Shown here piece by piece: positions 1-64,000 of a stretch of DNA of 64,000 nt. Source of the stretch: Thermacetogenium phaeum DSM 12270 (lineage in GTDB: Bacteria; Bacillota; DSM-12270; Thermacetogeniales; Thermacetogeniaceae); the NCBI RefSeq assembly GCF_000305935.1, contig NC_018870.1, positions 2,031,001-2,095,000 on the forward strand. The letters are read 5' to 3'. A program made the translations under genes and the position numbers. The notes below the pieces were generated by a model that was not told where the DNA came from, made no database searches, and worked only from the letters and a program-made list of their open reading frames with translations. Numbering within the stretch: the stretch's first letter is position 1; each line of letters starts with the position of its first letter.

Positions 1-201
1 ACGTTATAAGCTTCGTCAATAATAGTTTCACGAATGTTTCTATCCAGCTTTTCTACGACGACCAAAAGGTCAATATCGGATCAATATCGGATTCTTCTCC
101 TGCGGTACCCCTGGCCTGAGAGCCAAAAAAAGTGACATTATATCATAGATACGGGAGCTGGGAAAGGGCTGCTCCTTTAAAGCTATTTGCGCTGTAAACA
201 T
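1..201 (-). pseudogene. Remnant of a MNT-type nucleotidyltransferase gene, two frameshifts, cut by window edge
   Basis: Reading leftwards from an ATG at 201, the frames can be joined into a minimal nucleotidyltransferase: an FGSQARGTAGEESDID core (the GSxARG...SDID signature that binds nucleotide and metal) followed by LLVVVEKLDRNIRETIIDEAY. Two lesions break it. A T-run near 127-133 is one base short of keeping the upstream ATG in frame. An 11-bp tandem duplication at 70-80 and 81-91 shifts the frame again inside the SDID motif. The family normally pairs with a HEPN protein as an antitoxin-like module, but no partner is visible here because the gene runs off the left edge. Confidence 0.7.
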
Positions 202-360
202 TTTTTAACTTCGGTGTAAACAGCAAACACCAACACTGCGGTTTTTTGAGCAAAAATGCAGCACTTTCAAACCGATATTAAACATTATTTCCACGAAAAG
301 GGCATACTTACCCCTTGGTGCATCATCCATTTGTTTTTTTGTTTTTCTAGAGTGCCGGCG

Positions 361-1692
361 TCAGGCCGCCTTCACCAGGCTCCTCATATTCATTCCTTGT
401 TTTTCCTGTATCCGGCCCACCGCCATGGCCAGCATTATGGTTAGCGCTAACGCACAGCGCAGCTTCATTTTTTGCAGGCCCCGGATGAAGTGTTTTTCAA
501 ATCCAAAGGCCTCGTCCAGGCGGGCGTTCACTCTTTCCACGGCTGTACGCTTCTTGTAGGTTCTCTTCCACTTGTAGCTGGACCGCGCCAAGGGGGTGAA
601 GATCCGCCGGTCTTCAGCAAGAGGAACGCGTACACCGCAAGCTGCGGGGCATCGCTCCATCCCCTGACATTCCACCCCGTAGTGCCGGGCCGGACAGCGA
701 TACTTCAGAGTTTCCCTGCCCTTTTCAAAACCCCCAAAGGCCATCTCCCGGCGCTTGTTGGTTTCGGGACAGTAGCAATAGACCGTTCCCCTGCAGTCGT
801 AAACGATATTGTCTTTCCCTGTTAAAAGCCGTGTGTCTTCACCGTCCCGCCACATGTCGCGGATGTCAATCACCGGCTTGATCTGGTGTTCGTCCCACAG
901 GTTCACGATTAGTTTCGTGTCGTCGTACCCTTTATCCGCTGTTAGCACTTCACAACGTTCTATAATCTCCGGCTGTTGTTCTTCTAGTCGCGCAATCAGT
1001 TGATGCCCCTCTTGGATATCGCTGGCAGATGCTTTCGTTACTGAAAAGCTTACGGGTAATTCATAGACAGCATCAACTATAAGATGAAGCTTATAGCCAA
1101 ACCATGAAACTACTTTCTCCCACAGTGTTCCGTCTTTTCTTCGCCCCCGGTACGTTTTCTTGCCAAAGTCGGCATCGGTGTCGCGGCGCCCATCGGGCTT
1201 TCGGGGCTTTTCTTCTTCGTCCTTTTTTCTGCCCCGGGCCAGACTATTTATGGGTTTGCTGTCCATTGCCAAAACCCGCCCGAAATCCGGTAGCAGTGTG
1301 CTCACTTTTTCCACCAGCCGGTCAAACATTCTTTCTATTTCGCCGGAGTACCACATAAGTTTCCCCAGAAAGCGGCTGTATACGTAAGCCGGTGGAACTG
1401 CCCGCTCTCCCAAACACGGGTCGAAGCCACAAATGTCCCGCAGTTGGGCGTTGCGGGCCAGTTCCCGCCGCAGGCTCTCAATGGATGGATGTTGGAAGAC
1501 TACCCCCGCCACTACCGAGTTCCAGACCGCACGAATCGGGTAATCATTTCGGCCTTTTGCCCGTTCCCGCTCCAGTTTGCGCATCAGCTCTTCATCAGGC
1601 AGATGACGGAGTACCAATGCCAGGCGCTCCAGATCGCCCAGTTCATCTATTTCTCGCCACCCAAAGAGGCGTTGTTGTGGTATAATAGCCAT
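361..1692 (-). CDS. DDE transposase (IS5/IS1182-like), 443 aa
   Basis: This is a full-length cut-and-paste transposase. The N-terminal third resembles the DUF772-type domain (FGWREIDEL..., then NSVVAGVVFQHPSIESLRREL). The catalytic DDE triad can be placed at MDSKPI (about residue 145), TADKGYDD (about 249) and KKRTAVERVNARL (about 394). A cysteine-rich stretch (YRCPARHYGVECQG and following) lies between the second D and the E. The start is the ATG at 1692, preceded by GGAGG. An imperfect inverted match, ttaccccttggtgc (308-321) against gcaccggggtaa (1863-1874), may mark the element ends, but I found no convincing target duplication. Family assignment within the IS4/IS5 superfamily is not certain. 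Confidence 0.85.
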   Translation of the reverse strand: MAIIPQQRLFGWREIDELGDLERLALVLRHLPDEELMRKLERERAKGRNDYPIRAVWNSVVAGVVFQHPSIESLRRELARNAQLRDICGFDPCLGERAVPPAYVYSRFLGKLMWYSGEIERMFDRLVEKVSTLLPDFGRVLAMDSKPINSLARGRKKDEEEKPRKPDGRRDTDADFGKKTYRGRRKDGTLWEKVVSWFGYKLHLIVDAVYELPVSFSVTKASASDIQEGHQLIARLEEQQPEIIERCEVLTADKGYDDTKLIVNLWDEHQIKPVIDIRDMWRDGEDTRLLTGKDNIVYDCRGTVYCYCPETNKRREMAFGGFEKGRETLKYRCPARHYGVECQGMERCPAACGVRVPLAEDRRIFTPLARSSYKWKRTYKKRTAVERVNARLDEAFGFEKHFIRGLQKMKLRCALALTIMLAMAVGRIQEKQGMNMRSLVKAA

Positions 1693-1758
1693 AAGGGAAA
1701 CCTCCTTTGGTTTTTTGGGTGTTTAAAAAAGAATTCGCTATAAAGAGAGGTTTCCCTT
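1693..1758 (-). promoter_or_regulatory. Hairpin that sequesters the transposase ribosome binding site
   Basis: Two perfect 12-bp arms, aagggaaacctc (1693-1704) and gaggtttccctt (1747-1758), flank a 42-nt spacer. On the minus-strand mRNA the 3' arm contains most of the GGAGG of the transposase and ends against its ATG. Any transcript that starts upstream would fold and hide the ribosome binding site, as in other insertion sequences that guard against read-through expression. Nothing gene-like is seen from 1759 to 2116. Confidence 0.65.
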
Positions 1759-2116
1759 TTTATTTCCCGTTGTTTCTCTCCATTCCTTCGTTTTTCTTCT
1801 GTGGGGTCAATTTTGCCAAAAGACCGTTTGCCCATACCCACAACCAGCATAAAACCTGGATCGCACCGGGGTAAATTTTTTTCGCCATTGCCCTCAAACG
1901 TCCTATTCATCTTTACTTCCGGTCATCGCAATTGGCTCCTTTAAGGTGTGGTAGTTATTACAGATGTGGTTTTAATAGCGCCTGCCAGGTTAACTGGAAA
2001 AACGCTGGTACTATATCACAATACCGGTGATAAAATCTCACTAAAGTGGTGAGTATCACGGCTAACGAAGAGAGAATTCACCCAATAGGGTCAAACGTGG
2101 TATTGACCAATTGATT

Positions 2117-2515
2117 TCAAAAGGCGCGATTGAAGACCCGGGGAGCTACATTTTCGTGGAACCAACGTTCAAGCAATACATTTTGCATGATTTTCAAAGG
2201 CTCGTCCGCTGTTTCTTTGGTAAACACGACCCCATGGGGTGCCGTCCCGTCGAGCAGAGCCACGCCCAGGGCGGGAACAACCAGCGCGTCCAGGGATTCA
2301 CTGTCCGATGAGCACCAGTGGTACTCCAGATCAAAACCCAGCTCCAGCAGTTCCGCTGCGATTTTCTTCATAAAGGTGGACTTACCGACCCCCGGCCCCC
2401 CTTTGAGCACAAAGATATGGGCCGCCTTCTCATCGATAATATTGTCGTAAAAGGAATAGAATCCCCGACAGGTATTCCCCCCGGGAAAAAACATCTTCAC
2501 TTTCCCCTTTTTCAT
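2117..2515 (-). pseudogene. Truncated P-loop ATPase of the PRK06851 type
   Basis: The first ~105 residues match the start of a ~360-aa Clostridia ATPase family: MKKGKVKMFFPGGNT, FYSFYDNII, the Walker A GGPGVGKSTFMKKI, then HWCSSDSESLDALVVPALGVALLDGTAPH. After that point the family sequence stops and a short unrelated tail runs to a stop at 2117, so the C-terminal two thirds (including the second nucleotide-binding half) are missing. The start at 2515 has GGGGGAGG eight bases upstream; an upstream in-frame ATG lies before the ribosome binding site. The truncation is probably a by-product of nearby transposition. Confidence 0.65.
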
Positions 2516-2660
2516 CCCACAACCTCCCCCGGCTGTCAAGTATTAAACAAAAAAGGCATCCCTTCGAGACGCCTTGCCTCTATACATCTTATTTTATTTA
2601 ACTGCCGCCCTAATTATTACACCGGAGGAAACCGCTGCGTCAGTCCCTCCTTCCACGAGG

Positions 2661-2727
2661 CCGATGTACTGCTCGCCTCCCGCGCCATCAAGGCCGGACT
2701 TCACGCCCTCAAACCCTACAAACGGCC
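2661..2727 (+). repeat. Stray 67-bp exact copy of the corrinoid-protein gene
   Basis: These 67 bases are identical to 5671-5737, inside the corrinoid-protein gene that begins at 5478, and keep its reading (DVLLASRAIKAGLHALKPYKRP). Sequence on both sides diverges at once, so it is an orphan fragment. The rest of 2540-2984 holds no gene that I can support. Confidence 0.85.
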
Positions 2728-2984
2728 CGCGTACGCGCTTTTATGGAAGCCAACCAACTGACAGGATCCTTGGTGATACTTATCCTGGCCTCAGTGGCCG
2801 GCCAGGTAACAGGAGTTCTATACTTAAGTACCGGCGTCGCATTGCGCATCAGCTTGGGCTTAAGGATAACCCTCCCCATTATAACCCCCTATCAATGCCA
2901 CCAGCTTTACAACACGTTTTATATTCCATCCGCCCCTCATATTACAGTAGCACCCAGAATCTGTATTGTCCATTATCAGGGTAG

Positions 2985-3473
2985 TCAATTCCACTTCCTT
3001 ACAATAGGGATTGCCTCTAAATGATTCAGAACCCCATCTAACCCTTCTGGAAATGAATACCATATACCTTTATGAATATCTAACAACTTGCGGTCTTTAA
3101 TAAAGTATCTAAGTCCATATAAACCGTGAGTTTTCGAAACGAGCGTTATTAGACCATCCCCTAAAGGAAATGGGGTATGGGCTTTCTCGATCCTTTTAGC
3201 TTTCCCCAATAATTCGATAAATGAAGTTAACTCTTTTCCCCCAGAGATCTGATGCCACTTTAAAGAACCTTGTGGAGCTGCGGCCTGACTTAATTGTCGA
3301 GCAGTTTGAATACGCACTTCAGTAACTTTATCCAAATCGAGTTGAATTTCCTCGGCTAAACTTTTCTGGCCGCATGAACTCAACACTAGAAGGGCTATTC
3401 CGCATAGCAACATGTAAACTACGCCCTCGCAACTTATAAACCTGTTAACCCTGGAGGTCGCTTTATTTCCCAT
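2985..3473 (-). CDS. Predicted lipoprotein of unknown function, 162 aa
   Basis: The product has a short charged N-terminus, a hydrophobic segment and a lipobox LVLSSC at about residue 33, so it is probably lipid-anchored on the outside of the cytoplasmic membrane. The mature part (QKSLAEEIQLDLDKVTEVRIQ..., then GLYGLRYFIKDRKLLDIHKGIWYSF) has alternating strands but no family that I recognise. I chose the ATG at 3473, with AGGGGG upstream, over a TTG at 3494. It stands alone between mobile-element debris, and 3474-3908 shows no further gene. Confidence 0.65.
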   Translation of the reverse strand: MGNKATSRVNRFISCEGVVYMLLCGIALLVLSSCGQKSLAEEIQLDLDKVTEVRIQTARQLSQAAAPQGSLKWHQISGGKELTSFIELLGKAKRIEKAHTPFPLGDGLITLVSKTHGLYGLRYFIKDRKLLDIHKGIWYSFPEGLDGVLNHLEAIPIVRKWN

Positions 3474-3908
3474 TGGCCATATAACCCCCTTCAACTGTCG
3501 CTACATCTAGATTGCACTATAGTTTTGCTAGCCCAGTTTTTTCAAAAAGTTCATCGGGTACGGTTTTCCCTTTCTACCATTGGAGGTTCTATCTTTTTTC
3601 GTTTTTTCCTGCTCCTATGGTAGTTACCGTAGGCTTTCATAAACATGGGCCTGTTGTCAAACTCATTGGATACAAAGAATTTTCCCGGACCCCCCTAATT
3701 ATGGAGATTATGCCACAAAAGATTGGGCATTTTTTAATTTACTCATAAATGCCTTATAAAACTCTTCAGGGCCGGCCCCCTTTTATACGCGCCATGCTAT
3801 GCATTTTTGGCTGCCATTTTATGCAATTCTACCCTGAAAATAACCTAACGCAATAGTCAATAACCGCCAAAGGCAATCTGTTACGAGAGATGGTGCAGAC
3901 CAAGAAAC

Positions 3909-5129
3909 TTAGGCAACATCCCGTTCCAACGAAACCTTGTATCCCAAAGACTCAAGTTTCTTAACCGCCCGGTAGACAATGGCATCTTTTTTGAGCCGGT
4001 CAAAATAGTCAGCACCTAGTTCGATGTACGGTGTGCGCCTTTTTAAAACATGGTAAACGATCACCAGGATGGTGTGGCCAACAGCTACGGCCGCCCGGTT
4101 GGCCCCCCGCCGGGCGGCAATCCGGTGGTACTTGGAAGACAGGTAGGTGTTTTTGGTTCTCCCGGCAGCCCGAGCAACTTCCACCAGGATATTGCGTAAG
4201 GAATTATTTCCTTTGCGTGTCCGGCCTGATTTGCGCTTTCCAGCGCTCTCGTTGTTGCCCGGGCACATCCCCGCCCAAGAAGCCAGGTGGGCAGCGGTAG
4301 GAAAACGCTCCATGTTGGTCCCGATTTCGGCCAGGATTTGCTCGGCGGCACGCCTGCCCACGCCGGGAATGGTGTCCAAAAGGGCCAGGGCTTCTTCAAA
4401 AGGGCGCATCCGCTCCTCGATCTCCTGGTCTAAACGGGCAATTTGCCGGTCTAAGAAGTCAATATGTTCTAAGATAACAGCCAAAAGCATCCTCTGGTGG
4501 GGGCCGATTAAACCGCTAAGGGCTTTTTCCAACTGCTCCTTCTTGCTCTTCATCCGTCCCCGGGCCAGTCCGGCCAGAAAGGCGGGGTCATCTATGCCGT
4601 GAATAATGGCCTCGATCATGGAGCGCCCAGAGGCCCCCAGAACGTCGCTGGCCACAGAGGAAAGCTTGATGTTGGCCCCCTCCAAAACTTTTTGCAGGCG
4701 GTTGACTTCCCGGGCACGCTCGTTGATCAGGCTCTTCCGGTAGCGAACCAACTCCCTTAACTCCCTCTGCTCCCGGTCGGGAATGTAGCTTCCTTGCAGA
4801 AGCCCGTGCCGGAGAAGGTCAGCGAGCCACTCAGCATCTTTCAAGTCAGTCTTCCGGCCGGCCACTGCCTTGAAGTGTTGAGCGTTGACCACAAGGGTAG
4901 TGATTTCCTCCATCTCCAGGAGGTTGTAAATCGGTTTCCAGTACACGCCGGTGCTTTCCATGGCCACGTGGGTGCAGCCTTTCTCTTTGATCCACTGAAC
5001 CAGGGCCACCAGGTCATCGGTCATGGTTCCAAAGGTTTTGAGTTCTTTGCCTTCAGGAGTGATGATGCAAGCCGTAACGCTCTTTTTGTGCACATCTAGA
5101 CCACAACAGCGCTCATAAATGATGTCCAC
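3909..5129 (-). CDS. IS110-family transposase (DEDD, bridge-RNA-type recombinase), 406 aa
   Basis: The N-terminal RuvC-like DEDD domain is clear: GLDVHKKS (D about residue 11), HVAMESTGVYWKP (E about 59) and GRKTDLKDAEWLADLL (two D near 95). The C-terminal transposase_20 part has the helix-hairpin-helix-like TIPGVGRRAAEQILAEIG and the catalytic-serine region GNNESAGKRKSGRTRKGNNSLR. The GTG start has AAAGGAGT upstream. IS110 elements lack inverted repeats and recombine with target DNA under guidance of a structured RNA encoded in a flanking non-coding end. The protein appears intact. Confidence 0.93.
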   Translation of the reverse strand: MDIIYERCCGLDVHKKSVTACIITPEGKELKTFGTMTDDLVALVQWIKEKGCTHVAMESTGVYWKPIYNLLEMEEITTLVVNAQHFKAVAGRKTDLKDAEWLADLLRHGLLQGSYIPDREQRELRELVRYRKSLINERAREVNRLQKVLEGANIKLSSVASDVLGASGRSMIEAIIHGIDDPAFLAGLARGRMKSKKEQLEKALSGLIGPHQRMLLAVILEHIDFLDRQIARLDQEIEERMRPFEEALALLDTIPGVGRRAAEQILAEIGTNMERFPTAAHLASWAGMCPGNNESAGKRKSGRTRKGNNSLRNILVEVARAAGRTKNTYLSSKYHRIAARRGANRAAVAVGHTILVIVYHVLKRRTPYIELGADYFDRLKKDAIVYRAVKKLESLGYKVSLERDVA

Positions 5130-5340
5130 TTAAAGGTACTCCTTTCGCGGCGGCAGTTTTTGTTGCGGCTGGTGCAGCAGCCTTTTTAGGGCTTAATCTA
5201 CCCTGCGTGCTTCCCAGAAAGGGAGCAACAATCTGTGGTGCACCAGGCCGCCGGGGTCTGTCTACTATTCGGGCTTGAAAACTCCAGGTATTATCGACCT
5301 CTCATCGCCAGCCGCAATAAGGATAGTTCAACACGACCCG
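5130..5340 (-). ncRNA. Candidate IS110 bridge-RNA region (left-end non-coding segment)
   Basis: About 200 bases upstream of the transposase start hold no ORF and are rich in complementary blocks, for example ggtgcagcagcc near 5169-5182 and tggtgcaccaggccgcc near 5236-5252. In IS110-group elements the bridge RNA is encoded here, 5' of the transposase. Exact ends, strand of the RNA and its target and donor loops cannot be fixed by eye. The assignment rests on family knowledge plus the gap. Confidence 0.3.
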
Positions 5341-5477
5341 ATTTTCATCCTCTGTTGGTGTTGCTAAAAATCAACATGGAGGTCTATTATGCCAAAAACA
5401 GCAGGAATCCCGGTGCCGTCGGAGAAGAGGATATATATACGCCGGCCTGAACAGCAGAAGATAAGGAGGTAACCGGG

Positions 5478-6128
5478 TTGAAAAACAACCGCACTATTAT
5501 TTTCAGAAAAATAAACTCGGCAATTTTAAACGGTGAGGCCAATGAGGTGGCCCGACTGATTGACACAGGGTTGAAGATGAGCATGAGCGCTGAAGAGATC
5601 CTGGAGGAGGTCTTAATACCCACCACAAGGCAGGTAGCCGCACAATTTCAGGGCGCGGTCTTCTACATCCCCGATGTACTGCTCGCCTCCCGCGCCATCA
5701 AGGCCGGACTTCACGCCCTCAAACCCTACAAACGGCCAGCCGGGGGAAAAAGAATTGTCATCGGCACGGTGGCCGGGGACATTCACGACATCGGAAAGAA
5801 CATGGTCGCTCTCTTTCTCGAATTCGCAGGATACGAGGTAATCGATCTAGGAGTTGACGTCACCACGCTCGATTTCATTCAGGCCGTAAAACAGCATAAG
5901 CCCAACCTGCTCGCCATGTCCGCCCTGCTCACCACCACCATGGGGGAAATGTCCAACGTCATTGAGATGCTTTACGTCCATCAACTGCGCGACTGTGTCA
6001 AGGTAATCGTCGGGGGTGGCCCCGTCACCCAGGAATTTGCCGACTCCATCGGGGCAGACGCCTATGCCGATAATCCCCACGAAGCCATTAAGGTGGTGCA
6101 CAACCTTTTAAACAGACACAACGGCTGA
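5478..6128 (+). CDS. Methyltransferase-associated corrinoid protein (MttC/MtbC-like), 216 aa
   Basis: The protein has the two-domain architecture of methyl-carrying corrinoid proteins: an N-terminal helical B12-binding cap (residues ~5-90, with LIDTGLKMSMSAEEILEEVLIP) and a Rossmann-type B12 domain with the base-off signature DIHDIGKN at about residue 96, whose histidine ligates cobalt. It would accept a methyl group from an MttB-type or MtaB-type methyltransferase; none is adjacent. The start is TTG at 5478 with AAGGAGGT seven bases upstream. A 67-bp slice (5671-5737) recurs at 2661. It converges with the PocR regulator, whose stop is 19 bases away. Confidence 0.88.
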   Translation: MKNNRTIIFRKINSAILNGEANEVARLIDTGLKMSMSAEEILEEVLIPTTRQVAAQFQGAVFYIPDVLLASRAIKAGLHALKPYKRPAGGKRIVIGTVAGDIHDIGKNMVALFLEFAGYEVIDLGVDVTTLDFIQAVKQHKPNLLAMSALLTTTMGEMSNVIEMLYVHQLRDCVKVIVGGGPVTQEFADSIGADAYADNPHEAIKVVHNLLNRHNG

Positions 6129-6147
6129 GCGCCAAGTCCCGGGCCGG

Positions 6148-7479
6148 TTATCGAAGCAAGAACTTTTTCCTGTATTCGTTAGGGCTCAAGCCGACGACCT
6201 GCTTAAAAATCTTGCAGAAATAGGTGCGATCACTGTAGCCCACACTTCGGGCGATTTCACTCATCGTCCTGTCACGATCCTGTAACAGGATCTTGGCCCT
6301 GTCGATCCGGACATTTCTGATATGCTCCATAAGAGTATATCCCTTTTTCTTTTTGAAGAGTCTGCTCAAATAGGCAGGGCTGATATAGCAGTTTTTCGAT
6401 ATCTCTTCGAGGGATAGGTCTGGAGAGCTGTAGTTGTTCTCGATGTAGGCCACGGCCTTGTTGATCACGGCCTCACCTTCGTCTTCCTTTTGCCCGGCAA
6501 GGAGATCGATGTAGGCGTTCCCGGTGGACAAAAGCCATAGAAAAACCTTCTCCACCGTATCGGCCTCCTCAAGCTCATTCAATTTCAGCATATCGAACCT
6601 GAACGATTTCTCGAATTTAATTCCGCATTCCGTGGCCAGCCGGGCCAGCGAACCGATGAATTCGATGCAAGACCCCTTAATGACTTCGATCTGCCCCTTG
6701 CTGCGGGTAAACAATTCCAGAGCAAGGCTCTCCAGCAGCTTTCTGGCCTTTTCGATGTTCGTCTGGCGGATCTCCGCGAAAAACCTCCTTTCCAGATCGA
6801 AGAAACGAGTGGCCGCTTCGCTGCCATCAGCTCTCACGGCATCTCCGCGCCGGTAGTTCTCCTCCCAGAGCCAGGAACCCACTTCACGCAGCTTCCGCTG
6901 GTAGTCAAAAAGCTCCGTACCGGCCTTTGCCAGATAATTAGCGATGATAAAGAGCAGGTCTGCAGCCGCCTGCGCCTGAGTTGCCGAAACAACCTCCAGC
7001 TTGCGCGCCGCCCCCAAAAGAACCTCGCTGTCCTGTCCAAGGTCACTGATCGACTCCTTCATTTCCAGCCAGAAGAGCTCCTCAGGCTCCCACATCAGGA
7101 CATGTCCGCAGATCATATTACCCACATGATTGTCGTTCATAAGAATAGGGCAAGCCCATGCGATCAGTCCCGCATGGCATCTGAAGAAATAGGGCTCGTT
7201 CCACCTTTTCGCCTGTTTACCGGCACGGGCGTACGAACCACGACAGCGTTCTCTGCCGACGGGATCCTCTTTTACCAGACGGCAGAATTCGCAGTCTCCC
7301 TGCCTGGATGTGAGTATAACCTCGCCGTCAACATCGGTCACGGCAACAAAAAGCCTGGTGGCAGTAGAAAAAGAATCTAACAGCCGCTGTAACAACTGTC
7401 TTTCAATAACCCTTTCCATGCCCGCCTGCTTTCCCACATCTTCACCGAGACTAGCGAACAAACCAACCCCCCCATCCAT
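6148..7479 (-). CDS. PocR-domain AraC-family transcription regulator, 443 aa
   Basis: The N-terminal half is a PocR ligand-sensing domain (CEFCRLVKEDPVGRERCRGSY, then FFRCHAGLIAWACPIL and GNMICGHVLMW), a fold often tied to control of corrinoid and one-carbon methyl genes. The C-terminal ~100 residues are a double helix-turn-helix AraC domain (LSLEEISKNCYISPAYLSRLFKKKKG, then SEIARSVGYSDRTYFCKIFKQVVGLSPNEYRKKF). Beside a corrinoid-protein gene, it is a likely regulator of methyltransferase genes. The start is uncertain: ATG 7479 has only TGAGG close upstream, and ATG 7419 is an alternative. A TGTATAAT box at about 7507-7514 may be its -10 element. Confidence 0.88.
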   Translation of the reverse strand: MDGGVGLFASLGEDVGKQAGMERVIERQLLQRLLDSFSTATRLFVAVTDVDGEVILTSRQGDCEFCRLVKEDPVGRERCRGSYARAGKQAKRWNEPYFFRCHAGLIAWACPILMNDNHVGNMICGHVLMWEPEELFWLEMKESISDLGQDSEVLLGAARKLEVVSATQAQAAADLLFIIANYLAKAGTELFDYQRKLREVGSWLWEENYRRGDAVRADGSEAATRFFDLERRFFAEIRQTNIEKARKLLESLALELFTRSKGQIEVIKGSCIEFIGSLARLATECGIKFEKSFRFDMLKLNELEEADTVEKVFLWLLSTGNAYIDLLAGQKEDEGEAVINKAVAYIENNYSSPDLSLEEISKNCYISPAYLSRLFKKKKGYTLMEHIRNVRIDRAKILLQDRDRTMSEIARSVGYSDRTYFCKIFKQVVGLSPNEYRKKFLLR

Positions 7480-7684
7480 TGCCTCAGAAAGTACACCACT
7501 TTAGATATTATACACTTCCCTTTTTATTTCCTTTTCGATAATCATCAAGGGTCAAGATCTACCAGAAAATCAGGCCATCAGAACGCAAAGCCTCAGGAGC
7601 AAGAATCTCGGGAAAATTAACTACAGCCAACACTTCCAAAGGATTAGAGGTGGAACGGCTTCGACAACGAGGGAAAGGTGCACG

Positions 7685-7713
7685 TAAAAAAATTCCCCCG
7701 TGAAATCGGGGGA
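7685..7713 (-). terminator. Rho-independent terminator reading leftwards
   Basis: A 7-bp stem, tcccccg (7694-7700) and cggggga (7707-7713), has a 6-nt loop and, on the minus strand, is followed by AATTTTTTT. It would end transcripts coming from the decayed BCCT gene to the right. The surrounding 7520-7966 has no gene that I can support. Confidence 0.7.
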
Positions 7714-7966
7714 GGGAAGTTGATTTGCAGGCTGTGATTAGTGGTGTGAACCTTGAGAAGGTCGCAAGTGAACACTGCTAGTATTTTTACTGGTGCTTTC
7801 TACTGTTATTCTATCCGGGAAAAGCCTTTCCGGGTAGTGATTTTTCTAACAATCCGTTGTTGATATAAACCTGTTGATGTGCACTATTTTGACCTCAAGA
7901 TATCACCTGAACACAGCTGTTAGCTTAGGAAGGCAGTTTCTCATTGAAGAGCGCTCTCAGAGCCGT

Positions 7967-8188
7967 TTATTTTTCTCGCTCGCTGTTCAGAAGTTTGACG
8001 AGGGAAACACACATGGCTACCATGATCAGCATAAAGGGAAAAGCCGCCACAATTGAGGCCGTCTGCAGACCGGTTAGGCCGCCTCCAACGCCCTTCGGCT
8101 TCATCAAAACCACCTGCTCTTCGTTCGCCGCACTTAAACGGCCCATCCGCCACCCGAATGCTGGTTTCCTCCCAAGATGATTTCTCAA
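7967..8188 (-). pseudogene. C-terminal remnant of a BCCT betaine/carnitine/choline transporter
   Basis: Residues ~29-73 of this frame read GGGLTGLQTASIVAAFPFMLIMVAMC followed by VSLVKLLNSEREK. This is the typical last transmembrane helix and tail of BCCT carriers, which normally exceed 500 aa. Everything upstream of that helix is missing or scrambled, and the first ~28 residues do not look like BCCT. The remnant lies upstream of, and divergent from, a complete OpuC-type importer and ends before a good terminator at 7685-7713. The locus therefore once held a second quaternary-amine carrier. The non-coding stretch 8189-8546 shows nothing else. Confidence 0.7.
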
Positions 8189-8546
8189 CAGCCCTGAAGA
8201 ACCCTCATCTTAGCCTTTCACTCCTTTCTTTTATCTCTGTCGACAGATCAATTACCCACCGAGCGGCAGTTTACCTGTGAAATTTCTTGACACCCCGTGC
8301 GTTGAGCAAATCAACAGGCGTGTAGAATATTGACCATAATGTTGACCGGTGAATCACTCAAAACAGCAAAGGCTGTGCGCCCAAGTAGCGGCGGCTACAG
8401 AAAACCTCCAGGAAGGAGGCTCAAACCGAAACTATTTTGAGATCAGTATTGAAAATAATGAATATTGCTGAATCACTGGACCTATCGCCAGCTCTCGTGG
8501 TTTGCAACCGGATTAGACATTGTATAGCATTATAGATAGCAATAAG

Positions 8547-8570
8547 CAACTTTTTATGTATAATAAGTTG
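8547..8570 (+). promoter_or_regulatory. Palindromic operator overlapping the -10 box of the OpuC1 operon
   Basis: An extended -10 box TGTATAAT (8557-8564) lies ~57 bases before the first permease start. It sits inside a near-perfect palindrome, caacttttta / taataagttg, with arms at 8547-8556 and 8561-8570 and one mismatch. A repressor bound there would block RNA polymerase. No good -35 is seen, so an activator or the extended -10 may substitute. Confidence 0.45.
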
Positions 8571-8626
8571 TCTGTTCGAAATACCCTAACACTGTTTTGA
8601 GATATGAAAAGAGGTTTATAGCACAC

Positions 8627-9274
8627 ATGGAACAGGTAATAGACTTCGTGAGGTATTTTTGGGAGACAAAAAGTGATATAGCCATTTTGACGGGTCAACA
8701 TCTTTGGCTCTCATTCCTGGGGGTACTCATTGGCACCCTAACCGCTGTCCCTCTTGGAATAATCATTTCTCGCAGTCCAAAACTGAGTGCTCTGGTAATT
8801 GATATGGCAGGAATTCTGTATACTGTTCCTTCCCTGGCGATGTTAGGCTTTCTCCTTCCATTTCTGGGGTTGGGATGGCTTCCGACGGTTGTGGCGCTAG
8901 TAATATACTCCTGGTTGCCGGTTTTACGAAACACATGTGCAGGATTGGCCGGAATAGACCCGGCAGTAAAGGAAGCCGCTATTGGAATGGGAGCCACTCC
9001 GTTTCAACTTCTCGTCAGGGTTGAACTTCCGCTAGCATTTCCCGTAATTATGGCCAGCGTGCGGACTATTACCGTCCTGACCGTTGGGATAGCAACGTTT
9101 GGTGCCCTTGTCGGAGGAGGCGGCTTAGGAGAGCTGATTTTTACCGGGATTTCAATGATGGACAACCGAATGGTACTGGCAGGAACCATTCCCGTCGCAT
9201 TAATGGCTGTATTGTTTGACCAAATACTGGGTTATGTTGAACGTCACCTCAGGATGAAGGCAGGGCTGGCTTAA
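8627..9274 (+). CDS. OpuC-type betaine/quaternary-amine ABC importer, permease 1
   Basis: This integral membrane subunit has about five or six helices and the binding-protein-dependent transport EAA loop KEAAIGMGATPFQLLVRVELPLAFP at residues ~115-140, which docks on the ATPase. LSFLGVLIGTLTAVPLGI and GALVGGGGLGELIFTGI are typical of OpuCB/OpuCD-type permeases. I chose ATG 8627, with AGAGG upstream, over a TTG at 8597. It opens a four-gene operon, permease-binding protein-ATPase-permease, with gaps of 89, 20 and 12 bases. Confidence 0.9.
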   Translation: MEQVIDFVRYFWETKSDIAILTGQHLWLSFLGVLIGTLTAVPLGIIISRSPKLSALVIDMAGILYTVPSLAMLGFLLPFLGLGWLPTVVALVIYSWLPVLRNTCAGLAGIDPAVKEAAIGMGATPFQLLVRVELPLAFPVIMASVRTITVLTVGIATFGALVGGGGLGELIFTGISMMDNRMVLAGTIPVALMAVLFDQILGYVERHLRMKAGLA

Positions 9275-9363
9275 CAGTAAAACTGTAATTAAGTGTTTAG
9301 TTTTTTGGTCTCACAAAACCTAAAATTTCTATCAAAATCATCAAAAGGGAGTTGAATTTATTT

Positions 9364-10278
9364 ATGATGAAATGGCGTAAGTCAATATGCTGGGCTATCT
9401 TGTTGGTTTTTATCTTCTCAATAGGGTTTGTTGGCGGCTGCGGAAAGGAAGAAGCTCAGACCTCAGAGGACAAAATAGTGATTGCCAGCAAGCAATTCGC
9501 CGAATCATATATTTTGGCTCATATGGCTGCAATTCTCCTAAAAGAGAAAGCAGGTTTAGATGTGGACACGAGCAAAATCGGGATGGGCGCAACTGAACTC
9601 TTGCATCCCGCTCTGGTGTCAGGGCAAATCGATCTCTATCCGGAATATACCGGTACTGCGTGGATGGTGGTGTTAAAACAACCCGTACTGCACGATAGGG
9701 AGGAGATTTATAACAGGGTTAAGGAGGACTACCAGGACAAATTTAAAATCGCCTGTCTCCCGCCGCTTGGCTTCCAGAATACTTTTGCTATAGCAATGCC
9801 AAAGGAAAAGGCAGAAGAGCTGAATATCACCACAATATCAGATTTAGCCAAGCACCCTGGATTAACCCTGGTTGGTGACTCTACAACCTGGACGAGACCC
9901 GACGTGTATCCAGGGCTCCAGAAAACTTACGGATTAAATCTCAAAAAGAAGATGGTTGATACCAATTTCTTCTATGAAGCTCTTGCGCAGGGACAGGGGG
10001 ACGTTACCACCTGCTTTTCAACTGACGGACGTTTGAAAGAGTACAACTTCACGGTGCTGCAGGATGATAAAAACTTTTTCCCGCCCTATGATGCAATGTA
10101 CGTCGTGCGAAGTGAGATTCTGAAAAAACACCCTGAAATAGAAGAGAAAGCCTTGAAGCCTCTTTTCGGAGCTATTGATGAAAAAACGATGATAGATCTG
10201 AACTATCAGGTTGAGGTGGAGAAAAAAGACCCTGCTGAGGTAGCAAGAGAATTCTTGAAATCCAAAGGACTCATATAG
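9364..10278 (+). CDS. OpuC-type substrate-binding lipoprotein
   Basis: A signal peptide ending in the lipobox GFVGGC (Cys at about residue 26) anchors this extracellular binding protein. The mature part is an OpuAC-like domain: KIVIASKQFAESYILAHMAA, GATELLHPALVSGQIDLYPEYTGTAW, then GDVTTCFSTDGRLKEYNFTVLQDD. These proteins capture glycine betaine, choline, carnitine or related trimethylammonium compounds in an aromatic cage; the exact ligand cannot be read from sequence. I chose ATG 9364, since the TTG at 9352 touches the GGGAG site. The ATPase follows after 20 bases. Confidence 0.9.
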   Translation: MMKWRKSICWAILLVFIFSIGFVGGCGKEEAQTSEDKIVIASKQFAESYILAHMAAILLKEKAGLDVDTSKIGMGATELLHPALVSGQIDLYPEYTGTAWMVVLKQPVLHDREEIYNRVKEDYQDKFKIACLPPLGFQNTFAIAMPKEKAEELNITTISDLAKHPGLTLVGDSTTWTRPDVYPGLQKTYGLNLKKKMVDTNFFYEALAQGQGDVTTCFSTDGRLKEYNFTVLQDDKNFFPPYDAMYVVRSEILKKHPEIEEKALKPLFGAIDEKTMIDLNYQVEVEKKDPAEVAREFLKSKGLI

Positions 10279-10298
10279 GCTGAAAGGCGGCGAAGGGA

Positions 10299-11405
10299 AT
10301 GAAGTACAATAACGTAATGGTAGCACTTGAAAATGTAAGCAAGGTTTACGGCAACGATAAAGTAGTAGATGGAGTGAGTTTCGGAGTAAAAAAAGGTGAA
10401 ATATTTGTCCTGATTGGGCCCTCCGGGTGTGGCAAAACAACCACTCTCAAGATGATCAACCAGCTGATACCACATAGTGAAGGTAAAATTTTCGTAAAAG
10501 GTGAGGATGTGACGAAGCTCGACCCGGTCGAGCTTCGTCGCTCAATTGGCTATGTAATCCAATACATCGGCTTGTTACCCCATTTGAAGATCAGGGATAA
10601 CATCGCTTTCGTCCTCCAGCTCAAAAAGTATCCTAAAAAGAAACAGAGAGAGCGTGCAGAGGAACTCATTCAAACGGTTGGGCTTCCTGTGAGTTATCTC
10701 GATCGTTATCCGCGGGAGTTAAGTGGGGGACAGCAACAGAGGGTTGGCGTGGCAAGGGCCTTAGCTGCTGATCCGGAAATATTGCTAATGGATGAACCTT
10801 TTGGTGCTGTGGATCCAATTGCCCGGGGGCAACTTCAAAATGAGTTGTTGAAGCTACAGGAAACAATCCAAAAAACCATCATTTTCGTCACACATGACAT
10901 CCAGGAAGCATTTAAACTGGGCAATCGAATTGCCATCATGCGAAAGGGTAAACTCATTACAACGGGAACAGCTATGGAGATCGTAAAAGAAGAGGATGAG
11001 TTCGTCAGGAGATTTATTGGTAAGAACGCCATCTTCGATGCTCTCAATGCCGTTCCGATAGCTCAAATAATTGACAGGAGTGCCCCCCGGCTTTTCATTG
11101 AGGAAAAGACATTACCCGTCGAAGAGCTTTCCAAAGAGCAGAAATGGGAGTTTGCGTTTCTTGTGGATAAAAACAATTCGTGTTTAGGATACGTTAATTT
11201 TAATGATCTGGATGCAGGTAGAAAAATCAGAGAAGAAAAAATTCTGCCATTACCGTCGACGTGTCTGGAAAGCAGGGTGTCAGTGAAAAGAGCCATCGAG
11301 GAAATGCTTTGGGGAGGGCGAACGTGGTTGCCGGTTGTTGACAATGAAAACAAATTTTTGGGGATTGTAACATTTGAAGGCTGCGTGTCCCTGGTAACGT
11401 CATAA
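10299..11405 (+). CDS. OpuC-type ABC importer ATPase with tandem CBS domains
   Basis: The ATPase carries Walker A GPSGCGKTTT (about residue 38), signature LSGGQQQR (about 140), Walker B ILLMDEPFGAVD (about 160) and the switch histidine in VTHDIQEAF. After about residue 250 come two CBS-like repeats (the last around RTWLPVVDNENKFLGIVTFEG), which in this family sense ionic strength or nucleotides and gate transport. The length of 368 aa is normal. The binding protein ends 20 bases upstream and the second permease begins 12 bases downstream. Confidence 0.93.
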   Translation: MKYNNVMVALENVSKVYGNDKVVDGVSFGVKKGEIFVLIGPSGCGKTTTLKMINQLIPHSEGKIFVKGEDVTKLDPVELRRSIGYVIQYIGLLPHLKIRDNIAFVLQLKKYPKKKQRERAEELIQTVGLPVSYLDRYPRELSGGQQQRVGVARALAADPEILLMDEPFGAVDPIARGQLQNELLKLQETIQKTIIFVTHDIQEAFKLGNRIAIMRKGKLITTGTAMEIVKEEDEFVRRFIGKNAIFDALNAVPIAQIIDRSAPRLFIEEKTLPVEELSKEQKWEFAFLVDKNNSCLGYVNFNDLDAGRKIREEKILPLPSTCLESRVSVKRAIEEMLWGGRTWLPVVDNENKFLGIVTFEGCVSLVTS

Positions 11406-11417
11406 GGAGGAAATTTT

Positions 11418-12077
11418 GTGAAATTCGATGTTTTTGTGGAAGCATGGCAGTTTCTTGTTACGAAGAAAGACGTTGTTTTTTCAGCTCTCATCAGCCACGT
11501 CATGCTCGTTATTTGGGCTAGTCTCTTTGCTGTGTCGCTAGGTGTGATTATCGGTATTTTTATATCACGAAACAAGAAACTTCGTGATATTGTGATAGGA
11601 GTTGTCGGTGTTCTCTATACCATCCCTATTCTTGCACTCTTCGGGTTTCTGATACCGATTATGGGTATCGGTGCAAAACCGGCAATTATTGCTTTAACCA
11701 TTTATGGGATATTGCCGGTAACAAGGAATACCTGTGTTGGGATCGAACAGGTGTCTCCTGCTGCTAAGGAGGCTGCCTTAGGAATGGGAGCAAACAGGTG
11801 GCAATTGCTTTTCCGGGTTGAGTTGCCGCTTGCCTTTCCTGTAATATTTGCGGGAATACGCACTTCGATGGTAATGAACTTTTCAGTAGCCACATATGCA
11901 ATTTTCATCGGTGGTGGGGGAATGGGCGGTATTATTATGCAGGGAATGCGAACCTATAATGACAGCATGCTTATAGCAGGAACTGTGGTCGTTGCTGTTG
12001 CCACCATTCTTTTGGACAGGATCATTGGCCAGTTTGAACGTCAAGTAGACAGGCGTTATGGATTAGAAAGGCTCTAA
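11418..12077 (+). CDS. OpuC-type betaine ABC importer, permease 2
   Basis: This is a second six-helix permease with the EAA loop KEAALGMGANRWQLLFRVELPLAFP and the glycine-rich FIGGGGMGGIIMQGM, closely similar to permease 1. The two would form the heterodimeric channel. The GTG start has a strong AAGGAGGA six bases upstream. It ends the operon; no clear terminator follows. Confidence 0.9.
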   Translation: MKFDVFVEAWQFLVTKKDVVFSALISHVMLVIWASLFAVSLGVIIGIFISRNKKLRDIVIGVVGVLYTIPILALFGFLIPIMGIGAKPAIIALTIYGILPVTRNTCVGIEQVSPAAKEAALGMGANRWQLLFRVELPLAFPVIFAGIRTSMVMNFSVATYAIFIGGGGMGGIIMQGMRTYNDSMLIAGTVVVAVATILLDRIIGQFERQVDRRYGLERL

Positions 12078-12347
12078 GGAGTCTAATAATTTTTAGGGTA
12101 AATGGAGAAAGGAATCCAAAAGAAGCCACGCTTAAGCGATTAATTTTGGAACCTTTATTTAGCGTTTAAGTGAGTTTAGAAAAAATTCTTCTGTGGAGGG
12201 AAGATTTCATGATTTTAAGTACAAAAAAGAATCACGGATTTTCTTGTGTTGCAAAAATTAAATACAGTTGGGGGTTAGTAAAGAGAAATGATAATATAAA
12301 CACTCTAGGAAAGCAGCAGGCAATTGATTGTTTTTAGGGAGGTAACC
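12078..12347 (+). other. Intergenic stretch with a possible 22-codon leader ORF
   Basis: These 270 AT-rich bases precede the sucrose genes. A GGAGGGAAG site is followed at 12210 by an ATG-initiated 22-codon ORF ending with TAG at 12278. Further left are imperfect inverted copies of cgcttaag (12129-12170). The strong ribosome site suggests either a leader peptide or a decayed start. I would not call it a gene without transcript evidence. Confidence 0.3.
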
Positions 12348-13598
12348 ATGGGCTTTCGCGGCAAAATGCTGTTCCTCTCCGTCCACGGGGATCCTCTTGC
12401 CAAGCTGGGCAAGATTCAGTCCGGAGGCCAAAATGTCTACGTCAGGGAGCTGGTGAAGGCGCTCGACTCCTTGGGAATCGCCGTAGATGTTTTTACCCAC
12501 CATTCAGACCCCCAGGCTCCTAATAAAGAACCTTTGGGTAAAAACTCTCAAGTAATAAGACTTCCGGCAGGGCACAAAGGATTTAAACCCAAAAGTCAGA
12601 TGCTGAAGCTCCTTCCCAGATTTTTGAATGAGCTAAAAGAACATATAGGGACAGGCAACAATTACACCTTAATCCACAGCAATTACTGGCTTTCTGGCTG
12701 GGTAGGGTTGCAGCTGCAGAAGAGCTACGGCATCCCCAGAGTCCATACCTCTCATTCACTCGGCATCGTTAGAAAGAAGGCCTTGGATGCGGACAACCCG
12801 TTGTTTTCGACGCGCCTCAAAATCGAAAAAGAAGTCCTGCAAAAAGCGGACAAGGTGATCGCCACAACACCACTCGAGCAAAAAATAATAGCAAACTATT
12901 ACTCTGTAAAACCCCAAAAAATTTCCATGGTGCCCTGCGGTGTCAACACCAAACTGTTTCGTCCTTCCGAGAACAACAAAGCGGGCGAGATTCTGCAAGT
13001 GGACAAAAAAATCATCCTTTTCGTGGGGCGGTTTGAAGAAAACAAGGGGCTGCCTGTTCTCTTGAAAGCGCTGGATATCCTAAAGAAAAACCATCCCGCA
13101 ACGCTGGCGGAGGCCATGCTTGTAATCGTCGGCGGCGACAGCCTGGATACGCCGCCGGAGGAGCTCAGCCCCGAAAAAAAGAGATATTTGAAATTCATTC
13201 AGGAAAAAGGCCTTTCCGAGCGGATCATCTTCGCAGGGCCGGTACAGCATAAAGAGCTCCCTTCCTGGTACTCCGGTGCCTGGGTCACGGTAGTCCCATC
13301 ATATTACGAATCCTTCGGACTGGTTGCGGTAGAAGCGATGGCTTGTGGATGCCCCGTGATCGCCTCCCGAACGGGAGGCCTCCAGCAAAATGTGCTCCAC
13401 GGCAAAACCGGTCTGCTCGTGGAGCCGAAAAACCCCAAAGACCTGGCAATAGCCCTAAATTATCTTCTGACGAATGAAAGGGCCAGGAATGAGATGGCAA
13501 GACAAGCAGCGCTTCACGGGGAAAAATACAGCTGGGAGAAAACAACATCAGACCTCCTGGCAATTTATAAAGGTGTTGCCGATGAGAGGAGAAATTAA
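12348..13598 (+). CDS. Sucrose-phosphate synthase-like GT4 glycosyltransferase, 416 aa
   Basis: This GT-B fold enzyme would transfer glucose from a nucleotide sugar to fructose-6-phosphate. The N-terminal half has the sucrose-synthase-type start FLSVHGDPLAKLGKIQSGGQNVYVREL and IHSNYWLSGWVG. The C-terminal half has the donor-site motifs FVGRFEENKGLPVLLKAL and ESFGLVAVEAMACGCPVIAS with the EX7E pair. I chose ATG 12348, preceded by GGGAGGT. The next gene, a sucrose-phosphatase, overlaps the last 17 bases, which supports the sucrose role over other GT4 functions. Sucrose is probably a compatible solute here. Confidence 0.85.
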   Translation: MGFRGKMLFLSVHGDPLAKLGKIQSGGQNVYVRELVKALDSLGIAVDVFTHHSDPQAPNKEPLGKNSQVIRLPAGHKGFKPKSQMLKLLPRFLNELKEHIGTGNNYTLIHSNYWLSGWVGLQLQKSYGIPRVHTSHSLGIVRKKALDADNPLFSTRLKIEKEVLQKADKVIATTPLEQKIIANYYSVKPQKISMVPCGVNTKLFRPSENNKAGEILQVDKKIILFVGRFEENKGLPVLLKALDILKKNHPATLAEAMLVIVGGDSLDTPPEELSPEKKRYLKFIQEKGLSERIIFAGPVQHKELPSWYSGAWVTVVPSYYESFGLVAVEAMACGCPVIASRTGGLQQNVLHGKTGLLVEPKNPKDLAIALNYLLTNERARNEMARQAALHGEKYSWEKTTSDLLAIYKGVADERRN

Positions 13599-14331
13599 TC
13601 ATCCGAGATACATCCTGGCAACAGATCTCGACGGCACACTGGTAGGCAGCCGTTCGGCACTGGCCGAATTCAACCATGTTATGTCAATACATAAGAGGAA
13701 CTTCCTTCTGGTCTACGTCACAGGGAGAACCCTATTATCGGCCTGGCAGCTCATCCTCGGGGAAAATCTGCTGCATCCCCAAGTGCTGATCACAGATGTC
13801 GGAACAGAGATCTATACGCCCCCCTGGTTGAGAGCGGATGCGGTATGGGACGGCTTGATGGCATCCCGGTGGGATGAGGGCAGAATCAGGTCTGCAATTG
13901 AAGGAATAGCGGGTTTGCAAGAGCAAGGGGTGCGGGCGAGATTTCGTCTTGCCTACTACACGGACAAAACAAGATTCCAAGAGGTCATAGCAGGGCTTTC
14001 CGAATCTTTAAGAAAAGCCGGTATGCCCGCTACAATAGTACCTTCAATGGAGCGGTTCATCGATGTTATCCCTGCCGGTGCCGGAAAAGGGCCGGCCCTC
14101 CAATACGTACAGGAGTTTTACCGCATTAAAAGAGAGGATACTTTTGTCTGCGGTGACAGCGGGAATGATCTGTCTCTGTTTTCAAAAGGTTATAAGGGAA
14201 TCGTGGTCGGCAACGCGCAGCGGGAACTGATAGAAAGCGTTAAACAGCTTTCGCAGGAGGCTTATCTGGCAAAGTCACACTATGCAGGAGGAATACTGGA
14301 GGGCCTGCGATCCTACGGGATGATCGATTAA
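13582..14331 (+). CDS. Sucrose-6-phosphate phosphatase (HAD superfamily), 249 aa
   Basis: The HAD nucleophile motif DLDGTLVGSR is near residue 13, motif II is VYVTGRT (about 43) and motif III/IV is CGDSGNDLSLF near 190, giving all catalytic aspartates. The cap region and overall length match cyanobacterial-type S6PP. It would remove phosphate from sucrose-6-phosphate made by the preceding enzyme. I chose ATG 13582 (AAAGGTG upstream), overlapping the synthase by 17 bases, over an in-frame ATG at 13474 that would extend far into that gene. The minus-strand operon converges 16 bases beyond its stop. Confidence 0.85.
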   Translation: MRGEINHPRYILATDLDGTLVGSRSALAEFNHVMSIHKRNFLLVYVTGRTLLSAWQLILGENLLHPQVLITDVGTEIYTPPWLRADAVWDGLMASRWDEGRIRSAIEGIAGLQEQGVRARFRLAYYTDKTRFQEVIAGLSESLRKAGMPATIVPSMERFIDVIPAGAGKGPALQYVQEFYRIKREDTFVCGDSGNDLSLFSKGYKGIVVGNAQRELIESVKQLSQEAYLAKSHYAGGILEGLRSYGMID

Positions 14332-14347
14332 AAGGGCATTAGGGCAC

Positions 14348-15277
14348 TCACTCTGGGGCATCGAACAGCCTCCGCTCCCCGCCGGTCAAGAAGCTCCTCG
14401 GCTCCTCCCCGACCAGGCCGACTATTCCGTACTCCCCGGTCAACGGGTCGAAAACGTAATCTTTAAGAAGGCGGAAGTTCTTGATTTCCCCCGTGCTGCT
14501 GACGTGGATGCGCGGCCCCGTGCAGCGGCACCGCTCCTCCCCGATGAAGATCCTCTTTTCACCCGCCGGTGTAATCGGCAGATCCTGTTCGATTACCTCC
14601 CGGACCAGGCGCTCCACCAGGGTGAGGTTCACCTGCGGGGGGTTCTGGTAGTAGCAAAGCATAAAGCCGTGGCGCACGTCCCCGTGGTCGTCGGCAGGGG
14701 GGTGCCCCATCTGTTCCAGCACCTTCTGGGTGATGTCTTCTGCCGAATGGGCCATCTTGCGGTAGCGCAGGGAGGGGAAAACGATGGACTTGATCTCCTC
14801 CGGGTACGGGCCGAAGATCCCCGGTCTGGCGATGATCACCTCTTCCCCTACCCCGACCAGAACATGGGCGTTCCTTTTGATAAAGGGATAAAGCATCTCA
14901 AAGTGCTCCACCACCACCCGACAACCTTCGAAAACCGCCTTTGTGACCGCTTCGGCGAGAAGGCCGGGTTGAGTAAAAGCCATTTCGAATCTGACGTCCA
15001 AATGATAGGTATGGTGTTCGAAGTCGCCCCTTTCGGCGTCATGCAGCAGCGGCAGAGGGCGCACATTAATCCTCTCGTCATCGTTGGAAAGCTCCAGGCC
15101 GGGAAACATCCCCCGGATCAACAGAGACTTCCCCGCTCCGGCGTCACCGATCACCCCGATGAGCAGGTCGTCGGCGTCCAGGTAGCGCTGGGTCAAGTGA
15201 GCCCCCAGCTCGTGGATTCTCTTTTTTCCGCGCGGAGCAAAGTAAACTGAATGCATCAAATACTCATGAACCTTCAT
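14348..15277 (-). CDS. P-loop protein of the glutamate-mutase cluster (AlaRS second additional domain-like)
   Basis: This ~309-aa protein has a P-loop GDAGAGKSLLIRGMFPG near residue 38 and a histidine-rich middle (DAERGDFEHHTYHLDVRFEM) recalling threonyl/alanyl-tRNA-synthetase accessory domains. Databases carry a family of this kind under the name alanine-tRNA synthetase second additional domain. EERCRCTGPRIHVSSTGEI near the C-terminus may bind metal. It is the last gene of the large operon; its start (ATG 15277, GGGGGG six bases upstream) lies inside the DUF4387 gene, so translation is coupled. The function is unknown. A chaperone or cofactor-insertion role for the neighbouring enzymes is only a guess. 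Confidence 0.6.
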   Translation of the reverse strand: MKVHEYLMHSVYFAPRGKKRIHELGAHLTQRYLDADDLLIGVIGDAGAGKSLLIRGMFPGLELSNDDERINVRPLPLLHDAERGDFEHHTYHLDVRFEMAFTQPGLLAEAVTKAVFEGCRVVVEHFEMLYPFIKRNAHVLVGVGEEVIIARPGIFGPYPEEIKSIVFPSLRYRKMAHSAEDITQKVLEQMGHPPADDHGDVRHGFMLCYYQNPPQVNLTLVERLVREVIEQDLPITPAGEKRIFIGEERCRCTGPRIHVSSTGEIKNFRLLKDYVFDPLTGEYGIVGLVGEEPRSFLTGGERRLFDAPE

Positions 15278-15599
15278 CCTCATCCCCCCAGGGCAGACAC
15301 AAATCCAGCAGCGGAGCGTGCTGCTGCGCCCCGTAGATGTCCCTTTCCCCCGGATCCCCACAGGGGAGAGGCCTCTTCATGGTGGCCTTAAAAGCCAAAG
15401 CTGGATCGAAGTAGACCACCTCCAGGATGTCCTCCTCGGGCACCCCGTAGAGGCGGGCGATCAAGGCGGCGTTGAGTCTGCCGTTCCTCTTTACCCGTTC
15501 GTAGCTCTCCCGATCCTTGAAGATGATATCCAGGGTTAACTCATAGGGCCCGGCGTTCTTGGTTCGGATCACCTGGGCCAGTTCCACCAGCGGTTTCAC
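15264..15599 (-). CDS. DUF4387 family small protein, 111 aa
   Basis: The core KPLVELAQVIRTKNAGPYELTLDIIFKD, followed by LNAALIARLYGVPEEDILEVVYFDPALAFKATMKRP, is the DUF4387 pattern, always found beside or fused to an AtuA-like protein. The GTG start at 15599 overlaps the upstream stop as GTGA and has GGAGGT upstream, so the two are translationally coupled and probably form one enzyme. The chemistry is not established to my knowledge. The position after methylaspartate ammonia-lyase suggests handling of mesaconate or citramalate, which is inference. Confidence 0.8.
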   Translation of the reverse strand: MKPLVELAQVIRTKNAGPYELTLDIIFKDRESYERVKRNGRLNAALIARLYGVPEEDILEVVYFDPALAFKATMKRPLPCGDPGERDIYGAQQHAPLLDLCLPWGDEDEGS

Positions 15600-16954
15600 G
15601 ACCGCACCTCCTCGAAGCTGACCGGGAAGATCTCCCGGGGGTGAGACAGTGTGAGCAGATGGTGCACCGAAAAGACGTAGGCAGCGCCGGTCTTGAAATC
15701 CGAAGGAGAAAAGGGAAAGGCCAGGTTCCCGGCGGTGGCCAGCCTCCCGGGGAAACCGTAGTGCAGCAAGGTGGACCGGGCGAAGCCGCACACCGCTTCC
15801 GCCAGCTCCTCCCTCTCCGCCACCGCCTCCAGGACGATCCCCACCTCATGCCCCGCTACGGGGCGGGGCTCCTGTTTCCCCATCACACCGTCCCTGCCGT
15901 AGACGTGAAAGGCCAGGCGGAACCTCCGGCGCTCGGAACTGAAGTTGTCCTCGGTGCGTTCACGCACCCCCGCCAGGATCTCCTCCAGAGCGGAGATAAA
16001 TCTGGGGTCGCGGGCGCCGGCAATAGAAACCACACGGTAGCCGATCTTCCTCGCCCCTTCAACCTTAACCCTGTAGGGGGAGACCGGACGGAAGCGGCTT
16101 CCCGCAACGGCCACCCTGCGGCCGTTGACCTGCCGGAAGGTCGTCCCCTGCAAATCCAGGACGCCGCCGGGGCCAGGCAGCAGATAGGGGTTGCTCTTTT
16201 CGTAGAGGGTGTGGGCGGCCACCGAGGCCGTGGTGGCCCGCCTTTCCGGACTGGCCGCCTCCACCAGAAAGCGCCTCTTCTCCAGAAAACCGATCATGCA
16301 GTCGCTGCCGCTCCCGGGAACGGCGGCGATGGCGGCGCATTCCAGGATCTTGCCCAGGTGCAGGGAGAGCCCCGGATCGTAGCCCTCTCTGATGGGGAGG
16401 GCGGCGAACACCGCCGGGTCATAGCAGCGCCCTGCCAGAACGACCTCCGCCCCTCCGTCCAGGGCTTCGATCAGAGGTTCGACCCCCATCTGGGCGACCA
16501 GGTTGGTGCTTTCGTTGATGGCCTCCTCCGTGAGTTCCGGAACCGGCCCCAGCGGGCTGACCCTCCCCTGCCGGAGCGCCTCAGCAAGTTTCTGCCTGGA
16601 GACATCGGCCGGGATCACCGCCATCCTAAAGGAGAGCCCCTCCTCCTCGGCCACCTCCAGGATGATCCTGCGGCACCACTCCAGGTGCTGCCTGGCCCCG
16701 GAGCCGCCGGCGGTCCCGATCAGCAACGGGATCCGCAGGGTGCGCGCCGCCCGCAGCAGAAAGGTGAGATCCCGCTTGACCGCGCCGCGGGGCACGAAGG
16801 GTTTGCCGGAACCCAGGTAGTAGGGCCCAGGGTCGGTGGAGCCGGCGTCCACGGCGATGACGTGGGGTCTGCAGGAAAGCCCGTTCTCAAAGGAGACCGC
16901 CGGGAACCCGTATCCCAGTATAGCCGTCGGGGAAAGCAAAACCATCTGTTTCAT
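15596..16954 (-). CDS. AtuA-like (DUF1446) protein, 452 aa
   Basis: This belongs to the acyclic-terpene-utilisation AtuA family: VIAVDAGSTDPGPYYLGSG near the start, IGTAGGSGARQHLEW, VVLAGRCYDPAVFAALPI, then EKSNPYLLPGPGGVLDLQGTTF. AtuA proteins are associated with hydration or carbon-skeleton steps on branched unsaturated acids, but the reaction is not settled. Here it sits 16 bases after methylaspartate ammonia-lyase, whose product mesaconate is a branched unsaturated acid. No classical mesaconate hydratase is present in the window. I chose ATG 16954 with AGGGGAG upstream over a GTG at 16963. A length of ~450 aa is usual. Confidence 0.8.
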   Translation of the reverse strand: MKQMVLLSPTAILGYGFPAVSFENGLSCRPHVIAVDAGSTDPGPYYLGSGKPFVPRGAVKRDLTFLLRAARTLRIPLLIGTAGGSGARQHLEWCRRIILEVAEEEGLSFRMAVIPADVSRQKLAEALRQGRVSPLGPVPELTEEAINESTNLVAQMGVEPLIEALDGGAEVVLAGRCYDPAVFAALPIREGYDPGLSLHLGKILECAAIAAVPGSGSDCMIGFLEKRRFLVEAASPERRATTASVAAHTLYEKSNPYLLPGPGGVLDLQGTTFRQVNGRRVAVAGSRFRPVSPYRVKVEGARKIGYRVVSIAGARDPRFISALEEILAGVRERTEDNFSSERRRFRLAFHVYGRDGVMGKQEPRPVAGHEVGIVLEAVAEREELAEAVCGFARSTLLHYGFPGRLATAGNLAFPFSPSDFKTGAAYVFSVHHLLTLSHPREIFPVSFEEVRS

Positions 16955-16970
16955 TGAAATCACATCTCCC

Positions 16971-18227
16971 CTAAATCACATCCCCGCCTCTTTTATAGCG
17001 CAGGATCCGCAAGGCCCTCTGCATTTCATTGACGACCACCATCATCCCTTCATCCACCCCCATCCCGGGCTTGGCCAGCATCTGGTCGGGTCGGGTGGCC
17101 AGGGCTATATGGACACAGACCCTGGCGGAGCGGTCGGTCTCATTGCAGGTTCCCCCCAGATAGGCACCGCAGCCGCGCTCCTTGGCGTAGATGACGGCCT
17201 CCACGGTGTTGTTAATACCCCCCAGGTCCGGCGTCTTGACCTGTACCATATGGGCGGCCCCGGCATTTACGAAGTCCCGGACGTCTTCGAGGGTGTTGCA
17301 CCACTCGTCGGCAACGATCTCCACTGATACCCCCTTGACGACCAGCAAAACCTTCAGTCTTTGCAGGCCCTCTATCTGCCCGGCTTTGGAGCCCATGTCG
17401 ATGGGGCCCTCGATCCGCAGCTTGAGGGGAGCGGCCGCCCTCTCCAGACGGGCCAGGTAATCGGCGATCCGCTCGAGATCGTTGTCAAAGGCCAGCCCCA
17501 GAGTACCGTAGACGTCGATGTGCAAGACGGGGCGGTAGTCCTCCCCTGCCAGCTCCCGCGCCCGCCTGCTCAACCAGCCGACGTAATCACAGAGTTTTTC
17601 CCCGTTCCTGCCCAGCTTCGAATCCACGTTGTTGATCAGCCCGTGCGGCAGAACGTCGGCCCGCTTGATGATAGCCTTATCCGCGTTGGTAAACCGCTCG
17701 TCACCGGTCTGGGCGAAGACCGGAACGGGCTCCAGGGTCAGGCCGGTTCCGTATTCGTCGGAGAGCACCTCGCACATCAGCCTGCGCTCTTTGAGGGCGA
17801 CGGCATGGAGCAGAGCCTGGGTCAATCCGTAGAGAACGGCGGTGTGCAGGCGCCTGCCGTCCCTTGTGGTAAAGGAGCCGATCTCCTCCGCCATCTCCCG
17901 GAATCCCGTGATCTCTCTCCCTGCAAGCCTTTCTCCGAGGTATTCCTCCACCAGGGGAATGTAGCTTTCCGCCAGAAACAGCGGATCCCGCCCCCCGGCG
18001 CCCGAGTACTGCACGGCGGCGCAGTCCCCGTAGGCCACCTCCCCCCCGGAGAGGAGCAGCATGATGCTGAGAGACTCCCCCCGCTGCCTGACGGAGGTAA
18101 ATCCGGGGGTGCGCGGTTCCCCGCGGTAGGCCGCTCCGTCTTCCCGGGCGCCCATTTTGATCGCCAGCTGGTCGTCAAAGAAAAAACCAGTCAGCCCCGG
18201 AGATGCCAATACCTTTTCGATGCGCAT
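16971..18227 (-). CDS. mal: Methylaspartate ammonia-lyase
   Basis: This enolase-superfamily enzyme removes ammonia from (2S,3S)-3-methylaspartate to give mesaconate. Visible active-site elements are VLPHGLINNV (the His acid/base), LHIDVYGTLG and RIEGPIDMG and VADEWCNT (Mg ligands D, E, D) and the catalytic lysine in VQVKTPDLGG at about residue 334. Its 418 aa is the normal length. It follows glmE by 7 bases, as in other glutamate-mutase operons, so the pathway from glutamate through methylaspartate is present in full up to mesaconate. Confidence 0.96.
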   Translation of the reverse strand: MRIEKVLASPGLTGFFFDDQLAIKMGAREDGAAYRGEPRTPGFTSVRQRGESLSIMLLLSGGEVAYGDCAAVQYSGAGGRDPLFLAESYIPLVEEYLGERLAGREITGFREMAEEIGSFTTRDGRRLHTAVLYGLTQALLHAVALKERRLMCEVLSDEYGTGLTLEPVPVFAQTGDERFTNADKAIIKRADVLPHGLINNVDSKLGRNGEKLCDYVGWLSRRARELAGEDYRPVLHIDVYGTLGLAFDNDLERIADYLARLERAAAPLKLRIEGPIDMGSKAGQIEGLQRLKVLLVVKGVSVEIVADEWCNTLEDVRDFVNAGAAHMVQVKTPDLGGINNTVEAVIYAKERGCGAYLGGTCNETDRSARVCVHIALATRPDQMLAKPGMGVDEGMMVVVNEMQRALRILRYKRGGDVI

Positions 18228-18234
18228 TCTTTCC

Positions 18235-19686
18235 TCACCTCGGCTTGCCCACCAGCCGGCCTTTGCTGATGGCGTAGATGTCGTCGATCACCATTCTCAA
18301 ACCGGGCTCCCGCTTCTCCTGCCGGCCGCGCTCCTCGATCTTCTTCCTGTGAAAATCCTTGATTTCGGCGGATAAGGGGATGTTGCCCGTGTCCAGGAGC
18401 CTGATCGCCCCACTGGCATCGCGCACCGGCATGATGCCTCCCCGGGCAGCCCTGGAGGGAGCAAAAGGAATGTCGAGGACACCCGCCTCAAACGCCCTGA
18501 CTGTTCCCACGGCCAGGTCCCCCTCCCCCAGCTCCAGTACCCTGTCGAACACTTCCCGGACCTCCCTTTCAATAACGCTTTCCTCCTCGGCCAGCTCCGG
18601 AGTCTCCGGAACCCGCTGCTCCGCCAGCATCCGGAGCACCTGGCGGGTGCAGAGCAGCCCGGCCAGGTTGGCCTCCAGGCTGGGCACACCCATGGCCTCG
18701 TGAGGTGTTTTCACGATCACTTTATTGGCACCGGCAAGAGCCGCAGTGGCCGCTCCCCAGGCAATCACACCCAAAGCGCGCGGTTCCTCCTGGGGGAAAC
18801 CTCCCATCCACTGATGAAAGACCGTCGTCAGGAGGACGTCTGAATAGCCGAAGCGGTCCAGATAGCTTCTTCCCAACCGGGCCAGGGTCCGCAGTGCTGC
18901 GGCATCCTGGATCAGGTTGCCCCCCTGCCCGTAGCCTATAGCGATGCTCTTGACTCCCTGCCCGGCCGCCAGCAAGGCCTCGATAATCCCCACCACGTGG
19001 GAGATAAAAGGTGGAACCAGCGTCCCCGTAAGGGGGCCGAACATCTCCCGGTTGATGATGATGCCGTGCTCGGCGTAGAACCCGCAGAGGCGGTCCACAT
19101 ACTGCCAGTGGAGCAGAGAGCGCTCCAGGGGCACGTCCTTGGCGTAGGGGATATTGTAGGAAATTCCACCGCCCTCAAAATCCGTAAACCCGGCCGCCAG
19201 GGTTATTTCCGCCAAAAGCCGGGCGTCGGGAGTGCCGTGCCGCACCTGTACCGGAACGCCGGTCGCCTCGATGATCCGGCGGCAGTTCTTCACCCCGTAG
19301 TTAACCGCCGGGAGCCCGTTGAGCAGGGAGCGGTCAGCCGCTTTGGATTCCTTGATTCCCCTGGCCGCCTCGGAATAACGGTTCTGCCTGGTGTAGGAAT
19401 CGACGGTGGTGGGTAAAAAGTCGGCCTCGCCCTCCTTTTCCAGAGATCTCAGCAGGGCAATGTGCTCGTCGATCAGGGCAACACCGGCCCGCGGCTGCAG
19501 GTAAATGCGGCCCTCAGCCTGACCTTTCAGGAGCTTATAATAAGCCACCTTCTCTTTGGGTAAACCCCTGTGATAGGCCAGCGCCTCTTCGAGATCCACC
19601 CCCCTGCCGCTCGGCCAGGCAGCCAGCACCTCAGTGCGCTCCTGAAAGAACCGTTCGATCTCCCACTTGCGGTCCTGCAGGCTCAA
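18235..19686 (-). CDS. glmE: Glutamate mutase epsilon (large, catalytic) subunit, 483 aa
   Basis: The enzyme rearranges L-glutamate to 3-methylaspartate using adenosylcobalamin. The sequence has the TIM-barrel features of the family: QPRAGVALIDEH, the TPDARLLAEI and GGGISYNIPYAKDVPLERSLLHWQYVDR substrate region, and GYGQGGNLIQDAAALR. I set the start at TTG 19686: it overlaps the mutL stop (TTGA), has GGGAGG eight bases upstream and gives exactly the usual ~483 aa. A longer frame from 19749 would sit inside mutL. Confidence 0.95.
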   Translation of the reverse strand: MSLQDRKWEIERFFQERTEVLAAWPSGRGVDLEEALAYHRGLPKEKVAYYKLLKGQAEGRIYLQPRAGVALIDEHIALLRSLEKEGEADFLPTTVDSYTRQNRYSEAARGIKESKAADRSLLNGLPAVNYGVKNCRRIIEATGVPVQVRHGTPDARLLAEITLAAGFTDFEGGGISYNIPYAKDVPLERSLLHWQYVDRLCGFYAEHGIIINREMFGPLTGTLVPPFISHVVGIIEALLAAGQGVKSIAIGYGQGGNLIQDAAALRTLARLGRSYLDRFGYSDVLLTTVFHQWMGGFPQEEPRALGVIAWGAATAALAGANKVIVKTPHEAMGVPSLEANLAGLLCTRQVLRMLAEQRVPETPELAEEESVIEREVREVFDRVLELGEGDLAVGTVRAFEAGVLDIPFAPSRAARGGIMPVRDASGAIRLLDTGNIPLSAEIKDFHRKKIEERGRQEKREPGLRMVIDDIYAISKGRLVGKPR

Positions 19687-21059
19687 AAAGCACACCTCCC
19701 AGCATGCTCCAGCGTTTCTCTCAACAGCACCTGCGCCGCTTCCGGACATACGTCAACCAGGAGTCCGACCGCAGCCAATAGATAGGAGCCGTCCAGGAAA
19801 AGGTCCGGACGGCGCGGGCTTAAGACCAAAGGGTCGCTCTGCCTGACGGCCTCTTGAAGCAGGGCAGCGGGATCTGCAGCATGCACCAGCACCCCTCCCG
19901 TGCCTGCCAGCACCTCCACTCCGGTCAGGTCTTTACCCTCCTGAATCCAGATCCTTCCCTCCGGGGTGTAGGCCTCTCTTAAACGGCCGGCATGCCGCCG
20001 CAGGGCTTCCCGGATACAGGCTGTTGCCAGTGCCCGGTCGAATTCCGCCGTCCTCTCGTCCTGGGGTATGGCTCCCCGACCGGCATTTATCCTGGCGGCA
20101 TAACTTCTGAGTTCTTCCCTGCTTACCGCAAAGGGAAGAAGAGACAGTACGGCGTCTTCGCCTACTGCCTCCAGTAAAGAAAGGACGCTCACCCGAACCC
20201 CCAGATCCCCTTCGACGGTCCGCTTGGCGAAAGGCTCAGGTGGCCCCTTGTAGACGCACCCCGGTGTCAGCGGTTTTCCCTCGCAGAAGGAATGCACATC
20301 CGTAGTGGCCCCGCCGACGTCAACGAGAACGACATCCTTTCCCAGGGTTTTCTGCAGCAGCTCTCCGGCCTTCATCACCGCCAGGGGGGTGGGCATGGCC
20401 AGCCCGAACTCCTGCTGGATCTGCTCCAGCCCTCTGGCCTTGGTGATCTCGTCCAGATAGAGTTCCCTGATCGCCTTCCTGGCGGGCTCCGGGTTGAGCA
20501 CGTTGATCTCGGGCAAGACGTTCTCGGTTACCACCACCCGGGGAACACTGCCTTCCAGAAGGGAAGCTGCCCGCGGCGCCGCCTCCTTGTTTCCGGCCAC
20601 CACCACCGGTACCCCCGGCCCCGAGCGGGCGATCAGGGAGGCGTTCTTAAGGAGGGTTCTGCGCTCCCCTCCATCGGTACCCCCGGCCAACAGCAGCAGA
20701 TCCGGCCGCAAGGCATTGATCTCCTCGATCTCCCGGCGGGTGAGGGTGTAGGAAAAACTCGCCACGACCCTGGCACCGGCTCCCAGCGCGGCCTCCCGGG
20801 CCGCCTTCACCGTCAGAGCAGGCACCAGCCCGACGGCCACGATTCTCAAACCACCTGCGGCAGAACTGCAGGCCCGTTTGAGCCTGACCCCCTCCAAAAG
20901 CCCCGAAGGAAATGCCTTCAGGGCAGCGAACAACCCCTCCCTGAGATCCGTCTCCACCGTGGTCGGGGCCTGAGCGGTACCCAGCAGTGCCGGCGGATCG
21001 AGGCTCACCAGAGTCACCTTGGTAAAGGTGCTGCCGAAATCGATCAACAAAGCCTTCAT
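19683..21059 (-). CDS. glmL: MutL/GlmL, glutamate-mutase-associated ASKHA ATPase
   Basis: This 458-aa protein starts with the actin-like phosphate motif [15 protein letters not shown] and has [19 protein letters not shown] and [17 protein letters not shown]. It is the MutL family found between glmS and glmE, and is thought to act as a chaperone or reactivase for the B12 mutase. The start ATG 21059 overlaps the glmS stop as ATGA, and its own stop overlaps glmE, so all three are coupled. Confidence 0.93.
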
Positions 21060-21469
21060 AGACCGAGATCCCTCTTCAAATCGGCGATGGCCACCTCGGG
21101 AAGGGTTCCCGGCGGGTACACCCGGTCAAACCCCATATCCCTGAAGAGCCGCTCTACTTCGGCAAAAGTCCTCTTGCCCACGACCAGGTTTCCCCCTACA
21201 TAGAGCAAGATCTCCCCGATGCCGGACTCGCGGCACTTATCCCGCAAACCCCGGCAGTCCAGCTCACCGTGGCCGTAGAGGGAGGAAACCAGGATGGCCG
21301 CGGCATCGCTTTCAATGGCGGCGTTGATGAACTCCTCCTGGGAAACCATCACTCCCAGGTTGACCACCTTAAATCCGGCCTGCCTGAGGCTCATTTCCAG
21401 GATCCTGTTGCCAACCGCGTGCACATCGGCCCCAATCACACCCAGCACTACTGTGTCCTTCCGCGACAC
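21056..21469 (-). CDS. glmS: Glutamate mutase sigma (small, B12-binding) subunit
   Basis: This 137-aa Rossmann-like cobalamin domain has the base-off motif DVHAVGN near residue 15 and [15 protein letters not shown] further on; the histidine is the lower cobalt ligand. It pairs with glmE to form the mutase. The GTG start at 21469 has GAGGAGG nine bases upstream. A 67-base gap separates it from the corrinoid protein gene upstream. Confidence 0.95.
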
Positions 21470-21536
21470 CGGTCCCGCCTCCTCAAGAGAGCCCTAAGCG
21501 GACGCGCCAGAGAATGCTCTTGCGATCAGTTGGGGC

Positions 21537-22169
21537 TTAATTCACCAGTTGCTTGCAGAGCTCCACAGCCGCTCCGGCATCCGGCGCATAGCCGTCGGCT
21601 CCGATCTCCTCTGTATACTCCCGGGTAACCGGGGCACCTCCGATGATCACCTTAACCGTATCCCGCAGCCCCTCTTTTTCCAGGGCGGCGATGACCTCCT
21701 GCATAACCGGCATGGTGGTGGTCAAAAGGGCGGACATTCCCACCAAATGCGGCTGATGTTCCTTTACCGCCTGCACGAACTTTTCCGGCGCTGCGTCCAC
21801 ACCCAAGTCGACGATGCTGAAACCGCTGCTCTCCAGCATCATAATCACCAGGTTCTTGCCGATATCGTGCAGGTCACCCTTGACAGAACCGATAACCACC
21901 TTCCCTGCGGCGGGCACCTCGGCTCCACCGATCCTCTCTTTCGCCAGTTCGACGCCCGCCTTCATGGCCTGGGCGGACATCATCATTTCCGGCACGAACA
22001 TCTCTCCCTCTTTAAAGCGGACCCCCACCTCATTGATTCCGGGGATCAGTGCCTCATTGATAACCCGGAGCGGCTCTTCTCCCGCTTCCAGCAGCCGTTT
22101 CGTGGCCTCCTTCACCCCTTGAACATCACCTGCTATTACCAGATCGATCAGTTCCTTCAGGCTGCTCAT
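21537..22169 (-). CDS. Corrinoid protein paired with MttB-type methyltransferases, 210 aa
   Basis: The N-terminal helical cap (KRLLEAGEEPLRVINEALIPGINEVGVRFKEGEMFVPEMMMSAQAMKAG) is followed by the B12-binding domain with DLHDIGKN at about residue 103. It carries methyl groups from the two MttB proteins encoded just upstream to a tetrahydrofolate methyltransferase that is not in the window. The start ATG 22169 has GGAGGG upstream. It differs clearly from the corrinoid protein at 5478, so the organism keeps at least two. Confidence 0.93.
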   Translation of the reverse strand: MSSLKELIDLVIAGDVQGVKEATKRLLEAGEEPLRVINEALIPGINEVGVRFKEGEMFVPEMMMSAQAMKAGVELAKERIGGAEVPAAGKVVIGSVKGDLHDIGKNLVIMMLESSGFSIVDLGVDAAPEKFVQAVKEHQPHLVGMSALLTTTMPVMQEVIAALEKEGLRDTVKVIIGGAPVTREYTEEIGADGYAPDAGAAVELCKQLVN

Positions 22170-22231
22170 GCTTCATCCCTCCATTTTTTCAGGTTAAAAT
22201 TAATCGGCAGGTTCAACCGGCTACCGCAAAG

Positions 22232-23683
22232 TCAGCCGCCGAGCCTTTCCTCCGCCCGGCGCAGGATGCCGTCGATCTCCCGTTCGGTATCTGGAGCGAG
22301 AGGCGTCGGTCGGTAATTATCCATGATCTCGCGCAGCTTCTCCCGGATCCGGGTACCCATGGTCTTGGAGCCTCCTGCCGCCCAGGTCTCGTAGTTATTG
22401 AAATCGGAAAGGGTGCTCCCCCAGCTCTCCCTGAAGTGCCTGGCGGTGTGTTCGTCCCCCAGGAAGTTGCCTCCGGGGCCCACACGCATGATGGCCTCTA
22501 CGGCCAGGTACTCGGGGGTGGTATTCACCCCTTTGAGGAGGTACCTTACCCGTGAGACAACCTCATCGGTCAACACCAGCATTTCCAGACAGCCGGTGCG
22601 CCCGGACTCGATGTAAAAGACGTCATGCATCAGGTTGCACCCCTGCAGAGCGCCCATCAGGGTAAACATGGTTCCCTCGACCACGGCCTGCTCGTCAAAA
22701 ACCTTGGAACTGCCGCACCCTGCATAACCCCAGGAAGGCAGGGAGTAATAGCGGGCCAGATCGCACAGGCAACCCTGGAGCAGGAGCGCCTCCGGTACTG
22801 CGTACACCGCCATCATCGTGCGCATGTCCAGAGGAGAATCGCCGTATCCGTAGAGGAAAGGTGCGCCCGGATTCTTCAGCTGGTGCACCACCAGCCCGCA
22901 GAGGGCCTCGGCATTGGCCTGGACAACCGTTCCGGCAACCGTAATCGGGGTGGAGGCGCCGGCCACGGCACCGCAGGCGAAATTGACCGGAATCCGGTTT
23001 TCGGCGGCCAGCAGGAGTTTGTCCACCGATTCAAAGGGAAGCTGCAGCGGGGAGGTCGGCTCGCAGTAGAGAACAAAAAGCGGCCGGTGCTTGAGGGCCT
23101 CCTTCCCGCCGGCGGCAGCAGCAGCCATCTCGAAGATATCCTCTACCGTCCCCCTGTCCTCGGCGATCACCACCTGCGGTTTGATGCTGTTTTTGAGCAT
23201 CAGAGCGTACTGAGCCCTGTTGATCATCCGTCTGTCGACGTCAGACAGCAGCCCCATCGACATAACGAAGTCGAGGTTGGGGAGGGCGTCAACCACCTGC
23301 AGCGCCATCGCAACATCGGCACTCTGCCAGGGTCTGCGCTCCCCTGTAAAGGGATCGAGGTAGACCAGGGTATCGGAACCCGTCCCAAAGTAGACGTTGG
23401 ACTTCTCCAGCCACAGGGCCGGCTCGCCCAACCTGTTGTAAAGGGTGATCCTCGAAGGGGCGGTGGCGAGCGCCCGTTTCACCAAGGTATTGGGGATATA
23501 GGTCCGGCCGTCGCTGCCTGTGTAGGCCCCCGCCCGCTTCAAGAGATCCGCCGCCTCGTCGTGGTGCACCACAACGCCCACCTCTTCCAGGACGCGGCAG
23601 CTGGCGCTGTGGATCTCCCGGATCTGTTCCGGGGAAAGGGTTCGAAAAGCCATCCCCGCTCCGTGGCTGCTGGCGTATTCCAT
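22232..23683 (-). CDS. MttB-superfamily corrinoid methyltransferase, non-pyrrolysine, 483 aa
   Basis: The sequence follows the trimethylamine methyltransferase family (PF06253): LSPEQIREIHSASCRVLEEVGV, YFGTGSDTLVYLDPFTGERRPW, KPQVVIAEDRGTVEDIFEMAAAAAGG, and RVGPGGNFLGDEHTARHFRESW near the end. There is no in-frame amber codon, so this is a pyrrolysine-free member. Known members of that group demethylate glycine betaine, proline betaine, carnitine or related quaternary amines. I chose ATG 23683 (AGGGGGCGG upstream), 11 bases after the first MttB. Its substrate cannot be read from sequence. Confidence 0.93.
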   Translation of the reverse strand: MEYASSHGAGMAFRTLSPEQIREIHSASCRVLEEVGVVVHHDEAADLLKRAGAYTGSDGRTYIPNTLVKRALATAPSRITLYNRLGEPALWLEKSNVYFGTGSDTLVYLDPFTGERRPWQSADVAMALQVVDALPNLDFVMSMGLLSDVDRRMINRAQYALMLKNSIKPQVVIAEDRGTVEDIFEMAAAAAGGKEALKHRPLFVLYCEPTSPLQLPFESVDKLLLAAENRIPVNFACGAVAGASTPITVAGTVVQANAEALCGLVVHQLKNPGAPFLYGYGDSPLDMRTMMAVYAVPEALLLQGCLCDLARYYSLPSWGYAGCGSSKVFDEQAVVEGTMFTLMGALQGCNLMHDVFYIESGRTGCLEMLVLTDEVVSRVRYLLKGVNTTPEYLAVEAIMRVGPGGNFLGDEHTARHFRESWGSTLSDFNNYETWAAGGSKTMGTRIREKLREIMDNYRPTPLAPDTEREIDGILRRAEERLGG

Positions 23684-23694
23684 CGTTCCGCCCC

Positions 23695-25155
23695 CTAATC
23701 CCGGCACTCCGCTTCCCGGCGCCTGATGATCGCCTGCATCTCTTCCACCGCACCGTCGGGGAGGGCGGCGGCTCGATGTTCTTCCAGTATCTCCCTGACC
23801 TTCGCCGTGGCGAGATCCAGCGGTGTCTTTTTCCCCCTGGCCTCCCACTGTTCCCAGAGGTACCTTACAAAGAAGCGGGGTGACCAGATCTCTTCCCGGA
23901 AGTACTTAAAGGTATGGCCGTGCCCCATGAAGTTGCCTCCGGGGCCTACGTCATGGATGCAATCAACCGCCAGGTGCTCCGGCGTGATCCTGGTTCCGGC
24001 TCCGGTGTAGCGGGCCATGTCAATGATATCATCGCAGATGGCCAGGAAGGGGAGATATCCCGTCTTGCCTCCCTCCAGATAGCCCACGTCGTGCACCAGG
24101 TTGCATCCCTCCAGCTGGGTCAGCATGATGGTCATGGCGGCTTCCACCCCTGCCTGCACGTCGGGCAGAGGGGCATTGACACAGCCCGCCTCGGTGAAAT
24201 TGGGAAGCCCGTAGAACTGGGCGAGCTGCGTCATGACGGCGTAGTTCATGGAGGTCTCCGGCGCCCCGTAGAGGGTGACGGTGGTCTTCATGTCCATCGG
24301 GGTTGCTCCCCCTCCGATGATGATCGGAGCACCCTTCTTCTTCAGCTGCGCCATTACCACTCCCGCCAGCCCCTCGGCGTTGATCTGGGCGATACACCCT
24401 GCCTTGGTTACCGGCGTCGTCGCCCCGGCCAGGACCCCGGAGGTATAGACGACGGGAATGTCGTATTCAAAGCACTTGAACATCTTGGCAACCCCCTCAT
24501 CGGTATGGATAAGGGGGGAGATGGGCTCGGAGTAGAGAATGATGTAGGGGTTGCTCCTCAGGTTGTCCTCTCCGCCGACACAGGCGGCCGCCATCTCGAT
24601 CACTGCTTCGGTGTTTGCTGCATTGTGGGCGGTGAAAATAACCGGTTTGCTGCTCTCTCGGGTCATTGCTTCGAACTGGTGCAGGTCGCTGACACGGGGA
24701 TTGGTATCGGAGGCAATGGCATAGCTCATAATGAAATCATAGTTCGGCAGGTAGTCCATCAATCTGGCCGCCCGGCTGACGTCTTCCTTGCAGGACACCC
24801 TTCTCTCTTCTGTATCTATATCTACGGTAAAGGGAAGATCCGAGCCCGTCCCGTAATAAACACGGTTCTTCTCCAGCGGCATCACCCGCCTGCCGAGCCT
24901 GTCGGCGATGCAAATGCGCTTGGGCGCCAGGCGCAGGCATTCCTCTACCAGCCAGGCCGGGATCCACACCCGGTTCTCCCGGACCCGGCAGCCCGCATCC
25001 TTTAGCAGTTTCAGTGCCTCCTGGTTCTGCACAACCGTCCCGGTACGCTCCAGGATCTCCAAGGAAGCATAATGGATCTGCTCCAGCTGGGAATCGGAGA
25101 CCCAGGTCAGTCGCGGTGTTATCTGTTCCTCATAGTTTGATCTGTATCTATCCAC
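23695..25155 (-). CDS. Second MttB-superfamily corrinoid methyltransferase, non-pyrrolysine, 486 aa
   Basis: This paralogue of the next gene has LSDSQLEQIHYASLEI-like N-terminal helices, YYGTGSDLPFTVDIDTEERRV, IIIGGGATPMDMKTTVTLYGAPE and HDVGPGGNFMGHGHTFKYFREE. It too lacks an in-frame amber codon. Divergence between the two MttB proteins suggests different substrates or successive methyl removals. It is the first gene of the 10.9-kb operon; its GTG start has GAGGAGG upstream, and a sigma-54-type promoter lies ~76 bases before it. Confidence 0.93.
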   Translation of the reverse strand: MDRYRSNYEEQITPRLTWVSDSQLEQIHYASLEILERTGTVVQNQEALKLLKDAGCRVRENRVWIPAWLVEECLRLAPKRICIADRLGRRVMPLEKNRVYYGTGSDLPFTVDIDTEERRVSCKEDVSRAARLMDYLPNYDFIMSYAIASDTNPRVSDLHQFEAMTRESSKPVIFTAHNAANTEAVIEMAAACVGGEDNLRSNPYIILYSEPISPLIHTDEGVAKMFKCFEYDIPVVYTSGVLAGATTPVTKAGCIAQINAEGLAGVVMAQLKKKGAPIIIGGGATPMDMKTTVTLYGAPETSMNYAVMTQLAQFYGLPNFTEAGCVNAPLPDVQAGVEAAMTIMLTQLEGCNLVHDVGYLEGGKTGYLPFLAICDDIIDMARYTGAGTRITPEHLAVDCIHDVGPGGNFMGHGHTFKYFREEIWSPRFFVRYLWEQWEARGKKTPLDLATAKVREILEEHRAAALPDGAVEEMQAIIRRREAECRD

Positions 25156-25240
25156 AATTAAACCTCCTCTATAAACATCTTCAGAATCACTGCAAACAAG
25201 CTCGCCTGAACATCTCTTTTAGACTACACCCAGCATTCAA

Positions 25241-25256
25241 AGCAAGAATCATACCA
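25241..25256 (-). promoter_or_regulatory. Sigma-54 (-24/-12) promoter of the mttB-glm-mal operon
   Basis: The minus strand reads TGGTATGATTCTTGCT: GG at -24, ten bases, then GC at -12, with the flanking TGG and TTGCT of the consensus. The start point would be near 25231, leaving a ~76-base leader before the first MttB gene. The remaining 25257-25510 shows no gene. Confidence 0.65.
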
Positions 25257-25510
25257 GCTGCTCACCGGAACCACCCGCTTTCACAAAAAAGAACAAACAG
25301 CCTCGAGACGATCCGAACAAGAAGCTCCTTTGCTGCCTCTTTTTTGAGCTCAAACCGCTCTCCCCAGAAAAAGGGTATTGGACAGGTGGTGCCTGGGCCG
25401 GAGCGGCCAAGGCGTATCACTTCGAACCGCACATTATTTTTGCACAAGAACCGACCGATGTCCAACCACCTATAACTGCAAAGATTATTTGCCTGCCACT
25501 TTCGTATGCA

Positions 25511-25560
25511 TAAAATCAATCCCTCCGCACGGGAAATATAGTTCCCGGCGGAGAGATTGA
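25511..25560 (-). terminator. Long hairpin after the proline-racemase-family gene
   Basis: Nested complementary blocks tcaatc/gattga, tccgc/gcgga and gggaa/ttccc (25516-25560) form a 45-base hairpin just 26 bases after the gene's stop. On the minus strand it is followed by TTTTATG, a weak U-tract. It probably ends the racemase transcript before the mttB promoter. Confidence 0.55.
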
Positions 25561-25586
25561 TAGAGGGGGGGCGAATATATTATCGG

Positions 25587-26594
25587 TCAATCAAGGAGAA
25601 AGCCCTTTTTCAGCGGATCGCGACGGTCGATTACCAACTGATTGAACCCCGTGATAAATACCTCACCCTGAATAACCGGAACAACGGCCGTAAAATCGCC
25701 TACTTTCACCTCTTTGATCAGCTTTCCGTAAAAAAGCGTTTTGGCAGGGCTCTGATGGACGAATGTCTCGTTCAGTTTCAGCTCACCCCTGGCATAGTGC
25801 CTGGCCATACGGGCGCACGTACCTGTCCCGCAAGGGGAACGATCGACCTGGGTATTTCCGAAAACCACGAATCCCCGGTAAGGCGCGCCCGGTTTGTCCG
25901 GCTGCTGGCAAAACATGAGATCATTGAGAAAAGTGATCTGGGGGGCCAGGGGGTGCTGCACCTTGACCTGCTCTCTGGCAACCTGCAGGATTGCGGTCCC
26001 CAGCCGGGCCAGCCGGTGGACCGGTAGGGCGTCGATACCGGCTGCAACCTGCTCTATATCAACCATTACAAAAAAGTTTCCTCCCCAAGCGATATCCACC
26101 GTAATCCGCCCGATCTCCGGAACTTCCAAGGGGATATTCTGTCGATACAGGAATGAGGGTACGTTTTCCAGGGATACCGACAAAACTTCCCCATCCCTTA
26201 CTTCCACGTAGGTCTTCACCAGGCCGGCAGGGGTCTCCTGCACTACCGTCGTCACGGGCTCAACCGCCGGAACCCGACCGGTTTCCACCAGGACCTTGCC
26301 CACCGCCAGCGCCCCCGCTCCGCACATGGGTGCGTAGTAGCCGCAATCTATGTAAAAAACCCCGACGTGGGCCTCAGGGTGAGTGGGTTCCGTCAAGACC
26401 GCTCCGACCATCTCACGATGCCCTCTGGGTTCCATCATGGTGCTGGTGCGGATCCAGTCATAGTGCCGCTGCATATACAGCATCTTCTCCAGCATGGTGT
26501 TGCCATGTAGGCGGGGAAGGCCTCCGGAGAAGATCCTGGTGGGTTCACCTGCAGTATGTGAATCGATCACACTCAATACGAGCTCCAACTGCAC
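25587..26594 (-). CDS. Proline racemase / hydroxyproline epimerase family enzyme, 335 aa
   Basis: The family isomerises proline or 4-hydroxyproline at C-alpha with two cysteines. Both are here: MCGAGALAVG at about residue 88 and DRSPCGTGTCARM at about 250, together with SVIDSHTAGEPTRI and PRGHREMVGAVL. Unusually, the histidine that follows the first cysteine in known racemases (MCGH) is alanine. I chose GTG 26594, six bases after GGGAGGG; ATG 26600 is too close. The neighbours are a symporter upstream and two MttB genes downstream, so an N-methylated proline derivative is a possible substrate, though this is inference. Confidence 0.88.
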   Translation of the reverse strand: MQLELVLSVIDSHTAGEPTRIFSGGLPRLHGNTMLEKMLYMQRHYDWIRTSTMMEPRGHREMVGAVLTEPTHPEAHVGVFYIDCGYYAPMCGAGALAVGKVLVETGRVPAVEPVTTVVQETPAGLVKTYVEVRDGEVLSVSLENVPSFLYRQNIPLEVPEIGRITVDIAWGGNFFVMVDIEQVAAGIDALPVHRLARLGTAILQVAREQVKVQHPLAPQITFLNDLMFCQQPDKPGAPYRGFVVFGNTQVDRSPCGTGTCARMARHYARGELKLNETFVHQSPAKTLFYGKLIKEVKVGDFTAVVPVIQGEVFITGFNQLVIDRRDPLKKGFLLD

Positions 26595-26615
26595 TCTCAT
26601 CCCTCCCACATGATA

Positions 26616-26656
26616 ATCTTTCGGTCCGGGAACAGTAAGTTCCCGGACCGAAAGAT
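26616..26656 (-). repeat. Perfect 18-bp inverted repeat between symporter and racemase genes
   Basis: The arms atctttcggtccgggaac (26616-26633) and its exact complement (26639-26656) are separated by five bases. No U-tract follows on either strand, so it is more likely an mRNA-stabilising or attenuating stem, or a protein site, than a simple terminator. It starts 14 bases after the symporter stop and ends just before the racemase ribosome site. Confidence 0.75.
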
Positions 26657-26669
26657 CTCTGCCTTCATT

Positions 26670-28073
26670 CTAGGCTTTGTGCCGGAGCTCCATGTACGGC
26701 TGCCTGGTAGCCAATGATACAATAATGAAAACGACGGCAGAGACGATTCCAGAGTAAATTTCCACAGGTATGCCCCAGACATTAAGCTTGGTAATCAACC
26801 CAATGACGGCCATAGCCGCCCCCACCAGCAGCCCGGCAACGGCGCCCTGGCGGGTTGCCCTCTTCCAGAGAATGCCTCCGACAACAGGAACGAACACCCC
26901 ACCGGTGTAGAGGAAGTACGAGTAGTTGAGTATATCAATAATGCTCGGGATCGCCAGAGCGAAGAAGATGCTGCCGACGCCCAGGATCAGTGTCCACAAC
27001 CGGCTCAGGGCCAGCAGCCTTTTCTCATTCCCTTCCTCTTTGACTCCGAAGACCTCCATGTAAAAATCCCTGATTATATGAGAAGTCCCCGCAGTGAGAA
27101 TGGAATCGGCCGTTGACATAATCGCCGCCATCACAGCAGCCAGAATTATCCCCGCCATCACCGGATGGAAAAAGCTACTGATCACCGTTGTGGCGGCTTG
27201 ACTCGAATCGGCCAGATCTGGGAATATAGCTTTGGCAGCCAGGCCGATGAGTACGGTGAAGATGCATATCACCACGATCGCCAAACCGGACAAAATGCCG
27301 GCAGTCCTGGCCGTCTTGCCGTCTTTGGTAGCGAACAAACGCTGATAGACGTCCTGTCCGATCAAGGTGTACATCATCATGGGGAGGGTTAACCACATGA
27401 CTAGAGAGATATCGCCACCCGACCAAGTGAAAAAGCCCTCTCCGACACCTTGAGCCGTCACCGTGGCAACCAGGCTTTGGTAGCCTCCGGCTCTGGAAAC
27501 GGCCACAACAGCCGCAATGACGGCACCAAGAGCAGCGATCGATACCTGCACGAAGTCGGTCAGGGTCACCGCCCAAAGACCGCCCACCACAGTATAGCCG
27601 ACAAAGATCAACGCAGCAAGGATAAGTCCGATATTAGACTCCACCCCGACCATCGCCAGCACGGCGCGGGTGGCCAGCACCTGAGCGCCAAGAATTCCCA
27701 CCAGGGCAATGAGGGACAGCAAAGCGCTTAAAACCCTGATTGTCTTGCCGCCGTACCTGTGTTCCAGATAGTCCGGAACCGTGTAGAATGCCAAATCCCT
27801 CATTTTAAAGGCAACAAAGGCAACCAGAATAAACCCGAGGCCTCCTCCGATGGCCTGCCACAGGGCGACCCAGCCGTGATCATAAGCATAGCTGGACAGC
27901 CCCAGAAAATAACCGCCGCCAAAATAGGTAGCCGTCAGGGTAAAGGTCGCCAGCAGCAGCCCCAGCCTGCGGCCAGCCAATAGGAAATCGGTCATACTCT
28001 TGTTATAACGCCCGGCCCAAATCCCTATGGCGAGCACAAAAATTACGTAAACGATCAGTACAGTAAGTAACAT
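26670..28073 (-). CDS. Sodium:solute symporter (SSS family), 467 aa
   Basis: A secondary importer with about 13 predicted helices. It has the SSS features DFLLAGRRLGLLLATFTLTATYFGGG near the N-terminus and MSTADSILTAGTSHIIRDF in the middle (sodium site region). Members carry proline, pantothenate, sugars or amino-acid derivatives. The start is ATG 28073 with AGGAGGT upstream. It shares a transcript with the proline-racemase-family gene, 75 bases apart, so a proline-like or betaine substrate is plausible. Confidence 0.9.
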   Translation of the reverse strand: MLLTVLIVYVIFVLAIGIWAGRYNKSMTDFLLAGRRLGLLLATFTLTATYFGGGYFLGLSSYAYDHGWVALWQAIGGGLGFILVAFVAFKMRDLAFYTVPDYLEHRYGGKTIRVLSALLSLIALVGILGAQVLATRAVLAMVGVESNIGLILAALIFVGYTVVGGLWAVTLTDFVQVSIAALGAVIAAVVAVSRAGGYQSLVATVTAQGVGEGFFTWSGGDISLVMWLTLPMMMYTLIGQDVYQRLFATKDGKTARTAGILSGLAIVVICIFTVLIGLAAKAIFPDLADSSQAATTVISSFFHPVMAGIILAAVMAAIMSTADSILTAGTSHIIRDFYMEVFGVKEEGNEKRLLALSRLWTLILGVGSIFFALAIPSIIDILNYSYFLYTGGVFVPVVGGILWKRATRQGAVAGLLVGAAMAVIGLITKLNVWGIPVEIYSGIVSAVVFIIVSLATRQPYMELRHKA

Positions 28074-28231
28074 AATCTTACCTCCTATCCTCTTTGAGAA
28101 CCGGCATCTTTTAAAGGACACAACAATACCTCAATCCACCCTAAGCAGTAACCCTCATCTTGCACCACCTCCCCCTGCACTCGAAGATCCAATTTTCCGG
28201 AAGACCGCCACGCCTCCGGCGGAACCGGCAA

Positions 28232-28247
28232 AGCAGGAAATACACCG
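28232..28247 (-). promoter_or_regulatory. Weak sigma-54-like site upstream of the symporter
   Basis: The minus strand reads CGGTGTATTTCCTGCT, keeping GG and GC with ten bases between but losing the outer T and one T of the -12 box. It is weaker than the other five or six sites. The rest of 28074-28360 shows no gene. Confidence 0.3.
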
Positions 28248-28360
28248 CCCGGTAACCGGAGAGCAACCTCAGGGCCGCTGGGAGGTCACTGAGGCAGGAA
28301 TGTTCGACTGTCCGGATCCCAGCCCGCCCCCCAGGCCGGTCTGCAGGTCGCTCCGGAATG

Positions 28361-28376
28361 AACCCCGAGCGGGGTT
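28361..28376 (-). terminator. Short hairpin after hutU
   Basis: A 6-bp stem aacccc/ggggtt with loop gagc lies 24 bases past the hutU stop. There is no U-tract on the minus strand, so termination would be weak. Confidence 0.3.
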
Positions 28377-28399
28377 GTCGGCCGCCTGGGGTTTTCAGA

Positions 28400-30436
28400 C
28401 TATCCGCTGTTTTGTTTCAGCTTTTCAGCTACCAGTTCATCGACCAGTTCCTCGTCGACCAGGTAGGGCAGGGTGATGTGCCCGAAACCCTCGTAGTTTT
28501 TGTTGAACTCGATGCTGGTTTCGATGGAGTGCTCGTTGCGCGCCCAGGAGCGACGGGCTACTCCGCACATCACGTCCCACAGCAAGGAGGACTTGATGAT
28601 CTCGTCGACCCTTTCGCTGCCGTCCAAAACAAGGCCGAAACCTCCGTTGATCGCCTTGCCGATGCCGACTCCTCCCCCGTTGTGCAGGGCAACCAGGCTC
28701 ATCCCCCTGGCGGCGTTCCCGGCAAAGCACTGAACCGCCATGTCGGCCATGATGTTGCTGCCGTCTTTGATGTTGGCCGTTTCTCTAAATGGGGAATCGG
28801 TGCCGCTGACGTCATGGTGATCCCTGCCGATCATGACCGGGCCGATTTCACCTTTTCTCACCATTTCGTTGAATTTGAGGGCGATCTTCATCCGGCCCTC
28901 AGCGTCCTGATAGAGGATCCTGGCCTGCGATCCGACGACCAGGTTGTTCTTCTCGGCATCCCGGATCCAGATGTAGTTGTCCCGGTCCTGCCCCCTGCGG
29001 CTGGGATCGATGCATTCCATGGCCGCCCTGTCGGTCTTAACCAGGTCTTCGTGCTTGCCGCTCAAACAAACCCATCGGAAGGGCCCGTACCCGTAATCGA
29101 AGAGTTGGGGGCCCATGATGTCCTCAACATACGAGGGCCAGATAAAACCGTCCCTCTCGTCTACTCCGTTTCTGGCGATTTCTTTGACGCCGGCATCAAA
29201 TACTGCCTTCATGAAGGAGTTTCCGTAGTCGAAAAAGTAGGTACCCCGGTCGACCAGGGCTTTGATCAGTTCGTAGTGGCGCCGCAGACTCCGGTCGACA
29301 AGCTCCTTGAATTTTTCCCGGTCGGTGGCCAAAAGCCTGGTTCTTTCCTCAAAGGTCAGACCCTGGGGACAGTAGCCGCCTTCGTAAGCAGCGTGGCAGG
29401 AGGTCTGATCGGAGAGGAGATCGACTTTAATATCATTCCTCACGATGTATTCCAGCAGATCCACTACGTTGCCGTAGTAGGCTATCGAAATGGGTTCCCT
29501 TTTGTGCAGGTATTCGTCTACCGTTCTGAAGATATCGTCAAGGTCATCGGAAACCCGGCTTACCCATTTCTGTTCGTATCGGGTCTGGATTCTGGAGTAG
29601 TCCACTTCGGCGATGACTCCTACCCCACCGGCTATCTCCACGGCCTTGGGCTGGGCGCCGCTCATCCCCCCAAGCCCGGAGGATACGAAGAGATGGCCCC
29701 TCAGGTCGCCGTCTTGCGGTATGCCGAGTTTCAGCCTGCCGGCATTGAGGATGGTGTTGAAGGTGCCGTGGACGATACCCTGCGGACCGATGTACATCCA
29801 GCCCCCGGCGGTCATCTGGCCGTAGTTGGCAACCCCCATCTCTTCGGCAATTTCCCAGTCTTTAAGGTTGTCGTACATCCCGACCATCAGGGCATTGGTG
29901 ATGATGACCCGCGGAGCGTCCGGCTTCGAGGGAAACAGCCCGAGGGGATGCCCTGACATCACCACCAGGGTCTGACTGTCGGTCATGACCTCCAGGTACT
30001 TCTTGAGCAGCCGGTACTGCATCCAGTTCTGGCAGACTCTCCCCGTCTCGCCGTAGGTCACCAGCTCGTAAGGATAAAGGGCGACCTCAAAGTCAAGGTT
30101 GTTGTCGATCATCACCTGGAAGGCCTTACCTTCGATACAATTCCCTTCGTACTCGTCGATCGGGCGGGCGTAGATCCTTCCCGGCGGGCGATAGCGGTAG
30201 GCATAGATCCTTCCCCGGGTTAGCAGTTCATCCAGAAATTCCAGTGCCAGCTTTTCATGGAGCTCTTCAGGCACATAGCGAAGGGCGTTTTTTAAGGCAA
30301 TCTTCGTCTGCTCCGGCGTCAGGTTAAACCCCCGGCTGGGCGCCCTCCTGATGCCGGGCACAAACTCCGGCATCTCCGGTAGCTCGCCGTCCAGTTTGAT
30401 CGTCATCGCCCCAGCTATTGTGGCATTGTCAAGCAT
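28400..30436 (-). CDS. hutU: Urocanate hydratase (long form), 678 aa
   Basis: Converts urocanate to imidazolonepropionate with tightly bound NAD+. Diagnostic stretches are NYGQMTAGGWMYIGPQGIVHGT, SSGLGGMSGAQPKAVEIAGG (NAD loop), DQTSCHAAYEGGYCPQG and LHNGGGVGIGKAINGGFGLVLDGS. The long form of ~670 aa is common in Firmicutes and deltaproteobacteria. The start is ATG 30436 with GGGAGGGAAGG upstream. It is monocistronic and ~13 kb from the other hut genes, but carries the same kind of sigma-54 promoter. Confidence 0.96.
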   Translation of the reverse strand: MLDNATIAGAMTIKLDGELPEMPEFVPGIRRAPSRGFNLTPEQTKIALKNALRYVPEELHEKLALEFLDELLTRGRIYAYRYRPPGRIYARPIDEYEGNCIEGKAFQVMIDNNLDFEVALYPYELVTYGETGRVCQNWMQYRLLKKYLEVMTDSQTLVVMSGHPLGLFPSKPDAPRVIITNALMVGMYDNLKDWEIAEEMGVANYGQMTAGGWMYIGPQGIVHGTFNTILNAGRLKLGIPQDGDLRGHLFVSSGLGGMSGAQPKAVEIAGGVGVIAEVDYSRIQTRYEQKWVSRVSDDLDDIFRTVDEYLHKREPISIAYYGNVVDLLEYIVRNDIKVDLLSDQTSCHAAYEGGYCPQGLTFEERTRLLATDREKFKELVDRSLRRHYELIKALVDRGTYFFDYGNSFMKAVFDAGVKEIARNGVDERDGFIWPSYVEDIMGPQLFDYGYGPFRWVCLSGKHEDLVKTDRAAMECIDPSRRGQDRDNYIWIRDAEKNNLVVGSQARILYQDAEGRMKIALKFNEMVRKGEIGPVMIGRDHHDVSGTDSPFRETANIKDGSNIMADMAVQCFAGNAARGMSLVALHNGGGVGIGKAINGGFGLVLDGSERVDEIIKSSLLWDVMCGVARRSWARNEHSIETSIEFNKNYEGFGHITLPYLVDEELVDELVAEKLKQNSG

Positions 30437-30488
30437 TAGACCTTCCCTCCCTGTTCCGACAATCCATTTGAAGACATTATTAATGTTA

Positions 30489-30504
30489 TGCAAAAAGCGT
30501 ACCA
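30489..30504 (-). promoter_or_regulatory. Sigma-54 (-24/-12) promoter of hutU
   Basis: The minus strand reads TGGTACGCTTTTTGCA, one base away from the core consensus TGGCACG-N4-TTGCA. The predicted start point near 30479 leaves ~43 bases before the hutU ATG. The rest of 30505-30787 is non-coding; activator sites may lie there but I could not define one. Confidence 0.8.
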
Positions 30505-30787
30505 AAGCCCTGTTGTGCCGGGAACCGTTGCTTTCCCCGCAACCTCTGAAGGCTATTCTTATGCATGTTTCGGCGGCACCGGTCGCCCGACAGCCGTATT
30601 TAAAAGCAAAAACTATCTGTGCGCAACAAAACTTTGCTTCCCTTTGAAAGGGAACTTATTAAATAGTGGACTGTCAACTGAAAACCGCCCGGTTTGGACG
30701 ACGGTCCCACTGAAATAAGTGCCCGTTGCGCACCCGCAGCCCCCTCACAACACCGAAACGCCGTCATAGCCGCCTTAAGCATCCGCT

Positions 30788-32680
30788 TCAGCGGAGCAAT
30801 GGGAGCGCAGGGCCGGCCGCCAGTTCCTCCAGCCCCAGCTCCCTTTGTTTGGATAGTGGAATGGAACCGTCCTCCTGCCACCCCATTAAGGCGTAAAATT
30901 CCTTCAGCATTGGTTCCAGCCGGACCACCGAACCCTTGCAGGGCCCTTCCGCTATCGGCTCTACCAGGAACTTTTTGGGAAGGGTATCATCCCGGCCGGT
31001 GGCCCCGAACCGGAAGTTCAAAAGGCGTTCGGCGTTGACGATCCTCTCACCGATTTTCATCAACAGCTCGGGAGCAAACTCCCCTCCAGCGAAGGCAGAG
31101 AGAACGGCAGCAGCCGCCTTCACATCAAAGTCCAGCAGCATGCCGAACTCCGGTATCTTGCAGATACCCAGGGAGTCGATCACGGCGCAGGCCAGCATAC
31201 ACTGCCTGACCATGGCCGGCTTCCCCTCCTCCGCCAGCCTGTCGGCGGCTTTCTCAGTGCCATAGGCCTGCAAGGCCTGCTCGGGGGTATAGGTGTATTC
31301 CGGCTTGGCGTAGACGTAGCCGAAATCCCCTCCCCTATTGGAGACAGCATAACCCAGGCCCGTTCCTTTAAAACCCCGGGGATCCATGATGGTGATGCTG
31401 AGGCCCTTGACGTGGTAGGCGTACTCTTCGGCTCCCCTGCCGATGATCTCCGCAGCCCTTTTCACACCTTGGGACAGGGTATCCCCCAACCTGGTACTGC
31501 GCCCGGCGATCTGGCGGATCAGCTCCTCCATGGCCTCCGCCTTCCCCCAGGTGAGCTCCAGGCCACCCGTGTCTTCTCCGGTCAGTATCCCCCGATCATA
31601 GATGTCCATGGCAAAGGCCACCACATTACCCGTTCCCAGACTGTCGAGACCGTATTCATCGCACATATTGATAAGGTAGATGCTTTCCAGCCCGTCGGCA
31701 TTGCCGCACCTAGGCCCCCAGGAGGAGAGCGGCTCGTACTCTCCCCTGTCCCCAACAAACCCCTCATGCCTGCCCCTGTCGATCCGGACGAAGGCCCGGC
31801 AGCGGATCGGGCAGTTGTAGCAGGCATGGTGTTTCACCACCAGATCCCTGTAATGAGAGCCGCAGGCAGTCTCTACCCCCTCGAAGGTCACCTGCCTGTA
31901 ATTCTTGGCCCCGGAGGCACCCTGGGCATCGGTCCATTTCAGCCAGCCGGAGGAACCCGATGTAGTCCACATCTCCCAGCAGGGGAGGGACTTCAGCCTG
32001 GCGATGTAATTCTTTACCGCCGCCACCGCAGCCTCCGGTACATCCCTTTTCAGAGAATCCATTTTCTTCACCGCAACGGCTTTGAGGTTCTTCGACCCCA
32101 TGACAGCTCCCATTCCCGTCCGGCCGGCGGCGTGCCCCACATCTGTCATGATACAGGCTAGAGGGGAAAGGTTTTCCCCGGCGGGTCCGATCAGGAGCAC
32201 CTGAGCCCGTTCGTCCCCCGCCAGTTTCCGGATCCTGCGGCGGGCCTCCCCCGTTTTGAGCCCCCAGACCGAACCGGCGTCCTCGACGGTGATCCGATCC
32301 CCCCGGATGTTGATAAAGACGGGACACTGCGCCCGGCCCGTAACGATCAGGGCGAGGATTCCGCAGGCTCTAAGCTCCGCTCCAAAGGACCCCCCGCCGT
32401 TGGAAATCCCGATCAGGCCGGTGAGGGGGGAGCGGGCCCCCACATGCAGTCGGCCGGTGGTGATCATCCGGGTGCCACCCAGGAGCCCGCCGGCAAATAT
32501 CAGAATGTTTTCCGGATCGAGTGGTCGCACCGCCGGGTCGAGGTGCCTCAAGAGGAGATAAGCGCCGAGACCGCGTCCTCCCAGGTAGTTTCTGAGCACC
32601 TCTTCAGGACACGGTTTCCTTGTTATTTCCTGAGCAGTCAAATCGACCAGCACCAGCTCCCCCGCCAGATTGTTCCACAT
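30788..32680 (-). CDS. Tungsten-type aldehyde:ferredoxin oxidoreductase, 630 aa
   Basis: The N-terminal AOR domain is plain (YLGGRGLGAYLLLRHL, GGLLGGTRMITTGRLHVGARSPLTGLIGISNGGG, GRTGMGAVMGSKNLKAVAVKK). The Fe-S cluster ligands are CYNCPIRC near residue 300 and a later cysteine in SLGICKIPEFG. It oxidises aldehydes to acids with reduction of ferredoxin, using a tungstopterin. I chose ATG 32680 (AAAGGAG upstream) over a GTG at 32689. A sigma-54 promoter ~92 bases upstream ties it to the catabolic island; the aldehyde it handles is unknown. Confidence 0.93.
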   Translation of the reverse strand: MWNNLAGELVLVDLTAQEITRKPCPEEVLRNYLGGRGLGAYLLLRHLDPAVRPLDPENILIFAGGLLGGTRMITTGRLHVGARSPLTGLIGISNGGGSFGAELRACGILALIVTGRAQCPVFINIRGDRITVEDAGSVWGLKTGEARRRIRKLAGDERAQVLLIGPAGENLSPLACIMTDVGHAAGRTGMGAVMGSKNLKAVAVKKMDSLKRDVPEAAVAAVKNYIARLKSLPCWEMWTTSGSSGWLKWTDAQGASGAKNYRQVTFEGVETACGSHYRDLVVKHHACYNCPIRCRAFVRIDRGRHEGFVGDRGEYEPLSSWGPRCGNADGLESIYLINMCDEYGLDSLGTGNVVAFAMDIYDRGILTGEDTGGLELTWGKAEAMEELIRQIAGRSTRLGDTLSQGVKRAAEIIGRGAEEYAYHVKGLSITIMDPRGFKGTGLGYAVSNRGGDFGYVYAKPEYTYTPEQALQAYGTEKAADRLAEEGKPAMVRQCMLACAVIDSLGICKIPEFGMLLDFDVKAAAAVLSAFAGGEFAPELLMKIGERIVNAERLLNFRFGATGRDDTLPKKFLVEPIAEGPCKGSVVRLEPMLKEFYALMGWQEDGSIPLSKQRELGLEELAAGPALPLLR

Positions 32681-32781
32681 CGCCACCACTCCTTTCCAAA
32701 ACGGTCGGAAAAGTACGAAAAAACATCCTCGGAAGATCGCCCAGGACGTCCGGCCGACATCTTCGCCCTATCCACTCCTTA

Positions 32782-32797
32782 AGCAAAAAGGATACCA
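32782..32797 (-). promoter_or_regulatory. Sigma-54 (-24/-12) promoter of the aldehyde oxidoreductase gene
   Basis: The minus strand reads TGGTATCCTTTTTGCT with GG and GC ten bases apart. The start point would be near 32772. It lies between the EamA gene stop and the oxidoreductase, so the latter has its own promoter. Confidence 0.65.
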
Positions 32798-32837
32798 ATC
32801 CCCAGGCGGCATCAACCAGGGGATTAAGCCCGCTCCT

Positions 32838-33743
32838 TCATCGAGAGGCAACGGCAATAGCCCCTCCCAGGAGAACAATCAAGCCGCCCAGCAACTGCAG
32901 CCATGTCAAAAACTGAGAAAACAGCAGGGCCGAAAATACCACCGTGACCAGAGGTTCGACCATGCAGAGGAGGGAGGCCAGGGTGGAACCGATCAGCCTC
33001 ATACCGGTGAGAAAGCAGAACCTGGCCAGGTTCGTGGCAACCAAGGCGCAGCCGATGATGGCCAGCCACGCCTCGAGCTCAATTGCGAGACTGATCCCTT
33101 TCTCCAGCAGCCCTACCGGCAGAACCGTTAAAGCCGTAAACAGGGATAAAAAAGCCCCGACCAGCAAGGAATCGATCTCCCTCACCAGCCGGTAACTCAG
33201 CAGAATCACCACCGAACAGATGAGAGCAGAGCCAAACGCCAGTGCCATTCCCAGCGGGTTTGCCCTCCCTGCCGAGGCCCCCAGCACCATGCTCAACCCT
33301 GTGAAGGAAATGGCAATTCCTGCAACGGTCCTCAGCGACTGCTTCTCCCGGAACAGCAAGAATGAAAACAGGGCCACCAGGGCAGGGTAGGTATAGAAAA
33401 TAAGCTGAACCAACGAAGCCTGGAGGTATTTCACAGAGGTGAGGTAGAGCGCTGATTGGAGCGTCTCCAGCACCCCTCCCATAACGAATAGGCAGCCGAG
33501 CTGACGCCAGGACAGATGTACCGGCAGAGATTTCCTCCAGAGGTACAGAAAAAAGACGCTCGCCCCGATCAGCGTCCGCAGAAAAATAAAGGTGAGCACG
33601 CTCGCCTGCCCCCGGTAGGCGTACAGGGCAAAAATAGGAATGAAGCCGGAGCAAATACCGGAAAACAAGGCCAGCAGGGTCCCTTTTGTGAAATCACTCC
33701 CGGTGAGCGGACCGGCAGCCGCCGGCAGTTTGACTGCCGCCAT
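32838..33743 (-). CDS. EamA/DMT-family transporter, 301 aa
   Basis: Ten hydrophobic helices in two EamA repeats are visible (first repeat FSGICSGFIPIFALYAYRGQASVLTFIFLRTLIGASVFF; second repeat GMALAFGSALICSVVILLSYRL to FSQFLTWLQLLGGLIVLLGG). The family exports amino acids or metabolites. The start ATG 33743 lies one base after the stop of the Fe-S protein gene, so the two are co-translated. The substrate is unknown; export of a by-product of the catabolic island is one guess. Confidence 0.88.
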   Translation of the reverse strand: MAAVKLPAAAGPLTGSDFTKGTLLALFSGICSGFIPIFALYAYRGQASVLTFIFLRTLIGASVFFLYLWRKSLPVHLSWRQLGCLFVMGGVLETLQSALYLTSVKYLQASLVQLIFYTYPALVALFSFLLFREKQSLRTVAGIAISFTGLSMVLGASAGRANPLGMALAFGSALICSVVILLSYRLVREIDSLLVGAFLSLFTALTVLPVGLLEKGISLAIELEAWLAIIGCALVATNLARFCFLTGMRLIGSTLASLLCMVEPLVTVVFSALLFSQFLTWLQLLGGLIVLLGGAIAVASR

Positions 33744-33744
33744 T

Positions 33745-34725
33745 TCAGATCCTCTCCATGGTGATGGCCTGTCCGGGACAGGCGTTGAAGCAAAGACCGC
33801 AGCCCCAACAGAGCTCAGAATCGAAAACCACATTCTTTCGGGCAATGCCCTCTTTCACGATCTCGCCGCCGTCATGGTAAAAGGCTCCAAATGGACAGCG
33901 CTTGGTACACAAACCGCAGTAGTGGCAGCGTTCCCGGTCATAAACGGCGATGTAGCGAGACCTTGGCCACTTACCCTTGGTTCCCAGCCTACGGGCAGCC
34001 CTCAAGGGATAGCAGCAGCATATGCAGCAGTTGCAGACATGGCCCCGCCCGGTTTCCTCCCAGTCAGGGGGGCCGCCGGTATGCATCAGCCCCTCCCGAT
34101 CCAGCCTGCGGACCAGCCTCCTGGCCTCCTCTTTGCTCAACTCCCTGCCTTCTGCCTCTTCCGGGGAACCCTGCCAAAGCTCCAAGCAGACCTCCCTGGA
34201 GAAGCCGCAGTTATCCGCCAGCATCTTGCAGTTACAGGGAAGCACCCGGATGGAGTCTGCGGCCGCGATCATTTCCTCCACCTCGGAGAGCAGAAGCACC
34301 CATTCATTATGGCACTTTTCGTAATCCGGGTCTTTCTCGAGCACCTGCTTGAAGTAATCGTTCCTCCGGAGGTATTCCTCGAAGCACCATTCGTCCAGCT
34401 GCCTGCGGGCCTTCCTGGGGATGACGTAATAATTGCCGTACTTGGCGTAATGGTCCAGCCTGTCGTAAAAAGTTGCCGCACCGAACAGGACCGCTCTCTC
34501 CCGAACTTCCCGCTTCAGGATCCGCCTGCGGCAGGCCTGTTCTAAAAAAACGGTCATCTCCTCGGGTGCTACCTGCATCACCGAGGCGATTTCTCCTGCG
34601 GTCAGGCTTCTGCCGTCGAGCAGGACAACCAGCCGCATTTCCTCAGCGGTTGCGAACAGGTGGAGATACGGTTTGACAAAATCGGGTGCCTGAAATACCC
34701 TTGCAAAATCATCCAAGAGCTGCAT
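33745..34725 (-). CDS. Ferredoxin-domain protein with winged-helix-like N-terminus, 326 aa
   Basis: The C-terminal ~65 residues hold two [4Fe-4S] motifs, CHYCGLCTKRCPFGAF and CWGCGLCFNACPGQAI. Before them lies an unusual cysteine patch, CNCKMLADNCGFSREVC and VCNCCICCCYPLRA. The N-terminal ~90 residues (RLVVLLDGRSLTAGEIASVMQVAPEEMTVFLEQACRRRILKRE) look like a winged helix. The family appears near anaerobic redox enzymes. Beside the aldehyde oxidoreductase it could be an electron carrier or redox sensor. I chose ATG 34725 with AGGAG upstream. Confidence 0.75.
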   Translation of the reverse strand: MQLLDDFARVFQAPDFVKPYLHLFATAEEMRLVVLLDGRSLTAGEIASVMQVAPEEMTVFLEQACRRRILKREVRERAVLFGAATFYDRLDHYAKYGNYYVIPRKARRQLDEWCFEEYLRRNDYFKQVLEKDPDYEKCHNEWVLLLSEVEEMIAAADSIRVLPCNCKMLADNCGFSREVCLELWQGSPEEAEGRELSKEEARRLVRRLDREGLMHTGGPPDWEETGRGHVCNCCICCCYPLRAARRLGTKGKWPRSRYIAVYDRERCHYCGLCTKRCPFGAFYHDGGEIVKEGIARKNVVFDSELCWGCGLCFNACPGQAITMERI

Positions 34726-35032
34726 TCCGGACATCTCCTATACTGAATACCTGCCCTGAAAATACGTTTCGGTTTATCCTTGCGCTTGCTCCCGGACTCC
34801 GGTTGAGTTTTAACGGTTGTTTCCGCTCGCTCCTGATTGCGTCCCGGACATCACCAGGGCCCGCTCAGACCGGTTCTGAGGCAGCTGCGGAACTATGTAA
34901 CGAATCGCTGCTAAGCTGCTGATCTCGTGTGAAGTTTTCCATAGCTTCTTAAGGCATATTATTGTTCCCAGTCCTCGCTGCCTGAACCGGTTTTCGATTT
35001 GCGCCCGGTGATGTTAACCGATCCTCCATAAT

Positions 35033-35090
35033 TCGCTCGCCGGCAGACCCGTCGGGTTTCATACTCCGTTGGTGCCGCCGGAGGCGGCAT
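35033..35090 (+). repeat. Third, partial copy of the MITE-like repeat (right end only)
   Basis: The sequence cgctcgccggcagacccg and the following gtcggg, then a gccgcc/ggcggc hairpin, match the right end and right flank of the copy at 38799. The left part of 34735-35032 cannot be aligned convincingly and holds no gene, nor does 35091-35222. Confidence 0.55.
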
Positions 35091-35222
35091 AGTGGTCTAC
35101 AGTGAACACTGGAAGCGGTATTTTAGAAGGCCCTGATATCCCCGGAGGGCTGAAGGGGAAACATCAGAGCCTCCGTCTACCGCAGATGAACCCCGCAAAG
35201 ATCTGACCTTAACAATCCTTTG

Positions 35223-36155
35223 TTACTTGATCAGGCCGTTCTTCTTGAGGAAGTCCTTGGCGACCTCGCCGACGCTCTTCTTATCCACATCCACCTGCTT
35301 GTTCAGTTCCATGATGGTGTCGTTGTCCAGCAGTGAGCTTAATTTCTTCATCTGCTCCGGTATCTCCGGGTAGGCTTCCAGGATCTCTTTCCTGAAGAGC
35401 GGAGCGGCGTTGTAGACCGGGAAGCACTTCTTATCGTCTTCCAGCATGACCAGATTGTAGGCCTTGACCCGTGCATCGGTGGTAAAGGCCAGGCCTACCT
35501 CGGCCTGCCCCGTTTTCAGGGCCTCATAGCCGACGTTCAAAGCGGCGTTGATGACCAGATCCCTGGGGTATTTGAACCCGTACACTTCTTCGAAGTGGGC
35601 AAGACCATCGGGGCGCTCGTTGTACTCCTGGGTGCTCACAAACCGCAGTTTCTCACCCTTTTTGATCTGCTCAATGAGCTCAGAGGTGGTCTTCAGGTTG
35701 TATTTGTCGGCGATATCTTTCCTCACCATAATCCCGTAGGTATCGTTGAGCGGCGCGTAGTCAAGCCAGATGATGCCGTTCTTGGCATCCCATTCCTTGA
35801 CCAGATTGAAGCTCTCTTCCTCATCGAAACTGGGCTCGTGCTGCATCACGTTGATCAGCACGGTTCCAGTGTACTCCCAATAGCAGCCGATCTCCCCCGA
35901 TTCCAGCGCCGGCCTGATCACCGCTAGCTCGCCGAGCCCGACCTTGTTTTCCACCGGGTAGCCGAGGTCTTGGAGATAGTAGTAGGTCATGGTGCCCAAC
36001 AGCAGGGCCTCGGTAAAGGTTTTTGAGCCGACCACAATGGTGGGTTTTTCACCGGTTGTTTCAGAACTGCTGCCAGAACACCCCCCTGCTCCAACCAGCA
36101 GCGCCAGCACCAGAAGCAGAGCCATACCGTAATGGAAAAGTTTTCTCACCTGCAT
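35223..36155 (-). CDS. OpuC2 substrate-binding lipoprotein
   Basis: A signal peptide with lipobox VGAGGC (about residue 26) leads into an OpuAC-type binding domain: TIVVGSKTFTEALLLGTMTYYYLQDLGY, GELAVIRPALESGEIGCYWEYTGTVL, AEVGLAFTTDARVKAYNLVMLEDDKKCFP. It would deliver a betaine-like or other quaternary amine to the permeases encoded upstream. Divergence from the binding protein at 9364 suggests a different ligand. It has its own sigma-54-like promoter, perhaps to raise its level above the membrane parts. Confidence 0.9.
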   Translation of the reverse strand: MQVRKLFHYGMALLLVLALLVGAGGCSGSSSETTGEKPTIVVGSKTFTEALLLGTMTYYYLQDLGYPVENKVGLGELAVIRPALESGEIGCYWEYTGTVLINVMQHEPSFDEEESFNLVKEWDAKNGIIWLDYAPLNDTYGIMVRKDIADKYNLKTTSELIEQIKKGEKLRFVSTQEYNERPDGLAHFEEVYGFKYPRDLVINAALNVGYEALKTGQAEVGLAFTTDARVKAYNLVMLEDDKKCFPVYNAAPLFRKEILEAYPEIPEQMKKLSSLLDNDTIMELNKQVDVDKKSVGEVAKDFLKKNGLIK

Positions 36156-36178
36156 CCCCTCTCGAAAAATTTTTTATC

Positions 36179-36194
36179 AGCAAAACCGTCGCCA
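36179..36194 (-). promoter_or_regulatory. Probable sigma-54 promoter of the OpuC2 binding-protein gene
   Basis: The minus strand reads TGGCGACGGTTTTGCT, with TGGC, GG-N10-GC spacing and TTGCT. The start point near 36169 would leave a short ~14-base leader before ATG 36155, so GTG 36149 with AGAGGGG upstream is a possible alternative start. Confidence 0.5.
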
Positions 36195-36296
36195 TCTTCT
36201 CAAAAATGCTTTACGCTCCCATCTATCCCCCCTTTTCCCGCTCAAGTAATATAAAGATGGTGATCTCTCCTTCCAAAAAGGTGAGACTGCACCCTT

Positions 36297-36941
36297 TCAC
36301 TGTTCGCTCATTCCGGGAGGGGTGATCCTGTATTCCACATAGGCCAGCGCCCGGTCAAGGGCAACGGCCAGCAGGGCTCCCAATCCGGCTCCGACGATGA
36401 GGAATTCCGACCAGAACATATTCAATCCCGTCAAAATCAGATCCCCCAACCCTCCGCCGCCGATGTAGGCGGCGAGAGTACCGACGCTGACCACGTACAC
36501 CGTTGAAGTTCTGATGCCGGCCAGGATGATGGGCATGGCCAGGGGGAGTTCCACCTCACAGAGGATCTTCTTCGCTGGCATACCCATGCCTAAAGCCGCT
36601 TCCTTCACATCAGGGCTCACACCATAGAGTCCGGCAATGGTGTTTCTGGCAATGGGCAGCAGTCCCTGCACTACCAGAGCGACAATGGTGGGCTTCAATC
36701 CCAAGCCCAATAGGGGCATGGCCAGGGCCACAATGGCCAGGCCCGGAATGGTCTGCAGGACATTCAAGACGTTGAGAACGATGAAACCGTACCTCTCGAA
36801 GCGCGGCCTTGTGAGGATAATGCCCAAGGGCACCGAGATCGCCATGGCAGCAACAACCGAAACGAGAACCATTATTATGTGAACACCCAGTGCCGCCGGA
36901 ACTCTGTTGAAAAGAGCATCCTGAAAACGCACCCAGTCCAT
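36297..36941 (-). CDS. OpuC2 permease B
   Basis: This six-helix permease has the EAA loop KEAALGMGMPAKKILCEVELPLAMP and the motif AAYIGGGGLGDLILTGLNMFW. Its stop lies 141 bases before the binding-protein start and its own start abuts the ATPase stop (36942), so it is coupled to the ATPase. Confidence 0.9.
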   Translation of the reverse strand: MDWVRFQDALFNRVPAALGVHIIMVLVSVVAAMAISVPLGIILTRPRFERYGFIVLNVLNVLQTIPGLAIVALAMPLLGLGLKPTIVALVVQGLLPIARNTIAGLYGVSPDVKEAALGMGMPAKKILCEVELPLAMPIILAGIRTSTVYVVSVGTLAAYIGGGGLGDLILTGLNMFWSEFLIVGAGLGALLAVALDRALAYVEYRITPPGMSEQ

Positions 36942-38063
36942 TTATTCCCCTTCTTTCCTGCAGGAGTGTTTCCTGATGGTGGAAAGGGTGATCACACCGA
37001 CCAGCTCCGCTCCGTTCAGAACGCCGAGATGTTCAACGCCGTGTTCCAGCATCAGCGACAGGGCATCCCGCAGCACCAAATCCCTCTGGGCAAAGGCACC
37101 CCTTCTGGCGAGGGCCATCTGCATCAGGCTCTGGGGAGAGATGCTTTCTCCCTTGCCGTCGATGTCCCCGGCAGTCAGAAAACCGCAGGCCCTACCGTTA
37201 TCATCTATCAGAAATGCGATCTCCGCACCCTTATCCTGCATCAGCCGGCCGACATGCGCCAGCTCCCTCTCCCTGACTACGCAGCCGACCGGAGCTGCCA
37301 GATCCGCCACCTGGTACAGCCCCAGCTTCTTAACCACCCTGTCGTAACCGATGAAATCACTGACGAATTCGTTGGCAGGTCTGGTGAGGATCTCGTGCGG
37401 GGTTCCGTACTGGACCAGCCGCCCCTTGTTGAAAATGGCGATCCGGTCCCCCATCTTGATGGCTTCATTGATATCATGTGTGACGAAGCAGATGGTTTTC
37501 TTCATTTCCCTCTGCAGGCGCAAAAATTCGTCCTGAAGGTAATTCCTGGCTATGGGGTCAACCGCTCCGAAAGGCTCGTCCATCAGCATAATCGGGGGGT
37601 CTGCAGCCATCGCCCTGGCAACACCTACCCTCTGCATCTGCCCCCCGCTGAGCTGGGATGGATATTTGTCCCTGGTGGTTTCCGGATCCAGCCCGATCAG
37701 TTCCAGCAGCTCGTCCACCCGCTGCCTGATCTTTTCTTTCGGCCAGCCGTAGAGCCGCGGGACGATGGCGATGTTTTCCGCCACCGTTCGGTGGGGCAGG
37801 AGCCCGATCTGCTGGATGACATAGCCGATTCCCATTCTGAGCCTGTCCGGGTCACTCTCTCTGATGTCCTTATTGTCGATCAGAATCGTCCCGGAGGTCG
37901 GCTCGATCATCCTGTTGATCATGCGCAGGGTGGTGCTTTTGCCGCATCCCGACGGCCCCACGAAAACGCAGGTCTCACCCTCCGGTATCTGCAAAGATAA
38001 CCTGTCAACGGCCGGAACCTTCTGGCCCTTGTATATCTTGGTAACCTCCCTGAGTTCGATCAT
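36942..38063 (-). CDS. OpuC2 ATPase with tandem CBS domains, 373 aa
   Basis: Walker A GPSGCGKSTTLR, signature LSGGQMQRVGVARAMAADPP, Walker B IMLMDEPFGAVD and VTHDINEAIKMGDR are all present, followed by two CBS repeats in the last ~120 residues. I chose the second ATG (38063), six bases after AGGAGG, because the first touches the ribosome site. The permease gene upstream ends 42 bases before. Confidence 0.93.
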   Translation of the reverse strand: MIELREVTKIYKGQKVPAVDRLSLQIPEGETCVFVGPSGCGKSTTLRMINRMIEPTSGTILIDNKDIRESDPDRLRMGIGYVIQQIGLLPHRTVAENIAIVPRLYGWPKEKIRQRVDELLELIGLDPETTRDKYPSQLSGGQMQRVGVARAMAADPPIMLMDEPFGAVDPIARNYLQDEFLRLQREMKKTICFVTHDINEAIKMGDRIAIFNKGRLVQYGTPHEILTRPANEFVSDFIGYDRVVKKLGLYQVADLAAPVGCVVRERELAHVGRLMQDKGAEIAFLIDDNGRACGFLTAGDIDGKGESISPQSLMQMALARRGAFAQRDLVLRDALSLMLEHGVEHLGVLNGAELVGVITLSTIRKHSCRKEGE

Positions 38064-38105
38064 CGACATCCTCCTAACCGATGTTATTCCGGCACGGGGT
38101 CGCGG

Positions 38106-38759
38106 TCACTGACCGCGGCTCACCCTCAGTCCCTTGGGCACCATTCTCTTCTCCAGCGCTCCGAGAGCGGTATCCAGTACTATCGCAATCAAGGAGATCA
38201 GCAGGGCACCGTCAACAATCATCTCAACGTTGAATCTGGTTAACCCCTCTGAAATCAGCCGTCCCAAGTTTCTTTCACCGATATAGGTGGCGATGGCCGC
38301 AATCCCGGTTGTCATCACCACCGTAATCCTGAAGCCGGCAAAGATGACCGGCGTTGCCAGCGGAAGCTGGATTTCCCAAAGGATTCTCCAGTTGTTCATC
38401 CCCATGCCTCTGGCTGCTTCGATGACGCTCTTATCGACCACCTTGATCCCCTGATAAACATTCCTCACCAGAGGCATCATGGCATAGAGCACCAGGGCAA
38501 CCAGAGCGGAACGCCGTCCCAGGCCTAAAAAGGGAATCGTCACCATCACCGCAAACAGAGACAAACTGGGGATGCAGAAGATGGCATTGGCGATCCCCAA
38601 TACCCGGTTCGCCCATTTTTCGCTCCTGGTGATCAACACCCCTACAGGCACCCAGAGCACCAGGGAGATCAATACTGCCCAGAGCACGAGGGAAAAATGG
38701 GCCTCAGTGTACTCTAAAATGAGCGGTATGTTGTTCTGAATGAACTTGAGGTAGCTCAA
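38106..38759 (-). CDS. OpuC2 permease A
   Basis: This membrane subunit has the EAA loop IEAARGMGMNNWRILWEIQLPLATP and YIGERNLGRLISEGLTRFN. It is the first gene of the second importer: permease A, ATPase, permease B, binding protein. No sigma-54 site was found directly upstream; a MITE-like repeat starts only 39 bases before it and may contribute or disrupt its promoter. Confidence 0.9.
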   Translation of the reverse strand: MSYLKFIQNNIPLILEYTEAHFSLVLWAVLISLVLWVPVGVLITRSEKWANRVLGIANAIFCIPSLSLFAVMVTIPFLGLGRRSALVALVLYAMMPLVRNVYQGIKVVDKSVIEAARGMGMNNWRILWEIQLPLATPVIFAGFRITVVMTTGIAAIATYIGERNLGRLISEGLTRFNVEMIVDGALLISLIAIVLDTALGALEKRMVPKGLRVSRGQ

Positions 38760-38798
38760 GAACTCACCACCCTATCCTGAAAATAGACCGCATACCCT

Positions 38799-39049
38799 GC
38801 CGGTCTACCGCTCGACTCCCGATTCCAGGCCGGACAGGACGACGGCTCGCTTCGGGACAGCTCTGGGATGCTGTGTAACATGTTGGAAACTGCTTCTGTC
38901 AAACGCAGCGTTTGGCCTCGCAGCAAATTCATTCCATCGCAGGTCAAGGGGTGTCTGTACTCGCATCCCGACCTGTCATCCTCGCTTCGCCTGTCCTGTT
39001 ACCCGGCCTTCCATAGGTCGCTTGAGGTCGCTCGCTGGCAGACCCGTCG
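38799..39049 (+). mobile_element. MITE-like element, copy A
   Basis: A 251-bp non-coding element with ends gccggtctaccgctcgac and ctcgctggcagacccgtc, imperfect inverted repeats of each other. The inverted complementarity continues inwards (ggccggacaggac against gtcctgttacccggcc), so the whole unit can fold into a long hairpin. It matches copy B (55533-55775) with only two changes in the first ~75 bases. No ORF is conserved between copies. The rest of 39050-39353 has no gene. Confidence 0.7.
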
Positions 39050-39353
39050 GGTATTTTCATGCTCTGTTTGTGCCGCCCAAGGCGGCGTGAGGGTCTGTCC
39101 TCAAGTAATCACCCCAACGCCCTTAACTGTTCGGGTTAACCAGGTCATTTTTGAGCAGCAGCCGTTTCCTCCCGGAGGCAGGGAATCAGCACTGTTCCAT
39201 CTGATTCTCCCCTTCAATGAACGACCTTTGTTAAATCCCCATCTCACGCACACAATTTATGCACCTCTGGTGTATTCGAGCGGGAATTCGCCTGCATGCT
39301 ATTTTTGCACGCAATAAATATTTGCGGTGATCTTATCTTTCGGTCCCAAATCC

Positions 39354-40790
39354 TCACCGGACAGCTTCCGCCCGGATCCCCAACCGGCGCATCCGATACT
39401 GCAGATTCTGGCGCAGAATCCCCAGTTCCCTGGCCGCCCTGCTGATATTTCCCCCGTTTCTCGCCAGAGTCTCCTCGATCACCTGTTTCTCATAATCCTT
39501 CAGGATCTGGTGGAGAGTGCCGCCTGAAATACTGCGTTTGAAAGGTCGGGATACCGTTTTCTTCGCAAATCTTGTGCTGACATGAGGAGGTAGATGTTCG
39601 AAGGAGATCAGATTTTCGTTGGGATCGAGCATGGACATGCAGCTTTCGATGATGTGCTCCAGCTCCCGGACATTACCGGGCCACCTGTAGTGCAGAAACG
39701 CCTCTTTCAGTTGGGAATCCATCCGGACACCGAGCTGACCGTAGATCTTACCGTATTTGCCGATGAAATGATTGATCAGAGCCTTGATATCCTCCGGCCT
39801 TTCCCGCAACGGCGGGATATAAATTGTAAAAACAGCAAAACGATAGTAGATGTCCTCCCGCAGTGTGCCGTTGATGATGCACTCCCAGGGGTCCATGTTC
39901 GTCGAGCTGAAAATCCTGCAGCTGACCGGTATTTCCTTCTTGCCGCCCACCCTGCGGAAGGTCCTCTCCTGCAGCACCCTGAGCAACTTGGCCTGCAGAG
40001 AGGGGCTCATGGAGTTGATCTCATCCAGGAAGAGAGTCCCATTCCCCGCCTGTTCGATCAATCCAACGCTGTCCACCGCGCCGGTAAAAGCCCCCTTGAC
40101 GGTTCCGAAGAGGAGGCTTTCCAGCAGCGTCTCCGGGATCGCCGCGCAGTTGATCCCCACAAAGGGCTCATCCCGCCTGCTGCTGGCATTGTGAATGCTC
40201 TGAACGATTATCTCCTTGCCGGTCCCGGTCTCGCCGTAAACCAGAACAGCGCAGTCGGTCTTGGCCGCCTTGCGCGCCTGCCGCACCAGCTTTTCCATCT
40301 CCCGGCTGGCGTAAACGAAATCAGCGAAGGTATAGCGAGTTCCATTCTTAAACCCCGATCCTCCTTCTTCACCATGCATCTGCTTCTGCAGCAGAACTTT
40401 CTCATTGAGGAGGTCTTTAAGCTTCGTCACATCGCGGCAGACGGAAAAGGCCCCAATCACTTTGTTTCCCATATAAACGGGATAGGTGCTGGATACCAGA
40501 CTGATTTCCCGCCCTTCTGCCGTGTAGTGAATCTTGGCAAGCTCCTTAAAAGGCTTTCCGGTCTTGACGACCGTGAGGTGTTCACTGGTCTCTGGCGTAA
40601 CCCGGTACACATCCATCAGGTGACGCCCGATCACTTCATCCCGACTGAGACCATCCATCCTCTCCAGGGCCCGGTTGTAGTAGATGATAGTCCCGTCTAC
40701 GTCGGTAATGATGATGCCTTCGGAGATCGCCTCAATCGTGTTTTCCAGCATGGTAAGACGCTCGGCCCTGTTGCTGTCATCCCCCTGCAT
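39354..40790 (-). CDS. Sigma-54-dependent activator with PAS domain (RocR/PrdR-like), 478 aa
   Basis: The domains in order are PAS sensor (residues ~15-120, IIITDVDGTIIYYNRALERMDGLSRDEVIGRH), AAA+ domain and Fis-type helix-turn-helix. The AAA+ part has Walker A GETGTGKE, the sigma-54-contacting loop GTVKGAFTGA (one residue short of the perfect ESGAFTGA context), Walker B GTLFLDEI and the WPGNVRELEH arginine region. The last 50 residues (GNISRAARELGILRQNLQYRMRRLGI) bind an upstream activator site. It lies directly after hutH-hutI-ftcD-fchA and is the obvious activator of the -24/-12 promoters in this window. ATG 40790 suits the promoter at 40827 better than GTG 40808. Confidence 0.93.
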   Translation of the reverse strand: MQGDDSNRAERLTMLENTIEAISEGIIITDVDGTIIYYNRALERMDGLSRDEVIGRHLMDVYRVTPETSEHLTVVKTGKPFKELAKIHYTAEGREISLVSSTYPVYMGNKVIGAFSVCRDVTKLKDLLNEKVLLQKQMHGEEGGSGFKNGTRYTFADFVYASREMEKLVRQARKAAKTDCAVLVYGETGTGKEIIVQSIHNASSRRDEPFVGINCAAIPETLLESLLFGTVKGAFTGAVDSVGLIEQAGNGTLFLDEINSMSPSLQAKLLRVLQERTFRRVGGKKEIPVSCRIFSSTNMDPWECIINGTLREDIYYRFAVFTIYIPPLRERPEDIKALINHFIGKYGKIYGQLGVRMDSQLKEAFLHYRWPGNVRELEHIIESCMSMLDPNENLISFEHLPPHVSTRFAKKTVSRPFKRSISGGTLHQILKDYEKQVIEETLARNGGNISRAARELGILRQNLQYRMRRLGIRAEAVR

Positions 40791-40826
40791 CCGAATTTCC
40801 TTCTGCACCTGTCACACCCCCATCAG

Positions 40827-40842
40827 GGCAACTGCAGTTCCA
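40827..40842 (-). promoter_or_regulatory. Sigma-54-type promoter of the activator gene
   Basis: The minus strand reads TGGAACTGCAGTTGCC, with GG-N10-GC spacing and a TTGC -12 box. The start point near 40816 sits 26 bases before ATG 40790, which has GAAGGA upstream. This implies autoregulation. Confidence 0.45.
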
Positions 40843-40922
40843 CCGGTCATCAATTCGACATCAAGAGACAATATCCCTACCGAAAGGGCAACAAGTGCAA
40901 AATTTTTATCTCAAGCGGTGCG

Positions 40923-41558
40923 CTACAGCAATCTGGTTTTCAGCAGATTCTTGATCTCCGCAAAGATCCCTGCCGCTTCACCCATCAGAATCTCCTTTTC
41001 GGCTCCGAGCCTCCTCCTGAACTCCTGGTCCTTGATCCCCTCCAGGTTGATGGCAACATTAAAGAGGGAACCTACCATACCGGCATAAGCGATGAGGGCG
41101 GCAACCCCGGCATCACTCAGGGCATTGGGATTACCCCGTCTCACCATCTCCCCGGCAATGCGCAGCACATCCAGGCATTCTCTGGCCATCCGCAGGGGGT
41201 GGTCAGCCGCCTCCTGCAGGGCTTTCTGAATTGCCCGGGAGCGGCGCTCCTTTTCCTCCGGAGTCTCCTTCGGCATCCGGTAGGCGCTCATGACCCTGTT
41301 GAAGGCTTCCGTGTCCCCGTCCACACCGGAGCTCAGGCTCTCCATCAGAGCCAGCGACCGTTCCAGCAGGCGCCGGAGATCCTCCTTTTCCTTCTCATCA
41401 GAGCCATCTCCGCCGTCGCTCAGGCGCGCCACCATGGAGACCAGGGCGGCTCCCAGGGCACCGGCCAGGGCGGAAACGCTCCCACCCCCGGGTGCGGGGG
41501 AGGCGGAAGCCAGCTCCGCCAGGAAGTCCTTAACGGTCAAATCCATAAGCACGTTCAT
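40923..41558 (-). CDS. fchA: Formiminotetrahydrofolate cyclodeaminase, 211 aa
   Basis: This all-helical FTCD_C-type protein has LTVKDFLAELASASPAPGGGSVSALAGALGAAL near the start and GNPNALSDAGVAALIAYAGMVGSLFNVAINL later. It converts 5-formimino-tetrahydrofolate to methenyl-tetrahydrofolate with ammonia release, the step after glutamate formiminotransferase. It is 9 bases after ftcD and ends the hut operon. In acetogens the product feeds directly into the folate branch of carbon metabolism. Confidence 0.94.
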   Translation of the reverse strand: MNVLMDLTVKDFLAELASASPAPGGGSVSALAGALGAALVSMVARLSDGGDGSDEKEKEDLRRLLERSLALMESLSSGVDGDTEAFNRVMSAYRMPKETPEEKERRSRAIQKALQEAADHPLRMARECLDVLRIAGEMVRRGNPNALSDAGVAALIAYAGMVGSLFNVAINLEGIKDQEFRRRLGAEKEILMGEAAGIFAEIKNLLKTRLL

Positions 41559-41567
41559 CGCTTCCTT

Positions 41568-42472
41568 TCATCCCCCTTCGTGAATCCGTTTTTCCAGCAC
41601 CTGGTCCTGCCGAAACCCCTCCAGCCTCAGGTAAAAGGCCGCCGCATCCAGCAGGGCTTCCATGGGAACGAGGCCGACGATCTCACTGCCGATGACGTTG
41701 ACTCCGTAGCGCGCCGCCTCGCTCTTGACCGTTTCCAGCACCCGATGTAGGGGAACCTCCCGGTAGTTGCAGACGTTGATGGTCACCTGGGCTACGTTGC
41801 GGTCCTTCAGCATTATACCCAGAGCCTTGATGCTGGGGTAACCACCGCTGCTCCCCCGGATGGCTTTGGCGATCGCCTTGGCCACGGCCACATCATCCGT
41901 CCCCAGATTGATGTTATAGGCTATCAGAGGTGGGCGGGCTCCCACTGCCGTCGCCCCTGCGGTAGGATGCAGGCGGGCCGGCCCGAAGTCCGGGCGCCGC
42001 TCCGGCCGGCCGATGGCCTCCTTCAGCCCCTCATACTCCCCCTGGCGCACCTTCGGGAGGCTTTTGCGTTCGGGGCGCAGCGCCGCCTCTTCGTAGAGAT
42101 AGACGGGAATCTGCAGCTTCTCACCGATCTCCCGGCCGAGCTCCCGGGCCAGCCGGACGCAGTCCTCCATCGTTACCCCGGAGATGGGAATCAAGGGAAT
42201 CACATCGGTAGCCCCGATGCGCGGGTGCTCACCGCGGTGCCGCTCCATGTCAATGAGCTCGGCCGCCTTCTGAGCCGCCAGGAAGGCAGCGGTCTTCACC
42301 TGCTCCGGCCCCCCCACAAAGGTGACCACGGTTCTGTTGTGGCTGGGGTCGGAGGAATAATCCAGCAGTTTGACTCCGGCTACCCCTCTGATAACATCAA
42401 GGATCTGCTCCACCACTTCAGGGCGCCGCCCCTCGCTGAAATTGGGGACACATTCGACCAGTTTTTGCTCAC
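41568..42472 (-). CDS. ftcD: Glutamate formiminotransferase, start region frameshifted
   Basis: The family start, LVECVPNFSEGR, is encoded at 42461-42426 and continues in frame into VEQILDVIRGVAGVKLLDYSSDPSHNRTVVTFVG. The rest is typical: IPISGVTMEDCVRLARELG, LIAYNINLGTDDVAVAKAIAKAIRGSSGG. No ATG, GTG or TTG precedes LVEC in that frame. A GTG at 42472 that overlaps the hutI stop (GTGA) would serve perfectly if the run of five A (42462-42466) had six, giving MSKKLVECVPNF. So either a one-base deletion has occurred or translation begins at CTG 42461. The first ordinary start (GTG 42416) would drop 15 conserved residues. The protein transfers the formimino group of formiminoglutamate to tetrahydrofolate. 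Confidence 0.85.
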
Positions 42473-43740
42473 CCTCCGATTACCACTCTTCCGTTCTTAA
42501 TGACGGTTTCCACCAGGTTGGTTCCGAAGCGGTACATCAGGTAAAGATGATTGGGAGCGTCGAAGATCACCATATCGGCCTTCTTCCCAACTTCCAGGCT
42601 TCCCACAGCAGCCGCCCGCCCTACGGCGTGAGCGGCGTTGATGGTGACCGCCGTGATCACCTCCGCCGGGCGCATCTTCAACTGCCTGCAGGCCAGTCCC
42701 ATCACCACTTGCAGAGAGTTCACGGGGCTGCTCCCTGGGTTGAAATCGGTGGCCAGGGCAACCGCTACCCCCTGTTCGATCATCCTGCGGGCCGGGGCAT
42801 AACTCTCCCCCATCAGGCAGAAGGTGGTTGCCGGAAGGAGGACGGCCACGGTATCCGACCGTGCCAGGTCGCCAATACCTTTACCTGAAACCGCCATTAG
42901 ATGATCGGCCGAAGTCGCGCCGAGCTCTGCGGCCAGTTCCGCCCCTCCTAAGGGGGCCATCTCATCGGCGTGCACTTTCAGCTTCAATCCCAGTTCTTTC
43001 GCCTTAAGCAGAATGCGGCGGGTCTGCTCCACCGAAAATACCCCTTCTTCACAGAAGACATCGCAGAATTCGGCCAAACCCCGCCGGGCAACGACCGGGA
43101 GCATCTCCTCCACCACCAGATCCACGTAGCCATCGGGGTTCGTCCGATATTCGGCGGGAATGGCATGAGCGCCTAGAAAAGTCGGAACCAACTCCACCGG
43201 CTGCACCATGTTGAGCCTCCGAACCGCCTCGAGCATTTTCACCTCATCTTCGATGGTAAGCCCGTAACCGCTCTTGGCCTCGGCGGTGGTGGTCCCCTGG
43301 GCGAGCATCTCCTGGAGATACTTCCCGGCTGCGGCGATCAGTTCCGCAAGCCCGGCCTCTCTGGTGGCCCTCACGGTATCCAGGATGCCTCCCCCGGCGG
43401 CCAGGATCTCCAGGTAGCCCCTCCCCTCGATCCTCATCTCCAGCTCGTACTCCCGGGAACCGGCAAAAACCACATGAGTGTGGGGATCAACCAAACCGGG
43501 GAGGACCACCCTGCCCCCGGCATTGACCACCCTGGTATCCCAGCCGATTGCCACCTGTTCCATAACGTCGGAGGTTTTTCCGACCGCTACGATGACGCCA
43601 TCTTTAGCCGCCACCGCCCCATCCCGGATCAGGCCGATCTCAGCCATTTCCCGGCCGCGCTTCGGCCGTTCCGTGCCTCCGGCGCAGGTGACCACCTCTG
43701 CGGCGTTACGCACAATCAGATCCGCCTCTGTTCTTTTCAT
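42469..43740 (-). CDS. hutI: Imidazolonepropionase, 423 aa
   Basis: This metal-dependent amidohydrolase opens the imidazolone ring to formiminoglutamate. Metal site [15 protein letters not shown] is near residue 80, [28 protein letters not shown] is near 240, and ATDFNPGSS is near 320. The start is ATG 43740, with GAGGGGG upstream, rather than the longer frame from 43776. It follows hutH by 84 bases and its stop overlaps the expected ftcD start. Confidence 0.95.
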   Translation of the reverse strand: [423 protein letters not shown]

Positions 43741-43824
43741 CCCATCACCCCCTCTAACAAGGTTGTCAAGCGGCACGACGATCTCCCTTGCTGAGGCACA
43801 AAACGACCCGTTCAGGCACCGCCA

Positions 43825-45375
43825 TCAACAGGCCAGTTCGCCCGTTTCCTTCTCCACCTCGTCGATGATCCTGCCGTCCAGCAGCAGACCGTGGACCTTT
43901 TCCAGGTCGCGGTAAAGGATCCGATCCCCGTCCCAGTGGGGCACCACCTCCCGGATCACTCGGGAGGCCGCCCTGCTCCCCTTGCCTATGGCGTGAGAGG
44001 TGAAATCCAGGGCCTGCGCCGCGGCCAGCATTTCTCCGGCTACAATCCACCTCACATTCTCGATGACGGAAACCGCCTTCCGGGCAGCGATAGAACCCAT
44101 ACTGACGTGGTCCTCCTGGTTCCCAGAGGTCGGTATGGAGTCGACACTTGCCGGATGGGCGAGCACCTTGTTCTCCGAAGCAAGGGCGGCGGTGGTATAC
44201 TGCAGGATCATCAGCCCTGAATTCAAGCCGCCCTCTTCGGTCAGGAAAGGCGGTAAGCCGTTGTTCAGGGCGGGGTTCACCAACCTCTCGATCCGCCTTT
44301 CGGAAATGCTTCCCAGTTCCGAAACAGCCATCGCCAGAAAATCCAAAGGAAGGGCCAGCGGCTGCCCGTGGAAGTTCCCACCGCTGATCACCTCACCGGT
44401 ATCGGGGAGAATCAAGGGGTTGTCGGTGGCCGAGTTGATCTCTACATCCAAGACCCTTTTCACATAATTGATGGCATCCAGAGAAGCGCCGTGCACCTGG
44501 GGAATGCAGCGCAGGGTATAGGCATCCTGCACCCGCTTGTGCCTGGTTCTGGTCAGCAGTTCACTGCCGTCCAGCAGGCGCCGCATCATCAGGGCACAGT
44601 TCTTCTGGCCGCCGTGCGGCCTCAACTCCTGGATCCGGGGATCGTAGGCTGTGGGTATTCCATCCAAAGCCTCAAAGGTCATGGCAGCGGCGATGTTCGC
44701 CGCCTTGTAGAGACGCAAGGCGTGATGCACGGCCAGACACCCCAAAGCGGACATATACTGAGTCCCGTTGATCAGGGCAAGCCCCTCTTTGGCGGTGAGT
44801 TGAACGGGATGCAGTTTTGCCAGCTTCAACCCCTCCCGGGAGGAGAGTTTCTGCCCCTGATATTCCACCTCCCCCAGGCCGATCATCGCCAGGGCGATGT
44901 GGGCCAGGGGCACCAGATCGCCGCTCGCCCCCACCGAACCCTTGCAGGGGACCACTGGATGAACGGCCTTGTTCAGCATGTCCAGCAGCAGCTGAACGAC
45001 CTCCACCCGCACCCCTGAATAACCCTTGGCCAGGGAGTTGGCACGCAGCAGCATCATGGCCCTTACCGCCTCTACCGGAAGGGGCTCCCCCACCCCACCG
45101 GAGTGGCTCATAATGATGTTCTGCTGCAAAGCGTCGCTGGCATCCCGCGACACCAGCAGGTCGCTGAACTTCCCGAAACCGGTGGTAACCCCATAGACCA
45201 CCCGCCCGTCTGCAACGAGCCTTTCAACGACCCTCCTGGATCTCAAAAGCTTGGCTTTCCCGGAAACATGAAGCACCACGGGGGCCCTTTTGCAGGCAAC
45301 GGCAATAATCTGATCCAGGGAGAGACTTTCACCATCTATAGAGACGACATCACCGGCAGCATTCAGTTCGATCAT
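43825..45375 (-). CDS. hutH: Histidine ammonia-lyase, 516 aa
   Basis: Deaminates histidine to urocanate using the self-made MIO electrophile, whose Ala-Ser-Gly triad is in KGSVGASGDLVPLAH near residue 143. Other family features are YGVTTGFGKFSDLLVS, LINGTQYMSALG, NPLILPDTGEVISGGNFHG and STSGNQEDHVSMG-like SIPTSGNQEDHVSMG. I chose ATG 45375 with AAGGAGG upstream over a GTG/ATG at 45447. It is the first gene of hutH-hutI-ftcD-fchA. Confidence 0.95.
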   Translation of the reverse strand: MIELNAAGDVVSIDGESLSLDQIIAVACKRAPVVLHVSGKAKLLRSRRVVERLVADGRVVYGVTTGFGKFSDLLVSRDASDALQQNIIMSHSGGVGEPLPVEAVRAMMLLRANSLAKGYSGVRVEVVQLLLDMLNKAVHPVVPCKGSVGASGDLVPLAHIALAMIGLGEVEYQGQKLSSREGLKLAKLHPVQLTAKEGLALINGTQYMSALGCLAVHHALRLYKAANIAAAMTFEALDGIPTAYDPRIQELRPHGGQKNCALMMRRLLDGSELLTRTRHKRVQDAYTLRCIPQVHGASLDAINYVKRVLDVEINSATDNPLILPDTGEVISGGNFHGQPLALPLDFLAMAVSELGSISERRIERLVNPALNNGLPPFLTEEGGLNSGLMILQYTTAALASENKVLAHPASVDSIPTSGNQEDHVSMGSIAARKAVSVIENVRWIVAGEMLAAAQALDFTSHAIGKGSRAASRVIREVVPHWDGDRILYRDLEKVHGLLLDGRIIDEVEKETGELAC

Positions 45376-45549
45376 CCCCCCGACCTCCTTAAACTCCTGT
45401 AGAGTCAAGAATGAAAAACTCCTTCGCCGGTTATCCCGGTCGATCACACCGGACCCCTTCTCCGTCCTGAGACAGGGGAATTACCATTCTCGGCAGAACC
45501 GGGAATCGTCGATCCGTTTTGCACCCGGCCGTGCCTCACCGGGAAACAA

Positions 45550-45565
45550 TGCAAAATATGTGCCA
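45550..45565 (-). promoter_or_regulatory. Sigma-54 (-24/-12) promoter of the hutH operon
   Basis: The minus strand reads TGGCACATATTTTGCA: perfect TGGCAC, correct ten-base GG-GC spacing and TTTGCA. The start point near 45540 gives a ~165-base leader. It sits just downstream of the terminator of the exporter operon. Confidence 0.8.
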
Positions 45566-45621
45566 GAAAAACACCCATCCGGCGAGAGGAAGGGTCTTCT
45601 TGAGAACTGGGGGATAGACAC

Positions 45622-45643
45622 AAAAAAAGCACCGCCCGGTGCT
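45622..45643 (-). terminator. Terminator of the exporter operon
   Basis: A stem agcacc/ggtgct with loop gccc (45628-45643) is followed on the minus strand by seven T. It lies ~90 bases after the MacB-type permease stop and insulates the hutH promoter. Confidence 0.85.
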
Positions 45644-45734
45644 CTTCATTTATTAAGCACTTTTATAATTAGGTCGGCTCAGCGTCACTCTTCCAATTCC
45701 CTGTCAATGCAAGTCCCCGGGAGAAGACCGCCTG

Positions 45735-46940
45735 TTATAGATGCCTCAATGCCTCCGCCGGGCTCAAAGATGCCGCCCTGCTGGCAGGGTAAAGGCCGAA
45801 AAAAATCCCTACAAGAGCGGAGAAACCGAAAGCCAGCAGAATCGTCCAGACGGAGATGAGAGGGGGCCAGTTGGCGGCGAGCGCTACCAGCAAAGCTCCA
45901 CCGGCACCCACGATCATCCCGATAAAGCCCCCTACAAGGCAAAGGGCGACCGCTTCTAAAAGAAACTGCTGCATAATGTCGCGCCGGCGCGCCCCTAAGG
46001 CCATCAAGATCCCGATTTCCCTGGTCCGCTCGGTGACCGCCACCAGCATGATGTTCATCACCCCGACGCCGCCCACCAGAAGAGCGATCCCCGCTACTGC
46101 TCCTACTACCAGCGTCAGTACCGAGGTTACCTTTTCCACGATGGCCAGCTGTTCCTCCATAGAGGTACCGGTATATTTGACGGTGCTGGCGGGGTGCCTC
46201 TTCTCCAGAATCTTCAGGCTGTCGGAGATCGCCTGAAGAATGTCGGCTTTTGAGGTTGCCACCCCGCAGAGGGAGTGAATCACCCTGGTATTGAGAATTT
46301 CCTGGGCAAAGGTGATGGGTACATAGACGGCCTTTAAGTTCATCGTGCTCATCACAGAGGAGGGGGGTGTTTCCATCACCCCGACAACCGTGGCCGGAAC
46401 ATCCTGAATAAAGATCTTTTTGCCGAGAGGATCGCCGTTCGGGAAAAGCTCTTCGGCCACGGCGGCATCGAGCACCGCCACCCGGGCGTGAACGGCCACA
46501 TCACTACCCGTCAGAAAGCGTCCGGTCTTGACACCCAGGTTGATGGCTGCAGTAAAATCCGGCATCGTCCCGTAAAGCTGCGACAGCAGGGGCTTCTGCC
46601 TGCTGTGCGGAAGGCGCACATCGATCATGCTACCGTAGGTGAGAGCGGCCATCTTCTCCACGGCGGGTGAGAGTTCCTTGATCAGAACGGCGTCCTGCAG
46701 GTTGAAGGTGTCCGGCCCCGGAGCCTCGCCTCGCGCAAAGTCCACGGAGATCTCGAAATACCGGCTGCTCCCGGTTGCCTCCAGCTGAGAGATGACCACC
46801 GCCTGCCCCCCCTGCCCGATGGCGACAACGGCGATCACCGCGGCTATCCCGATGGCAATCCCGAGAACCGTCAGAGCTGCCCGCAGGCGGTGGGCAAGCA
46901 GATTTTCCACAACGATCTGCAACATATCTGCGGCTCTCAA
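45735..46940 (-). CDS. MacB-type ABC exporter permease, 401 aa
   Basis: Four transmembrane helices with a large extracytoplasmic MacB_PCD domain after the first (residues ~45-270) are followed by the FtsX-like domain (VGAVAGIALLVGGVGVMNIMLVAVTERTREIGILMALGARRRDIMQQFLLEA). The TTG start at 46940 overlaps the ATPase stop (TTGA). With the ATPase and adaptor upstream it forms a tripartite-like exporter for peptides, lipids or drugs; in a monoderm it works without an outer-membrane channel. Confidence 0.9.
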   Translation of the reverse strand: MRAADMLQIVVENLLAHRLRAALTVLGIAIGIAAVIAVVAIGQGGQAVVISQLEATGSSRYFEISVDFARGEAPGPDTFNLQDAVLIKELSPAVEKMAALTYGSMIDVRLPHSRQKPLLSQLYGTMPDFTAAINLGVKTGRFLTGSDVAVHARVAVLDAAVAEELFPNGDPLGKKIFIQDVPATVVGVMETPPSSVMSTMNLKAVYVPITFAQEILNTRVIHSLCGVATSKADILQAISDSLKILEKRHPASTVKYTGTSMEEQLAIVEKVTSVLTLVVGAVAGIALLVGGVGVMNIMLVAVTERTREIGILMALGARRRDIMQQFLLEAVALCLVGGFIGMIVGAGGALLVALAANWPPLISVWTILLAFGFSALVGIFFGLYPASRAASLSPAEALRHL

Positions 46941-47617
46941 AGACCAACAACCTCCTCCCCGACGATCTCCCCATCCCGGAAGTGGAGGATCCGCCTGGCG
47001 TAGTAGGCGATTTCCGGGTCATGGGTCACCAGAACGATCGTCTTACCGGCCTGATGCATCTCTCTAAAGATTTCCATAATCTCACGACCGGACCTGGTAT
47101 CCAGGTTACCAGTCGGCTCATCCGCCAAAACAACTCGGGGATTATTGGCCAGCGCCCGGGCGATGGCCACCCGCTGCTGTTCCCCGCCGGAAAGGGCGGC
47201 CGGTTTGTGCCGCAGGCGGTGGCCGAGCCCTACCCTTTTCAGAAGTCCGATGACCCGCTCCCGGCGTTCCCGGCGCGGCACCCCGGCATACACCAGGGGC
47301 AATTCAACATTGCGCATAACGTCATGCCTGGGCAGGAGATTGAAGCTCTGGAAAACAAATCCCAGCTCCCGGTTGCGCAATTCCGCCAGCTCCTCCTCTT
47401 CCAGGGAGTTGACGTCTCTGCCGTCCAGGAAATAACTCCCGGCAGTAGGGCGTTCCAGGCAGCCCAGGATGCTCAGGAAGGTAGACTTGCCGGAACCGGA
47501 GGCGCCCATAATGGCCACAAAATCCCCCTCCGGTATCTCCAGGGTGACCCCCTTCAGGGCCTCCACCGCCGCATCCCCGCTGCCGTACACTTTTGTCAAG
47601 CCGGAAACCCTGATCAC
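46937..47617 (-). CDS. MacB/LolD-type ABC ATPase, 226 aa
   Basis: Walker [12 protein letters not shown], signature [19 protein letters not shown], Walker [17 protein letters not shown] and the switch [11 protein letters not shown] are all intact. The GTG start overlaps the adaptor stop as GTGA. It is the energising subunit of the exporter. Confidence 0.93.
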
Positions 47618-48861
47618 TTTCCGTCACCGGTGCTCACCCGCACCTGCTGACCGTCCTGGAGACCTTCCGGGGCTAAAACGACCAGTTCTCCGGCCTTGAC
47701 CCCGCTCTTGATCTCGGTATAAAGCTCATTGCTGTGGCCGACATCCACCGCCCTTCTTCTAGCCTTTCTGCCTTCAACGACGAAAACGGCTTTCTTGCCA
47801 TCCAACTCGATGACGGCTTCATTGGGAACGAGCAGGGACCGACGCGGCCTAACCCGGTATATTGTCAGATCAACGTTGGCTCCCGGCTTCAGTCCAGTTC
47901 CCACCTCCTTTAGCGTTATGTAAACTTTGACGACATTTTCGTTCTCCCTCATGGTGCCCCTGGTCACGCCCGGAGCCACGCTGGCAACCTCACCCCGGTA
48001 AATCTTGCCCGGATCCCCCGCCCACCGAACCTCGACCTCCTGCCCCGGGGTGACGCCGGCGACATCCTGTTCACTTAAATCGGCAACCACCTGCAGATTT
48101 TCCGGGTCACCGATGGTGAGGACCGGTGAACCGGGCTGGAGATAATCCCCCTCATCTGCATACTTTTGCAGAACGATCCCCCCGCCGGGAGCCCTGAGCT
48201 GCCCCTTCTCCAGCAAGGCGCGGGCGCTCTGAAGGGAGGCCCGTGCCTGCTCGACACGGGCGGCGATCACCCGGATCTCCTCAGGATCACCGCTGCGCAG
48301 TCTCTCCAGTCGAGATGCGGCCGCCTTAAGATCAGCCTCGGCCTTTCTGTAAGAGGCCTCCGCTGCCTCAAACTCCGCCGCCGGCACCGCGCCCTGTTCA
48401 AACAGGTAGCGATAGCGCTCGTAGTTCCGGCGCGCATTCTCCGCCTGGGTCTGCAGCCAGTCATATTCTGCTTCGGCAGCGGCTACTTCTTCAGGCCTGG
48501 CCGGTTTCTGCGCCCTCGCCAGCTCCGCCTCCGCCACCTTCAGGGCGGCCTCTGCTTCCCGAACCCTGTTTTCCTGCTCAAAGGTGTCCAGTTCAAAGAG
48601 CACCTGCCCTTCAGCTACCCGGTCCCCCTCTCCCACATGAAGCTTCAACAGGCAGGCCGGAAAATGAGCTACCAGGTCAACGGCACCTTCGACCTCCACC
48701 TTCCCGGTCGTCAGGACCTTATCCTCATAGCTGCGGTGTTCAACAAGGGCAGTTTTCACCTCCACCGAGGGGGCACTGAGACCGCGGAGCGCCGCGGTTA
48801 CAACCACTGCCAGGATCGATCCCGCCCCCAACAGCAACAGCAGCTTTTTAGAGTTCGACAA
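47614..48861 (-). CDS. Membrane-fusion adaptor protein (HlyD/MacA-like), 415 aa
   Basis: One N-terminal signal/anchor helix (LLLLLGAGSILAVVVTAAL) is followed by a biotinyl-lipoyl half-motif (LLKLHVGEGDRVAEGQVLFELD), a long coiled coil rich in A and E (residues ~95-205), and the second lipoyl half and beta-barrel (GIVLQKYADEGDYLQPGSPVLTIGD). It would join the permease outside the cell. The TTG start has GGAAAGGAG upstream. Confidence 0.9.
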   Translation of the reverse strand: MSNSKKLLLLLGAGSILAVVVTAALRGLSAPSVEVKTALVEHRSYEDKVLTTGKVEVEGAVDLVAHFPACLLKLHVGEGDRVAEGQVLFELDTFEQENRVREAEAALKVAEAELARAQKPARPEEVAAAEAEYDWLQTQAENARRNYERYRYLFEQGAVPAAEFEAAEASYRKAEADLKAAASRLERLRSGDPEEIRVIAARVEQARASLQSARALLEKGQLRAPGGGIVLQKYADEGDYLQPGSPVLTIGDPENLQVVADLSEQDVAGVTPGQEVEVRWAGDPGKIYRGEVASVAPGVTRGTMRENENVVKVYITLKEVGTGLKPGANVDLTIYRVRPRRSLLVPNEAVIELDGKKAVFVVEGRKARRRAVDVGHSNELYTEIKSGVKAGELVVLAPEGLQDGQQVRVSTGDGK

Positions 48862-48877
48862 GGGGATTCTCCTTTCC

Positions 48878-49588
48878 TCAACCCGTCGCTGCGGGCATAT
48901 TCAAAGCGGCAACACCTGAAGTCACCAAAGCCAGCACCAGCCAGAGCACAAAAAGGTAGAAGATTATCCCGCCGGGCCGCTTCGCTCTCATGGCCACGGC
49001 ACCGCCGATCCCCCAGAGCACCAGGCTCCACCAGGTAAAGGGATTACAGGAGGACAGAAAGAAATAGAGAAAGCCCTGCTGCGAAGGGAGGAAGGAGGCC
49101 AGACTCACGCTCACCTTCGCAAAGTTTTCCACCGGTGCCGCCGCAGCGATGGCATTGGTTATCAAAGTGGAGAGCAAAACCGGCAAATAGCCGTAAACGG
49201 AAACGGCGAAGAGGGCTCTGAAGGACGCTTCTCTCGTGCTGACGGCGGCGTATATTTTCAGCAGGCAGGCGATGGCAAGCCAGGTCAGCCAGGGAATAAC
49301 AACCGCCGCAGCGATGCTTCCGGTTACCGCCGCCGTCGGCGCCACCGCCCAGGCCGCCTCCAGCTGTTCCGGGGACAGCTCGACCACACCATGTTCCAGT
49401 GACCACAGAGCGTACTCCCTTATTTTCGGGATCAGCGACAGCGTAGCCAGCAGGTTTAACAGCCAGAAAAGCAGTCCCGGCGGCCAAAAAGAGGGGTGTT
49501 CCACAACCTTCTCCATGGCCTTACCGGGGCTCGTCAGAACCTCCCACACCAACGCCAACCAGGACGGTCTTTTCCTCTCCACCGCCAT
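48878..49588 (-). CDS. Yip1-domain membrane protein, 236 aa
   Basis: Five hydrophobic segments follow a charged N-terminus with the usual WEVLTSPGKAMEKVVEHPSFW entry. This matches the Yip1/YIP family often found beside ABC exporters. It precedes the adaptor gene by 16 bases and begins the operon (ATG 49588, GGAGGGGGG upstream). The function is unknown; it may help place or regulate the exporter. Confidence 0.75.
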   Translation of the reverse strand: MAVERKRPSWLALVWEVLTSPGKAMEKVVEHPSFWPPGLLFWLLNLLATLSLIPKIREYALWSLEHGVVELSPEQLEAAWAVAPTAAVTGSIAAAVVIPWLTWLAIACLLKIYAAVSTREASFRALFAVSVYGYLPVLLSTLITNAIAAAAPVENFAKVSVSLASFLPSQQGFLYFFLSSCNPFTWWSLVLWGIGGAVAMRAKRPGGIIFYLFVLWLVLALVTSGVAALNMPAATG

Positions 49589-49632
49589 TCCCCCCTCCGG
49601 AGCAAAAGTGTATACTTATCCATATTCGCCGC

Positions 49633-49666
49633 AGGAAACAAGAAACCTCTTCCCGAGGAGAAGAGG
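49633..49666 (-). terminator. Terminator of the flavoprotein transcript
   Basis: Stem cctcttc/gaagagg (49646-49666) is followed on the minus strand by TTTCTTGTTT. It lies 72 bases after the flavoprotein stop. Confidence 0.65.
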
Positions 49667-49738
49667 AAAGAGGCACAATCCGGATTGAAGCCGGACTTTA
49701 AACCAGAACAGGCGTTAGCGGTAAAATATGCCAAAAGG

Positions 49739-50626
49739 CTATCCTCTTGCCCCTGCCCGCCCGTCCAGATAAGCAACCGCGCTCAAGGCAGCGGTCAGGC
49801 CCTCCCCAACGGCCTTCCCCACCTGATAGGGCTTCCCGGTGCAGTCGCCAGCGGCAAAGATCCCGGGGATGTTCGTCTCCATGCTTCGCCCCACGACGAT
49901 GGCTCCCTCGCTTATCTGCAACCCTGCGACAAGCTGTCCGGCAAGAGCAACCTCCCTGATAATAAAGACCCCGTCCACAGGGAGCTCACCATCGGCCAGA
50001 GAAAGACCCCGCACCCGCTCCTCTCCTACTACCGCCAGGGGTCTCTCCCGGCGCACATTGATCCGGGGATCAACCCTAACTTCCCCTTTATAAGCAGGAA
50101 AATAATAGACCGCGCTGCAGATCTCCGCCAGAAAGTCGACATCCTGCTCCGCCTCCGGGGTCTCCCCGATCACCGCTACCTTCTTTCCGCGATAAAGGGG
50201 CCCGTCGCATGTGGCACAGTACCCCAAGCCGCGACCCAGCAACTCCTTCTCACCCGGCAGAAGGCGCGCCTGTCTGACACCGGTGGCCAGAATCACCGAG
50301 CGGCTGCGGAATACCCTGTTGTCTCGCGTCACCACCGAAAACTCCTTACCAGGGTAGATGTTCTCCACCCGCCCCGTTTCCAGTACAGCCCCCAAATCAA
50401 GGGCGTGGTTAAGGAATCTCTCCAGCAGTTCCTCCCCGGAAACAGACGAAAAACCGGGATAATTTCTGATTTCAGGCGCCTTTTTCAGGCGCTCTGAGCC
50501 TTTCTCGGCACCCAGGAGCAAAACACGCTTTCCTCTGATACGACCGTTGACGGCCGCCGCCAGCCCGGCAGGGCCTGCTCCCACGATGAGAATATCCCAG
50601 ATAACCGCTGTAATTCCTGCTTCCAT
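49739..50626 (-). CDS. Thioredoxin-reductase-like flavoprotein lacking a standard NADPH motif, 295 aa
   Basis: The FAD site VGAGPAGLAAAVNGRIRGKRVLLLG, the redox pair CATCDG (about residue 136) and the second FAD motif IPGIFAAGDCTGKPYQ are all present. The pyridine-nucleotide domain, however, reads VAVIGETPEAEQDVDFL where NADPH-dependent enzymes have GGGxxA, and the HRRxxxR loop is absent. It resembles the ferredoxin-dependent flavin thioredoxin reductases described in clostridia, so ferredoxin may be the donor (inference). ATG 50626 has GGAGGGG upstream. Confidence 0.8.
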   Translation of the reverse strand: MEAGITAVIWDILIVGAGPAGLAAAVNGRIRGKRVLLLGAEKGSERLKKAPEIRNYPGFSSVSGEELLERFLNHALDLGAVLETGRVENIYPGKEFSVVTRDNRVFRSRSVILATGVRQARLLPGEKELLGRGLGYCATCDGPLYRGKKVAVIGETPEAEQDVDFLAEICSAVYYFPAYKGEVRVDPRINVRRERPLAVVGEERVRGLSLADGELPVDGVFIIREVALAGQLVAGLQISEGAIVVGRSMETNIPGIFAAGDCTGKPYQVGKAVGEGLTAALSAVAYLDGRAGARG

Positions 50627-50714
50627 CAAAATTCCCCTCCGACCACTTGCATTGAGAAAAGCGCATGCATCTCCGACTCTATATTATCAGAATATTATCA
50701 CAGCACCCGCCATC

Positions 50715-51770
50715 TTATGAGTGGAAGTTGGAATCCCACATTTCTTTCACCGCTGCCACCAGCCCAAAGCTCCCGCTGAGCATCATATCACCGTAAGGCA
50801 CGGCAAAATACCCCAGGTCAGCAGCAAGGTGGCGCTGGGGTCCGGTGATTGCAGTAAAGGAAAAGCATTCGGGGGCGGGAGCGCCGCTGACGAAGGCGCA
50901 GCCGTGTCCGCCGTCCTCGTAAACCTCTTCATTAGAAACTTCTCCCCGTACAAAGCGGGCGAGATAATCCTTAAGCTTCTCCTGATTCATCAAACCGGTA
51001 TGGTGCTCGAAAATTCCCCAAATGCGCTCTCCCTTGACCAAAGCGGCAAGAACATGCTGGTTTCCTACATTTACCACCAACACCCCATCCTCCCGGCGTG
51101 CTCCGACAACCGGGTCGAGCAGCGCTCCTCTGATGGCTGCAGCGCCGGTATCCATTAAATAAGCTCCCGGAGCATCCTCCCTCACGGCCAGCATTCTGGT
51201 CAGGTAGGGGGGAACATTCTCCCGGTAGATCAGGCCGTTCAACCGCCCTCCCGCTTCCAGGAATCTCTCCCAGTGCTCGAAACGGAACCTCCGGTTGCTC
51301 CTCCCGACGGCCTCCCCGTGGTCCTGCACGGCCACGGCCACAACGTCCGGCAAGGATACATCAAAAAAGCCCAGCGCTCTACCGAGGCTCTCTAGATCCA
51401 GGTCGCGCAGGGTGAGCTCCAGGCAATCACCCGCAGGCCGCTCTGTAACAATCTGCACCCCCATGGCCTCAACCTGGCGCAGGTCATCCCTGATCGTTTT
51501 AGCAGCTGAAGGGAGCGCGTAAACTTTCAGCCCCGCAGAAATATGCCGCTTCAATGCCCTCACCAGCGGCCCCCCTCCCATCAGATGCCCGGATAAAAAG
51601 AGATCCCTCCCAGCGGCAGTCGCCTGGATTACCCTCCCAGCCATGATGCTCGTCTGGGACGGCAGCACCATCTTGGTGCAGTTCTCCACCGGCTTCCCTT
51701 CCTCGTAGAGGAGAATATCCTGGGTGCCGGCTCCGATATCCACGGCAAGAATCGCCATCTTATTCTGCAT
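50715..51770 (-). CDS. DUF1786 family ASKHA-like protein, 351 aa
   Basis: The start ILAVDIGAGTQDILLYEEG and the later GVLVVNVGNQHVLAALV resemble the phosphate motifs of actin-fold ATPases. HHTGLMNQEKL and GGHGCAFVSGAPA are family-specific. DUF1786 has been labelled a putative pyruvate-formate-lyase-activating protein without biochemical proof that I know of. It is the last of a short run with the next gene upstream (15-base gap). The role is unknown. Confidence 0.75.
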   Translation of the reverse strand: MQNKMAILAVDIGAGTQDILLYEEGKPVENCTKMVLPSQTSIMAGRVIQATAAGRDLFLSGHLMGGGPLVRALKRHISAGLKVYALPSAAKTIRDDLRQVEAMGVQIVTERPAGDCLELTLRDLDLESLGRALGFFDVSLPDVVAVAVQDHGEAVGRSNRRFRFEHWERFLEAGGRLNGLIYRENVPPYLTRMLAVREDAPGAYLMDTGAAAIRGALLDPVVGARREDGVLVVNVGNQHVLAALVKGERIWGIFEHHTGLMNQEKLKDYLARFVRGEVSNEEVYEDGGHGCAFVSGAPAPECFSFTAITGPQRHLAADLGYFAVPYGDMMLSGSFGLVAAVKEMWDSNFHS

Positions 51771-51785
51771 CAGCTTTCCCCCTTA

Positions 51786-52241
51786 TTATGACCAGCCGTA
51801 GCTGAAGATCCGCTCGCCGACTTTTGCCCGCCTGAAGGTAATGTCACAGAAGACCCTTTTGCTGAGGCCCTCCGGGTCATTCACGTAGCGTTCCATGATC
51901 TCCAAACAAAGATCCCAAAAAGATGAGAAGGGGTTAAGGGAGGCACCAAGGTTATAGTAGATTTGCATCCCCCGCTGCGTAATGCGTATAGAATCTTCCG
52001 ATTCTTCGATCAGCCTCTCCTGCTTCAATTCGTCGATAATCCGTTGGATCCCACGGCTGTAAGCTCCCAAGCGCGTTCTGACAAAATCGTAGAAGGCCAG
52101 TTCCTGCTCTTCGTTCTTTGCTGCACTTACCAGAAAGAGCAAATTATGGATCGTCGCGGATTTAACCTTATAACAGATGAGCAGGCGTAAGATTAAAACG
52201 TGCTGAACGGTATAGAAGATCAACAGCCCCGCACTCCTCAC
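51786..52241 (-). CDS. Small winged-helix-like protein of unknown function, 151 aa
   Basis: LAFYDFVRTRLGAYSRGIQRIIDELKQERLIEESEDSIRITQRGMQIYYNL has the layout of a winged helix followed by a beta wing. The first 25 residues are hydrophobic and may partly be non-coding: the GTG at 52241 could be replaced by TTG at 52226, ten bases after GAGGAG. It shares a transcript with DUF1786. A regulator or protein-interaction role is a guess. Confidence 0.55.
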   Translation of the reverse strand: MRSAGLLIFYTVQHVLILRLLICYKVKSATIHNLLFLVSAAKNEEQELAFYDFVRTRLGAYSRGIQRIIDELKQERLIEESEDSIRITQRGMQIYYNLGASLNPFSSFWDLCLEIMERYVNDPEGLSKRVFCDITFRRAKVGERIFSYGWS

Positions 52242-52411
52242 TCATCAGCACCGAAAAGAGAAACCTGCGGGCAGCAAACGCTTAAATTTTCCAAGGAACT
52301 TTCCTCAAAAAGCACTTAGAAGAAATGAACCCCCCGCTGGTGCCGAACTTTAAGAAATGCTACTTGTAATTTCTCTCCGATGATATTGATTTCCTGCCGA
52401 GGCAAAAAATA

Positions 52412-53245
52412 TTATAAGAACTGGAGTTTCCGACGCAAGCTCGCCGTCACCGGCCCCGGCCTCCCTGTTCCCACCCTTCTTCCATCCACGGAGACAAGCG
52501 GCATAATCCCCATCAAGGAGTTAGTCAAAAATGCCTCCTCCGCGCCCAAGAGATCTTCGGGGAGGACACTCCCCTCGACAACCGGGATTCCCAGTTCGCG
52601 GGCCAGAGACATCACTTTGGCCCGCGTGATCCCGGGCAGCAGCCCGCTCGCTGGGGACGGCGTTACAATCCTCCCTTCAAGGACAATAAAGACGTTGCTC
52701 GTTGTGCCCTCCGCCACTTCTCCCAGATAATTACAAAATATCCCTTCGTGCGAGCCGGCAGCTGCAGCCTCCAGGCGCCCCAGGATATTCTCCAAACAGT
52801 TGAGGGATTTGAGCCGGACAAGGGGGGAGAGGTGGTTGCGGGGAAAGCTGACCAGACAGGCATGCATCCCGCGCTCATAGATATCACGGGGATAGGGCTC
52901 TTCATCCTGACCGACCACCACAACAGTCGGCCTGCTGTCAGGGTGAGGCAGCAGCCCCCTTGGGGACTCACCTCTGGTTACCGTAACCCGCAGAACACCA
53001 TTCCCGATCCTTGCCGCAACTTCTGCTACTCCTGCCTCAACATCATCCCAGGGGCAGGGTATTTTCAAAGCGGAACACCCTTGACAAAGCCGCTGCCGGT
53101 GTTCTTTCCAATCCTGTGGGAGGCCATCCCTCAGCCGCAGCGTCTCGAACACCCCGTCTCCGTAGAGAAATCCCCTTTCCCGCACTCCGAACCGGGGACG
53201 GTTTAGATCGCCGATCTCCCCGTTCACCCAGGCTATTCCAGGCAT
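52412..53245 (-). CDS. pabC: Aminodeoxychorismate lyase (class IV PLP fold), 277 aa
   Basis: FGVRERGFLYGDGVFETLRLRDG, the PLP lysine in VRLKSLNCLENILGRLEAAAAG and GEVAEGTTSNVFIVLEGRIVTP are typical of the fold IV lyase/aminotransferase family. It would release p-aminobenzoate from aminodeoxychorismate. Overlap with pabB by 13 bases argues against the alternative, a D-amino-acid or branched-chain aminotransferase. The 170 bases after it (52242-52411) hold no gene. Confidence 0.88.
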   Translation of the reverse strand: MPGIAWVNGEIGDLNRPRFGVRERGFLYGDGVFETLRLRDGLPQDWKEHRQRLCQGCSALKIPCPWDDVEAGVAEVAARIGNGVLRVTVTRGESPRGLLPHPDSRPTVVVVGQDEEPYPRDIYERGMHACLVSFPRNHLSPLVRLKSLNCLENILGRLEAAAAGSHEGIFCNYLGEVAEGTTSNVFIVLEGRIVTPSPASGLLPGITRAKVMSLARELGIPVVEGSVLPEDLLGAEEAFLTNSLMGIMPLVSVDGRRVGTGRPGPVTASLRRKLQFL

Positions 53246-54651
53246 ACCGCTACCTCCTCCCGGCGGTATCCCAGCGCCCTTAACAAAGCCCTCGCCTTAG
53301 TTATTGTTTCCCGATACTCCGCCTCCGGGTCGGAATCGGCCACAATTCCCCCTCCTACGTTGAAGTAGGCAACACCATCCTTGACGATAAATGTTCTGAT
53401 GACTATATTCAAGTCGGCGTTTCCGTCAAACCCCAGATATCCGATCGAACCCGTATATATCCCCCTCCGCACCGGCTCCAGCTCATCGATGATCTCCATC
53501 GCCCGGATCTTTGGGGCGCCGGTGATGGACCCCCCAGGAAAGGTGGCGCACAAGAGATCAACCAGGTCTCGGCCCGGTGCCAGGACCCCCCTTACAGTTG
53601 AAACAAGGTGAAACACAGTGGCATATTCCTCCAGACAGATCAGCTCCGGGACATGCACACTCCCATAGCTGCAGACCTTCCCCAGGTCATTACGCTCCAG
53701 GTCGATGATCATCGTCAGCTCCGCCCTATCCTTCTCGCTGTGCAACAGCTCCTCACGCAGTCTCATATCCTCTTCCTGATTCCTCCCCCGCGGCCGGGTT
53801 CCCTTGATCGGCCTGGTCTCTACAAGGCGACCGCGCACGCGCAAAAAGCGCTCCGGAGAGGCACTGACGACATCCAGTTCGGGATAGTGCAGATAAGCGG
53901 CGAAGGGAGCGGGATTCTCCAAGCGGAGACGCAGGTAAAGATGCCAGGGGTGGATCTCAAGAGGACAAGAAAAGCGCTGGGTCAGATTGGCCTGAAAAAT
54001 ATCCCCTGCCGCAATATAGTCCTTCACCTTCTGCACCGCCCGGCAGTAAGAATCACGGGTGAAATGCCCGAAAATCTTCGGCGATCCTCCGAAACCAGCA
54101 GATTTTACCGGATCGACCGGTGCTCTGCTATTCGCGATGATCTCCTGCAGCTCCCGCAAGCGCCGTTCCGCTACCTTTAACCTTGCCTCTCCAACCTCAG
54201 GCAGACCGGTGGATGTAAGAAACGCCCGCCCCTCCAGGTGGTCAATAATCGCCAGCCTGTCGTAAAAACCCAGATAGAGATCCGGCACCTTGAGGTCGTC
54301 AGCAGAGTGTTCGGGAAGTTTTTCCAACAGCCGGCCCAGGTCGTAGGAGCAATAACCAAATGCCCCTGCCACAACAGGCAGGTGAGGGCTGCCAGGCAGT
54401 TGATATCTGCTCAGCAGCTGCCGGAGAACAGAAAAGGGATCATCCTCTTTCCTGATCCAACTGCTGCCGTCAAAGACTGCTATTTCTCTTCCCTTCGCCC
54501 GGATCACCAGAAAGGGGTCACTTCCCATTATCGAGTACCGTCCCAGGTGGGAGGGGTCCATGCCGCTGTCTAAAAGAAAAGGGAAGAAGCGGCTGCGGAA
54601 AGGCTCAAAAAGAGAGAGAGTATCCTTTAAGTCGACCTCCTTAATAATCAA
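53233..54651 (-). CDS. pabB: Aminodeoxychorismate synthase component I, 472 aa
   Basis: This chorismate-binding enzyme has [85 protein letters not shown] and [21 protein letters not shown]. The PIKGT lysine is the mark of PabB rather than anthranilate synthase. The TTG start overlaps the pabA end by 11 bases. Confidence 0.9.
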
Positions 54652-55300
54652 GATTGGCCACCCCCCGGCTGACTACGATCCTCTCCTTTCGGAGGGATTC
54701 CGAAAATTTACTTCTCACAGCAGGCTCTCTTCCCCGAACAATGTTAAGAAAGTTGCGCAGCAAAGTCTTACCCCCCTCCGTCAAAATGGATTCGGGATGA
54801 AACTGTACCCCTTCAATGATGAACTCACGGTGCCTGACACCCATAATCTCGCCCCTTTCGGTCTCCGCAGAAATCTCCAGGCAAGCGGGCAGTGTTTCCC
54901 TCTTGAGTATCAGGGAATGATACCTCGTTGCCGTAAAAGGATTGGGCAGGCCTTTGTAGATGGTGCGGCCATCGTGATAAACCAGGGAGGTTTTTCCGTG
55001 CATCAGGCGCTCCGCCCGGACAACCTCTCCCCCAAATGCCTGTCCGATAACCTGGTGCCCCAGGCAGACCCCCAGAATGGGAATCCTCCCTTGAAAGAAC
55101 CTTACCGCCTCCAGGCAGATTCCCGCTTCATCAGGGGTGCAAGGCCCCGGAGAAAGAAGCAGAGCTTCCGGTTGGAGAGCGGCAATCTGGCTGCAGGTAA
55201 GAGCATCATTGCGGAAGACCCTTACCTCCTCCCCCATTTCCCCCAGATACTGGACAAGGTTGTAGGTAAAAGAATCGTAATTGTCGATCATCAACAGCAA
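54641..55300 (-). CDS. pabA: Aminodeoxychorismate/anthranilate synthase glutamine amidotransferase, 219 aa
   Basis: This class I glutamine amidotransferase has [12 protein letters not shown], the nucleophile in [15 protein letters not shown] and the His-Glu pair in GVQFHPESI. It supplies ammonia to PabB. The TTG start at 55300 has GGAGGG seven to eight bases upstream; an internal ATG 9 bases on is possible. It heads pabA-pabB-pabC and has a terminator-bearing leader. Confidence 0.92.
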
Positions 55301-55333
55301 TGAGCATCCCTCCGTTTATTCTGATATCCTGAA

Positions 55334-55458
55334 TAAAAAAACCAGTACTAACGTACTGGTTCGCATCCCAATAATTTCGCGTCCTTTTTGCCTTTCCCGA
55401 GGCGTCATGCAAGTATTATTTTTTCTTTCATGTTGTCACAAACCACGGCTGTTGTCAA
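55334..55458 (-). promoter_or_regulatory. Promoter and attenuator-like leader of the pab operon
   Basis: The minus strand has TTGACA (55458-55453), 17 bases, then CAACAT (55435-55430), putting the start near 55423. The ~120-base leader contains a perfect 8-bp hairpin accagtac/gtactggt (55341-55360) followed by a T-run, only 34 bases before the pabA start. A terminator placed between promoter and gene implies attenuation. The leader also contains an ATG frame (from 55412) that encodes NYWDANQY just before the hairpin. I recognise no T-box or known riboswitch. Confidence 0.6.
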
Positions 55459-55532
55459 GGTGCCATAACCGAGCCCTTCAACGAAACAGCGCCTTGTATA
55501 TTAATCTATCTAAAAATACATCAAGTTCACCC

Positions 55533-55775
55533 GCCGGTCTACCGCCCGACTCCCGATTCCAGGCCGGACAGGACGACGGCTCGCTTCGGGACAGCTCTGG
55601 GATGCTGCGTAACAAGTTGCGAACGGCTTCTGCCAATCGCAGCGTTTGGCCTCGCTACAAATCCATTCCATGGAAACTAATAAGGTATCTGTACTCGCAT
55701 CCCGACCTGTCATCCTCGCTTCGCCTGTCCTGTTACCCGGCCTTCCACAGGTCGCTCGCCGGTAGACCTGTCAGG
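55533..55775 (+). mobile_element. MITE-like element, copy B
   Basis: A 243-bp element very similar to copy A (38799-39049), with ends gccggtctaccgcccgac and ctcgccggtagacctgtc, which are near inverted repeats. The interior shares two long blocks, including the Gc-rich aggccggacaggacgacg and gcctgtcctgttacccgg. It lies between the pab promoter and the Rrf2 gene and codes for nothing that is conserved. Confidence 0.7.
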
Positions 55776-55807
55776 ATGGGAAGCAACCACCCCCCTTAAA
55801 CACTAAA

Positions 55808-56257
55808 CTAAATGTAATACATATAGCTACTCTGACCGGTATGCTTTCTGGACTCCTGCACCAGGTCTTCGAGGGTGAAGGAATCAAGCACCTCGGCGAT
55901 GCTGTCCCTCACCTTTGCCCAGACCAGGCGCGTCACACACCCTTCGGCCCGTTCGCACTCCTCAGGGTAATCCTCGCTGACGCAGGCAACCGGCGCAATC
56001 GGACCCTCCAGAGCCCTGATAACCTCTCCGACAGTGATGTCTTTCGGCTCCTTCGCCAGTACGTAGCCACCCTGAGCACCGCGGACGCTTTTGACCAGGC
56101 CGGCCCTTTTCAAAGGCATCATCAGCTGTTCCAGGTAACCCTCCGAAATGCCCTGGCGTTCCGCTATGCTGTTCAAGGTTATGGGGCCCTCGCTTTTATG
56201 GAGAGCCATGTCCAGAACCGCTCTTAACCCATATCGTCCTTTTGTTGATAATTTCAA
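55808..56257 (-). CDS. Rrf2-family (IscR-like) transcription regulator, 149 aa
   Basis: The winged helix LSTKGRYGLRAVLDMALHKSEGPITLNSIAERQGISEGYLEQLMMPLKRAGLVKSVRGAQGGYVLAK is textbook Rrf2. Three cysteines in CVSEDYPEECERAEGC near residue 100 could bind an Fe-S cluster. I chose TTG 56257, seven bases after AGAGGTG, giving the usual MKLSTKGRYG start. It would sense Fe-S status and repress the isc-type operon, but the cysteine desulfurase beside it is wrecked. Confidence 0.9.
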   Translation of the reverse strand: MKLSTKGRYGLRAVLDMALHKSEGPITLNSIAERQGISEGYLEQLMMPLKRAGLVKSVRGAQGGYVLAKEPKDITVGEVIRALEGPIAPVACVSEDYPEECERAEGCVTRLVWAKVRDSIAEVLDSFTLEDLVQESRKHTGQSSYMYYI

Positions 56258-56303
56258 CTTCATCACCTCTAATGTTGAAGCAGTCCGATGCCGCACCTTC
56301 CGG

Positions 56304-56469
56304 TCAACATCGGGTCACCACCCGTTCCGGATGGGTATAGGCCTCCTGCCCATAGGAATGGATGCTGGACGGGTTTCCGAAGGTATCCTTCATGAACCGG
56401 CACATGAGGGAATAAACCTCCGGATGCAGCGGGGTCGTCGCCGTCGTGGTCCAGATACACCTTGCGCAT
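56304..56469 (-). pseudogene. Cysteine desulfurase (IscS/NifS) N-terminal remnant
   Basis: From ATG 56469 the reading is MRKVYLDH, then a one-base insertion (CACGACGGCG instead of CACGCGGCG) shifts the frame. The continuation in the next frame, ATTPLHPEVYSLMCRFMKDTFGNPSSIHSYGQEA, is the conserved start of IscS. After ~45 residues homology ends, so the PLP lysine and active cysteine regions are gone. It shares the promoter at 56580-56608 with the Rrf2 gene, which now follows the broken stub although Rrf2 genes usually precede iscS. Confidence 0.8.
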
Positions 56470-56551
56470 CTCATGTCATCTCCTGCCATCAAGTTAAGAA
56501 TATCCCCAAATTGATCACAATAATCCTCAGTAAGACAACTACACTACTATT

Positions 56552-56608
56552 TCCTATTAATTTAATAGGATTTGATCATAAGATAAAAAATCTGCTGTCA
56601 GATGTCAA
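56552..56608 (-). promoter_or_regulatory. Promoter with palindromic operator upstream of the iscS remnant and Rrf2 gene
   Basis: The minus strand has TTGACA (56608-56603), 17 bases, then TATCTT (56585-56580). Just beyond the likely start point is a perfect 9-bp palindrome, tcctattaa/ttaatagga with one central base (56552-56570). It is a good candidate for the Rrf2 binding site. Confidence 0.6.
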
Positions 56609-56730
56609 GCGATTTTGATACCGGCCAAATGTTTTTTTCGAAAATAAGAGCCCCCGCTCCATCTACTTGAAAGATCATCGCCATTGTCGTGGTGCCGGCA
56701 TAAATTCACAAACGATAAGGAGGGATTTCA

Positions 56731-56901
56731 TTGTCCAATCAGGAGCAAAGATTGCCGGGAGGACTCAGAAAAGAGCTTTTCGCCGCCCTTCAAGAGATGC
56801 AGTTCTGGCTCCGGATTATGCAGGAACACGCGGGGCTGATCAGAAACGGCCTTGATCCAACAGAAGAAAGCTTGCTGCTATTCTCAATTCCTAACCCTTG
56901 A
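56731..56901 (+). CDS. Short DUF2935-like ORF, probably a truncated gene, 56 aa
   Basis: A TTG start with AAGGAGGG nine bases upstream opens LFAALQEMQFWLRIMQEHAGLIRNGLDPTEESLL, which looks like the first helix of DUF2935 proteins (metal-binding helical bundles, normally ~250 aa). It stops after 56 codons inside the 3' end of the convergent transporter gene, overlapping it by 11 bases. Either the rest was lost or it is a natural mini-form. The preceding 56609-56730 shows no gene. Confidence 0.5.
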   Translation: MSNQEQRLPGGLRKELFAALQEMQFWLRIMQEHAGLIRNGLDPTEESLLLFSIPNP

Positions 56902-57979
56902 AGAGGTCGCCTGTACAGACCCGGAAAAACGTTTTACCGAAGACGGTTAGCCAACAGAAGGCCAGCAGGCAATAGCAAAGAAACCCGTAGAATCTGAGCG
57001 GTGAGCATTGTAAACCTGTGGCAATTGAGTAGGTTGCCCCGGCGTAGGCGCCGAGCGGAAAGGTAAACGCCCACCAGGAAAGGGCGAAGGGCAGGTTCTT
57101 GCGCAGGATATTGGTGATGGTAACAATGCCTGCCACAATGAGCCACCAGAAGCCAAAGCTCCAGTAGATCAGACCGAAGATTTTTATTACCGGCAGGGCA
57201 AGGCTTCCCAGCCAGGGGGCGCTGACCGTTCCCAGATTCAGCAGGGCAAGAGTACCCGAACCGATGGGCCCCAGGTAGATCCAGGTGGTGGGGATCAAGG
57301 CTCCCGGAAGAGGTGGAGCAACAATAAATCTATAGAAACAGATCACCGCCAGGAATATGAAGAGAAAGAAGCCGGTCCCCCAGGAGGCGTAATTTATCAG
57401 CAGCAGCAACTTCTGAAAGGATTGCGGCCAGTAGGGAATGAGTTTGGCGCCGGCAATGGGTGCCACGATCAGGCTCACCGGGGGCATGAACCAGGCCGGA
57501 TTCAGGTCGGCAACCGTTGCCCGGTTGAACAAATTGATAACCGGTGTGATAATGGCAAAGGCCAGGGCCAGGATCCCCCCAGATACCCAGCAGACCTTGG
57601 CGATCCTGACCGCCAAATCCACGCCCAGGTATTCGGTACCTATAACCAGGAAATCTGCCGCCAGCACCAGACACCCGATCGGCATCGTGGCGTAGAATTG
57701 CCCTGTAATGGGATGCTGCAGGTCACGCAGGGATTGCTCTGTGAAGCAAAACCAGCGCAGGGTCCAGGGAACAATAAGCGCGCAAAAGAGGAGGATGTTG
57801 ATCACCCATAGCCAGGCTGCCACGTTGCTTAACCAGGGCCAGTAGCAGGAATAATATTTGCTGGTGACCGCGAAGATTCCCGTCCCCATAACAGAGGCAA
57901 ACCAGGCCGGGGCAAAATTTTTTATAACCTTGGTCAAACCCTTCATCCCGGGTTCCTGCAACTGCACCTTTGCTTCCAA
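56891..57979 (-). CDS. TDT/SLAC1-family transporter (TehA-like), 362 aa
   Basis: Ten hydrophobic helices begin with NFAPAWFASVMGTGIFAVTSKYY, the diagnostic first helix of tellurite-resistance/dicarboxylate (TDT) carriers, and continue through MPPVSLIVAPIAGAKLIPYW and SFGFWWLIVAGIVTI. Members move C4-dicarboxylates, sulfite or chloride. The TTG start has AAAGGAGAG upstream. A two-component system encoded ~200 bases upstream may control it. Confidence 0.85.
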   Translation of the reverse strand: MEAKVQLQEPGMKGLTKVIKNFAPAWFASVMGTGIFAVTSKYYSCYWPWLSNVAAWLWVINILLFCALIVPWTLRWFCFTEQSLRDLQHPITGQFYATMPIGCLVLAADFLVIGTEYLGVDLAVRIAKVCWVSGGILALAFAIITPVINLFNRATVADLNPAWFMPPVSLIVAPIAGAKLIPYWPQSFQKLLLLINYASWGTGFFLFIFLAVICFYRFIVAPPLPGALIPTTWIYLGPIGSGTLALLNLGTVSAPWLGSLALPVIKIFGLIYWSFGFWWLIVAGIVTITNILRKNLPFALSWWAFTFPLGAYAGATYSIATGLQCSPLRFYGFLCYCLLAFCWLTVFGKTFFRVCTGDLFKG

Positions 57980-58180
57980 TACAATCTCTCCTTTCCAAAC
58001 CTCCAGGCAAGGCGCCGCCTTCTTTCGCTTTCATTTTAGAAAGATTGCTCCCGGTAATCACTGCACGATCTTTTCGCACTTCTGGATTATTTTTAGGTTG
58101 GCAGGTGAACCCATAAAAATCGAAAAAAAAGACATAAAAAAACCGGATTTATTTCCGGTACGGAATATCAAATGAACATT

Positions 58181-58921
58181 CTACGCTTGATTTCTTTTTC
58201 TATAGCGGGCGGGTGTTAAACCGGTTTTTTTCTTAAACAGGCGTGAAAAATAATTGGCATCTTCGTAGCCCACCTGCCCGGCGACTTCGGAGATAGAAAG
58301 GGAGGGATCGGTTCTGAGCAGTTCTTTGGCCTTATCCAATCTTGTGGCCGTGAGATAATCGGTAAACGTCCGTCCCTGCTCCCGGCGAAATAAATAGGAA
58401 AAATAGGCGGGGCTGAGGTGAACCTGCCGGGCCACTTCCTCCAGTGTCAGCGGCTTCATGTAGTTCTGCAAAATGTAGGCAGCCGCCGACTTAATGAGCT
58501 GCCGTGGTCTGGTCAAACCGACATCAGGCCCGGCTGCAGATGGCCGTACGGCCGATAGTTCTTCGAGGCAAGCACCGATTGCCCGCTTGAGTTCGTCGGG
58601 ATGCACCGGCTTGACAAGGTAGTCTTTGGCGCCGCAGCGAACGGCCGCCCGGGCGTAATCAAAGCGTGCGTACGCCGTCAAAAAGATTATCCTGGTTTGA
58701 GGGTTTACCTGCTTGATCTTTTGGGCGGCGGCAATCCCATCAAGACCGGGCATTTTAACATCGAGCAGGATGATCTCCGGGCGGTACCGTCCGGTTAAAG
58801 CAATCGCCTCCCCACCTGTCGCGGCTTCCAGGACGGCAGCAAAGGAAAAATTAAGGTTTTTAATCATCTGCTTGAGCCCGCGGCGGACAATGGGCTCGTC
58901 ATCTGCCAATAAAATCTTCAT
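58181..58921 (-). CDS. AraC-type response regulator (YesN-like), 246 aa
   Basis: The receiver domain has DDEP at the start, the phosphoacceptor D in ILLDVKMPGLDG and KPVHPDEL. The C-terminal AraC double helix-turn-helix reads LTLEEVARQVHLSPAYFSYLFRREQG and SISEVAGQVGYEDANYFSRLFKKKTGLTPARYR. The ATG 58921 lies inside the end of the kinase gene, a 23-base overlap. Its kinase partner is interrupted by an IS, so its input may be lost. Confidence 0.92.
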   Translation of the reverse strand: MKILLADDEPIVRRGLKQMIKNLNFSFAAVLEAATGGEAIALTGRYRPEIILLDVKMPGLDGIAAAQKIKQVNPQTRIIFLTAYARFDYARAAVRCGAKDYLVKPVHPDELKRAIGACLEELSAVRPSAAGPDVGLTRPRQLIKSAAAYILQNYMKPLTLEEVARQVHLSPAYFSYLFRREQGRTFTDYLTATRLDKAKELLRTDPSLSISEVAGQVGYEDANYFSRLFKKKTGLTPARYRKRNQA

Positions 58922-59235
58922 TTTTCCTTCCATCTCCGGTTGTGAAAGGGATCCGGAGCGTCACCTCCGTACCCCTGTTCTTTTCGCTTTTGATGCGGAT
59001 CCCGTAGCCTTCGCCGAAAAGGGCGAGGCAGCGTTTCTGAACATTCGCCATCCCGATTTCACCTGATTCCTCGAATATCTCTTTCCGGTTAAGCCTCCCG
59101 GTGATTTTTGCGAGCTCTTCCGGCGTCATTCCGACACCGTTATCCCTCACGTGAAATATCAGATCCCGGCCCTGCACTTCCGCCTGTAACTCCAGGCGGC
59201 CGATCCCTTCATAAGGCTCCAATCCGTGGATGAGT

Positions 59236-61129
59236 CCCACATTTCGCACCCTGAAATGAAAACGACCTTTAATTTTATGATGGCTAAAAATGGCAACTAA
59301 TAAAAGCTAGTTGGCATAAGGAGACCTCCCATAATTCGTACCGCAGTAAATCTCTTCACTGAAACCGGCAAGATGCAAAAGCCGGCGGATATCTTCGGTC
59401 CACTGGTTCTCCGGAACCTGATGGATAAAACCGGAATCGGTTTCAATAGTGGCTATGGTAAGGGGTTTCAGCATCTCCAGCAGCATTGTCCCCGTTGGGC
59501 TGAAAGACTTGCGCTTCCCGGGGATCGCCAAAGGCTTACTTTCTTTGGCGAGATTACGCCGCACCCGGCGCTGCAGCAGGGCATAAATCAGTAAGGCCAT
59601 CAGGAAGACATAGCCTATAGCCACCACCCGTTCCGGGTTCTTGACGTAAATCCCATCCACATAAACCGGATTCTTCAGGAAGCGGAAAGACAGTTCTACT
59701 GCAGTCTGGTTTTTGTATTCCCGCAGCACATCAGCGGGAGAAAGCTCTTTATCATCAAGAATGTTCGTAATCAACACGAAAGTAGCGGCTTTTGCCTTGA
59801 GCTCCTTGACAAACTCCTCATTGACAGAGACCAGAGAGGGAACCACGCGATAATAGGTCTGATAGTTCACCGGCTCACCCTTGCGAGGCCGCCCCACCCG
59901 GCGCTTGATCACCTGCTCCTCTTTGATTTCGGTCTTCAATTCAAAGAGCGGTGAAGCGTGCTTTGCCAAAAAGATCTCCAGTTCTTTTTTGGCATCGGCC
60001 TCGCAGAAGAATTTCCTTTTAGCAAGCTCATCACAGGCAGAAAGCAGCTCCGACTTCCTGGTTTCGATCATCTTCTTGATGCTTTTCTCTTTCTTCTTGT
60101 CCAGGGATGAGGAGTGCACTACGATGAACCGGTAGGTGTGGCCGTTGAGTTCCCTGACCGCCTGCTGGATCCTGTAAACTGCGGCATCCTTTTTCTGTAC
60201 GAGACTGCCCAGGTGCTGCCACCGGTTCTCCGACCATGCCCAGTCTTTCAGTTCGGCGGAGATGCTGAAAGTTTCCGGCAGCCGTGAAATGAAGGGAATC
60301 TTCTTTTCAAACAGGAGATCAAGGTTGTCATTGGTGACCAGGGCTGAATCAGCAACGTAGATTCTTTTGCCGCTATCGCAAGGCAGCATGGCTTGCAGCC
60401 GGTCAAGGACCTCTTTATTCCATTTCTTATCGCTCATGTTGCCGTCACGCATTTCCCCAAAGATGGGGATCCCTTCGCCGGTAGTGATGAGGCCGTAAAG
60501 AAACTGCTTCAGGTCAGGGCGGCGGTCTTTGCTGTAGCCGTAGGTGATGTCGAGTAAATGGTTATCTTCATCTTCCCAGTCGTACTCTCCGGCAACTGAG
60601 ATGGAAGTGGTATCGGCATGAACAACTCTGGTTTCAATCCGGTGCACTTTAATGGCCGATAAGGCCAGAGCCAGGTAAACCCTGTTGGGATGGGCTTTGG
60701 CCAGTTTGGTAAGGGCTCTGCCCAGGGCATCATCATTGAACGCATCAGCGGTTATCCCCTCACCGAAGAGCACGCTGAGGTTCATTTCACGATAGAACTC
60801 TTCCACCCGGTAGAGAGGTTTTCTGGCCGTCAGGACGTTGATGACGAGCGCCTCAATCAGTGTACCGGGAGACAGGCGGCACTGCTTTGGATCCCACGTA
60901 ACCATCTCATCGATGATGTCTCTGAGTTTAATCTCCCGGCAAAAGGCTGCAACCAACGGGGCAGCACCGGCATTCAGGATCTTGAATTTGGGTATGAGGC
61001 TTCTCATTCGAAATTCCCCCGATTATTGTCATTAGGGGAAAATTCGCGGAATTTTCTGGAATTCCTCCTTGCTCTGAAAATTTTTTTAAAAATTTTTTCT
61101 TAATGAAATGGCAGGGTGCGGAAGATGGG
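59236..61129 (-). mobile_element. IS1634-like insertion sequence, 1894 bp, with 6-bp target duplication
   Basis: The left end cccacatttcgcaccctg (59236-59253) and the right end, read inwards as cccatcttccgcaccctg (61129-61112), match at 15 of 18 positions. The target duplication atgagt flanks it at 59230-59235 and 61130-61135. The element carries a single transposase gene. Confidence 0.92.
59307..61007 (-). CDS. IS1634-family DDE transposase, 566 aa
   Basis: The N-terminal DUF4277-like region (IPKFKILNAGAAPLVAAFCREIKLRDIIDEMV) precedes a DDE domain with RVVHADTTSISVAG, RIYVADSALVTNDNLDLL and the acidic residue in YKNQTAVELSFRFLKNPV. The ATG 61007 has CGGGGG upstream. It appears intact, so the element may be active. 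Confidence 0.9.
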   Translation of the reverse strand: MRSLIPKFKILNAGAAPLVAAFCREIKLRDIIDEMVTWDPKQCRLSPGTLIEALVINVLTARKPLYRVEEFYREMNLSVLFGEGITADAFNDDALGRALTKLAKAHPNRVYLALALSAIKVHRIETRVVHADTTSISVAGEYDWEDEDNHLLDITYGYSKDRRPDLKQFLYGLITTGEGIPIFGEMRDGNMSDKKWNKEVLDRLQAMLPCDSGKRIYVADSALVTNDNLDLLFEKKIPFISRLPETFSISAELKDWAWSENRWQHLGSLVQKKDAAVYRIQQAVRELNGHTYRFIVVHSSSLDKKKEKSIKKMIETRKSELLSACDELAKRKFFCEADAKKELEIFLAKHASPLFELKTEIKEEQVIKRRVGRPRKGEPVNYQTYYRVVPSLVSVNEEFVKELKAKAATFVLITNILDDKELSPADVLREYKNQTAVELSFRFLKNPVYVDGIYVKNPERVVAIGYVFLMALLIYALLQRRVRRNLAKESKPLAIPGKRKSFSPTGTMLLEMLKPLTIATIETDSGFIHQVPENQWTEDIRRLLHLAGFSEEIYCGTNYGRSPYAN

Positions 61130-62289
61130 ATGAGTGCATTTTCCACCAGGGGCTGCAGCGACAGTGCCGGTACCCGGGCATCCAGGAGGGCATCGGGGAT
61201 ATCGATCACCACCTGAAGCCTGTCTTCAAAACGTGTTTTTTGGATGAAGAGGAGGCTGTTTACTGCTTCCATCTCATCCCTGAGAGAGGTCAGCAGGTCT
61301 TTGACGTCGAGCCTGGAGCGGAGCAGGTTGCTCAGGGCATTGATGATATCCGGCGTTCTCCTGGCACCCTCCAAATAAGAGAACATCTGGATCGTATTAA
61401 GGGCATTGAACAGAAAATGGGGATTGATCTGCGAACTGAGGGCACGCAATTCCGATTCCAGCAGGGCATTTTCTATTTCAGCCTGTCTGACCTTTGACTG
61501 GGCAGATCCCAACCGGATGAAACAGTTGCTGATGGCATAAAGGGTCTCCCCAAGCAGCAGGATCTCTTCGCGCTTTTTAACCGGCACTTCTTCGTAATAT
61601 CTCGACAAACGTTCCCGGTTCAAACCCAGGTCCGCAACCTTCTGCAGGACCTCGCCGGTATCGACGGTGCCGTCATCTATTCTTATCTCCCCTGTGGCCA
61701 GCACTCCAATAGGGCCCCGTTCTCCTTGTAAAGGAACGGCAAGGACGTACAAACCGGCATGACAGGGAAAAAGGTGGTACCTGTGCGGATCGAGGTAAAC
61801 ACATCGCCTGGCAGTCTCCCGGCACCTCTGATAGCCTACCGGATGATTGCGTATGAGGCGGCAGAAATTGCACTGTTGTTTGTTAATCGGGGTGATGACA
61901 TATGTCCCGGAACAGCTTACATACTTGATCCAGAGGCGATAAAAATTGCTTAAATTCTCAAGCACCGGCTGGATGATATCTTGATTTTGTTGAAATGGGG
62001 TGTTGGCATAAGCTTTCACAAACCCACCCCTTTGTCTTCAACATGCTATTTCCGACCGATATTCTGCATTCCTGCTTTCTTTTATATTACCTGTTTTGCC
62101 AATATTTTTCTATCACATCTTAATAAAAGCATGATAAGGCTTCAAGCTTTTTCAGATAAGAAATACCCGGCTCCCAGTTTCCCGTGGTACCACCCATTGC
62201 CAATGGCACTATCTTCTTTTTTCTTGGGCCCCTGTTCACGGCGAAGAGATCGGCTGATCATATCGGAGGGGCAGGTGTCCGTGAAGTCA

Positions 62290-62580
62290 TTTTCTCGTAG
62301 CAATTTCCGTCTCCCTGATCAGCGGGTACTGGTAGGGGCTGTATTTTTCCTCCGGGATGATCTGGCTGAAGTAGCGGCATCCCCAATCCCATGCCCGTCA
62401 GAAAGAGAACAATTTCGACTGGCTCCGGAGCGGTCAATTTCAAAATCCAACCGAAGAGGAGGGCTATTCCCGATCGACAATATCGTGCCGCGTGCCTTCC
62501 CTGACAACTGCTTCGGGATCAAACTTCCCATCCACTGCCAGCCTGAAAGATCCAAAATCGAGTTCCTGCCCTGGTAACTC
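62290..62580 (-). pseudogene. Possible decayed gene of unknown family
   Basis: Protein-like stretches occur in successive minus-strand frames: ELDFGSFRLAVDGKFDPEAVVREGTRHDIVDRE, then LKLTAPEPVEIVLFLTGMGLG, then IIPEEKYSPYQYPLIRETEIATRK. They suggest an old coding region broken by frameshifts. I cannot name the family. The rest of 62020-62832 shows no gene. Confidence 0.3.
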
Positions 62581-62832
62581 CAGGGATGGCTGCCACATCT
62601 CTTTCAAACCTGGCAGCGCAGTCCATTCAGGTAAGGCTACCGAAACACTTTATTTCATCGACTGAAGAAGATCCAATCAGCGACTGGACTAGATCCCACA
62701 AAATTTACAGATGCCTTCAAATTAAAACTGGCACTCCTGCTTTATCTGGACGAAAAAGAGAATATCCCCAGAAATGAACTAACCCCTCCCTAATGAATTA
62801 AAAAAATGAAGGGGCAATACAACAAAACCCTC

Positions 62833-63105
62833 TCAACGAATAAATCTGAGCAACACCTGGTTCAGTTCCTCAACCGCTCTCTCCTCTTCCCCTGATCGTA
62901 TGGCGTTAATCACACATCCCTTGATGTGGCGGTCAAGGATCAGCATGCCAACCCGGTTCAGGCCCTGCCTTGCCGCTGCCAGTTGAGTCAAAACATCGAT
63001 ACAGTAACGGCCCTCCTCGATCATGCGCTGGATGCCTCTGACCTGCCCTTCTATCTTCCGCAGCCGCCGGAGCAGATCATCTTTCTCCACCTCGTAAGAA
63101 TTCAA
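62833..63105 (-). CDS. csoR: CsoR-family metal-sensing repressor, 90 aa
   Basis: This all-helical DUF156 protein has LRRLRKIEGQVRGIQRMIEEGRYCIDVLTQLAAAR and ILDRHIKGCV. The Cys-His-Cys triad (C~35, H~60, C~64) that binds Cu(I) is complete. It would release DNA on copper binding and derepress the copper ATPase genes upstream on the same strand. The length is usual. Confidence 0.93.
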   Translation of the reverse strand: MNSYEVEKDDLLRRLRKIEGQVRGIQRMIEEGRYCIDVLTQLAAARQGLNRVGMLILDRHIKGCVINAIRSGEEERAVEELNQVLLRFIR

Positions 63106-63165
63106 CTATCCTCCCCCCTTACAAAAAGGATCCTACTGGTGTCACTGAAAAACAGAGATGATCTG

Positions 63166-63384
63166 TCAACCCACTACTTTCTTTTTAACGTAAGGAATGA
63201 CGATCGGCATCGTTATAATCATAGTCAGGATAAAAACCCACACCGTCCCTCCTATCCGGGCCACCATCGTATAGCTCCTCCCGGTAAGAAACGTACCTGC
63301 CAGGAAAAGTGCAGCCAGGGCCAGTGAAATCCCGGTGTAGATTACCGCCGCCAGCCGCGCCGCTTTTGCCTCCAGATCCGGCAC
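63166..63384 (-). CDS. Small two-helix membrane protein, 72 aa
   Basis: Two hydrophobic helices, AAVIYTGISLALAALFLAGTFL and GGTVWVFILTMIITMPIVIPYV, end in a KKK tail, with the loop GRSYTMVARIG. I do not recognise a family. It is placed between a copper ATPase and csoR on the same strand, so a minor role in metal handling is possible. I chose GTG 63384, six bases after GAGGTG, over GTG 63393. Confidence 0.6.
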   Translation of the reverse strand: MPDLEAKAARLAAVIYTGISLALAALFLAGTFLTGRSYTMVARIGGTVWVFILTMIITMPIVIPYVKKKVVG

Positions 63385-63420
63385 CGCAATCACCTCGCTT
63401 TGAACCTCTTGTTCGATAAG

Positions 63421-64000
63421 CTACACAGGCCTCTCCCGGAGGGAAGGCCGGAACCGCTTTAAAAGGAGCGTATTTAACGTTACCGATACCGAACTCATGG
63501 CCATAAAAAAGGCTGCCAGTTCGGGGCTGACGATGAGCCCGGTGAAGGGATACAGGACTCCGGCGGCAATGGGAATCCCCAGGGCGTTGTACAGGAAAGC
63601 CCATACCAGGTTCTGCCTGATCTTCCCCATGGTCGCTCTGCCGATTTCGATAGCTCCCACCACATCGCGAAGGTCATCCCTGATCAGGATAATGTCCCCC
63701 GTCTCCTTTGCCACATCGGTTCCGGAGCCGATGGCAATCCCCACGTCCGCCTGGGCCAGGGCCGGAGCATCGTTGATCCCGTCACCCACCATGGCCACCT
63801 TGAGCCCTCTTTCCTGAAGCTTTTTAACTTCTTCGGCCTTGTCCTGGGGCAGCACCTCGGCCAGCACGGTCTTGATCCCAACCTGCCGGGCAATGGCCTC
63901 GGCCGTGCGGCGGTTATCTCCGGTAATCATGGCCACCTGAATGCCCATTTTCTGCAGGCGCTCTACCGCCACCTTTGTGCTTTCCTTGAGAGTGTCGGCC
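63421..64000 (-). CDS. copA: P1B-type copper-transporting ATPase, C-terminal part (cut by window edge)
   Basis: The visible 192 residues cover the end of the P-domain ([53 protein letters not shown]) and the last two helices with [15 protein letters not shown] and the metal-site [17 protein letters not shown]. The MSS triad in the last helix points to Cu(I). The N-terminal domains lie beyond 64000. With csoR it forms a copper-efflux cluster. Confidence 0.9.

Follow-up and report, generated by a model that had tools for sequence, protein, structure and literature searches.

The window analyzed here, a 64,000-nucleotide stretch spanning positions 2,031,001-2,095,000 of the single 2,939,057-base contig of Thermacetogenium phaeum DSM 12270, contains a minus-strand operon that includes four genes of the methylaspartate pathway. 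These encode glutamate mutase subunit S (glmS, 21056-21469; both NF002612 and TIGR01501 above cut-off), the glutamate mutase accessory protein (glmL, 19683-21059; NF040745, 544.5 bits against a cut-off of 475), glutamate mutase subunit E (glmE, open reading frame 18235-19749, with the true start probably located inside it; TIGR01503, 720 bits), and methylaspartate ammonia-lyase (mal, 16971-18227; TIGR01502, 575 bits against a cut-off of 286). Since each of the four passes curated equivalog models, it is evident that the operon makes mesaconate, as the initial annotation of this region had proposed. The mal stop codon is separated by 7 bases from a gene encoding a member of the AtuA family (PF07287; 15596-16954, with an ATG at 16954 and an alternative GTG at 16963), which is followed by a gene encoding a DUF4387 protein (PF14330; 15264-15608), and the two frames share a GTGA; the gene positions, the overlap, and the placement directly after mal were all as previously described. 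The AtuA model scores 80 bits (cut-off 22.8) on the 15596-16963 reading frame, covering the protein modestly and only in part, in two stretches, and the DUF4387 model scores 139.5 bits (cut-off 27) on the second frame. AtuA and DUF4387 are the only Pfam families found in the two proteins, with no match to the Fumerase or Aconitase families. The window is likewise devoid of aconitase-type, class I fumarase, and CitF genes, which confirms that neither a classical mesaconate hydratase nor a classical citramalate lyase is encoded there. Downstream of the pair, the minus-strand gene at 14348-15283 encodes a conserved operon protein with a TsaE-like P-loop and a C-terminal part resembling AlaX and the second additional domain of AlaRS. 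No curated family reaches its cut-off for this protein, the Pfam matches to TsaE and tRNA_SAD being weak and below threshold; Foldseek retrieves TsaE and AlaX-like structures, and the protein carries a CTGPRIH...STGEI motif.

The key to the function of the AtuA-DUF4387 pair comes from a solved structure. Over 431 residues, the AtuA protein shares 57.5% identity (E 2e-167) with chain A of PDB entry 9ERQ, deposited as "Citramalate lyase, subunit A (cmlA)", and the DUF4387 protein shares 57.7% identity over 97 residues (E 1.6e-31) with chain B, deposited as "subunit B (cmlB)". Both alignments span nearly the full length of the subunits, and the predicted fold of the larger one is the same: the AtuA protein as modeled by AlphaFold (pLDDT 92.2) superimposes upon chain A of the related entry 9EVF with a TM score of 0.93 and an rmsd of 2.2, and no other solved structure was retrieved by Foldseek at an E value below 0.001. 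The name citramalate lyase is that of the depositors, taken from their molecule names and the entry title, and our literature search on 9ERQ/9EVF, CmlA, and DUF4387 found no paper describing these structures. CmlAB is a known, but little-described enzyme type, of which the T. phaeum pair is a further example. Invariant residues number 84 in CmlA and 14 in CmlB. Because both subunits are approximately 57% identical to CmlA and CmlB, the pair most likely cleaves (S)-citramalate rather than hydrating mesaconate, even though at this level of identity its substrate could have shifted. Chain A of 9ERQ is 97% identical to the CmlA of Citrobacter loci and 92% identical to that of E. coli, and these Citrobacter loci share the glmS-glmL-glmE-mal-cmlAB arrangement of T. 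phaeum with the addition of a fumarase gene. The T. phaeum system differs in that its host is a thermophilic acetogen and its fumarase gene resides outside of the operon. The AtuA of the Pseudomonas acyclic terpene (Atu) pathway also has PF07287 in common with the T. phaeum protein. To our knowledge, the reaction of this terpene protein is itself not settled, so the family name offers no guide to function here.

A genomic survey provides a second, separate line of evidence. Among 398 genomes of the phylum, 75 encode a strong mal match and 93 encode DUF4387, and the two co-occur in 63 of the 75 mal genomes compared to 30 of the other 323 (Fisher p 1e-37, ignoring kinship). When linkage was defined as a same-strand DUF4387 gene within 12 kb of mal, or a CitF gene within 6 kb of it, 52 of the 75 mal genomes were found to contain a linked DUF4387 and 6 a linked CitF, while none contained both. 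CitF anywhere in the genome is similarly scarce in the DUF4387-linked group (4/52, versus 11/23 of the remaining mal genomes; p 1.7e-4, again ignoring kinship). Class I fumarase behaves differently from CitF: 74 of the 75 mal genomes encode it, and its linkage to mal is seen in 21 of the 52 genomes with a linked DUF4387 as well as in 2 of the 6 with a linked CitF. Fumarase is thus kept in both groups and DUF4387 excludes CitF beside mal, which argues that the pair replaces the lyase and that the hydratase is retained. T. phaeum conforms to this pattern, since its mal operon occupies the genomic place expected of CmlAB: neither CitF, in the window or the whole genome, nor CitE, in the genome, yielded a match. 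A route via citramalyl-CoA lyase was considered and rejected, as the sole HpcH/HpaI match in the genome is pyruvate kinase. The classical citramalate/citrate lyase, CitDEF, as in Clostridium tetanomorphum, occupies the same position of the pathway and is expected to catalyze the same overall reaction, but its subunits are unrelated to the pair. Membership in the CmlAB family, the operon itself, and the substitution for the acyl carrier protein-dependent lyase are therefore all supported by homology together with genomics.

The same gene set is also conserved well beyond the surveyed phylum. Among 80 homologous loci that we fetched, which include those of relatives such as Thermacetogenium sp. 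UBA4966 and Syntrophaceticus, 60 contain mal, and the order glmS-glmL-glmE-mal-cmlA-cmlB is kept in Bacillota, Bacteroidota, Spirochaetes, Planctomycetes, Synergistota, and enterobacteria. Eight loci exhibit the alternative order glmS-glmL-glmE-cmlA-cmlB-mal, in most of which fumA and the TsaE/AlaX-like gene come next. As the order switches while the genes remain the same, it appears that these genes stay together through rearrangement. Of the 60 mal loci, 33, from several phyla, have the TsaE/AlaX-like gene in the vicinity of mal and cmlAB; it directly follows the pair in T. phaeum, whereas it is absent from the enterobacterial cmlAB loci examined.

Mesaconate is most likely hydrated by an enzyme encoded elsewhere in the genome. 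The aconitase-type and fumarase genes of the genome lie at 2.007, 0.935, and 0.387 Mb, and FumAB at 0.387 Mb, which is 1.6 Mb distant from the operon, is the only class I fumarase. The FumA subunit is 79% identical to a FumA that a Syntrophomonadaceae relative encodes within its methylaspartate operon. Furthermore, a tree of 39 FumA sequences places it in a group (support 100/99) with four FumA that are borne on operons in close relatives; as the tree was drawn from loci holding the pair, it indicates kinship to operonic copies, with other fumarases not excluded. The class I fumarase family includes proven mesaconases (PMC4682846), and with moderate confidence we infer that FumAB serves as the mesaconase of this genome. 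The remaining candidates are two LeuCD-like pairs. One is part of the leucine operon, and the other, at 0.935 Mb, lies in an operon with homocitrate/citrate synthase and isocitrate dehydrogenase genes that flank the aconitase-like genes. LeuCD-like hydro-lyases are broad in substrate, so this second pair, located outside of the leucine operon, might be suspected of hydrating mesaconate in place of FumAB. We consider this unlikely, because its own operon already assigns it a job and because LeuCD-like genes are almost never found near mal in the 80 loci, as opposed to FumA, a homologue of which is present in 33 of the 60 with mal. This alternative concerns the hydratase only and leaves the assignment of the lyase untouched.

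Returning to CmlAB, a second alternative is that the T. phaeum pair acts upon a related 2-hydroxy acid and that citramalate is used in another way. AtuA-DUF4387 pairs do occur apart from mal: 30 of the 93 survey genomes with DUF4387 lack a strong mal match, as do 20 of the 80 fetched loci, which indicates that the family is not restricted to citramalate. Moreover, some of the mal-free pairs adjoin a divergent fumarase-like pair. In T. phaeum, however, the pair is inside a mal operon, its closest relatives keep the link to mal, and the genome yielded no further enzyme able to cleave citramalate, all of which render this scenario improbable. As for the mal-free loci themselves, in six of them AtuA-DUF4387 is preceded by one or a pair of divergent fumarase-like genes (37-40% identity in FumA) and neither mal nor glm genes are present; these probably represent a hydratase-lyase module acting on a different 2-hydroxy acid. 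The neighbors of the mal-free pairs that we examined revealed no clear pathway. Least tenable of all is the proposal of the initial annotation that the pair constitutes a novel hydratase of mesaconate. Its position directly after mal in a window without a hydratase gene speaks for this, but we reject it because the pair has no homology to hydro-lyases, its solved relatives bear the name citramalate lyase, with pyruvate, a lyase product, held by one of them, the pair excludes CitF rather than fumarase, and its operons often encode a class I fumarase as well, such as that of E. coli O157:H7 with the mesaconase FumD (PMC4682846). What was observed was right and the reaction guessed from it was wrong: the placement of the pair in the mesaconate branch as a replacement for a classical enzyme holds, and the looser suggestion of some other mesaconate-processing enzyme came close. 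Among the grounds that had been named for abandoning the proposal, a canonical hydratase elsewhere in the genome, which was to be coupled with inactivity of the pair on C5 acids, does appear to exist in the form of FumAB, while a lack of co-occurrence with mal is contradicted by the 63 genomes in which both are present.

Taken together, we are highly confident that the AtuA and DUF4387 proteins constitute a CmlAB-type citramalate lyase converting (S)-citramalate to acetate and pyruvate, with FumAB most likely hydrating mesaconate from elsewhere in the genome, and the pair almost certainly fills the last step of the glutamate-fermenting pathway. We infer both the substrate in this organism and the chemistry. 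With this assignment, many genomes without citF gain a complete methylaspartate pathway, and the misleading labels "acyclic terpene utilization" and "DUF4387" for an enzyme of central fermentation are corrected. The consequences extend to E. coli O157:H7, in which the gene order is glmS-glmL-glmE-mal-AtuA-DUF4387-symporter-class I fumarase-cobO, such that mal adjoins the pair on one side and the class I fumarase gene of the same pathway follows, past a symporter gene, on the other. FumD from this strain is a demonstrated mesaconase/fumarase (PMC4682846), and hence a hydratase, which the T. phaeum pair most likely is not. Because citramalate lyase activity was not found in the fumD study, which described the fate of citramalate as unclear (PMC4682846), the O157:H7 pair is the obvious candidate for the missing citramalate-cleaving step of the fumD cluster. 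AtuA-DUF4387 pairs are encoded by 1,081 of 5,426 complete E. coli genomes, or about a fifth. Among strains NZ_CP122643 and NZ_CP007392, the pair is interrupted by IS1 in one and matches DUF4387 only in part in the other, so that decay of the methylaspartate cluster seems to be under way in some E. coli strains.

Based upon these assignments, a route can be proposed. Glutamate, derived at least partly from histidine, would be rearranged by GlmES and deaminated by Mal to mesaconate, which the class I FumAB would hydrate to (S)-citramalate, and CmlAB is predicted, most likely, to cleave this product to acetate and pyruvate. How CmlAB might accomplish the cleavage is a more speculative matter. In the classical CitDEF lyase, an acyl carrier protein activates the acetyl side as a thioester. 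Entry 9EVF is titled "Citramalate lyase - ADP - pyruvate complex", and although ADP is named in the title only, a CmlAB crystal with both of these ligands suggests the involvement of a nucleotide. The T. phaeum enzyme is a putative binder of adenine nucleotides. Hypothetically, ATP could transiently phosphorylate the acetyl-side carboxylate, with the acyl phosphate replacing the acyl-carrier thioester; C-C cleavage would then give pyruvate and an acetyl phosphate equivalent, the phosphate being returned to ADP or released. Alternatively, ADP could be regulatory or structural. Were a nucleotide to take part in catalysis, this would be a new way to split an unactivated carboxylate. A broader version, in which CmlAB is a new lyase type that phosphorylates the carboxylate via ATP/ADP, the TsaE/AlaX-like neighbor is a third component that maintains or protects the enzyme, and the mal-free pairs cleave other 2-hydroxy acids through identical chemistry, is conceivable, and we advance it only tentatively as it is more apt to fail than to hold.

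The source of the glutamate can be partly read from the remainder of the window, which encodes a histidine-to-glutamate route upstream of the operon on the same strand: hutU, urocanate hydratase, at 28400-30505 (TIGR01228, 443 bits against a cut-off of 375) and an fchA-like gene, ftcD, hutI, and hutH at 40923-45447. The latter three exceed their NCBIfam cut-offs and the fchA-like gene falls below its own (200.9 versus 275 bits). Given hutH, hutI, hutU, and ftcD, histidine can become glutamate and would then be converted to acetate and pyruvate via Glm, Mal, FumAB, and CmlAB. This histidine-methylaspartate coupling is supported by two related loci in which hut/ftcD genes directly adjoin glm-mal-cmlAB. 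Neither mesaconate nor citramalate is mentioned in the T. phaeum genome paper or in the papers on its amino acid use. Several other genes surround the cluster. Directly upstream of glmS (21537-25155, minus strand) are genes for two MttB-type methyltransferases and an MtgC-like corrinoid protein, an arrangement shared with Syntrophaceticus and Thermacetogenium relatives; both methyltransferases score below the trimethylamine equivalog cut-off and are by that score not specific for trimethylamine. On either side of the cluster lies an ABC transporter of the glycine betaine-like OpuC/ProU type (8597-12077, plus strand, and 35223-38759, minus strand), whereas the T. phaeum genome paper describes an organism without betaine use. 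Lastly, a proline racemase-like gene is located at 25587-26609.
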